34,740 nucleotides of DNA from Bacillus sp. (in: firmicutes) (GTDB lineage Bacteria; Bacillota; Clostridia; Lachnospirales; Lachnospiraceae): NCBI GenBank assembly GCA_023666125.1, contig JAMPCN010000024.1, positions 1 through 34,740 on the forward strand, given 5' to 3'. The translations under genes and the position numbers were made by a program. Below are positions 1-34,740 of this stretch, in pieces. Numbering within the stretch: position 1 is the first letter of the stretch; the number at the start of each line of letters is the position of its first letter. The notes beneath the pieces are model-generated. The model worked only from the letters and a program-made list of their open reading frames with translations, had not been told where the DNA came from and ran no database searches.

Positions 1-91
1 GTGTTGCTTTTCGGCATTTCAATAGGTGTTGCAGTTACCCTGAAAATCTTGCAATAACTTTTTTGCGTTTTTGCTGATGAAGCAATGGTAA

Positions 92-814
92 TCAAAGACC
101 GATAGTCGCGCTTGTGTCATCGCTGCGCAACGTCATGGACAGGCTCTGTACAGAGGTTCCCGTCGGCACTTCCACAACCGCAACGAGTTCCGCCAGTTCA
201 TATGCGCCTACCGTACCGCGGTATGTCTGAATGTCATTCAAAAGCATTGTAGAAAGCGCACTCTTAGAGGCCTCTCCATTAATGGAAAATCTCATCTTTG
301 TATTATAATTAAGCATATTAAGTTCCGCCTCTGTGCCGCTTTGGTTAATCGCCTGGAACTTTAACACCATAAGCTGCATTCCCGGTGTTGCCTCCATGGC
401 AAAAAAAGCTTCTTCCGGATTTTGCGTCGCATCAGGATAAGAAGTCATCATATCATATCCCGTATACTGAAACGTAAATCCCGGTATCTCATAAAACTCT
501 TCTATAGAAGATGCCTGCGCTTCCTCCGTGGCATCCACAACCTCCGTATCGGGTTCCTGCGCATTTTCCTCCGGTTCGCTGCTTTCCTCTTCGACTTCTT
601 CCGGACTTTCTTCCTCTTGTGGTATTACCGGTTCTTCATATAAAGATAAGTCTACCAGATGGTCATTATAATACTTATCATATTTTAACAACAGATTGAC
701 CGCGTACTCCGTAATCATTTCGCTTTCCGCTTCCGTCAATTCCAATGTTTCCCCACATCCTGTTAAAAGGCAGGCCATTCCAAGACCGCATAATAAAACG
801 TTTATCTTTTTCAC
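92..814 (-). CDS. Putative secreted lipoprotein, function unknown
   Basis: 240-residue protein with a lipoprotein signal peptide: basic start, hydrophobic stretch, then lipobox LLTGC with the lipidated Cys at about residue 20. Residues 65-105 are a very acidic Glu/Pro/Ser-rich linker, as in surface proteins that hold a domain away from the membrane. The rest (about 108-240) looks like a small beta-rich domain with the Ig-like feel of DUF4352 telokin-like domains, but I cannot assign it. The start codon is GTG at 812-814; no ATG in frame lies just upstream and the Shine-Dalgarno match is weak. It lies 281 bp downstream of the histidine kinase, same strand, past the 40-bp repeat array, so co-transcription is possible but unproven. 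The lipoprotein call is firm; function is unknown. Confidence 0.75.
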   Translation of the reverse strand: MKKINVLLCGLGMACLLTGCGETLELTEAESEMITEYAVNLLLKYDKYYNDHLVDLSLYEEPVIPQEEESPEEVEEESSEPEENAQEPDTEVVDATEEAQASSIEEFYEIPGFTFQYTGYDMMTSYPDATQNPEEAFFAMEATPGMQLMVLKFQAINQSGTEAELNMLNYNTKMRFSINGEASKSALSTMLLNDIQTYRGTVGAYELAELVAVVEVPTGTSVQSLSMTLRSDDTSATIGL

Positions 815-980
815 TGAACTCTCATTCTCCCCATATATACTATAATATTAGGTCAAAATCCCGCCAGCCTCCATCTGTACCAGCATACGATTCCATCCTA
901 CCTGTACATTATACTCTATAATTTGTTTTATGACAAATTATTTATTTACGATTTTTATAACAATCTGGTAAAACGTATAA

Positions 981-1140
981 GCAAGTTCTAATTCAAACCA
1001 GAATACCACACTGTTTTCATGCAAGTTCCAGCTCAAGCCAGAATACCACACTGTTTTCATGCAAGTTCCAGCTCAAGCCAAAATGCCTCGCCGCTTTTAC
1101 GCAAGTTCGAGTTCAAACCAGAATTCTACGCCGTTATCAT
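981..1140 (-). repeat. Four 40-bp tandem repeats derived from the kinase 3' end
   Basis: Four head-to-tail units of exactly 40 bp: 981-1020, 1021-1060, 1061-1100 and 1101-1140. On the minus strand the first unit is the last coding stretch of the histidine kinase; the next three lie mostly past its stop codon (1097-1099). Read in its own frame, each unit encodes a near-identical tail ending FW(F/L)ELELA. Because 40 is not a multiple of three, each copy is in a different frame. Several differences are synonymous (the same Leu codon is CTC, CTG, CTG, TTA; the same Glu codon is GAA or GAG). There are no spacers, so this is not a CRISPR array. Confidence 0.93.
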
Positions 1141-2566
1141 AATTTTTAACGCCGTACTTTTGGTTTAACGATTCCATAATGGCTTTGACAATGGACAGCC
1201 CTATTCCGCTTCCGCCATACTGCCTTGTCCTCGCCTTATCCACCTTATAGAATTTCTCCCATAAATGCACAAGGCTTTCTTCCGGTATCGGATTCCCGGT
1301 ATTGAAAACGGAAACTCTGACTTTATTTTCTTCTTTTTGTAATTTTACATCAATAATTTTTTCATGCAGCGCATAGTTAATGGCATTGCTGAAATAATTC
1401 ATAAAAACTTCTTCCACCTTAAATTCGTCCGCCCAGACGTATATCGGCTCGTAATGTTCCATACGGACGGAAATTTCTTTCTGTCTCGTTAAAATCTCTG
1501 ATGACTGAATATAATTTTGAATAAAAGAAACGATATCGAACCGCTCCATCGCCACCGTATCATTGCCAAATTCAAGCTGGTTGAGGGTTAAAAGCTTTTT
1601 TACCATGGTATTCATCTTCGCCGCCTCGTCCATAATAACGTCGCAGTAAAAATCCCTGCTTTCGGCATCCTCGTTAATCCCTTCTTTTAATCCTTCCGCA
1701 TATCCCTGTATCAGCGCAATCGGGGTTTTCAATTCATGCGATACGTTGGAAAGAAATTCTTTCCTCATCTCGTCAATTTCATTTTTCTTTTCAATATCCC
1801 TTTGCAGTTCGTTGTTCGCGCTCTTCAGTTCGGAAATTGTCTTTTCCAAAATACCGGACAATTCATTGATATTATGGCCGAGCAGTGCAATTTCCGTCTT
1901 GCTTTTTCCGCTGTATTTGGCGTCAAAGTCCAGATGTATCATGCGCTCGGATATTTTCGTCAGTTCCATAATCGGTTTCGTTATCTTACCGGACACCCAC
2001 AAAGCCACCAGCGCGCCGACAAAAGCCCCTGCAACGCCCACATATGCCAAAAAGCGGTTGGCAAGTTTAACGCTCTCTTTAATGCTCTCTAACGGATTAC
2101 GGAATAAAAAAAGATTTCCATTGTCCAAAAACCCCCACATTTCCACATATTCCGTCTTTGTCCAGTCATCTAACATAATGCTGATTTCGTATCTTTCACC
2201 TTTCTCCAATACCCGGATGTTAGAAGAGTTTCCATTATCAAATAAATTGTTTAAAAGCCGTTTGCTCAACATTTCATAATCGTTAGCCGATGCCTTTATG
2301 GTCTTCGTTTCCGCATCCAGTATAATAAAGCTGATATTGTACTTTCCGCTTATCTTTTGAAATTCAATGTCAAAATTCTCTGTGCCGATGCTTCCGTCGT
2401 TAGAAGCGGTATTGATATAGTTATAGGCATTCATCAACACATTCTGCTTATTTTTAATATAATAATTTCCCAAAAAAGTATTGTTAATAAACCAGCAAAG
2501 AACTATCGTTCCCGCTATCAGAAAGCAAAAAACACCGGCAAACTGTTTTTTAATGGAATATTTCAT
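1097..2566 (-). CDS. Two-component sensor histidine kinase (HAMP-HisKA-HATPase)
   Basis: 489-residue membrane kinase. Visible in order: TM1 about 10-28, an extracytoplasmic sensor region to about 168, TM2 about 171-191, HAMP about 192-244, coiled linker, HisKA with the phospho-accepting His277 in NVSHELKTP, then HATPase_c with N-box Asn390/Asn394, a degenerate G1 box (NTGNP near 422) and G2 box GGSGIGLS (451-458). It should autophosphorylate and pass phosphate to the OmpR regulator at 3705-4391, which begins the same operon. The ATG lies two bases after the stop of the 77-aa gene, with GAGG at good distance, so translation is probably coupled. The end of the gene is the first unit of a 40-bp tandem array. 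The signal sensed is not evident. Confidence 0.93.
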   Translation of the reverse strand: MKYSIKKQFAGVFCFLIAGTIVLCWFINNTFLGNYYIKNKQNVLMNAYNYINTASNDGSIGTENFDIEFQKISGKYNISFIILDAETKTIKASANDYEMLSKRLLNNLFDNGNSSNIRVLEKGERYEISIMLDDWTKTEYVEMWGFLDNGNLFLFRNPLESIKESVKLANRFLAYVGVAGAFVGALVALWVSGKITKPIMELTKISERMIHLDFDAKYSGKSKTEIALLGHNINELSGILEKTISELKSANNELQRDIEKKNEIDEMRKEFLSNVSHELKTPIALIQGYAEGLKEGINEDAESRDFYCDVIMDEAAKMNTMVKKLLTLNQLEFGNDTVAMERFDIVSFIQNYIQSSEILTRQKEISVRMEHYEPIYVWADEFKVEEVFMNYFSNAINYALHEKIIDVKLQKEENKVRVSVFNTGNPIPEESLVHLWEKFYKVDKARTRQYGGSGIGLSIVKAIMESLNQKYGVKNYDNGVEFWFELELA

Positions 2567-2568
2567 AA

Positions 2569-2802
2569 TCAGTCCTCTAATACGTCAAAAGCGCTGCCCT
2601 TTGCCCATGGACTGCCGATATCGCAGCGGCCATGATGGTACTGCCTTTTGACCTCTCCCTGCATATACTCATCCGACACATCGATTTTTAATCTGCCCGC
2701 ATCAGAGGCGGCAAAATTATCCAGCATGGCAACTATCTGTTCCAGATTTGCATCATCCATATTTTCTACGGCCATATCGGGTCCTTTTTGTTTTCTTTCC
2801 AT
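2569..2802 (-). CDS. Small hypothetical protein, 77 aa, between LRR protein and kinase
   Basis: 77-residue soluble protein, not recognised with confidence. The N-terminal half is acidic and amphipathic (about 12-35); the C-terminal part holds a distinctive HHGRCDIGSPWAKG stretch with the single Cys, and an acidic end. It has no signal peptide or membrane segment. The gene lies 16 bp after the LRR protein gene and 2 bp before the kinase ATG, which argues it is a real member of the regulator-LRR-kinase operon. The acidic leader-like half plus conserved-looking C-terminus recalls a peptide precursor, but no modifying enzyme lies next to it, so that is only a hint. It could instead be an accessory protein of the two-component system or the LRR protein. 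Confidence 0.7.
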   Translation of the reverse strand: MERKQKGPDMAVENMDDANLEQIVAMLDNFAASDAGRLKIDVSDEYMQGEVKRQYHHGRCDIGSPWAKGSAFDVLED

Positions 2803-2818
2803 ACTTTACGCACTCCCT

Positions 2819-3724
2819 TTATGATTCCCATTTTAACGCATCCCATAAGGAATGCGTCTGTTGTTCTCTCTGCCTCTTTTTTAATAGATAAGCTTTTAAC
2901 TCAACATTATCTTCGTCCAAATCATCCAGCGCAGCATTGATATTTTCTTCACAAATGCCGCCGGCTTCATACAAAATATCACAATACATAAGCTGCTCAT
3001 GACGGTGTTCCTTTACCGCTTCCCATGCCGATTCATCACCGCGGCCCTTTGTCCTTTGCAGCAGATATTGTATCAGCGTATGCCGCACATCATCCGCCAT
3101 ATAATCCGGATAGCAAAGACGTAAAAAAGCAATATCCGCCTTTTTCTTTGCCAGTTCTTGTAAGCACATCTCCTGTTTATGCGCCATGTCCTCCTCGGCA
3201 CAGTAAACCAGATTTTTCAATGCGCTCTCCTCGGATTCTTTTAAAACCGTCATGATACGCGCGTCCAGATTCCGATACCAGCTATCGCTTCCTACAAGAA
3301 GCGGCGTAAGCAGGTAGTCCGCCTCCAGCATCGTCACGGCACAAGCTAACAGCCTGTCTGTTTCTTTTCCATTTCCTGCAATGCAGACTTCATATAAACG
3401 CTGCGCTTTTTGGAATACCTGTCTGCCAAAGGCTACCTCTTTTTTCGGAAGCGTTATTTTTTGCAGTTCCCGGCAGCTTAAAAATGCCCAGTCTCCAACC
3501 GTTTCTATTGTATTTGGAAAAATGATATGGTTTATATGCCGATTGCCCAGAAATGCCTTCTTTCCGACTGCTTTCACCGGATAGGAATCTATCCGGGCGG
3601 GAATCATAAGCGTCCGGGCATCGCCCTCATAGGCCGTGATGCAAAGACCCGCATCCAATCCGGCGCCGTTTTCACCGGTATAGTAAAAAACGCCGTCTGC
3701 CGTTTCATATCGCTTCGTTAGCAT
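2819..3724 (-). CDS. Leucine-rich repeat (LRR_5/BspA-like) protein
   Basis: 301-residue protein. Residues about 35-115 carry LRR_5-type repeats (phrases such as VKAVGKKAFLGNRHINHIIF, then IETVGDWAFLSCRELQKITL), the pattern of BspA-like proteins. The remainder (about 120-301) is helical and charged with no signal peptide or membrane segment, so unlike typical BspA adhesins it looks cytoplasmic. I chose ATG at 3724 over the TTG one codon upstream. It overlaps the end of the response-regulator gene by 20 bp, indicating translational coupling. Its place between regulator and kinase suggests a role with that system, perhaps protein-protein contact through the LRR face; that is inference. Confidence 0.82.
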   Translation of the reverse strand: MLTKRYETADGVFYYTGENGAGLDAGLCITAYEGDARTLMIPARIDSYPVKAVGKKAFLGNRHINHIIFPNTIETVGDWAFLSCRELQKITLPKKEVAFGRQVFQKAQRLYEVCIAGNGKETDRLLACAVTMLEADYLLTPLLVGSDSWYRNLDARIMTVLKESEESALKNLVYCAEEDMAHKQEMCLQELAKKKADIAFLRLCYPDYMADDVRHTLIQYLLQRTKGRGDESAWEAVKEHRHEQLMYCDILYEAGGICEENINAALDDLDEDNVELKAYLLKKRQREQQTHSLWDALKWES

Positions 3725-4391
3725 CAAACTTATACCCCATCCCCCAGATTGTCTTAATCAGCTCGCCTTTATCGCCCATTTTACTGCGCAATTTTTTGAC
3801 ATGGGTATCAATCGTCCTGGCATCGCCAAAATAATCATAATTCCAGACACTGTTTAAAATCTTTTCCCTTGAGAGCGCAATTCCCTGATTTTCTATAAAA
3901 TAGGATAACAACTCGAACTCCTTATAGCTTAAATCCACCTGTCTGCCATCTATTGTGACAATATGCGCCGCCTTGTTGATTAAGATGCCGCCCGCCTCCA
4001 AAACCGCATCTTCGCTCGACTGGCCTGTCCTTCTTAAAATCGCTTCCACCCGCGCTACCAGAATCTTCGGACTGAATGGCTTGGAAATATACTCATCGAC
4101 GCCCAGTTCAAACCCTTGCAGTTCATCCCGTTCATCCGCTTTGGCGGTCAACATGATAATCGGCACTTTGGAATAGGCGCGTATTTCCCTGCATACCTGC
4201 CAGCCGTCCAGTTTAGGCATCATCACATCCAGAATCATCAGTTCAATATCGTTCTGGGCAAAAAAAATGTCCAACGCCTGTACTCCGTCTTCGGCTTCTA
4301 ACACTTCGTAATTGTTTTTGACTAGAAAATCCTTTACCAGTTTCCGCATACGGCTTTCATCATCTACAACCAGTATTTTCCGCTTATCCAT
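3705..4391 (-). CDS. OmpR/PhoB-family response regulator
   Basis: 228 residues, full family length. Receiver domain 1-118 shows the acidic pocket (Asp10, Asp11), phospho-acceptor Asp55 in LMILDVMMPK, switch Thr82 and Lys104 in SKPFSP. The C-terminal winged-helix DNA-binding domain (about 130-226) carries the typical recognition region ending DTHVKKLRSKMGD and WGMGYKF. It should act as a transcription factor controlled by the kinase at 1097-2566. It is the first gene of a four-gene run (regulator, LRR protein, 77-aa protein, kinase); the next gene overlaps it by 20 bp. GGAAGG lies about ten bases before ATG. The spacer upstream (4392-4485) has a TATACT-like -10 but no convincing -35. Confidence 0.95.
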   Translation of the reverse strand: MDKRKILVVDDESRMRKLVKDFLVKNNYEVLEAEDGVQALDIFFAQNDIELMILDVMMPKLDGWQVCREIRAYSKVPIIMLTAKADERDELQGFELGVDEYISKPFSPKILVARVEAILRRTGQSSEDAVLEAGGILINKAAHIVTIDGRQVDLSYKEFELLSYFIENQGIALSREKILNSVWNYDYFGDARTIDTHVKKLRSKMGDKGELIKTIWGMGYKFDANEAI

Positions 4392-4485
4392 GCAGTTTTC
4401 GCCTTCCTTTCAGATATCGTTTCCAGCATCAGTATAACCTTAAAATATGAAAAAACTGTGACGAAAAGGCTAAAAATTCTGATTT

Positions 4486-5034
4486 TTACGGATTGCCGAT
4501 TCTTTTCTCCGCCTCGCGCACCGCCTGTTCCCGCTGCGTCAGTTCCTGCTCCCATTCCGAATATTCATTCACAATCTCTCTTCTATAATTAATAATATTA
4601 GGCGTATCGCTCTTTAAACAAATGGAAAACATGGCGATGATGACAAGCGCCATAAGCACATTGAAACAGACCGAGGTGATAAACCTGCCCTTATATTCCG
4701 GCTGCCTTGCGGCGACGCTGCGCCTGATGGAGCGGTTTGCCTCCGTCTTATTGCTAAAAGTCGTATTCAACGGAATGGGTCTGATTTTATCTTCCGGTAT
4801 GCCGCAGCGTTTTAAATGTTCCTGTATCTGAAGAAGATAGGCAAATCCTATCGGCGTCTGCAAAATCCTGGTATCTAACGCCTTATGATAAAGCATCAGC
4901 ACATTTTGCGGTTTTTTATAATCAAGGTTATCCTCCAGATTTTGTATGCGCTTGGCATCCAGCCTTGCCGTTTCCGCATCCGCCACCGTAGCAAAATGAT
5001 AACCTCCTACAACCAAATCGTCTTTTGTTTCCAT
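4486..5034 (-). CDS. Hypothetical membrane protein with C-terminal coiled coil
   Basis: 182-residue protein of unknown function. The N-terminal ~100 residues look soluble and contain an ATVADAETARLDAKRIQ helix. One clear membrane segment lies at about 120-140 (VCFNVLMALVIIAMFSICL), followed by a charged, helical tail rich in Glu, Gln and Arg (about 150-180) that could form a coiled coil. The arrangement suggests a single-pass or tail-region-anchored protein. It lies 95 bp upstream of the response-regulator gene and 101 bp downstream of the SH3-like gene, all same strand. A plausible promoter of its own is at 5092-5120. No catalytic motif is visible. Confidence 0.72.
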   Translation of the reverse strand: METKDDLVVGGYHFATVADAETARLDAKRIQNLEDNLDYKKPQNVLMLYHKALDTRILQTPIGFAYLLQIQEHLKRCGIPEDKIRPIPLNTTFSNKTEANRSIRRSVAARQPEYKGRFITSVCFNVLMALVIIAMFSICLKSDTPNIINYRREIVNEYSEWEQELTQREQAVREAEKRIGNP

Positions 5035-5091
5035 ATATAATAACCATGCCTTTCCGCCCGCAGCTTTGACGCAGGCCTCACATTCTGTTCT

Positions 5092-5120
5092 ATTTTAGCA
5101 AGATTCAAACGCTAATGCAA
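5092..5120 (-). promoter_or_regulatory. Possible sigma-A promoter for the 182-aa gene
   Basis: On the minus strand TTGCAT (5115-5120) and TAAAAT (5092-5097) are separated by 17 bp, about 60 bp before the 182-aa gene. The -35 is a weak match, the -10 good. It could serve the genes down to the kinase. Confidence 0.4.
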
Positions 5121-5134
5121 CAAAAAGGCATAAG

Positions 5135-5521
5135 TTAAGAATTTCTATTTTTTAGAATGCCGGCAATTATAATGCCTGCCACAAGCGCGGCAATCATCAC
5201 CAGCCAGACAGTGTCGTATAACGACTCCCGGCGGTATTTTTCCACCGTCTCGGTAATAAATACGGTCTCTTTGGCATTCTCTGCCATTTCCTCATCTAAT
5301 GCCACAATATCCATATTTTGCACCGCCATACTCCCGGCGGGAACATATCCTGTTATCCCCTGATACATGACGCGATACCAGCCGTCTTTTTCCTGTCCTG
5401 TCACAAAGACAGACGCTTCCTTTTCATAGACCATCAATGTTTCTGATGATGCGTCCGCCTCCGCTTTCACCTCTATGTCTTGTCTTGCTGTCATAAGCTG
5501 GCCTAATATGCTTATCGGCAT
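5135..5521 (-). CDS. SH3b-domain protein with C-terminal membrane anchor
   Basis: 128 residues. Residues about 10-62 resemble a bacterial SH3 (SH3b) domain: a beta-rich module with DGWYRVMYQGITGYVPAGSM, the usual G-W-x-x-V and G-Y-V signature of SH3_3. A charged linker leads to one membrane helix at about 104-122, ending in a short basic tail (KNRNS). There is no signal peptide, so topology is unclear: it may be tail-anchored with the SH3 inside, or exported by an unusual route. ATG is preceded by AAGGAG six bases away. It starts 21 bp after the glycosyltransferase gene ends, so the two are probably one operon with the secreted Ser/Glu protein. A role in contacting cell-wall material is the common one for SH3b, but not shown here. 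Confidence 0.75.
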   Translation of the reverse strand: MPISILGQLMTARQDIEVKAEADASSETLMVYEKEASVFVTGQEKDGWYRVMYQGITGYVPAGSMAVQNMDIVALDEEMAENAKETVFITETVEKYRRESLYDTVWLVMIAALVAGIIIAGILKNRNS

Positions 5522-5542
5522 ACGCTTCTCCTTCTTTCTTTT

Positions 5543-7354
5543 TTATTCTGTTAAAAAAAGCACATAATGATTGGCTTTGATACATTCCGTATATTTTTCT
5601 TCCATTTTCTTCAGATACCGGCTCTCTTTATCGACAAGGATAAATCCTCCCTCCTTTATCACAGGTTCCCATATCGCCTCGTCAGGGCTTTCATCCTTAT
5701 CGCATTTTTCCTCTATGACAACAATCGGCCTTTCTTTTAAGGCAAACTGAAACAGGCCGATATACGCGCTTTTTCTTCCGTTATGCAGATAATAAACGGA
5801 CATGTCTTCTGTATCGTTTTTTCTTTCATAATCTTTGATATATTCATAAATTCTCAGGTTATAACAGGCAAGGTCATTACTGTAATAAATGTATTTCTGA
5901 CTAAGCCTGAGCGCGAGCAAAACCTCCATGAACAACAGCGTGCCTATTATAAAAATATCCTTTTTCCATTTCCTTCCGATAATAATACAGCCCGTCAGGA
6001 TAAGCATTAATAAAATGCCAAATCCATACGCTTTTCCAAATTCCGGTAAAACTTCATAACCATACCGTTCGTTGGAAAGATAATTTAATCCCGCCGCATG
6101 CGTTCCCGTCATCTTATCGCTGCCGCTATGTATCGCCTGCCAAAGCGTCGGTATCCATAAGAGTGTGGAAATACCCGCGTTTTTTAAAAATATCCGAAAG
6201 GGGCATTCGCTTTCTAACATGATAAGCATACCGATACCGATGAATATAGGAATCAGATATTCGTTATATCTGCCGTAAATCATAAAGTCTAACTGTTTTG
6301 CCCCGCTCGTCGCAATGGCCGTAATCAAAAACTGCCCTGCCATGGAAAGCGTCAGAAATATAAAGAAACAGTCTCCCCGAACCGCCCGCTTTATGGAAGC
6401 TGCCGCCGCCGGATAAAACAGACCAAAAGAGGCCATTCCCAGATAATAAAGTTTTCCCTCGCAGCTTTGCAGCAGTTTTAAGATTCCCGTCAGCGTAAAA
6501 ATCTCTTTTAACTGCCCGAAATGCCCTGCGTAATTATTTTTAGCCATTGCTTCCGCATCTGCAAGAACATAGGCCGTATCTTTTATCACGCTTTGTAAAT
6601 AGAAACCGGCCGCCATAGCGGCACAAAAAACCAACAAACCAACCGCTATGCTCTTTCTATATTCCGGTCTTTTCCATCCACAAAAGACGAGAGTCATCAC
6701 CGCCGCAATCACAACGCCCACCGTACGCATATGCACAAAATATAAATAGGCCAGCAGAACTGACAGCATTGTCATTTTTATTATGCCCGGTTTTTCCAGA
6801 AAGCGCAGCAGCAGCCAGCAGATAAAAAGATAGAGAAAACATAAAAGCGCCTCCGCCAACGTTGTCTGCATGTAAAAAGTCCAGACCGGATACAATACCG
6901 CTACGCCGACCGCCGCCGTCAGCTTTCCTGCCTGCTCGTCTTTATCGGCATTTTTTTTAACGTCTCCTTTGAGGTTTTCTTCAGCGTCTTCTATCCCTTG
7001 CAGCTTGATATATATCCTTGTCAAAATACCATGAATAAGGCCGATACCGATACACTGCAATATCATATTAACAGTGACGGCTATCCGGTACGCCTGGACG
7101 GAATCCGCGCTAAAGCGCAGTATCGGCGTTAATATCAGGCTATAGCTGAAAGAATAATACAGTGAACTTGTCGCCATAACGGCTGACCAGTCATATCCGT
7201 TCCATGCCGCTGCGCTTACCCAGTATCCAAATTCATCCGGATATATATGGAACCCGTAGATTCTATAAATACCGCGACAAAAAATGCTGAAAATAAGCGC
7301 AGCAAACAACAGGAAATACATCTTCTCTGCAAACTTAATATTTAATGATTGCAT
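5543..7354 (-). CDS. GT-C-like integral membrane glycosyltransferase (putative)
   Basis: 603-residue polytopic protein with about a dozen hydrophobic segments, starting at residues 13-30. Just after the first segment is YPDEFGYW (Asp40-Glu41), the position and character of the acidic motif in the first extracytoplasmic loop of GT-C enzymes (PMT/ArnT/GT39-like), which use polyprenyl-phosphate sugars. The last ~100 residues form a soluble outer domain. Expected role is transfer of a sugar from a lipid carrier to an exported acceptor. The ATG lies inside the end of the secreted Ser/Glu-rich protein gene (20-bp overlap) with GGGAG upstream, so the two are coupled; that protein is a natural substrate candidate (inference). 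The class is likely; the substrate is not known. Confidence 0.7.
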   Translation of the reverse strand: MQSLNIKFAEKMYFLLFAALIFSIFCRGIYRIYGFHIYPDEFGYWVSAAAWNGYDWSAVMATSSLYYSFSYSLILTPILRFSADSVQAYRIAVTVNMILQCIGIGLIHGILTRIYIKLQGIEDAEENLKGDVKKNADKDEQAGKLTAAVGVAVLYPVWTFYMQTTLAEALLCFLYLFICWLLLRFLEKPGIIKMTMLSVLLAYLYFVHMRTVGVVIAAVMTLVFCGWKRPEYRKSIAVGLLVFCAAMAAGFYLQSVIKDTAYVLADAEAMAKNNYAGHFGQLKEIFTLTGILKLLQSCEGKLYYLGMASFGLFYPAAAASIKRAVRGDCFFIFLTLSMAGQFLITAIATSGAKQLDFMIYGRYNEYLIPIFIGIGMLIMLESECPFRIFLKNAGISTLLWIPTLWQAIHSGSDKMTGTHAAGLNYLSNERYGYEVLPEFGKAYGFGILLMLILTGCIIIGRKWKKDIFIIGTLLFMEVLLALRLSQKYIYYSNDLACYNLRIYEYIKDYERKNDTEDMSVYYLHNGRKSAYIGLFQFALKERPIVVIEEKCDKDESPDEAIWEPVIKEGGFILVDKESRYLKKMEEKYTECIKANHYVLFLTE

Positions 7355-8156
7355 AAGCTCCCTGTCCGCCTGTTGTGTTGAAAGTTACCGTGTCCGGGTT
7401 GTCATCCATATCTTCCAGAATCGTCACCGCGCCGCCCGGACGCACACAGACCATGGCAAAGGTCTTACCGCTTTGCGTAAATGATTTCGGAATGCCGAAT
7501 TTTAACGTAACCTCTGCCCCGTCGGAAGAAAGCAGTTCAAATTTTCCGCCGCCCATCTTGCCTAGTTCCACATTTACATAAGGACCGACGATAGCCCCTA
7601 TCGCCTCCGCGGTCTGATTGATAACGTCTGCGGCCTGGCTGCTTTTTTTCACGTCCATATTATAGATTCTTGCATACGGCTTTTCACCCGGAGAAAGGTC
7701 GTAACTGTCGGCAATATTGGCAAGACTTGTCGTAACTGCCGTGCCGCTTACGCTTGTTGCGACATATACACCGCTTACACTCGACGATACGCCCGCCACC
7801 GTACTGCTATCCGGAATCTCCATAATACTGTTTACCGCTTCGTATCCGCCGCCATCTTCGGACGCGCTGCTTATAGACTGATTAACGGCGTTTAGCACTT
7901 CTTTTTCGGATATGGAACTTATCGTATCGCTTTTACTTTCTTCACTGCTGCTTTCTTCTATACTGCTCTCCTCGACGCTGCTTTCTTCAACGCTGCTCTC
8001 CTCTATACTGCTTTCCTCAGTACTGCTTTCCTCTGCGCTGCTTTCTTCTATACCGTCTCCTCCGTCCGCCTTTACGGTCAGCCGCATGGACGGCATCACA
8101 ATAAGCGCCGCCGCCAGAATCATGACAAACGCCTTTTTTACTACTTTCATTTTCAT
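7335..8156 (-). CDS. Secreted protein with Ser/Glu five-residue repeats
   Basis: 273 residues. Signal peptide about 1-31 (basic start, hydrophobic core, cleavage likely after VKA). Residues about 37-77 are roughly nine tandem copies of a five-residue SSxEE unit, encoded by near-identical 15-bp repeats at 7938-8045. The remainder is Ser/Val-rich then a compact C-terminal domain (about 165-273) with no LPXTG anchor. AAGGAGG precedes the ATG by six bases. The Ser-rich repeat is a plausible site for O-glycosylation, and the next gene, overlapping by 20 bp, encodes a GT-C-like glycosyltransferase. Repeat number is expected to vary between strains because the units are almost identical. I do not recognise the C-terminal domain. 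Confidence 0.85.
   Translation of the reverse strand: MKMKVVKKAFVMILAAALIVMPSMRLTVKADGGDGIEESSAEESSTEESSIEESSVEESSVEESSIEESSSEESKSDTISSISEKEVLNAVNQSISSASEDGGGYEAVNSIMEIPDSSTVAGVSSSVSGVYVATSVSGTAVTTSLANIADSYDLSPGEKPYARIYNMDVKKSSQAADVINQTAEAIGAIVGPYVNVELGKMGGGKFELLSSDGAEVTLKFGIPKSFTQSGKTFAMVCVRPGGAVTILEDMDDNPDTVTFNTTGGQGAYAIIKY
7938..8045 (-). repeat. 15-bp coding tandem repeats (SSxEE)
   Basis: Adjacent near-identical 15-bp units encode the SSxEE repeats of the secreted protein. The fourth codon group varies between Ala, Thr, Ile and Val. The unit keeps the reading frame, so gain or loss of copies would only change repeat length. The antisense strand reads as a Leu/Ser-rich open frame, which is a by-product. 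Confidence 0.85.
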
Positions 8157-8189
8157 CTTGCTCCTCCTTATATTGCATGACTTTATCTA

Positions 8190-8206
8190 TTGTCATTCTA
8201 TGACAA
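8190..8206. promoter_or_regulatory. Perfect 7-bp inverted repeat upstream of the secreted protein gene
   Basis: TTGTCAT-TCT-ATGACAA reads the same on both strands apart from the 3-bp centre. It lies 34 bp before the ATG of the secreted Ser/Glu protein and just past the secDF terminator, where an operator would be expected. I could not place a convincing -35/-10 pair around it, so operator function is inference. Confidence 0.45.
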
Positions 8207-8212
8207 AACGGC

Positions 8213-8255
8213 AAAAAAAGACCGATGAACGGCTAAATGCTTTCATCGGTCTTTT
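8213..8255 (-). terminator. Strong intrinsic terminator after secDF
   Basis: A perfect 13-bp stem (arms 8217-8229 and 8242-8254, core GACCGATGAA/TTCATCGGTC) with a 12-base loop, followed on the minus strand by seven T. It lies 40 bp after the secDF stop and ends the scf-secDF transcription unit. The plus-strand flank also has four T, but no plus gene enters here. Confidence 0.9.
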
Positions 8256-8294
8256 CCCACTCAATTTCTATTTTATCTTTCTGACAATTCCATT

Positions 8295-10559
8295 TCACGC
8301 TTTCTTCTGTTCTATCTTCGTCCGAAGCAGATACCAGAACGCGCCTGCAAGGCAGATAGAGGAATACGTTCCGCAGATGATGCCCGCGATTAGCGGCAAT
8401 GCAAATTCCCTAATAGAAGAAACGCCGAATATCTCCAGAGCCGCCACCATAAAGAACGTCGTTAAGGAAGTAAAGACGCTTCGCGACAACGTCTGGGAAA
8501 TACTTCTGTTGACAACCTCCTCCAAATTATCTTTTCTTCCCATTTCCCGCATATTCTCACGGATACGGTCAAAGATAACGATTGTCGCATTGATGGAATA
8601 ACCTACAATCGTCAACATACAGGCAATAAAGGTATTGCCGACGGATACTCTTGCCACCGCATAAAAAGCAAGCACGACCAGAATATCATGCAACAGCGCG
8701 ATAACCGCGCTTGCGCCGAAACGGATATCCTTAAACCGCAGCCAGATATAAATTAACATACAAACAGTTGCCATTATAATTGCAACTATCGCATCTGATT
8801 TCATTTCCGAACTTACGGTTGCGCTGATTGTTTCCGCGACGATGGAACTTTCCTCCACGCCAAAATTCGTTACCATGACATTGACAAACGTTTCTCTCTC
8901 CGCTACGTCAAGCGTTCTTGTCTTAATGATAATCTGATTGGAACCCGCTACTTTCGTTATCTGTACGTTGCCGTCATTGGTAATATTTTCAATTAACGGA
9001 ACAACCTGCGCGTCAATTTCCTCTATCGCCATATCCGTCGGCATCGTAACCGTTGTAGACGTACCGCCCACAAATTCCAGGCTGTAATTTAACGGCGAAG
9101 AGCCGGACGCCGAATTGACTCCCATCACCACAAGTCCAACGAGTATTACCACTGTGGATATGGCAAAAAAGATTTTCTTTCCGGACAATATCGACAGCGT
9201 CTTTCTTTCCTTTGCCACGCCATATGCCTTAGGCGACTGTACGCCGATTGCAAACAGCGCATTCAACAGGAACTTCGTTATCACAAGCGCAGTAAACATG
9301 GATAAAATAATACCTAACATAAGCGTCTGCGCAAAGCCTTTAATGGTTCCCGTTCCTCTTACCATCAAAACTACCGCGGCAATAAACGTTGTCACGTTTC
9401 CGTCAAAAATAGCGGAAAATGCTTTGGAAAAACCTATCTTAACCGCCGATTGCACCGTCTTTCCCGTCGCCAGTTCTTCCCTGATACGGGCAAATATAAT
9501 CACATTGGCATCCACCGCCATACCGATTGATAAGATAATACCGGCAATACCGGGCAGTGTCAGCGTAATTTCAAAAGCATCCAGTAAAATAATCATAAGC
9601 GCCGTATATAAGCAAAGGGCAAAGCTTGCCGCAATGCCCGGCACATAATAAACGGCAATCATAAAGATAACGACAAGCGCAAATCCGACGGCCGCCGCCA
9701 TTAAACTCGTCCTGATAGCGTCGGAACCAAGCTGCGCGCCTACAACATTAGAACGCAGTTCTTCTAACTCTAATTTCAAGCCGCCGATACGAATGGTAGA
9801 GGCAAGCTGCTGTGCTTCTTCAACGCTGCTTTGTCCGGTAATAATCGCATTACCGTCTGTAATTACCGCCTGTACATTCGGCGCGCTGACAATCTCACCG
9901 TCATAATAAATCGCAATGGTCTCCCCCGCGTTATACGCTTTCTCCGTCGCCTTGGCAAACGCCTCGGTTCCCGCATCCGTTAAGGTAAGCTGCACAACGT
10001 ATTCCGTATTGTTCATCAGGCTGTCCTGCTGCGAACGCGCCTGTGCGCCCGCTACATCCGTACCGGTCAATATAACGGAGCCGTCCGCCATTAATTCATC
10101 GATTGTCTTATTTAACTGGCGCACCGGAATCAGATTACCGTCCGTATCGACGCCGTAACCTGCCGTGTAATTCTCATTACCTTCACTGTCTGTCTGGGAA
10201 ATAAAATATAAGGTTCCCGGCTGTCCTAATTCCTCTAAAATCGCATTGGCGTCGGTAACGCCCGGAATCTCGATATTGATTCTGTTACTGCCTTCCTGAT
10301 AAACCTGCGCTTCCGTACTGTAATTTTGCACACGCTGCTGCAGTTTATAAATAGTATCACTCATATCCTCTTTGTCCGGTGCTTCATCCCCGACAACCTG
10401 ATAGGTGATACTGACGCCTCCCGCAAGGTCAAGCCCCAGATTAATGCTGGAGGCGGAACCTGACTTGTCCGCGCCGACGCCAAAGACTGCAACATATCCC
10501 AATCCGACAAGCGCCAGTACATAAATAATCAGGCTGATAATGGCTCTGCTTTTTTTCAT
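8295..10559 (-). CDS. secDF: Fused protein translocase subunit SecDF
   Basis: 754 residues; SecD and SecF halves joined in one chain. The SecD half has an N-terminal membrane helix (about 5-25), the large P1 exported domain and a five-helix membrane block with the signature GIILSIGMAVDANVIIFARI. The SecF half (about 455-754) has its own exported domain and the signature VGYSINATIVIFDRIREN. SecDF uses the proton-motive force to help pull Sec substrates across the membrane. I chose the ATG at 10559 (MKKSRA) rather than an upstream in-frame start, because GAGGGAG lies just before it and this is the normal SecD N-terminus. It begins 17 bp after the scfB stop, so it is probably in the scfA-scfB transcript; secD/secF beside SCIFF genes is a known arrangement in Clostridia. 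Confidence 0.95.
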   Translation of the reverse strand: MKKSRAIISLIIYVLALVGLGYVAVFGVGADKSGSASSINLGLDLAGGVSITYQVVGDEAPDKEDMSDTIYKLQQRVQNYSTEAQVYQEGSNRINIEIPGVTDANAILEELGQPGTLYFISQTDSEGNENYTAGYGVDTDGNLIPVRQLNKTIDELMADGSVILTGTDVAGAQARSQQDSLMNNTEYVVQLTLTDAGTEAFAKATEKAYNAGETIAIYYDGEIVSAPNVQAVITDGNAIITGQSSVEEAQQLASTIRIGGLKLELEELRSNVVGAQLGSDAIRTSLMAAAVGFALVVIFMIAVYYVPGIAASFALCLYTALMIILLDAFEITLTLPGIAGIILSIGMAVDANVIIFARIREELATGKTVQSAVKIGFSKAFSAIFDGNVTTFIAAVVLMVRGTGTIKGFAQTLMLGIILSMFTALVITKFLLNALFAIGVQSPKAYGVAKERKTLSILSGKKIFFAISTVVILVGLVVMGVNSASGSSPLNYSLEFVGGTSTTVTMPTDMAIEEIDAQVVPLIENITNDGNVQITKVAGSNQIIIKTRTLDVAERETFVNVMVTNFGVEESSIVAETISATVSSEMKSDAIVAIIMATVCMLIYIWLRFKDIRFGASAVIALLHDILVVLAFYAVARVSVGNTFIACMLTIVGYSINATIVIFDRIRENMREMGRKDNLEEVVNRSISQTLSRSVFTSLTTFFMVAALEIFGVSSIREFALPLIAGIICGTYSSICLAGAFWYLLRTKIEQKKA

Positions 10560-10576
10560 TTTCTCCCTCTTCCTTT

Positions 10577-11977
10577 CTAAGCTAATGCCGCTTTTATCAT
10601 AATGGCGCATTCGATACGCTTTCTCTGCAACTGACAGCCAAGGTCGTACACGTCATGGATATTTCCATGAAACTGATAAGAATTAGCAGCACAGCCGCCG
10701 CTGCAATAAAATTTTGCAAAGCAGTTTTTACACTTTTCTTTCGTATATACATTACAATTATGAAAAGTATCTCTAATGTCTGTGCGGGTAATTCCCTCAT
10801 CCACGTTACCCATGAGAAACTTTTCATTGCCGACAAACTGATGGCACGGATAAAAATCGCCCCAGGGCGTAACCGCCAGATACTCCGTTCCCGAACCGCA
10901 CCCCGAAAGTCTTTTGGCCACACATGGCCCGCCCTCTAAATCTATCATAAAATGGAAAAATTGAAAAGCTTTTCCTTCTTTTCTTCTCTTAATATATTCC
11001 AGAGCAAGCTTATCATACTCTTCTAATAACGCGGGAATATCCTCCTCACGAAGCGCATAGTCCTCATTTTCCCCCGCAACGACAGGCTCTACGGAAATCT
11101 GTTTAAAGCCGAGGTCTGCAAGGTGTGCAACGTCTTTTGCAAAATCCTTATTGTATCTTGTAAAAGTTCCCCGCACATAATAATTCATCTGGTTTCTGCT
11201 ATCCGCCGTTTTTTGGAATTTCGGAACAATCTCATCATAGCTTCCCTGCCCGCCACGGTGCGGACGCATCCTATCGTTCACTTCCTTACGCCCGTCTATA
11301 CTTAATACAATATTGCCCATCTCACGGTTTACAAACTCTAAAATCTCGTCATTTAGAAGGATGCCGTTTGTCGTTAATGTAAAACGGAACTTTTTATGCC
11401 TTGCCGCCTCGATGCTTCTGCCGTATTCGACCAGTCTTTTGACAACATCCCAGTTTAGAAGCGGTTCGCCGCCGAAAAAATCCACTTCCAGATTCACTCT
11501 GTTTCCGGAACTGGCTACCAGGAAATCCAACGCTTTTTTACCGACTTCAAAACTCATCAGCGCGCGCCTGCCGTGATATTCCCCCTCTTCGGCGAAACAA
11601 TATTTACAGGCGAGATTGCAGTCATGCGCGATATGCAGGCACAACGCCTTGACAACGGTTTCGCGGTTCGTAAAATCCGCAATATAGTTTTCATAAATAT
11701 CCTCTGTAAAGAGCATGTCCGCTTCTTTTAATTCCAGAATCTCGTCAACCGCTTCCTGAATCGTTTCCTTCGACATCTCCCTTTCTGCAAAAATCTCTTT
11801 TTTTTCATACATCTGCATGATATGGGAAAGCATGTCCTCTTGCCCGGTTATCTGCTCTTCCAACAGTTTTTCCACCACAGGAATCATATCATAAACAATA
11901 TCGTCTACCACATGAACGCTGCCGCTGTTCACATCCAGTACGATATTATAGCCGTTATTTTTATATTGATGTATCAA
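10577..11977 (-). CDS. scfB: SCIFF peptide maturase, radical SAM/SPASM enzyme
   Basis: 466 residues. An N-terminal peptide-recognition-like region (about 1-95) is followed by the radical SAM domain with Cys120, Cys124, Cys127 (HDCNLACKYC) that bind the SAM-cleaving 4Fe-4S cluster. The GGEP motif at 169-172 is typical. The C-terminal SPASM region has Cys352, Cys360, Cys378, Cys416, Cys419, Cys425, Cys429 and Cys448 for auxiliary clusters. Enzymes of this family (TIGR03974) install thioether cross-links between Cys of the SCIFF peptide and other residues, giving ranthipeptides. The start is TTG at 11977, which gives the family-typical MIH(Q/K)..NGYNIVLDVNSG opening; GGAAG lies upstream. The precursor scfA is 291 bp upstream on the same strand; secDF follows after 17 bp. 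Confidence 0.95.
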   Translation of the reverse strand: MIHQYKNNGYNIVLDVNSGSVHVVDDIVYDMIPVVEKLLEEQITGQEDMLSHIMQMYEKKEIFAEREMSKETIQEAVDEILELKEADMLFTEDIYENYIADFTNRETVVKALCLHIAHDCNLACKYCFAEEGEYHGRRALMSFEVGKKALDFLVASSGNRVNLEVDFFGGEPLLNWDVVKRLVEYGRSIEAARHKKFRFTLTTNGILLNDEILEFVNREMGNIVLSIDGRKEVNDRMRPHRGGQGSYDEIVPKFQKTADSRNQMNYYVRGTFTRYNKDFAKDVAHLADLGFKQISVEPVVAGENEDYALREEDIPALLEEYDKLALEYIKRRKEGKAFQFFHFMIDLEGGPCVAKRLSGCGSGTEYLAVTPWGDFYPCHQFVGNEKFLMGNVDEGITRTDIRDTFHNCNVYTKEKCKNCFAKFYCSGGCAANSYQFHGNIHDVYDLGCQLQRKRIECAIMIKAALA

Positions 11978-12054
11978 ATACTTTCTTCCTTTCTATCCGT
12001 ATCTATCCATACCGGCCGGGGTTCTGCATCCGCCGCCCGGACGCACTATAATAA

Positions 12055-12265
12055 GCGCAAGCTCCGTAGCTTGCGCTCCAAGAATTTACTGCGTAAATTC
12101 TTGCTTAAATTCCACCATGATTACAGCAATTTCCTATCAGATAAATAAGCAGCGATTCGCATCGCTGCTTTTATACTCAACTCGCAAGAATCTGCTAACG
12201 ATAAATTACGAAGTAATTTTTCGTTTATTCTTGCACAGATGTGGCTGCCTTTGCAGACACTTCTG
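12055..12265 (-). other. Hairpin-rich spacer between scfA and scfB
   Basis: The 291-bp spacer carries at least four clear inverted repeats in a row: 12055-12076 (9-bp stem, GCGCAAGCT), 12079-12103 (10-bp stem, CAAGAATTTA), 12147-12170 (10-bp stem, AAGCAGCGAT), and 12184-12234 (long imperfect hairpin with outer arm GCAAGAAT and inner AAATTAC/GTAATTT). A weaker one lies at 12236-12265 next to the scfA stop. In the RNA none is followed by a strong U run; the third and first are followed by U-rich TTATTTAT and TTATTAT. This could set the ratio of precursor to maturase by partial termination, or protect the short scfA message. Confidence 0.75.
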
Positions 12266-12268
12266 TTT

Positions 12269-12415
12269 TTATTTTTGTACCTGTTCGCAGCTCTGGTTGC
12301 CAACCGTGCAGGACGTCTTGCACGCTGACTGGCAGGATGTCTGGCACTCGCCGCAGCCGCCTTTTTTCATGGACTCTTTTAAATCTCTTGTCGTTAATGT
12401 TTTAATATGTTTCAT
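12269..12415 (-). CDS. scfA: SCIFF ranthipeptide precursor, six cysteines
   Basis: 48-residue peptide, too short for routine gene finding. It opens MKHIKTLTTRDLKES, the strongly conserved leader of SCIFF (six Cys in forty-five residues) peptides, then carries Cys21, Cys24, Cys28, Cys32, Cys36 and Cys43 in a Ser/Thr/Gln/Gly-rich core. The maturase scfB, encoded downstream, is expected to cross-link these Cys to neighbouring residues through thioethers. ATG is preceded by GGAGG seven bases away. A good sigma-A-type promoter lies at 12488-12516. SCIFF is almost universal in Clostridia; its final product and job are still poorly known, with signalling roles proposed for ranthipeptides. Identity is very secure from leader, Cys spacing and neighbour. 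Confidence 0.96.
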   Translation of the reverse strand: MKHIKTLTTRDLKESMKKGGCGECQTSCQSACKTSCTVGNQSCEQVQK

Positions 12416-12487
12416 GTCTAATCCTCCATCCTATCGTAATCTGAAAAACAGTATACGCACTTTGTCTGCGTTTTCATAACTTGAACC

Positions 12488-12516
12488 AGTATACCACATA
12501 TCTTTCCATATGAAAA
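12488..12516 (-). promoter_or_regulatory. Probable sigma-A promoter for scfA-scfB-secDF
   Basis: On the minus strand TTTTCA (12511-12516) and TATACT (12488-12493) are 17 bp apart, 73 bp before the scfA ATG. The -35 overlaps the AT-rich hairpin after the TIGR04086-like gene. A second TATACT closer to scfA lacks a matching -35. Confidence 0.55.
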
Positions 12517-12537
12517 GTATTTTCCAATACTTTTTTC
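12512..12537 (-). terminator. Weak AT-rich hairpin after the membrane protein gene
   Basis: A perfect 9-bp inverted repeat (AAAAGTATT, four-base loop, AATACTTTT) directly follows the stop of the upstream gene. The stem is AT-only except one GC pair, and the trailing T run is only four on the minus strand, so termination may be leaky and allow read-through into scfA. Confidence 0.45.
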
Positions 12538-12910
12538 AGCTCAACATCCCGCCTAACATTCCACTGCCGCCGCAAAGAAGAAAGACCGTAGCTAAATTTC
12601 CCATATCATCCCCCATTCCTTTGTTGACAGCAAATGACACGGCTGTCAGAATCAAAAAATAAATACAGCCCATGGCCAGACCCCATAAAAATTTTTTCTC
12701 CCCCGCCCTTTTACCGGCGATAAATCCGGCAAGAAAAGTAACGATTATGTATATCATAATAATACAGACAGACACCACTTTCTCCGACAGTCCAAAGCGG
12801 TATAGCATAAGCGCCAGAAGCAGTAAAAGGCCTGCCGTCACCAGATAAGCGGCCAGCATACATTTTAATACGAAAATCAGTTTTTTGCTGTCTATCATTT
12901 TTTTCTCCAT
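12536..12910 (-). CDS. Small polytopic membrane protein, TIGR04086-like
   Basis: 124 residues with four predicted membrane helices (about 13-33, 43-65, 73-95, 103-122), Gly-rich, with basic loops (AGKRAGEKK). Length, hydrophobicity and position next to scfA match the TIGR04086 membrane family found beside SCIFF genes in Clostridia; I rely on memory for this, not a search. Function is not known; a role in export or perception of the SCIFF product is possible but unproven. The ATG at 12910 is preceded by GGAGAG at good distance. It is transcribed in the same direction as scfA and divergently from the CNNM gene. Confidence 0.8.
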   Translation of the reverse strand: MEKKMIDSKKLIFVLKCMLAAYLVTAGLLLLLALMLYRFGLSEKVVSVCIIMIYIIVTFLAGFIAGKRAGEKKFLWGLAMGCIYFLILTAVSFAVNKGMGDDMGNLATVFLLCGGSGMLGGMLS

Positions 12911-12982
12911 AAAACGCTCTCCTTTCCATTTTTTATAATTCTTAAAAAGATATTAAATATATATTCACGGCGCAGGAAAAAC

Positions 12983-13011
12983 TTGACACAATATTCTCTA
13001 TCATGTATATT
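12983..13011 (+). promoter_or_regulatory. Sigma-A promoter for the CNNM/CorC-type gene
   Basis: Consensus TTGACA (12983-12988) and TATATT (13006-13011) are separated by 17 bp, about 70 bp before the TTG start of the plus-strand gene. A TATAAT at 13011 is too far from the -35 to be the main -10. Confidence 0.7.
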
Positions 13012-13081
13012 ATAATCATTTCCTGACATACAGGAAATTTTGAGATGATTGATACAGATAAAAAGGAGAGTGAATTTTTCA

Positions 13082-14368
13082 TTGGATACCACCGGTGTCA
13101 TACAACTTATTGCATTATTGATTCTTGTTTTATTATCAGCGTTCTTTTCTTCGGCTGAAACCGCCTTTACCACGGTAAACCAGGTACGTCTGCGTACACT
13201 GGCGCAGGAGGGTTCCAAACGTGCCAGCCGGGTTCTTTCCATCCTTGAACAGTACAGTAAAATGTTAAGCACGATATTAATCGGCAACAATATTGTCAAT
13301 ATCAGCGCTTCTTCCGTGGCAACGACATTTGCCATCAGGACATGGGGCAGCTATATGGTCGGCGTTGTAACGGGCATATTGACGCTTATTATCCTGCTGG
13401 TGGGGGAAATTGTTCCCAAGACATGGGCTATGGTTAATGCGGAACGCATTTCGCTTTTCTACAGCGGCATCATCCGTTCTTTAATGAACCTGCTTACTCC
13501 CGTTATTTTCATTGTTGATAAATTATCGCTTGGCATCATGCGCCTTTTACATATTAACTCAAACGGCAAGGATAACAGCATTTCGGAGAATGAATTAAAA
13601 ACGTATGTCGATGTCAGCCATGAGGGCGGCGCAATCGAATCCGAGGAACGGGAAATGATTTATAACGTATTTGATTTCGGCGACGCCGTTGCCAAGGATA
13701 TTATGGTTCCCAGAATCCATATGACAAGCCTGCCGCTTACCTCCACTTATAAGGAAGTATTATCAACATTCCGCGCCTCTATGTTTACGCGGATTCCTAT
13801 TTATGAAGACGACCCTGATAATATTATCGGCATTATCAATATTAAAGACTTTATTTTGGTAAAAGATACTGAAAAATTCCAGCTAAAAAAAATACTGCGA
13901 AGCGCCTATTATACATATGAATACAAGAAAATCGCCGATTTGATGATGGAGATGCGGGAAAAATCCCATAATATTACGTTCGTACTCAGCGAGTACGGCG
14001 CAACCGTGGGCATGATTACGATGGAGGACTTAATCGAGGAAATTGTCGGTGAAATCCGGGATGAATATGACGAAGATGAAGAGGAATTAATTGTAGAAAC
14101 CGAACCCGGCACATTCCTTGTGGAAGCCGGCATGAAACTGGACGATATCAACGACGCCTTAGAAACGGATTTAAGTTCCGAGGACTTCGATTCCATCGGC
14201 GGTCTGATGATCGAACAGTTAGAGAGGCTTCCGGAAGATAAGGAATGTATCACATTGGAAAACGGTATTTTCATGCAGGCACAGGGCATTGCGAAAAACC
14301 GCATTTTGAAAGTACTGATTACGCTTCCGCCAAAAGATGCCGAAGAGGATACGGAAATTCCTATTTAA
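13082..14368 (+). CDS. CNNM/CBS/CorC_HlyC membrane protein (hemolysin-C family)
   Basis: 428 residues. The N-terminal CNNM (DUF21) membrane domain (about 5-190) includes FFSSAETAFTTVNQ, the family hallmark. Then come paired CBS domains (about 205-335; VPRIHMTSLP..., and LSEYGATVGMITMEDLIEEIVGEI) and the C-terminal CorC_HlyC domain (about 345-425). Family members are linked to magnesium/divalent cation efflux or homeostasis; the old hemolysin label is historical. The best start is TTG at 13082, giving MDTTGVIQL, typical for the family, with GGAGAG 11 bases upstream; earlier in-frame GTG and TTG lack spacing. It has a strong own promoter. Its stop overlaps the end of the convergent hybrid-kinase gene by 8 bp. 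Confidence 0.92.
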   Translation: MDTTGVIQLIALLILVLLSAFFSSAETAFTTVNQVRLRTLAQEGSKRASRVLSILEQYSKMLSTILIGNNIVNISASSVATTFAIRTWGSYMVGVVTGILTLIILLVGEIVPKTWAMVNAERISLFYSGIIRSLMNLLTPVIFIVDKLSLGIMRLLHINSNGKDNSISENELKTYVDVSHEGGAIESEEREMIYNVFDFGDAVAKDIMVPRIHMTSLPLTSTYKEVLSTFRASMFTRIPIYEDDPDNIIGIINIKDFILVKDTEKFQLKKILRSAYYTYEYKKIADLMMEMREKSHNITFVLSEYGATVGMITMEDLIEEIVGEIRDEYDEDEEELIVETEPGTFLVEAGMKLDDINDALETDLSSEDFDSIGGLMIEQLERLPEDKECITLENGIFMQAQGIAKNRILKVLITLPPKDAEEDTEIPI

Positions 14369-16895
14369 GTTCCAGTACCATCAGATAATCTTCTTCCCGC
14401 ACCTTTACCACCTGAAATCCCAGACGTCGGTACAACCGATACGCATAATTGTCTTTATTGACGCTAAGGGAAACTTTTTCATATCCCCGCGCTTTTAAAA
14501 GAACAATCATCGCTTTCATCAGTTTCGTGCCGATTCCCTGTCTACGGTAATTCTTTTTAACGGAAATGGCAAACTCCGGCACGCTGCCGCTGATATTGCC
14601 ATATCCTTTCACATCACCGTCCAAAATACGCGTCCAGGCCGCGCCAATCAGATGCCCTTCAAATTCCGCCACAAGGCATAAATCATCCACCCCGCCGAAA
14701 TCTTCAATATAAATGGCCAGCCCCGGCTGTTCGATAATATCCCTGGACGGCATCTTCTGCCCCTGCGCAACATAGAGCGCATCATAGAGAAAATCATTTA
14801 AGTAAAGATATTCCTCCCGTTTAATCGGACGAACCTCCACTTTCTCTAAACTGACAATCCGCTTATCCTCTTTTAAAAACTGCCGGATAACCTTATATAA
14901 ATGATGGGTATCCAACGGCTTTGGCAGATGGGCATTCATACCGCTCTCCAACGCCCGTTTCCGGTCTTCCTCAAAGGAATTGGCCGAGACGGCAATAATC
15001 GGGATGCCCGACAGCTTTGCGTCTTCCATGGCGCGAATCGCTCTCGTCGCATGATACCCGTCCATAATCGGCATCTGGATATCCATAAGAATCAAATCAT
15101 AATCGCCGGGTTTCGAGTGTTTTACTTTTTCCACCGCAATGCTGCCATCATCAGCCGTATCGACAAGAAATCCCGCGTCTTTTAATACTTCGTTTTCAAT
15201 TTCTAAGTTAATTTCGTTATCATCCACAATCAAAATCCGCTTCGGCCTGGAAAAACCTATCGGTTCATCGCCAAAATCGTTCACATTGGAAGACTCCGCC
15301 CGCATATACAAAGGCAGGGTAACGATAAATTTGCTGCCTCTGCCGACAACGCTCGTCACGTCTATCGTTCCGCCTATCATCTCCACCAGTTTACGCGTAA
15401 TCGTTAAGCCCAGCCCGGTTCCGTGGATGCCGCTGTGGGTCGTATTCTTCTCCCGCTCAAACGGCTCAAAAATATGTTCCAGAAACGCCTCACTGATACC
15501 GATGCCGCTGTCTTCCACAATGAACTGATATGTCACATGACTGCTCTGCTCGCTCTCTTTCTGCGCCTCCATAACAACAATCGTAACCCATCCGCCCTCT
15601 CTCGTATACTTCACGGCATTATCTACCAGATATGTCAAAAGCTGTGTAAGTTTGGCACGGTCGGTAAAAACCATATCATGTTTCAAATTGGATATATCCA
15701 GCGAAAAGGTAATATTCTTTGCGGCCGCCTTGGCAATCATATTCATCTGCACCTGATGCGCAATATCCATCAAGCTGCATTCCGTTTCCTCCACATGCAC
15801 GTTTTCCGATTCCAGTTTGGATATCTCCAATACATCATTCAAAAGCTGTAATAACTGGTCGCTGGAAACGGAAATCATATCTAAATAGGAATTCACCTTT
15901 TCCTCATCCCGTATATGTTTCCTAATCAAAGACGTAAAGCCGACAATCGCATTCATAGGCGTCCTGATATCGTGCGACATATTGGAAAGAAACAGATTTT
16001 TGGCTTTATTGGCCAAAGTCGCTTCATTTAAAGCCGCAGCCAACACGCGCTTTTGCTGCATTTCCTGTATAATCTCATCATCTATATTGCGATATCCCAT
16101 AACAATCTGGGAGATACGCTCTTCACTTCCTACATTGACGATACGAAGCTGTATGTAAGTGACCTTGCCGTTTCTGTATATCCGGTAACTGATATGAAAC
16201 GCTTTATCCTCGGATAGTTTCCGGCGCAAAAAATCGGGATTGGAAATACCCTTTACCAGCTCACGGTCATCCGGATAAACCCATTCCCTAATATAATCCG
16301 CATCAAATCCCGTAAATTCACGCATCATATGTTCTTCGGGAAATGTTTTGGCAAACCGGGAGCTGACGCGGTATGCCTTTATCCGGTTTTTATCCAAATC
16401 CGCATAAAAAATGGACTCATAGTCGATGCTTAACCCCTCTATGACATCCAGACGCCTTAACTGCTCCTGAATTAACTGTTCTTTTTCTTTTTGGTTACGC
16501 TGATTTTTTTCCGTAGCATCGCCTACGAACACATAAAAAATATCCCCCATGCTCTCGCTGCGGACAAAATGTCCATAGTCTTCAATCCAGCGTATCTCTC
16601 CGTCTTTGCGGATAATGCGGTATTCCACATAATCCATATCATACTGGTTATGCGCAATCTGCTCCTTAATACTTAATTCGATTTCATCCAAATCGTCGGG
16701 ATGCACGATACCCCGAAAAGAATTGCCGGTCAGTTCTTTAAATTCCTCCATCGTGTCGCAGGCAAATATCCTAAGCATTGCCTGATTGGCATAAATAAGC
16801 TCTTCCGCTCCATCCGCATGATAGATGAAAAAACCGCCCGGCATCCCATCCATAAAAGGCCTTATCTGTTCCAGTGTATTCTGGTCGATTTTCAT
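14361..16895 (-). CDS. Hybrid histidine kinase with C-terminal GNAT acetyltransferase domain
   Basis: 844 residues, no membrane segment or signal peptide. In order: PAS (about 10-130, with RKDGEIRWIEDYG), second PAS-like domain (about 150-275), HisKA with His308 in NMSHDIRTPMNA, HATPase_c (N-box Asn426, G1 Asp462 EDSGIGIS, G2 GTGLGLTI), a receiver domain (about 552-675; Asp605 in LILMDIQMP, Lys659 in LPKP), then a complete GNAT domain (about 686-844) with the acetyl-CoA loop RRQGIGT (784-790) and the typical NKDNYAYRLYRRLGF end. All catalytic residues look intact. Start is the ATG at 16895 (MKIDQNTLEQ), with GGAAAAG upstream; the open frame extends further but without a good site. It has its own promoter. 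The acetyltransferase substrate is unknown; the fusion is unusual. Confidence 0.93.
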   Translation of the reverse strand: MKIDQNTLEQIRPFMDGMPGGFFIYHADGAEELIYANQAMLRIFACDTMEEFKELTGNSFRGIVHPDDLDEIELSIKEQIAHNQYDMDYVEYRIIRKDGEIRWIEDYGHFVRSESMGDIFYVFVGDATEKNQRNQKEKEQLIQEQLRRLDVIEGLSIDYESIFYADLDKNRIKAYRVSSRFAKTFPEEHMMREFTGFDADYIREWVYPDDRELVKGISNPDFLRRKLSEDKAFHISYRIYRNGKVTYIQLRIVNVGSEERISQIVMGYRNIDDEIIQEMQQKRVLAAALNEATLANKAKNLFLSNMSHDIRTPMNAIVGFTSLIRKHIRDEEKVNSYLDMISVSSDQLLQLLNDVLEISKLESENVHVEETECSLMDIAHQVQMNMIAKAAAKNITFSLDISNLKHDMVFTDRAKLTQLLTYLVDNAVKYTREGGWVTIVVMEAQKESEQSSHVTYQFIVEDSGIGISEAFLEHIFEPFEREKNTTHSGIHGTGLGLTITRKLVEMIGGTIDVTSVVGRGSKFIVTLPLYMRAESSNVNDFGDEPIGFSRPKRILIVDDNEINLEIENEVLKDAGFLVDTADDGSIAVEKVKHSKPGDYDLILMDIQMPIMDGYHATRAIRAMEDAKLSGIPIIAVSANSFEEDRKRALESGMNAHLPKPLDTHHLYKVIRQFLKEDKRIVSLEKVEVRPIKREEYLYLNDFLYDALYVAQGQKMPSRDIIEQPGLAIYIEDFGGVDDLCLVAEFEGHLIGAAWTRILDGDVKGYGNISGSVPEFAISVKKNYRRQGIGTKLMKAMIVLLKARGYEKVSLSVNKDNYAYRLYRRLGFQVVKVREEDYLMVLELK

Positions 16896-16973
16896 TTGCT
16901 TTTCCAAACGTATTTTCCCCCGGTTGCATAGACTTAAAAACGTAATAACACTTTTGGAAGTATTCCCGTTTTC

Positions 16974-17003
16974 AGTATAGCACGAAAATGGGAAAGTGCG
17001 CAA
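16974..17003 (-). promoter_or_regulatory. Probable sigma-A promoter for the hybrid kinase-GNAT gene
   Basis: On the minus strand TTGCGC (16998-17003) and TATACT (16974-16979) are 18 bp apart, in the spacer between the upstream kinase stop and the hybrid-kinase ATG (about 80-base leader). Confidence 0.5.
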
Positions 17004-17031
17004 TCGTTTTCAAACCGGAATCACCATCCCA

Positions 17032-19476
17032 TCACCATTCAATCACCACTTTAAATAAATCTCCGTCCGTTTCTATCATAAACTTTCCGCCCTGTAGCTG
17101 CGTCAGGTTCTTGGCAATCGCAAGCCCAAGGCCGCTTCCCTCGGTATTTCTGGAGGCGTCCCCCCGTACGAATCTTTCGCTTAAATCTTCGGGGTTTCCG
17201 ACAATCTCCTGCGCGGATATATTTTTCAGTTCAATCCGAATCCCGTCTTTGCGGCTTTTCTCTCTTACTATTTTTTTTGCCACGATAAAGACTCTTGTAT
17301 CCGGCAGGGCGTATTTTAAAATATTGACATATAAATTTTCAAAAATCCGGTAGGTCTTTTGGCTGTCTAAATTTAAAATAATTTTTTCCTCCGGCACATC
17401 GAAACGCACATGCATCCCCATCTGCTTCATCTTATCCTCATATTCTAAATAGACCTGGCGTAACAGATTGCAGATATCCACCGGAACCGGCTCTAAATTC
17501 ACGCTCCCGCTGCTCGTTTTACTGACCTCGAATAAATCCTCAATCAAAACCTTTAACCGCAGCGCCTTACGCTCCAATGTGTTCACATATTCTTTTCTTT
17601 GCTCATCAGTAATATTTTCCTCTTTTAATAAATCCGTATAGGTGATGATTGCCGTAAGCGGCGTCTTTAAATCGTGGGAGACGTTCGTAATTAACTCCGT
17701 TTTCATCCTCTGGCTCTTTACCTCTTCTTCCACCGCTTTTTTAAAACCGTCCTGCACCTTGTAAAGCTCCTCCTTATAGGATTCAAAAATGCCAAAGTCC
17801 TCCTCAAAGTCGTTCTGAAAATCCCCTTCTGCTATGGCGTTTGTCGCCTCCAATAAAAGCGCGTACTGTTCCTGCATTTTATGAATATATTTTTTCAGAA
17901 AATAGTATAGCGCCATCACATAGACCAGTACGCCTATAATCCCGAAATACCAGCACAGACACGCCGTCGCTAACAGACAGAAACTAATAAAAAGAAGCTT
18001 GCGTAACAGCTCGTTCATATCCTTTCCCAAATCGACGTCCAGAACTTCCGCCTTATACTTGCGGTATATCCTTTTGCCGACATCGCAGATTTTCGCGCCC
18101 ATTCGATAAAGAAGGCTTCTTTTTCGTATATAATCTTTTAGTCCGTACACGATATCTGAAAATTCCAGGCAAACAAAATACCAGGCTCCGAATAAAGCCA
18201 CAAAAAAGGCAAAACAGACGCTGTTTTTAATGATTTCATACTCCTGTCCGTCGCTTAACGTAACCGGGAAATTCTCATTCAGCCATTCCAGAATGCCGTA
18301 ATTTTCTATACTGGAAACAAAAGCCAAAATCACTTCGCCGCCGACAACAAAGAGGATAAAAGCCGCTATGGCCGCAATGACTTCAATCGGCGCTTTTCTT
18401 TCCCTTTTTCCTCTAAGCAGACGCGGCATACACAGGGCAAGAAACATCACCAGCGCGAAAATAACGGCTAAAAACAGCAGCCAGACTCTTATAATTCCCG
18501 CCTGCGCATAGCTGTAAATCAGCGAAACCGGAACGGAACTATCATTCGTGCTTGGAAAACCGCCGGCATAGCCATTATTTTTTATCATATTCATCTGCTC
18601 TTTTGTCATCGCATAGATAAAAACGGCGTCCATGGGTTTTTTCTGCCGCAAGGTAAGCAGTTTTTCCACATTATCCTTACCCACATAATAAAAGGCGTAT
18701 GTCTCCTGCGCCTTTCGTCCGCTTAACAGATAGCCGTACTGCGAGCGTTCTGTGGCCTGCAGCGTTTTCAGCAGTTTATCGGCGTCCTGCCCTTTGACGC
18801 CAAGCGCCTGAAAATTACCCGCCTCGTCATAGTCCATGATAAGATAGTATTCATACATATCCTCCATGTGCGCTTTCTCTTCCACATTTCCGGCGGATAG
18901 CAGGTTCTCTATCGGACGCGTGGTATTTTTGATTTCCGTCTGTGTCTTTTTATCAAGCACATAGTAATCCATGCTATCCTCAATATCCGTCAGAAGGGAA
19001 TGCTGAATTTCCCATGCCATCTCTTCCATTTGGTTTACATAAATCTCCAAAACGCTCTGGAACTGCTCTGCGTTCAAAAAACTGGCATTTTTCAACGCAG
19101 CATTTTCCAACAGAGAGTTTTTCTTTTCCGCCTGTTCGACTGCGGGCGTATTGCTATCCAGTCCACTGTCCGATTCCAATTCTTTTTCCAGATACAGTTC
19201 CTCATAAGAATAGGTTTTGGAACCGCTTTTATCCAATACCTCCTTATAAAGCCCGTAATTGCCGCGTATTAACGCGCTGACAAACTCCTCGTTTTCCATG
19301 CTGACGCGGCCCGCCGTTTCATAATATTGCTGCGCCTTTTTATGAAACTCGGGCATTAACGCAGTAAAAAGCGCCGCCGCCGCAAATGCAATCGCAATCC
19401 CTGTCCATTTCGCGCCGTTTCCTCTTCTTTTTTTATCTTCATTATCTTGATTACCATTTTTCAATTTTGTATCCAA
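17032..19476 (-). CDS. Large multi-pass sensor histidine kinase
   Basis: 814 residues. A first membrane helix near 25-42 is followed by a large extracytoplasmic domain (about 45-328), then a block of further helices (about 330-352, 364-388, 412-435 and two at 490-525), a linker and the kinase core: HisKA His601 in NVSHDLKTPLTA, N-box near Asn714/Asn718, and G2 GSGLGLAIAKN near 780-790. The G1 box is degenerate (KNISAQE), a feature seen in a subgroup of Firmicutes kinases with otherwise normal activity. It pairs with the OmpR regulator whose gene overlaps its start by 26 bp. The only reasonable start is TTG at 19476, inside the regulator gene; no ATG follows for over 40 codons. Signal unknown. 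Confidence 0.92.
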   Translation of the reverse strand: MDTKLKNGNQDNEDKKRRGNGAKWTGIAIAFAAAALFTALMPEFHKKAQQYYETAGRVSMENEEFVSALIRGNYGLYKEVLDKSGSKTYSYEELYLEKELESDSGLDSNTPAVEQAEKKNSLLENAALKNASFLNAEQFQSVLEIYVNQMEEMAWEIQHSLLTDIEDSMDYYVLDKKTQTEIKNTTRPIENLLSAGNVEEKAHMEDMYEYYLIMDYDEAGNFQALGVKGQDADKLLKTLQATERSQYGYLLSGRKAQETYAFYYVGKDNVEKLLTLRQKKPMDAVFIYAMTKEQMNMIKNNGYAGGFPSTNDSSVPVSLIYSYAQAGIIRVWLLFLAVIFALVMFLALCMPRLLRGKRERKAPIEVIAAIAAFILFVVGGEVILAFVSSIENYGILEWLNENFPVTLSDGQEYEIIKNSVCFAFFVALFGAWYFVCLEFSDIVYGLKDYIRKRSLLYRMGAKICDVGKRIYRKYKAEVLDVDLGKDMNELLRKLLFISFCLLATACLCWYFGIIGVLVYVMALYYFLKKYIHKMQEQYALLLEATNAIAEGDFQNDFEEDFGIFESYKEELYKVQDGFKKAVEEEVKSQRMKTELITNVSHDLKTPLTAIITYTDLLKEENITDEQRKEYVNTLERKALRLKVLIEDLFEVSKTSSGSVNLEPVPVDICNLLRQVYLEYEDKMKQMGMHVRFDVPEEKIILNLDSQKTYRIFENLYVNILKYALPDTRVFIVAKKIVREKSRKDGIRIELKNISAQEIVGNPEDLSERFVRGDASRNTEGSGLGLAIAKNLTQLQGGKFMIETDGDLFKVVIEW

Positions 19477-20158
19477 CGCCCCACACCACCTTTAAATATT
19501 TTGGTTCTTTCGGGTTGATTTCTATTTTTTCCCGAATCCTCCTAATATGCACCATAATCGTATCCGTATTGATTGCCTGCTCGTTCCAGACGCGTTCGTA
19601 AATCTCCTCCGCCGAAAAGACCCTGCCCGGACTTTTCATAAGCAGTAAAAGAATCTTAAATTCCAACGGCGTCAGCTTAACCGGAGCGCCGTCTACCGTC
19701 ACTTCCACGGTCTCCTCGTTTAATTCCAGACCGCCTATCACATAGACCTTATCATTTTTCTGTCCGCCGTCCACCGCGTCTAAATATTTCCTATAACGGC
19801 GCAGATGGGAATTGACCCTTGCTAAAAGCTCCATCGTCGTAAAGGGTTTCGTCACATAGTCGTCGGCTCCCATATTCAGCCCCATAATTTTATCCACTTC
19901 CTCGGATTTTGCGGAAAGCATGATAACCGGAAAGTCATATCCTCTCTCCCTGACTTTCATCATCATGGTAATGCCGTCCATACGGGGCATCATCACGTCC
20001 ACGATAGCAAGATGTATCTGTTTTGTTTCTATCTGTTCAAGCCCCTCTATGCCGTCCGCTGCCAGAGATACCTGATATCCCTGATTTTTCAGATATATTT
20101 CAATCCCTTCCCGGATTTCCTTATCATCTTCCACAATTAAAATATGAAACGCCTCCAA
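19451..20158 (-). CDS. OmpR/PhoB-family response regulator
   Basis: 235 residues, normal length. Receiver domain about 1-120 with Asp11/Asp12, phospho-acceptor Asp54 in AIVDVMMPRM, Ser82 at the switch position and Lys104 in TKPF. The winged-helix DNA-binding domain spans about 135-233 (PLEFKILLLLMKSPGRVFS, then MVHIRRIREKI and WGVGYKIEKW). The start is TTG at 20158, supported by AGGAGG nine bases upstream and the normal receiver N-terminus. The kinase gene begins inside its last codons. A weak promoter candidate (TTGATT, 16 bp, TACAAA; 20186-20213) lies just before. It should control genes in response to the kinase at 17032-19476. Confidence 0.95.
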   Translation of the reverse strand: MEAFHILIVEDDKEIREGIEIYLKNQGYQVSLAADGIEGLEQIETKQIHLAIVDVMMPRMDGITMMMKVRERGYDFPVIMLSAKSEEVDKIMGLNMGADDYVTKPFTTMELLARVNSHLRRYRKYLDAVDGGQKNDKVYVIGGLELNEETVEVTVDGAPVKLTPLEFKILLLLMKSPGRVFSAEEIYERVWNEQAINTDTIMVHIRRIREKIEINPKEPKYLKVVWGVGYKIEKW

Positions 20159-20325
20159 CTTTGCTTTCCTCCTGTCCGTTATGGCTTTGTACAGCTTATC
20201 TTATAATAATCAACCGCTTAATGCAATCTTCATCTTTCCCACTTCCTTTCCCGCGTCTGCCTATATGGTAAAGGATAAAACCAAATATGCAACGGATAAA
20301 AAACGAAAGAATTTCTTACGAAAGA

Positions 20326-20355
20326 AAGACAAAAAAGAAAAGCCCCGCAGGGCTT
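20326..20355 (-). terminator. Intrinsic terminator after the SseB-like gene
   Basis: Stem AAGCCC/GGGCTT (20340-20345 with 20350-20355), four-base loop, followed on the minus strand by TTTTCTTTTTT. It lies eight bases after the gene end and separates it from the two-component pair. Confidence 0.85.
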
Positions 20356-20362
20356 ATCAGTT

Positions 20363-21229
20363 TTATTCGTTTTGCGCGGCCAGATTCATAACCGTTTCAA
20401 TCTCCGCTCCGTTGTCCGGCGCCTCTTTTATCTGTTCGTGCTTTTTATCCGCACGCACTCTGCCTATTTTATCGCCGTCCTTCGTCTGTTCTATCGTATA
20501 GTAATCTATCTGCTCCACATCACGTTTCCAGACCACATAGATACGATGGCACGAACCCTCCCCGCCATTTTTCTCCGGCATATCAATCCGCGTTATCTGC
20601 ATATTTTCGGTTACGTTTAACGTCATAAAAGAAAAATCATCCTCCGTATAGGGAACTTTAATTTCTTTTGGATAAAGAGCCGTCAAAAGCGAGATAAGAA
20701 ACGCTCCCTCTTCTTTTTGCATTTTCTCCAAGCCCTCTTTTTTCTTATCATATAAAAAAACAGGAAGCAGTTCATAAGTAAGCCGCCTGTGTGCAAACTG
20801 ATGAAACTGCGGCTGCGTCATTTTCACCGCCTTGGGCTTGAGCATGGCGCCTCTTTTTTTCGCTATCTCCAAAACCTGCTTCGGCAGAACGATATTGTGC
20901 GTAAACGGGTTTAAAACGACGGCCTGCACCGTTTGTTCATTTGCCATCGCCATGGACACGCAGTTAAAAAACGGCAGCGTGGCAACGGCGGGGCTTTTCT
21001 GGCTGTCCGGTATCTGTGAGGGCGAGGAAAAAACGGGGAGCGCCTGTTCTCCCTTTTCATTTTTTATCAGGCAGGGAACGATTTTATTTTTATCCGTTTT
21101 ATCCGGCAGCATCGCCGGTAAGTATAGCACCGTCTTTTCAAGCTGTTCCATAACCTTTGTAAAGTTTTCATTGCTTTTATCCTGCATAAAATCCGCTATC
21201 AGGGCTTCCAGTTTGCTGTTATCTATCAT
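20363..21229 (-). CDS. SseB-family protein
   Basis: 288 residues, soluble. Residues about 1-130 follow the SseB N-terminal pattern: an opening helix pair (LEALIADFMQDKSNENFTKV), a strand with YLPAMLP, then ALPVFSS, and AVVLNPFTHNIVLPKQ near 105-120. The rest (about 140-288) is an alpha/beta region with repeated hydrophobic strands and an acidic tail. The E. coli namesake was linked to serine sensitivity, but the biochemical role is unknown in this family. ATG at 21229 has AAAGGAG about 12 bases upstream. It appears monocistronic: a TATACT lies upstream with poor -35, and a good terminator follows at 20326-20355. Confidence 0.75.
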   Translation of the reverse strand: MIDNSKLEALIADFMQDKSNENFTKVMEQLEKTVLYLPAMLPDKTDKNKIVPCLIKNEKGEQALPVFSSPSQIPDSQKSPAVATLPFFNCVSMAMANEQTVQAVVLNPFTHNIVLPKQVLEIAKKRGAMLKPKAVKMTQPQFHQFAHRRLTYELLPVFLYDKKKEGLEKMQKEEGAFLISLLTALYPKEIKVPYTEDDFSFMTLNVTENMQITRIDMPEKNGGEGSCHRIYVVWKRDVEQIDYYTIEQTKDGDKIGRVRADKKHEQIKEAPDNGAEIETVMNLAAQNE

Positions 21230-21305
21230 AGACTGCCATAACTCCTTTATCCAAATTTGTCTGTATTAGTATAGCAGAATTTAGGCTGGTGGGGAAGTGG
21301 GAAGA

Positions 21306-21334
21306 TTGCGTATTCCTCGGATAAATGTTACAAT
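21306..21334 (+). promoter_or_regulatory. Possible promoter for the small secreted protein gene
   Basis: TTGCGT (21306-21311), 17 bp, TACAAT (21329-21334), about 110 bp before the ATG at 21444. The -10 is good, the -35 half-consensus. The leader between contains a CTGTAT/ATACAG hairpin near 21366-21388. Confidence 0.35.
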
Positions 21335-21443
21335 ATGCTATAAGCAGCCTACAAATCAGCTATTTAGGGGGCTGTATGCGGGTAACATATACAGTCCAAC
21401 ACGGCTCCGCTCCTGCATCTTAAATAGAAAGGATGAAAAGCCA

Positions 21444-21938
21444 ATGAGGAAAATGAAACGCGGTCTCGCTATCTGTCTGTGTTTTCTGCTGCTGTTTTCT
21501 CACGCTTCAGTATGTCTTGCCGGAGACATTCCGGAAACGCTTCTGTCAAAAGACTATCCTGTCTACTTTGGGGAAGTAAAAAGCGTGGACGGTGAGCGCA
21601 TTACCATCATACAACGCCAGCCCGTTAAAGGAAACTATATACAGGATAGGGAAATTTCTTATGATTCTTTTATATTTACCGATTCGCCCATGGTGGGTGA
21701 GATTTACCTATGCGCTTATATAAATGAAAATAATCCTTTATATTTGTGGGAAGTAGATTGTTATGATACTTCCATCCTTACCATTGCCAATACCGATAAT
21801 ATGTCCAAACGAATGGAACAATATCTAAACGACGGTTTATTTGATGAATGGAAAGCTATGGAAAATGCGAAAGTCTGCGCTATGCAGGCATCATTGATAG
21901 GCTTTGTATTTTTCTATCAGATTGTCATAACTGCATAG
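21444..21938 (+). CDS. Small secreted protein, probably truncated at its C-terminus
   Basis: 164 residues from ATG at 21444 (AAAGGA ten bases upstream; the open frame extends upstream but the signal peptide marks the true start). Signal peptide 1-26, cleavage after CLA. The mature part looks like a small beta-barrel (phrases VYFGEVKSVDGERITIIQ and SPMVGEIYLCAY), then a helix with MSKRMEQYLNDG. The last ~16 residues are encoded by antisense of the 3' end of the DUF1284 gene (48-bp overlap, tail to tail). I recall related clostridial proteins continuing here into a linker and membrane helix, so this copy looks cut by a rearrangement. It may still be made and secreted. Function unknown. Confidence 0.65.
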   Translation: MRKMKRGLAICLCFLLLFSHASVCLAGDIPETLLSKDYPVYFGEVKSVDGERITIIQRQPVKGNYIQDREISYDSFIFTDSPMVGEIYLCAYINENNPLYLWEVDCYDTSILTIANTDNMSKRMEQYLNDGLFDEWKAMENAKVCAMQASLIGFVFFYQIVITA

Positions 21939-22337
21939 ACCTGCCCGGTACCACTCGCAGTTATGGCAGGATGTTTCAAAAATTTCTTCTGTTATATGCG
22001 CGGCAGTATGCCGTAATAATTCATCTGCCGGATAGCTTTGGTTGATTTTTAAATTTAATTTTTGCGCAAGTTTTTCATCTTTTGATACGACGTTATTGGC
22101 ATCTAAGCTGCAACCGTCCTTTGACAGGTTCGGGCAATGCTCACAGATACAATCCGGTTCGGTTATCAGTTTTATCTGCGTATCTTCTTGTCCTTTTTCG
22201 TTATGAGCGGACTTATCGCGCGGACTTTCTCCCCACAATTTTCGTACGACATTATCCATATTTTCACAAAACTTTTCGCTATAGCCTTTTCCAACAAATA
22301 ACGCGCTGCAAAACAGATGATGAACACGCAGTTTCAT
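21891..22337 (-). CDS. DUF1284 cysteine-rich protein
   Basis: 148 residues. Starts MKLRVHHLFCSALFVGKGYS, the opening typical of DUF1284, and carries two Cys clusters: CICEHC with a further Cys (about 83-95) and CHNCEWY...C (about 125-136), which look suited to binding metal or an iron-sulfur cluster. No signal peptide or membrane helix. The ATG overlaps the bioY stop in an ATGA, so translation should be coupled to bioY and the gene shares its BirA-like control. Function of DUF1284 is not known; the link to biotin uptake is from position only. The longer open frame upstream in this frame lies inside bioY and is not coding. Confidence 0.85.
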   Translation of the reverse strand: MKLRVHHLFCSALFVGKGYSEKFCENMDNVVRKLWGESPRDKSAHNEKGQEDTQIKLITEPDCICEHCPNLSKDGCSLDANNVVSKDEKLAQKLNLKINQSYPADELLRHTAAHITEEIFETSCHNCEWYRAGLCSYDNLIEKYKAYQ

Positions 22338-22933
22338 GATAAAAGCCACGCTTTCATAAGGCGCGTCCGAATCTGCGCTCCCACGATAAAAGCCAGAATC
22401 ACGGAAATGACATCTTTTATCAGATACGGTGCGGAAGCTGTCAAAAATGATTCCACAAATCCCATGCCCGCCACCGCCATAAACTGTAAAATGCCAACCA
22501 GATGACAAAGCGCCAGACCCGCTATGCCAAATAAAATACCGCATACTTTATTTTTCATGAGAACGCCAATGCCGCATAAATAAACAAGCGCAAAAAATCC
22601 CCAGATAAATCCGCCCGTATAGCCTATAAGTACATGCAGCCCTCCGGAAAATTCACAAAATACCGGAACCCCGACTGCACCTAATAGAATATAAATGATG
22701 GCGCTTGCCAGTCCTAACCGCCATGACAGCACCACGCCCACTAATGCAAACGCAAATGTCTGTAACGTAATCGGCACGCCTGACGGCATCGGAATGGAAA
22801 GCTGGGAAAGGATAGCCAAAACCGCTGTGAACATACCTGCGCACACCACTTCTTTTGTGGCAATTTTCGCTTTCCTTTCTCCCTTCCCAAACGTGTCTGT
22901 CTGCTGAGTGAAGTGATTCATCGTATCGCTCAT
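22334..22933 (-). CDS. bioY: Biotin transporter BioY (ECF S-component)
   Basis: 199 residues with about six membrane helices. BioY features are clear: TVLAILSQLSIPMPSGVPITLQ-like motif near 40-58 (here AVLAILSQLSIPMPSGVPIT), LGAVGVPVFCEFSGG near 88-102, GYTGGFIWGF near 108-117, and the late helix with YLIKDVISVILA. It binds biotin and works alone or with the ECF energising module. About 30 extra N-terminal residues, polar and charged, precede the first helix. ATG at 22933 has AAGGGG ten bases upstream. Upstream are a near-consensus promoter and a BirA-like operator, so it should be shut down when biotin is plentiful. DUF1284 follows with a 4-bp overlap. Confidence 0.95.
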   Translation of the reverse strand: MSDTMNHFTQQTDTFGKGERKAKIATKEVVCAGMFTAVLAILSQLSIPMPSGVPITLQTFAFALVGVVLSWRLGLASAIIYILLGAVGVPVFCEFSGGLHVLIGYTGGFIWGFFALVYLCGIGVLMKNKVCGILFGIAGLALCHLVGILQFMAVAGMGFVESFLTASAPYLIKDVISVILAFIVGAQIRTRLMKAWLLS

Positions 22934-22984
22934 GATATAAAAACCCCTTTTTACTACATTCAGATGCCCGCACCTGATATCTAT

Positions 22985-23013
22985 AGTATAAAAGGGGTTC
23001 TCTATTTTGTCAA
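22985..23013 (-). promoter_or_regulatory. Sigma-A promoter of bioY-DUF1284
   Basis: On the minus strand TTGACA (23008-23013) and TATACT (22985-22990) with a 17-bp spacer, the best promoter in the window after the plus-strand one. The -35 lies inside the BirA-like site. Confidence 0.8.
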
Positions 23014-23037
23014 CATATTTTCACATTAGGTTTACAA
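23007..23037. promoter_or_regulatory. BirA-like biotin operator overlapping the bioY -35
   Basis: On the minus strand TTGTAAACC, 13-base spacer, TGTTGACAA: an inverted repeat matching the BirA half-site TTGTAAACC/GGTTTACAA fully on one side and with two mismatches on the other. It covers the -35 box of the bioY promoter. BirA with biotinyl-AMP bound here would block transcription, standard for bioY in Firmicutes. Confidence 0.75.
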
Positions 23038-23060
23038 TACAATTTACCTTGCAAAATAAT

Positions 23061-23297
23061 TCACTTTGCCATATCTTTGAACTGTTCTATCAGCTCCATA
23101 TCAGAAGCGCTGATTTTTAAGTTAGAATTTAAGCTCTGTCCGTCCGCCGTCGTTACATTGATTTCAATAATGCTGCCCTCCTTGATGCCGTTTTGATATA
23201 CCGCTGTCATAAATTTGGGAAACTTGGGGTGGTTCTGCTTAAACTGATTCCATAAATTCATCATCTGCAAAATGGATGCCGGATTCTGTAAACTCAT
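23061..23297 (-). CDS. Small hypothetical protein downstream of aspS
   Basis: 78 residues, soluble, not recognised. An N-terminal helix with MMNLWNQFKQNHPKFPKF is followed by a beta-rich part (EGSIIEINVTTADGQSLNSNLKIS) and a final helix (DMELIEQFKDMAK). Begins 35 bp after the aspS stop on the same strand, so it is likely the last gene of the hisS-aspS operon. A purine-rich site (AGAGG, AGGCGG) precedes the ATG. I see no strong terminator after it, only a short GCAAA/TTTGC hairpin. Confidence 0.75.
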   Translation of the reverse strand: MSLQNPASILQMMNLWNQFKQNHPKFPKFMTAVYQNGIKEGSIIEINVTTADGQSLNSNLKISASDMELIEQFKDMAK

Positions 23298-23332
23298 ATT
23301 ACCGCCTGCCTCTCTTTTATGATTGCATCCGC

Positions 23333-25144
23333 TTATTCCGACTGCGCTGTTTCCGCTTCTGTTTTCCTGACAATCGCTATCTGCAATTCCTCTAACTGCT
23401 TTTCGTCCACGCCTCCGGGCGCCTGTGTCATCAGACAGGAAGCGTCTTTCATTTTCGGGAAAGCGATGACTTCACGGATATTGTCCGCATGGACAAGCAG
23501 CATCACAAAACGGTCAAGACCGTAAGCTAATCCTGCATGAGGCGGCACGCCGTACTGAAACGCGTTTAACAAAAAGCCGAACTGTTCCCACGCCTGCTCC
23601 TTGGTAAAGCCAAGCACTTCAAACATTTTCTCCTGGATATCATTCTGGTGGATTCTGACGGAACCGCCGCCAAGTTCCACGCCGTTTAATACAATATCAT
23701 ATGCTTTCGCACGGACGCGTCCCGGGTCGGAATCAATATAGCCCCAGTCCTCTTCCATCGGCATTGTAAAAGGATGGTGCATCGCCATAAAGCGGTTTTC
23801 CTCCTCACTCCACTCCAAAAGCGGAAACTCCACTATCCAGAGGAAGTTGAACTTGGATTCGTCAATCAATCCAAGCTGTCTGCCAAGCTCTACCCTTAGC
23901 GCGCCCAGCACACTGTATACAATCGTATTTTTATCGGCCGCAAACAAAAGCAAATCTCCTTTTTCGCCTTTCATTGCCTGCACCAGTTTCTCTAACTCCT
24001 CCTCGCTCATAAATTTCGCAAAAGAGGATTTGTATGTGCCGTCCTCCTGCACGCACAGATAGGCGAGACCTTTCGCGCCGTAACCTTTGGCAAAATCCAC
24101 GAGCGCGTCTATTTTTTTACGGGGCATCGCCGCCTGTCCTTTCACGTTAAGTCCCCTGACGGAACCGCCGCTTTCCAGTGCGGAAGTAAAAACGCCGAAA
24201 CCGCAGCCCGAAACCACATCCGATACGTTGACAAGCTCCATCCCAAAACGGGTATCCGGCTTATCGCTGCCGTATCGTTCCATCGCCTCTTTCCATGTCA
24301 TGCGCGGAAGCGGCAGTTCTACCTCTAAACCGATAGCTTCTTTACAGACATGCTGAATCAGTCTTTCGTTGACCTCAATCACATCATCTACATCGACAAA
24401 AGACAGTTCCATATCCGCCTGCGTAAATTCAGGCTGCCTGTCCGCCCGCAAATCCTCGTCCCGGAAACATTTGGCAATCTGGAAATAACGGTCATAACCG
24501 GAACACATCAAAAGCTGTTTATACAACTGCGGAGACTGCGGCAGCGCATAAAAACTGCCCGGATGCACACGGCTGGGAACTAAATAGTCCCTTGCGCCCT
24601 CCGGTGTGGATTTACACAAAATCGGCGTTTCTATTTCCAGAAAACCTTCTTTTGCCATAAAATCCCGCATTTCAGAGACAATTTTACTGCGTAACATCAA
24701 TTTCTGCTGCAAATCAGGCCGTCTTAAATCCAGATAACGGTATTTTAAACGGATTTCCTCTTTTGTCTTGGAATCCGCCTCTATCGGAAACGGCGGCGTA
24801 TCGGACTCCGATAATATACGCACTTCATGCGCGCGGATTTCTATTTCCCCGGTCGCCAGATTTTCATTGACGGCGCCGGAACGCTTCTCTACTTTCCCCA
24901 CCACGGCAATGACAAACTCGCTGCGCATTTTTTCTGCCTTGGCAAAACTTTCGCTGCCGCAGTCGCTCTCCTCAAAAATAATCTGCAAAATACCGGAGCG
25001 GTCTCTTAAATCAACAAAGATAATGCCGCCCTTATTTCTCTGTTTCTGCACCCATCCCATCACGGTCACTTCTTCGCCCGCATTGGCTAAGGAAAGCTCC
25101 GCGCACCGGTGGGAACGCTTCCATCCTTTCATAGACTCCGCCAT
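23333..25144 (-). CDS. aspS: Aspartyl-tRNA synthetase
   Basis: 603 residues, class II synthetase of bacterial type. N-terminal OB-fold anticodon-binding domain (about 10-110; MGWVQKQRNKGG, DLRDRSGILQIIF), then the catalytic core: motif 1 region FLEIETPIL, motif 2 FRDEDLRADRQPEFTQ, the bacterial GAD insertion (about 285-420) and motif 3 GLAYGLDRFVMLL near the end. It charges tRNA-Asp. I chose ATG at 25144 (MAESMKGWKRSHRC) because AGGAGG lies eight bases upstream; an upstream in-frame ATG gives ten extra residues with no such site. It starts 35 bp after hisS, a common pairing in Firmicutes. Whether it also charges tRNA-Asn cannot be told here. Confidence 0.97.
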   Translation of the reverse strand: MAESMKGWKRSHRCAELSLANAGEEVTVMGWVQKQRNKGGIIFVDLRDRSGILQIIFEESDCGSESFAKAEKMRSEFVIAVVGKVEKRSGAVNENLATGEIEIRAHEVRILSESDTPPFPIEADSKTKEEIRLKYRYLDLRRPDLQQKLMLRSKIVSEMRDFMAKEGFLEIETPILCKSTPEGARDYLVPSRVHPGSFYALPQSPQLYKQLLMCSGYDRYFQIAKCFRDEDLRADRQPEFTQADMELSFVDVDDVIEVNERLIQHVCKEAIGLEVELPLPRMTWKEAMERYGSDKPDTRFGMELVNVSDVVSGCGFGVFTSALESGGSVRGLNVKGQAAMPRKKIDALVDFAKGYGAKGLAYLCVQEDGTYKSSFAKFMSEEELEKLVQAMKGEKGDLLLFAADKNTIVYSVLGALRVELGRQLGLIDESKFNFLWIVEFPLLEWSEEENRFMAMHHPFTMPMEEDWGYIDSDPGRVRAKAYDIVLNGVELGGGSVRIHQNDIQEKMFEVLGFTKEQAWEQFGFLLNAFQYGVPPHAGLAYGLDRFVMLLVHADNIREVIAFPKMKDASCLMTQAPGGVDEKQLEELQIAIVRKTEAETAQSE

Positions 25145-25179
25145 TGTTTCATCCTCCTCGTATCCATATCTCATCTTTT

Positions 25180-26442
25180 TCAGCTTTTTAAAGGCTCCTT
25201 ATAAAATTCCTGAAACTCTTCATATCCCTGCGCCGTCAACTGCTCTTTCTGGAACTTCTTATTCTTATTCATACGCGCTACCAGAATCTGATTGCCCGCT
25301 TCTCTTTCTTTCTGCGCCTGCGCCATCACTTCGCAGAGTCTATCCGCAGGCAGTCCTTTCTCCATCAGATAAGCCGTTTTTTTGCCTTTACCCGGCACTT
25401 TAAAACCGCTCTCCATCAGCAACAGGATAATCCGCTCAAAGCCAATCGAAAAACCGCACGCCGGCACGTCGTTTCCCGTAAATTTGCCGACCATCTTATC
25501 ATATCTGCCGCCCCCGCCGCAGCTTACGCCCAATTCCGGCATGACGATTTCAAAAATCGTACCGGTATAATAAGACATACCCCGCACTAAAGTCGGGTCA
25601 AATTTTAGTTCAAAAAAATCGCCTTTCGTCGCTTCCACGCTGTCGATAATCTCCTTGAAACCGTCTTTTACTTCCATAGGCAGCTTGTCCGCTAATACAT
25701 CCATAATATAGGAAACGGCGTCCTGTTCCTCTTCCATTCTCTGAAAAAGAGCGAGATATTTTTCGACGTTTTCCTGCGGATAACCGCTTTCCAACAATTC
25801 TTCTTTTACGCCGTCCATTCCTATTTTATCCATTTTATCAAGAATGATAAAAACCTGGTCGTAATCTTCTTCCCCAAAGCCGCTGTACGCCGCCATCGCC
25901 TTTAAAATCCGCCTGTCATTAATATGAATCCGAAAATCGTGGAAACCGAGTTTTCCAAGCGTTGTCGTCGTCGCCAGAATCAATTCGATTTCGGCAAGGT
26001 TGGAAGCCTCTCCCAAAATATCAATATCGCACTGCATAAACTGGCGGTAACGACCGCGCTGCGGTCTGTCCGCCCTCCAGACATTTCCCATCTGTAAAGC
26101 TTTAAACGGCGCGGGAAGCTCATTCGCATGATTGGAATAATAGCGCACAAGCGGCACCGTTAAGTCATAACGAAGCCCGCCGTCGGTTAAGTCCTCTTCC
26201 GACTGCGCTTCTTCTAACTTGAGTTTCTCGCCTCTTTTTAAAATTTTAAAAATAAGTTTCTCATTTTCTCCGCCCGCCTTGCAGTTTAAGTTCGCAAGGT
26301 TTTCCACGCAGGGCGTCTCCATGGACGTGAAGCCAAAACTTGCATAAGTTTCTTTGATAACGCTTATCACATAATCCCGGATTTCCATCTCTTCCGGTAA
26401 AATATCTTTCATGCCGGTAACCGGTTTTTTGCTTAATGTCAT
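25180..26442 (-). CDS. hisS: Histidyl-tRNA synthetase
   Basis: 420 residues, class II. Opens KKPVTGMKDILPEEM, typical for HisRS; motif 2 is NVWRADRPQRGRYRQFMQCD; the His-binding signature RGMSYYTGTIFEI is followed by GGGGRYDKMVG; motif 3 is ACGFSIGFERIILLL. The C-terminal anticodon domain (about 350-420) is rather short. It charges tRNA-His. A sigma-A promoter lies at 26496-26524 with a leader of roughly 45 bases, too short for a T-box riboswitch, so expression seems not to be T-box controlled here. aspS follows after 35 bp. Confidence 0.97.
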   Translation of the reverse strand: MTLSKKPVTGMKDILPEEMEIRDYVISVIKETYASFGFTSMETPCVENLANLNCKAGGENEKLIFKILKRGEKLKLEEAQSEEDLTDGGLRYDLTVPLVRYYSNHANELPAPFKALQMGNVWRADRPQRGRYRQFMQCDIDILGEASNLAEIELILATTTTLGKLGFHDFRIHINDRRILKAMAAYSGFGEEDYDQVFIILDKMDKIGMDGVKEELLESGYPQENVEKYLALFQRMEEEQDAVSYIMDVLADKLPMEVKDGFKEIIDSVEATKGDFFELKFDPTLVRGMSYYTGTIFEIVMPELGVSCGGGGRYDKMVGKFTGNDVPACGFSIGFERIILLLMESGFKVPGKGKKTAYLMEKGLPADRLCEVMAQAQKEREAGNQILVARMNKNKKFQKEQLTAQGYEEFQEFYKEPLKS

Positions 26443-26495
26443 ATCAATAACTCTGCCTTTCTATCAGTATGCCTTGGGATAATAATCTGATGTTT

Positions 26496-26524
26496 ACTAT
26501 AACATATTCATAAATCCATTTCAA
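26496..26524 (-). promoter_or_regulatory. Sigma-A promoter of hisS-aspS
   Basis: On the minus strand TTGAAA (26519-26524), 17-bp spacer, TATAGT (26496-26501), 54 bp before the hisS ATG. No T-box stem or terminator is present in the leader. Confidence 0.7.
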
Positions 26525-26571
26525 GAAAACGCGTCATGCCAAATGCCAGCCTAAAATCTGCAAGCGGACAC

Positions 26572-28611
26572 TTATTTTCTGAATTTTACAATAACGTCTT
26601 TCAATTTCTGTGATAACGCCATATTTTCATTCGACGTCTTGCAGATATCGTCTGAAATATTAGAAGTTACCCCGCTCTTTTCAATAATGATATTAATAGC
26701 ATTCTCATTTTCCGCCGATATATCTTTCACATTAGTTGCGCTGCTTGAAATTTCTCTTACCGAATGAGCAAGTATCTGTGTGGATTTATTAACGCTTTCA
26801 ATTTCCTGCTGTATCTGCAAAATCGCCTCACTGTAACGCTGCGCGTCCTCTGCAAAGACTTTTATTTTTTCCATAACGTCTTTATCAATAAATGTCATGA
26901 TATCATCAAAGCATTTTTGGACAATTTCAATACTGTTATTTGCATCATCACAGACACTTTGTATGTTAGAACCGGTTTCCGTTGAAGTTTCAGCAAGTTT
27001 CCCGATTTCTCCGGCAACAACTGCAAATCCTTTTCCGGCTTCTCCCGCTCTTGCCGCTTCAATCGAAGCATTTAAGGACAACAGGTTAGTCTGTGAGGCA
27101 ATTTCCAATATCTGCTGTGTCATTTCATTAATACTGGACAGACTTTTTAATGATTCTATTGCCGTCTCCACAGCGCCTTTAGTCTGAGAAAACGTTGCTT
27201 GGCTGCTTACGTAAGTAGCTTGTGCCGAATCCCGCATATCTAACGCGCTCTGCAGCATCGTTTCTGTTTTTTCATTGCTCGAAGATATATGCGTAACGAT
27301 TTCTTCCGTTAAAGAATTAATATTTACAATCTCTCCGTTTACATTGCTAAGCGCATCATGAGTTCCCTCAAGACTCGCTAAAAGTTCTTCCGTAGTCGCG
27401 GTATTATCATTAACGCAATCTACCAGACTATTCGCCGAATTATTCATAGCTGCGCATTTATCCTCGAGAATATTGCTGCTCTGTTCCAATATCGAAACAA
27501 TTTCTCTTAAAGATTCAGAAAGAAGGTCTGTTGCGGCTGCAATATTCCCGACTTCATCTTTCCTGTTCATAATTTTATCCAGTTCTTTATTATGTGAGAT
27601 ATCGTATCCTTTTAACTTTAAAACGGCATTTTCAACTTTTTGCAACGGATTCATCATAAGATTGATAATCACATACACAAACACTAACAGTAATATCGTG
27701 GCAACGACACAGATAATAATGAGATTATTCTGCATTGCCTTAACAGAAGCAAAAATTTCATCCGTATTGTCCGACATGATAAACAGCCAATCGCGGCCGG
27801 GCATATACTGATAGCTTGCTAAATATGTCTCGCCATCCATGGTATATTCTATGTATGAATTTAACTCCGTGCTGCTGCCGGACACAGCTTCTATCATTTT
27901 ACGAATATGCTCTTCTTCAGCGACAGTTGCCACCAATTCCGGATTGGCATTAAAGATATACTCGCCGGTTTTTACATTAACCATACAGTATTCAGCGCTT
28001 TCCATACCGGTAATCGATAAACTGTCCAGCGTGGCAAGAATACCATTGGTTAAAATTCCGCTTCCCACTAATCCGACCGGGTTCTTATTCTCATCAAAAA
28101 CCGCCGCATACATGGAAACGGTCTGCATCCCGCTTGCCGGTGATATAATAATACCGGTATTATACACGCCGTCCGCCGCAAGCATCGCATCCTGCAAAGC
28201 CTTTAACGGGTCGCCCTCTCTTGTGGTAATACCCACTACGCCTGCATTAGTATGTGCGAGAACGTGCGTATTCCATTCGCTGACATAAATACCCTCAAGA
28301 TTTTCTATATCCGCACTGTACTTTTCCGTATAAGCCTGCGCAGCATCCACATACTTCTGATTCGTTACATCCGATAAAAGGTTCGTAATTTCTCCCGCCC
28401 TGCTATATGCTAAAAGTAATCCCTCAAACTCATTGACATAATTTTCTATAATCTGCGTCCTGTCGTGCGCTATCGTTTCCAGATTGTCAATCGCCGTCTG
28501 CCGCATATTGTTAGTCAAAAATGAACTGACAAACAGATAAAAAAGTATCATAATAATAATCTGCATAATAGCAACCATTGCCGTGATTTTGGTACTCATT
28601 CTTTTCTTCAT
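26572..28611 (-). CDS. Methyl-accepting chemotaxis protein (dCache type)
   Basis: 679 residues. TM1 about 9-31, a large extracytoplasmic sensor (about 33-290) with the long-helix plus PAS-like fold expected of dCache_1 (phrases [20 protein letters not shown] and [11 protein letters not shown]), TM2 about 294-318, HAMP about 319-375, then the signalling domain with the highly conserved hairpin tip around [26 protein letters not shown]. It would signal through CheW/CheA to the flagellar motor or a related pathway. Double ATG-rich start at 28611 with AGAG upstream. A promoter lies at 28671-28699; I saw no sigma-D (TAAA...GCCGATA) motif. The ligand is unknown; dCache domains often bind amino acids or carboxylates. 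Confidence 0.93.
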
Positions 28612-28670
28612 AGCTATACTCTCTTTCTTTTTACAATTTTGTTAAAACAATAGCAGATGTTTCTTTATCC

Positions 28671-28699
28671 ATCATATTCTATTTTTGTAAAAACTTCAA
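28671..28699 (-). promoter_or_regulatory. Sigma-A-type promoter of the chemoreceptor gene
   Basis: On the minus strand TTGAAG (28694-28699), 17-bp spacer, TATGAT (28671-28676), 60 bp upstream of the ATG and just after the terminator of the preceding operon. Confidence 0.6.
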
Positions 28700-28713
28700 T
28701 AAATACTTGCATC

Positions 28714-28741
28714 AAAAAAGCTATCCATTTGATTGAATAGC
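28714..28741 (-). terminator. Intrinsic terminator of the aldo/keto reductase operon
   Basis: Minus-strand stem GCTATTC/GGATAGC (arms 28735-28741 and 28720-28726, one G-T pair) with an eight-base loop, followed by six T. It ends the five-gene run that starts at 32262. Confidence 0.75.
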
Positions 28742-28763
28742 CTCTTTATCCCTATTTCCAAAA

Positions 28764-28838
28764 TCAGGCTGCGCAGTTTTTTACAGCATCCGCCTCACTG
28801 TCCAGAACAATCATAATATCTATGTCAACTTCTTCCAT
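28764..28838 (-). other. Possible 24-codon micro-ORF or gene remnant
   Basis: An ATG (28836-28838) with AGGGA just upstream opens a 24-residue frame, acidic with an IMIVLD core and ending NCAA. It lies between the last operon gene and the terminator. It may be a tiny peptide or the tail of a decayed gene. Nothing else is visible in this spacer. Confidence 0.25.
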
Positions 28839-28862
28839 ATTATCCCTGCGGGCATAGGAAGC

Positions 28863-29324
28863 TTAGTCAAGAAAAATCACCACCTCTGTTTCCTCCCCGC
28901 CCAAAATCTTTGCCAATTCCACTTCATCCATATCCGATACTTTCCCAATTCTTGTATACGCCCATGAATTAGAACCGTAAAAAATAACTATCTGATTACC
29001 ATTATACAGACAAATATCTCCGGCGTGGGTAGTTGTCTGATGGTCGTTTCGCGGAAGCGTCGTTCCAAGTGAACACACCTTTTCAAATCCGCCATAATTG
29101 GACGCTGACATAGACAGCTCCCCGTCCTGCAAAAGTTCTTTTAAGGCTTCCACAGACTCATTATTCTCCAAAACCGCTGTTAATGTGGCTTCGCCCACTT
29201 TTATATACATTTCATTCGTTTCCACTGCGTTATCCTCCGCTTCTTTTCCCTTTGTCTCATTTGTGCAAGCCGCAGCGCCAAGCGACAAAAGCATTGTGAT
29301 AATAATTGCTATATACCTTCTCAT
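28863..29324 (-). CDS. Cyclophilin-like fold lipoprotein (second copy)
   Basis: 153 residues from ATG at 29324 (GGAGG eight bases upstream; this ATG overlaps the DUF3737 stop as ATGA). Signal peptide with a lipobox-like LGAAAC, putting the lipidated Cys near residue 20. The mature part (about 40-153) matches the small cyclophilin-like fold family (Cyclophil_like2): LKELLQDGELSMSASNYGGFEK, then AGDICLYNGNQIVIFYGSNSW and YTRIGKV. These domains resemble the prolyl-isomerase fold but lack a known activity. A related lipoprotein is encoded two genes upstream in the same operon. Length and order fit; role unknown. Confidence 0.82.
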   Translation of the reverse strand: MRRYIAIIITMLLSLGAAACTNETKGKEAEDNAVETNEMYIKVGEATLTAVLENNESVEALKELLQDGELSMSASNYGGFEKVCSLGTTLPRNDHQTTTHAGDICLYNGNQIVIFYGSNSWAYTRIGKVSDMDEVELAKILGGEETEVVIFLD

Positions 29325-30175
29325 CCCGCATTCCTCCACTGTCTGCCAACAATAATTTCCCCTTTCGCCTTTTCATCATCCATAATGATTTCTTTCACTT
29401 CCGGCACGCAAATCTGTCCGGACAAAGGATTTTTAATGCTGATAACCGGCGTTGTCACGACTGCCTCTACCTGGGATTTTTCAAACGCTAAGTCCGTATC
29501 AATCATTTCACAGTCAATCAGCTTTAGATTTTTACAATAGCAAAGCGGCTGCGTTCCAATAATCTTACAATTAATAAGCGTCAGCCCGTTAGAATACCAG
29601 GCAAGATACTCGCCTTTTACCACGCTGTTTTTCACTGTGACATTTTCGGAATGCCAGAAAGCGTCTTTCGTATCGAAGATACAGTTTTCAAATACGGCAT
29701 TACGGATGTACTGAAAAGAATATTTACCCTTAAACTGCACATCTACAAAATGCAGATTTTCAGAGCGCATCATAAAATATTCGCTCTGCGCCGTAGTGTT
29801 TCGCATCTTTATATTGCTTACCGACCAGCCAAATTCCGGCGAAATGATATCACAGTTTTCTATCACAACATCACTGCATTCCCTAAGAGCCTTAATGCCG
29901 TGCATCTTCGTATCCGTAATCTTAATATGGTCGGAATACCACAACGCCGCCCTGCATAATTCAGTCATCTCTGAATCCCGGATGGTTAAGCCATGGTCAT
30001 GCCAGAACGGATAACGCAGGTTGAAAAAACAATGTTCCACTTCTATGTTTTTCCCTTCCTTAAATGCGCTTTCCCCGTCAGCCGGACCGTCAAAAGAACA
30101 GTTTTTTGCCAGCACTCCATCACTTCCATAAAGCGCCCTTTCCTCATCAAAAGTCTGATTTTCTATCACTGTCAT
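29321..30175 (-). CDS. DUF3737 right-handed beta-helix protein
   Basis: 284 residues, no signal peptide. Opens MTVIENQTFDEERALYGSDG and carries FDGPADGESAFKE, LRYPFWHDHGL and SEMTELCRAALWYS, which I recognise as DUF3737. Throughout there is a short period of about 20-22 residues with alternating hydrophobic and Asn/Cys/Asp (NCSFDG, HCFFNL, NCDIIS, NCIFDT, NCKIIG, DCEMID), the ladder pattern of a right-handed parallel beta-helix. Such proteins can be sugar-active enzymes or scaffolds; none is known for this family. I chose ATG at 30175 since GGAGG precedes it and the domain starts there. It begins one base after the 88-aa gene stop and overlaps the next gene by 4 bp. Confidence 0.9.
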   Translation of the reverse strand: MTVIENQTFDEERALYGSDGVLAKNCSFDGPADGESAFKEGKNIEVEHCFFNLRYPFWHDHGLTIRDSEMTELCRAALWYSDHIKITDTKMHGIKALRECSDVVIENCDIISPEFGWSVSNIKMRNTTAQSEYFMMRSENLHFVDVQFKGKYSFQYIRNAVFENCIFDTKDAFWHSENVTVKNSVVKGEYLAWYSNGLTLINCKIIGTQPLCYCKNLKLIDCEMIDTDLAFEKSQVEAVVTTPVISIKNPLSGQICVPEVKEIIMDDEKAKGEIIVGRQWRNAG

Positions 30176-30176
30176 T

Positions 30177-30443
30177 TTACGATTTCCTCCATGATTCCAT
30201 GTTATTTTTGTTTCGTTCCATCTGATAAACAAGATAGTCCAGACAGTCTATCTTTTTTTCTTCCTCATGTACTTTATTCAGCAGGCATTTTCTGTGTTCT
30301 TTCATTAAATGCATCTGACCGCTTACGTCATCCTGCTCCATACATTCCATAAAACATTGGATTGTTTCCTGATTGCATCCGGCATCTTTCAGATTTTGAA
30401 TCACATCTTCCTCTGAGTCATAACCTATTGTACGTGCCAACAT
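30177..30443 (-). CDS. Small helical protein, 88 aa, operon member
   Basis: 88 residues, highly charged, almost all helical with five Cys (phrases IQNLKDAGCNQETIQCFMEC and EEEKKIDCLDYLVYQMER). It resembles the C-terminal coiled-coil part of MerR-type regulators, but there is no DNA-binding helix-turn-helix, so it is not a full regulator. Small proteins like this are familiar beside DUF3737 and reductase genes in clostridia, to my memory. The ATG at 30443 has a mediocre GGCGGA site. Its stop is one base before the DUF3737 ATG and it starts 29 bp after the lipoprotein gene, so it is firmly in the operon. A Cys-based redox or effector-binding role is possible only as inference. Confidence 0.78.
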   Translation of the reverse strand: MLARTIGYDSEEDVIQNLKDAGCNQETIQCFMECMEQDDVSGQMHLMKEHRKCLLNKVHEEEKKIDCLDYLVYQMERNKNNMESWRKS

Positions 30444-30472
30444 TATCTATCCGCCATCCTTTCCCCTGCTTT

Positions 30473-31117
30473 CTACTCCCCGGGGCTGATACTGATAATC
30501 TTATTACCCCAGCCCTCTAACACCGGATTATTCTCAACCGCATCCACAAATTCCGCACTGTTATCAAAATATCCTACCGGCGTATACTCGGCGCTAACCT
30601 CTGCATCCTGATAAAATAAGATGATACGGTTCGGTTCAGAGTAATAGACCTCTCCCGCCTTTTCTGCCGTAACCTCTTTTGCCGCCGACGGGATTTCATA
30701 GCGGTTCGGTATATCGTAATACTGCATGACCTCCCAATTATCAAAGTCATCATAATGGTAGATTGGCAGATTCCAATCGCTGCTGCCCACATGCTTGGCG
30801 ATTGCTGCCGCCGTATCGTTATCATAAAGGTGTAAAGTAAACGCTTCTCCCTCATACCCGAAGCGGGCGGTCAGCGTACTTGTCTGCGAAGAGTCTGTTT
30901 CCTGAACGGCACTATCACTTGTAGAATCTCCTGCCGAAGTATTTTCCTCCGATGCAACAGGCGCATTACTGCTTTCTGCCGAATCATTCTGTATGGAAAC
31001 GGTGGAACCGCCAACACTGTTATCGGTAATGCTCTTCTCTGCAGAACTGCCACAGCCCGTAAATACTATCATGGATGCCGCAATCAAACCTGATACCGCA
31101 ATTAATCTTTTTTTCAT
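30473..31117 (-). CDS. Cyclophilin-like fold lipoprotein (first copy)
   Basis: 214 residues. Lipoprotein signal with lipobox VFTGC, lipidated Cys at 22. A Ser/Thr/Asp/Glu-rich low-complexity linker (about 23-82) leads to a cyclophilin-like domain (about 85-213): FTLHLYDNDTAAAIAKHV, NLPIYHYDDFDNWEVMQYYD, AGEVYYSEPNRIILFYQ and YTPVGYFDNSAEFVDAV, which fits Cyclophil_like2. AAGGAGGG lies nine bases before the ATG. It starts 29 bp after the aldo/keto reductase gene. Same fold as the lipoprotein at 28863-29324 but longer, with a stalk. Activity unknown; a surface-displayed redox or binding role with the reductase is speculative. Confidence 0.87.
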   Translation of the reverse strand: MKKRLIAVSGLIAASMIVFTGCGSSAEKSITDNSVGGSTVSIQNDSAESSNAPVASEENTSAGDSTSDSAVQETDSSQTSTLTARFGYEGEAFTLHLYDNDTAAAIAKHVGSSDWNLPIYHYDDFDNWEVMQYYDIPNRYEIPSAAKEVTAEKAGEVYYSEPNRIILFYQDAEVSAEYTPVGYFDNSAEFVDAVENNPVLEGWGNKIISISPGE

Positions 31118-31146
31118 AATATATCGCCCTCCTTGGATACTGAAAT

Positions 31147-32262
31147 TCAGTCAAAATGCTTTGAAACCGTCTGTAAATGCTTGATAATAGGCAGATGCTG
31201 CGGACATACCCTTTCACATTGCCCACACTGTACACAGTCCGCCGCTTTGCCGAAATTCTGCGCCAGGATGTCATACTGCGTCAGATTAGACGTCCAGCCT
31301 TTCCCTTCTGTCTCCCTGGCATCTTCATTATAAAGGGAAAAATACTGTGGAATCGCGATATGCTTAGGGCATCCCTCCGTACAGTAGGAACAGCCAGTAC
31401 AGGGAATCGCTATCCGGGCGCGTATAATATCCGCCGCCTGCTCCACCAACCCGTATTCCTCTTTAGAAAACGGCTGAAAATCCGCCATATATCCGGTATT
31501 ATCCATTATCTGTTCCACATTGCTCATGCCGGATAACACGACCATGACATTATCAAGGGAAGCGGCAAAGCGGATGGCCCATGACGAAACGGATGCTTTA
31601 GGCGCATACCCTTTTAAAAGTTTTTCCGCCTCTGCGGGAATATCCGCGAGCGTTCCGCCCTTGACAGGCTCCATGACAATGACCTGCTTTCCGTGTTTGA
31701 TGGCGGTCTCATAACAAGCCTTTGCCTGAATCCACGGACTCTCCCAATCTAAGTAGTTGATTTGAAGCTGTACAAACTCCATCTCAGGATGCTTCGTAAG
31801 TATCTCATCAAGTAACTTTGCGCTGTCATGAAAAGAAAAACCAATATGTTTAATCAGACCTTGCGCTTTCTTTTCCTGTATCCATGTAAAACAGTCAAAC
31901 TGCTCAAATTTCGGCAGACTGTCCGCCTCAATGCCATGCAGCAGATAATAATCGAAGTAATCTACACCTGTCTTTTGCCGCTGGGCATTGAAAATTTTAT
32001 CCCTGTCCTCCAAACTGTTAAAAAATGCCGCGTGCAGCTTGGATGCCAGCGTATAGCTCTCACGGGGATAACGGTCAACCAGCGCCTCTTTAGCCGCGCT
32101 TTCACTGTTAAATCCGCAGTACATCCATGCAGTATCAAAATAGGTAAATCCTTTTTCTATAAAAGCATCCACCATTTTCTTTGTCTGCTCCATATCAATA
32201 CTTCCCGCATCGTTTTTATCAAGCAGCGGAAGCCTCATAAGTCCAAATCCCAATTTTTTCAT
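31147..32262 (-). CDS. Aldo/keto reductase with C-terminal 4Fe-4S ferredoxin domain
   Basis: 371 residues. Aldo/keto reductase barrel about 1-270: the catalytic tetrad is visible as Asp in YFDTAWMY, Tyr in the same motif, Lys in TLASKL and His in YYLLHGIE. The C-terminal ~90 residues carry two Cys clusters, CTGCSYCTEGCP and CVQCGQCERVCP, ligands for two 4Fe-4S clusters as in ferredoxin-coupled reductases common in anaerobes. Expected cytoplasmic oxidoreductase; substrate unknown. I chose ATG at 32262 (MKKLGFG) with AGAGG seven bases upstream; another ATG two codons earlier is possible. First gene of a five-gene operon with a near-consensus promoter at 32300-32328 and a palindrome further up. 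Confidence 0.93.
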   Translation of the reverse strand: MKKLGFGLMRLPLLDKNDAGSIDMEQTKKMVDAFIEKGFTYFDTAWMYCGFNSESAAKEALVDRYPRESYTLASKLHAAFFNSLEDRDKIFNAQRQKTGVDYFDYYLLHGIEADSLPKFEQFDCFTWIQEKKAQGLIKHIGFSFHDSAKLLDEILTKHPEMEFVQLQINYLDWESPWIQAKACYETAIKHGKQVIVMEPVKGGTLADIPAEAEKLLKGYAPKASVSSWAIRFAASLDNVMVVLSGMSNVEQIMDNTGYMADFQPFSKEEYGLVEQAADIIRARIAIPCTGCSYCTEGCPKHIAIPQYFSLYNEDARETEGKGWTSNLTQYDILAQNFGKAADCVQCGQCERVCPQHLPIIKHLQTVSKHFD

Positions 32263-32299
32263 TGTCATACCTCTTTTCCTGTTTTCTTTCTTTTTACTT

Positions 32300-32328
32300 A
32301 TTATAGAAAACGTGTCTTTATATATCAA
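32300..32328 (-). promoter_or_regulatory. Sigma-A promoter of the aldo/keto reductase operon
   Basis: On the minus strand TTGATA (32323-32328), 17-bp spacer, TATAAT (32300-32305), 38 bp before the ATG. Confidence 0.75.
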
Positions 32329-32351
32329 ATACTTATTTTAAATCAATATGT

Positions 32352-32366
32352 ATAGATAAAATCTAT
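32352..32366. promoter_or_regulatory. Palindrome upstream of the reductase promoter
   Basis: ATAGATAAAATCTAT: arms ATAGA/TCTAT around five bases, about 24 bp upstream of the -35. Position and T-N11-A shape suit a LysR-type activator site, but no regulator gene is in view. Confidence 0.4.
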
Positions 32367-32373
32367 GCAAATC

Positions 32374-34719
32374 TCAATCTATCAGAGTAATCAGCCTGGA
32401 GCGTTTTATCTTCTTTCCTGCAACCCATGAAAAGATAGCAGAAAGTCCGATAACCACTGCTGCCGGAAGCAGAGCATTGGACAGCGTTATACGGGATGAA
32501 AAATTACTGATGCCAAACATCCTAAGAAGCGCCGCCACAAGCGGGTCGGTAAGCAGCGAGCTAAATACGATGCCAAATACAGCGCCAATCAGGAAAACAA
32601 TACTAAACCGTAATACAAAAGAAAATCGGAGTCTTGCTGATGTAAAACCAAGCGTTTTATATATCCCCAAATCTTTCTCTTCCATGACAAACAGCTTGCT
32701 CTCTGTCAGTGATGTAACGACAAACACCACTACCGCCACAATCCCATACATAAAATACATTAGAAGTTCCATCGCGGAAAGAATCCCGTATAACCCCGGC
32801 CACGAATTTTCATGCAGATACACATCCCCGCCGTATGCCTCATCCAAAGCCTGCATGATTTCCTCCTGCATCCCGGCATCCTCCAGAAAATAATGCACGC
32901 ACCACATATGCGCGGTTTCCCGTCCTATTTTCTGATACCCCTCACGGCTTAAACCCACATTCGCTCCCATATCGTTTGCACACTGATAAATCCCGGAAAT
33001 TTTATAGGCAAAAGAGCCAAGTTCCGCACTGACAAAAACCGTATCTCCAATATCCACGCCCAAATCGGCGGCAACAAATTCCGTCAGTACAATCTCATCA
33101 TCACCGATGCAGCTCTTGCCCCGCAGCATATGGAAACGTTCCGGCTGTGTAATGACATTCGCCGTATAATCTATGCCCTCCACTGAAACGCCCGGCATGG
33201 CAAGCATATACTTGTCTGTGATATCCGTATAAGTGCGAATCAGATTCTCCACATCCTCACTTGTGGTTTTCCCCATAGGCTGCGCTGCGATATGTAAATC
33301 GGACGGATTAAAAGCGTCCATCAGCCCCTCGCCGTTTTTTCCCAGCCAGGAATCCATGCGTCCAATCAAAGAAGCAAAAAATACAAGCAGCATCGCGACA
33401 AGACAGGCTCCCATATAACGCATCCTGCCTGCGGCAAGCTGACGAATGGCCAGCCAAAATCCAAGCCCCTCCCGCGCTATCGGGGTAAAGAACATTCTTT
33501 TTCTCTCTTTACCCTCCTCATCCCTGCGGATTGCTTTCATAGGCGTAATCTTTTCTATCTGTGCCGTTTTCAGATATACAAATCCGGTCAGTATCAGAAA
33601 TACGGCTAACAAAACCGACAGACAAATACCTACCGGAATCCCGGAGGGAAATGAAAGTCCGCTAGTCGTCAAGGTCATGCGGCTTACCGCCTGCGCCGCC
33701 GGCAATGTTAAGATACCGCCCAATATCATCCCATATAAAACAGGCTCAAGAAATAAACGCATCTGTATTTGCCGCAGTTTCTTCGTCGTAAAGCCGATTG
33801 TTTTTAAAATCCCCATATCTGTCATATCCTGCTCTAGCGCACTGTTAATGCCATGTTCCATCACTATCAGCGATACCACGGCTAAAATAAGGGCAAACGC
33901 CAGAAAAAGTCCGGTAAATACATTCTGCAAAGTCAGCATGAAACCGAAAATGGCGCTGTCCGAATGGGTAAATTCCGCATATTGTACAAGTTCGGTATTG
34001 TTATTTAAAAGCGCGTTAAACTCCGTTGTACTTAACCCGGAATCTTTCTTAAAAATATGCAGCATATAACCGTCACGGGCAAGCCCGTCAATCCCCGCCT
34101 GCATGGTCATCCGGGCAATCTCGTCATGGTCTTGTCCGCAAATGAGAAAACTTTTCATGCCAATCATGGAACTGCCCATAAAAGGGTCCTCAAACCATCC
34201 TTTGACAACAAAAGTCTTTACCACACTGTTTCTGGCAATGGGAAAACGGATTTCATCCCCAATCTTAACGCCAAACATGGACTGCATAGACGGCGATACA
34301 TAAATTTCCCCTATGCCAATCCCTGCATTTTCCGTCTGATACCCTGTCAGATTATCCGTAAAAATCTTATAGGGATATTTTTCCGGCTCATAGGTAATAA
34401 GCTGTCCCTCACTGTCCGACTTTTGCCCGTTTATCTCATACTCTGAAAAAATAAGCTGTTGTATGCCCGTAGGCTCCGTTTCCGGAAGCGCGTTTATTTC
34501 ATCCGCCAGACTTTCAATATCAGAAACGCCGGACACCCATGCCGTAATATTGCCAAATCCAAGCCGTTTCATCTCATCATGCACATAGTTTCCCGCATTT
34601 TGCCATATCGTCAAGGCGGATAAAAGTGTCAGCGACAAAACCAGAAGTAAAATAAAAATCCCGATTAAACTCCCCCTATGCCGTTCACGCTCCGCCAGCC
34701 ATAATGTTCTAATTTCCAT
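32374..34719 (-). CDS. ABC transporter permease, FtsX/MacB type
   Basis: 781 residues. TM1 about 18-40, a large extracytoplasmic (MacB periplasmic core-like) domain about 42-255, an FtsX block of three helices near 260-390 (VFTGLFLAFALILAVVSLI), a fourth helix near 435, a second outer domain, and a second FtsX block near 645-775 (YGIVAVVVFVVTSLTES, SIVFLIGAVFGIVFSSLL). This is the full duplicated permease seen in lipoprotein or peptide export and bacitracin-type systems. It needs a separate ATPase, probably encoded just beyond the right edge. ATG at 34719 has AAAGGT upstream, so the gene is complete. Substrate unknown; no terminator is seen before the reductase operon promoter. Confidence 0.92.
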   Translation of the reverse strand: MEIRTLWLAERERHRGSLIGIFILLLVLSLTLLSALTIWQNAGNYVHDEMKRLGFGNITAWVSGVSDIESLADEINALPETEPTGIQQLIFSEYEINGQKSDSEGQLITYEPEKYPYKIFTDNLTGYQTENAGIGIGEIYVSPSMQSMFGVKIGDEIRFPIARNSVVKTFVVKGWFEDPFMGSSMIGMKSFLICGQDHDEIARMTMQAGIDGLARDGYMLHIFKKDSGLSTTEFNALLNNNTELVQYAEFTHSDSAIFGFMLTLQNVFTGLFLAFALILAVVSLIVMEHGINSALEQDMTDMGILKTIGFTTKKLRQIQMRLFLEPVLYGMILGGILTLPAAQAVSRMTLTTSGLSFPSGIPVGICLSVLLAVFLILTGFVYLKTAQIEKITPMKAIRRDEEGKERKRMFFTPIAREGLGFWLAIRQLAAGRMRYMGACLVAMLLVFFASLIGRMDSWLGKNGEGLMDAFNPSDLHIAAQPMGKTTSEDVENLIRTYTDITDKYMLAMPGVSVEGIDYTANVITQPERFHMLRGKSCIGDDEIVLTEFVAADLGVDIGDTVFVSAELGSFAYKISGIYQCANDMGANVGLSREGYQKIGRETAHMWCVHYFLEDAGMQEEIMQALDEAYGGDVYLHENSWPGLYGILSAMELLMYFMYGIVAVVVFVVTSLTESKLFVMEEKDLGIYKTLGFTSARLRFSFVLRFSIVFLIGAVFGIVFSSLLTDPLVAALLRMFGISNFSSRITLSNALLPAAVVIGLSAIFSWVAGKKIKRSRLITLID

Positions 34720-34740
34720 TTTATTTTTACCTTTCTCTGA

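Follow-up and report, generated by a model that had tools for sequence, protein, structure and literature searches.

The locus described here raises the question of whether a histidine kinase and an acetyltransferase that share one open reading frame form a genuine single protein and, if so, whether the receiver of the kinase controls the acetyltransferase. The window (the whole stretch of DNA analysed) comprises 34,740 nucleotides of contig JAMPCN010000024.1 from a Bacillus sp. draft genome (GCA_023666125.1; GTDB family Lachnospiraceae).

Domain build and spread of the fusion

An open frame spanning positions 14361 to 16895 had been reported in the earlier note without its strand; it was borne out and lies on the minus strand, where translation gave 844 codons with zero internal stops, the plus strand of the same interval containing many. 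An alternative in-frame TTG start is located 12 bases upstream of the ATG, as it is in the nearest relative, G006. The order previously proposed, PAS-PAS-HisKA-HATPase-REC-GNAT, stood for a single PAS, HisKA, HATPase, receiver (REC) and GNAT, all identified by Pfam (Table 1), while the second PAS was only weakly PAS-like: no Pfam PAS domain was called at about residues 143-274 in any of 8 homologues, and profile comparison with the first PAS gave a probability of 41%, so the build is given here as one PAS plus a PAS-like stretch. The GNAT domain scored 57.7 bits against Acetyltransf_1 (cut-off 20.7), which places it in the GNAT superfamily. One chain thus carries the HisKA histidine, the HATPase asparagine and G boxes and the REC aspartate of a hybrid kinase, with an enzyme domain directly after REC, as in response regulators with enzymatic output; no HPt domain was called in it.

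The catalytic residues named in the earlier note were found in place by direct residue check and alignment: His308 lies within NMSHDIRT, Asp605 within ILMDIQM and Lys659 within HLPKPLD, and RRQGIGT 784-790, DD558-559, S637, N426 and the G boxes are also present. The kinase and receiver residues are invariant in an 8-row alignment (window included). The acetyl-CoA loop of GNAT enzymes has the motif Q/R-x-x-G-x-G/A; R784-R-Q-G-I-G789 matches Q/R-x-x-G-x-G, and the motif fits all five fusions described below.

Table 1. Positions in the window of the three-gene locus and of the domains of the hybrid kinase-GNAT protein.
Feature	Position	Strand	Details
OmpR-type response regulator (REC + Trans_reg_C)	19451..20158	minus	first gene of conserved trio
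Second histidine kinase, next gene upstream	17032..19476	minus	814 aa; HisKA 591-656, HATPase 704-802
Hybrid histidine kinase-GNAT gene (P0001)	14361..16895	minus	844 aa; ATG at 16895, stop 14361-14363
PAS domain, residues 11-130	16506..16865	minus	Pfam PAS_3 match, residues 34-115
PAS-like stretch, residues 143-274	16074..16469	minus	weak evidence; no Pfam call
HisKA, residues 298-364	15804..16004	minus	phospho-acceptor His308; Pfam, above cut-off
HATPase_c, residues 412-529	15309..15662	minus	N426, DxGxG 462-466, GTGLG 492-496; Pfam, above cut-off
Receiver (Response_reg), residues 554-670	14886..15236	minus	Asp605, DD558-559, Ser637, Lys659; Pfam, above cut-off
End of last REC helix and REC-GNAT linker, residues 671-685	14841..14885	minus	same length in 5/5 fusions
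GNAT domain, residues 686-844	14364..14840	minus	acetyl-CoA loop RRQGIGT 784-790; NYAYRLYRRLGF 816-827; Pfam Acetyltransf_1, residues 729-827

The fusion was present in 5 of 77 genomes of the genus, the other four copies being 63-91% identical to that of the window, and in all five genomes the gene order (response regulator, histidine kinase, hybrid kinase), the frame and the junction were the same, on different contigs. Omega was well below 1 for every domain, indicating purifying selection. An assembly misjoin or a lost stop codon might be suspected, as the window genome is a draft in 138 contigs and the other four carriers are metagenome assemblies with a common isolate prefix (NALB), which makes a single sequencing project their probable origin; they nevertheless differ in sequence and in contigs. 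Because four further species match in frame, junction and gene order and the gene is under purifying selection, chance, misjoin and lost stop are considered excluded for practical purposes: the possibility that the fusion exists only in this assembly was checked and does not hold. The DNA of the five junctions showed nothing convincing as an internal start from which a separate GNAT could be made.

Among the matches listed for the family, order and phylum samples, no other join of REC to a GNAT of the same subfamily was seen; in one of these wider samples up to seven candidates were scored per genome and spans were counted by hand, and in another the reading of partners covered all frames but two (247 and 274 aa). 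A candidate second type of GNAT-kinase in G034 (match 267-830) was rejected, as its frame on reading contained no GNAT and the match was a spurious extension.

The 814-aa kinase upstream was called a membrane kinase by eye on the basis of hydrophobic stretches, and the OmpR regulator, this kinase and the hybrid kinase-GNAT are presumed to be co-transcribed. All 8 loci tested have a GT4-type glycosyltransferase gene upstream of the trio or pair, and 6 of the 8 also a VTT-domain gene; both are absent beside the trio in the window and G006. From the presence of these genes upstream in several relatives, we infer a link of the trio to envelope stress.

The GNAT subfamily and comparison with known systems

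Members of the GNAT subfamily stand alone or are fused, at either end, to ten other partner families, with partners including YjbR, AadA-like, 2-thiouracil desulfurase, CN hydrolase, alpha/beta hydrolase and flavodoxin-fold domains. Of the 87 near-full-length matches listed for the family, a hand count put 17, the window among them, in frames of at least 280 aa. The clade of the window domain (14 rows, support 100/97) includes YjbR, alpha/beta hydrolase and HEAT/DNA-alkylation-type fusions from other Lachnospiraceae genomes, which resemble the window protein in carrying a C-terminal GNAT but have neither kinase nor receiver; this GNAT clade therefore needs no REC. Stand-alone GNATs of the subfamily (profile A1) are 44-51% identical to the window domain and have the same motifs; in the genus they occupy partnerless frames of 156-230 aa, whereas the window GNAT sits in a kinase chain. 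Besides GNAT itself, no neighbouring gene family was found in more than 5 of 21 stand-alone loci. Four extra residues before KGYG/YG are carried by the fused clade and by Acetivibrio/Bacteroidota relatives (collected by means of a pattern containing KGYG) and are missing from 17 aligned GNAT rows outside kinase fusions (one HAD-fused). The GNAT trees, whose set is enriched in deliberately chosen long frames, leave out duplicate locus copies and rows of fewer than 140 profile positions (e.g. the truncated frames L108, L110, L125 and L127); the alignment omits the misaligned L102 receiver, and P0002 is N-terminally short in A2 and in one tree.

The GNAT part was matched by 24 NCBIfam families, none above its cut-off (best match RimI, 48.3 against 86.4 bits), and so was not assigned to a known named acetyltransferase such as RimI, AAC or MshD. 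Among the solved structures that profile search brought up, many are N-terminal acetyltransferases of proteins, and this is not in favour of a small molecule as substrate. Four distant matches were found on plasmids; one plasmid relative (35% identity) has a MATE exporter and a gene of the aminoglycoside phosphotransferase family in its neighbourhood. In phage, 39 records had a match, none spanning 80% of REC-GNAT, and a single GNAT-only match (45% identical) was present among the ten matches listed; in IMG/VR 13 loci were matched, of which ten hold near-full-length GNATs. Membership of a defence system was rejected, since PADLOC returned just two weak generic matches, to the kinase and receiver parts.

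Metabolic enzymes joined to receivers, each in a narrow lineage, are already described in section 14 of PMC5847659, which names KaiC-like, glycosyltransferase, thioredoxin reductase and PPDK outputs in archaea. As portrayed in that section, these response regulators resemble the window protein in joining REC to a metabolic-type enzyme and in their narrow distribution (a family or single genus), and differ from it in that its REC lies within a hybrid kinase; the words 'GNAT' and 'acetyltransferase' are absent from the main text of the paper. In type III GNATs a sensor domain in the same chain regulates the acetyltransferase (PMC8556138). As described in PMC8556138 and PMC6434083, these enzymes (with cAMP, ACT or NADP domains) share with the window protein a sensory domain before a C-terminal GNAT, and their allosteric control is the feature to set beside its build; their regulator binds a ligand and their targets are protein lysines, whereas the regulator in the window would be a phosphorylated receiver. 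Pfam found no N-terminal ligand-binding cAMP, ACT or NADP domain in the window protein, which places it outside type III, and the review text examined (PMC8556138) contains neither 'receiver' nor 'histidine kinase'. Hybrid kinases of the TorS/BarA/ArcB type have the same HisKA-HATPase-REC core (NCBIfam partial matches), but the best 25 matches shown were all below the curated cut-offs and the GNAT is additional. A search by title or abstract start, mostly of journals outside subscription, found no description of a receiver-GNAT protein. The earlier note is upheld on the build, on the intact motifs and on a fusion that is no assembly accident; the general idea of enzyme-linked receivers is known (PMC5847659, section 14).

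Linkers, selection and gain or loss of the GNAT

Across 7 orthologues the PAS1-PAS2 stretch ranges from 22 to 54 residues, whereas the REC-GNAT linker has one length in 5/5 fusions. Such constancy is not peculiar to the REC-GNAT junction, because the HATPase-REC linker (24-25 residues in 7 orthologues) is also nearly constant. Between the window and G006, omega was 0.004 for REC and 0.247 for GNAT (95% range 0.150-0.386), with identities of 99% and 77% respectively, the GNAT thus changing faster.

The fusion is carried by three separate lineages only. In G008 and G091 the orthologous kinase, in the same operon position, ends after REC without a GNAT. The membrane-kinase tree rejected the five GNAT-bearing genomes as a single clade (AU p 0.0002), a result that speaks for either an ancient fusion with later loss from G008 and G091 or two gains; the hybrid-kinase tree was compatible with a five-genome clade (p 0.20). 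The tail of the G008 kinase aligns gap-free to the start of the GNAT and may be a remnant of it, and tblastn detected no remaining GNAT there. Kinase-fused GNATs fall on one side of a branch with support of only 43/36. The kinase beside the YjbR-GNAT in L102 was rejected as a source of the fusion, being another hybrid kinase, read by eye as having two receivers, whose likeness is generic.

Proposed working and alternative explanations

The reading favoured, at somewhat less than an even chance, is a REC-linked small-molecule acetyltransferase output. A soluble hybrid kinase whose gene follows those of a membrane kinase and its OmpR regulator would have captured a promiscuous GNAT as its C-terminal output. 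The PAS region would sense an intracellular cue, His308 would be autophosphorylated and pass its phosphoryl group to Asp605, and the resulting change in the receiver would reach the GNAT through the short linker of one length. The GNAT would then N-acetylate a small compound with an amine group, xenobiotic or antibiotic-like, and not a protein, a substrate suggested by the partner families (AadA-like and others) and the neighbours of the plasmid relative. Its broader form, a one-protein device in which the receiver of a His-Asp relay switches an acetyltransferase on or off, is put forward more tentatively; the GNAT module captured in this single genus, which related bacteria join to thiouracil desulfurase, hydrolases, nucleotidyltransferases and YjbR proteins, would be a general-purpose N-acetylation add-on brought under receiver control.

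The single linker length, the almost unchanging REC and the purifying selection on the GNAT argue for REC-GNAT coupling, while the receiver-less fusions of the GNAT clade, the GNAT-less orthologues and a stand-alone HPt bear against it. As the same GNAT is also joined to many unrelated proteins, its control by the sensor is put forward as a proposal. The GNAT might instead be an uncoupled passenger, folding independently, made with the kinase and active regardless of phosphorylation, as one of many fusions of this module. This explanation, a serious one although well short of even, fits a subfamily that occurs alone or with ten further kinds of partner, attached at one end or the other (17 of the 87 listed matches being in long frames), the two orthologous kinases without a GNAT and the faster evolution of GNAT than of REC; it sits less easily with a GNAT under purifying selection that was kept across about 37% protein divergence at an unchanged junction length in all five genomes.

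It is rather improbable that the protein is chiefly a phosphorelay kinase, passing phosphoryl groups from REC through an HPt to another regulator, with the GNAT as a passenger or a modulator of the relay (e.g. acetylating a component). A stand-alone HPt of 117 aa, a putative phosphoryl target, is encoded in the window genome at 272-625 of L210, the GNAT-less orthologues retain the entire kinase and receiver, and the receiver is the most conserved part relative to G006. Against this, the window's contig gave no HPt match, and no HPt was linked to the hybrid kinase; among the HPt matches listed in seven genomes, most were in frames of 658-1091 aa and five in frames of 120-294 aa.

If the GNAT is gated by the receiver, as the favoured reading has it, a two-component system would act on acetylation directly and need no altered gene expression to do so. 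Orthologues that have the GNAT and others that lack it, all encoded behind the same two genes, form a natural set that makes receiver control testable, and a GNAT subfamily with ten or more unrelated partners offers a useful case of enzyme modules spreading by fusion in the Lachnospiraceae.

A confirmed kinase-GNAT fusion and its carriers

The frame placed at 14361..16895 by the earlier note exists, lies on the minus strand and is predicted to encode a protein of 844 amino acids; the window in which it lies is one entire contig. The protein was found to match PAS_3, HisKA, HATPase_c, Response_reg and Acetyltransf_1, all above their own Pfam cut-offs, and the fusion of a hybrid kinase to a GNAT is confirmed. 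The residues were checked in the sequence, and His308, Asp605, Lys659 and RRQGIGT (784-790) are numbered correctly in that note. Of its two PAS domains the first stood, while the second is only PAS-like: Pfam gave no PAS match to it at E 0.1 in 8 homologues, and comparing its profile with that of the first PAS gave a probability of 41%.

A search with the GNAT portion identified the domain in a frame of 869-931 amino acids in 5 of the 77 genus genomes: the window's own and G006, G078, G079 and G017, which are 91%, 70% (compared without its N-terminus), 63% and 63% identical to the window protein, respectively. The four other carriers are metagenome assemblies (contigs L101, L105, L113 and L114), likely from one project, as they share the prefix NALB. 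The gene order is shared by all five: an OmpR-type regulator gene, the gene of a kinase of approximately 800 amino acids, then the hybrid kinase gene. These carriers rule out a misjoin or lost stop confined to a single assembly.

The rarity of the fusion applies to this GNAT subfamily, i.e. relatives of the C-terminal GNAT. The subfamily was present in 96 of 397 genomes of the family sample, where, among the matches listed, the window's was the sole frame above 500 amino acids; Pfam identified no receiver in any of the other 16 that were 280 amino acids or longer. In the order sample (295 genomes, each with no more than 7 candidates given a score), only the window's match among those listed spans receiver and GNAT in an open frame; a few others (G694, G718 and G047) cross this boundary only via stop codons. 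The GNAT was found in 21 of 398 genomes of the phylum sample, in frames of 161-274 amino acids except the window's (among the matches listed).

The gene trio and its surroundings

Matches to the sensor portion of the membrane kinase were obtained in 34 of the 77 genus genomes and were strong (identity at least 40%, E <1e-60) in 12. Five of these 12 have the hybrid kinase with GNAT, and two (G008 and G091) have it without. No hybrid kinase was found in the flanking sequence covered for G007 (by reading) or for G011, G021 and G068 (tblastn; the G011 contig stops about 1.6 kb further), and the G004 contig stops within 0.8 kb. The G091 protein ends directly after the last receiver helix. In G008 the protein runs on, with no gap in the alignment, into the first strand of the GNAT before its stop, and this tail may be a trace of a lost GNAT; the trees favour neither gain nor loss decisively.

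A GT4-type glycosyltransferase gene was observed upstream of the regulator in 8/8 loci tested and a VTT-domain (DedA-like) gene in 6/8. Neither lies upstream of the regulator in the window or G006, and in the window an SseB-domain gene occupies that place. The hybrid kinase gene may have a promoter of its own in the 136-base gap that precedes it (candidate TTGCGC-18-TATACT, picked by eye); a promoter scan did not report this candidate and gave fewer promoter-like sites than its shuffles.

Features of the window and of other loci, with coordinates
Feature	Location	Strand	Remarks
Hybrid kinase-GNAT gene	window 16895 to 14361	minus	844 aa
CNNM/CBS/CorC_HlyC transporter-like gene	window 13049-14368	plus	convergent with kinase-GNAT gene; 3' ends overlap by 8 bases
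SCIFF six-cysteine peptide	window 12269-12415	minus	TIGR03973
Thioether maturase of SCIFF peptide	window 10577-11977	minus	TIGR03974
Fused SecDF gene	window 8295-10610		adjoins SCIFF pair
273-aa protein	window 7335-8156	minus	EESS(V/I) runs repeated near start
Further kinase (489 aa) and 228-aa protein, with 302-aa protein between them	window 1097-4391	minus	kinase HisKA + HATPase (Pfam); 228-aa gene OmpR-type regulator by eye
Hybrid kinase tail, G008	L055:7348-7410	minus	
Stand-alone HPt, window's genome	L210:272-625		
GNAT-AadA fusion, family genome	L136:2639-3874	plus	AadA_C, NTP_transf_2
GNAT-AadA fusion, another family genome	L139:1517-2752	minus	AadA_C, NTP_transf_2

A GNAT module with many partners

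Strong GNAT matches (E <=3.6e-39) were obtained in 28 further genomes of the genus, in frames of 156-230 amino acids in 27; the remaining one (G076, 417 amino acids) is fused to a Cof-type HAD. Further partners of the subfamily are YjbR, DNA_alkylation/HEAT, alpha/beta hydrolase, 2-thiouracil desulfurase, CN hydrolase, AadA-type nucleotidyltransferase, HAD_2, Flavodoxin_2 and a second GNAT, giving ten partner families, or nine if both HAD types are merged. An additional P-loop-like partner is without a Pfam match, and Pfam recognised no partner in the L135 frame. Of 87 near-full-length GNAT matches in the family sample, 17 belong to frames 280 amino acids long or longer (hand count, matches listed).

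A GNAT tree with 95 rows places the kinase-fused GNATs inside a 14-row clade (support 100/97) together with YjbR-type (5; L102 and L140 by Pfam, the other three by likeness), alpha/beta hydrolase (2), HEAT (1) and stand-alone (1) rows. Partners have thus been exchanged within the clade, and the GNAT has no need of a receiver.

YjbR-type fusions were seen in several genomes (L102, L103, L109, L111, L140 and others); a short 'TADE/AADE'-like stretch precedes the GNAT at many of their junctions and also in the HEAT-GNAT fusion L104. In the AadA-type fusions the GNAT is N-terminal to an aminoglycoside nucleotidyltransferase-like domain, and L136 scored below the NCBIfam cut-offs of named resistance families.

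Coupling to the receiver and possible substrates

It is already known that receivers can be joined to metabolic enzymes, with a distribution limited to narrow lineages (PMC5847659), and GNATs regulated by cAMP, ACT or NADP domains are known from PMC8556138 and PMC6434083. No receiver-GNAT protein was found described in the titles and abstract beginnings of the open-licence literature searched.

That receiver phosphorylation switches the acetyltransferase, as the earlier note had suggested, is plausible but unproven. The receiver-GNAT junction is of one length in 5/5 fusions, whereas the stretch between the PAS regions varies from 22 to 54 residues across seven orthologues, and omega (window vs G006) was 0.061 for the PAS region, 0.067 for the kinase, 0.004 for the receiver and 0.247 (95% range 0.150-0.386) for the GNAT, indicating purifying selection on each domain; both speak for coupling. 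Against it stand the HATPase-receiver linker, which is also nearly constant (24-25 residues), the free-living GNATs, the GNAT-less orthologues and the stand-alone HPt. The fusion is carried by no more than three separate lineages, so the linker argument is based on few events, and the modular habit of the subfamily weakens the proposed switch.

The GNAT matched no named NCBIfam acetyltransferase over its cut-off, and the solved structures matched by its profile (best E 1.7e-9) include both acetyltransferases of small molecules and N-terminal acetyltransferases of proteins. The neighbourhood of a distant plasmid relative (35%) includes a MATE exporter and a gene of the aminoglycoside phosphotransferase family. 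From these neighbours and the fusion partners, we lean towards small molecules as the substrate.
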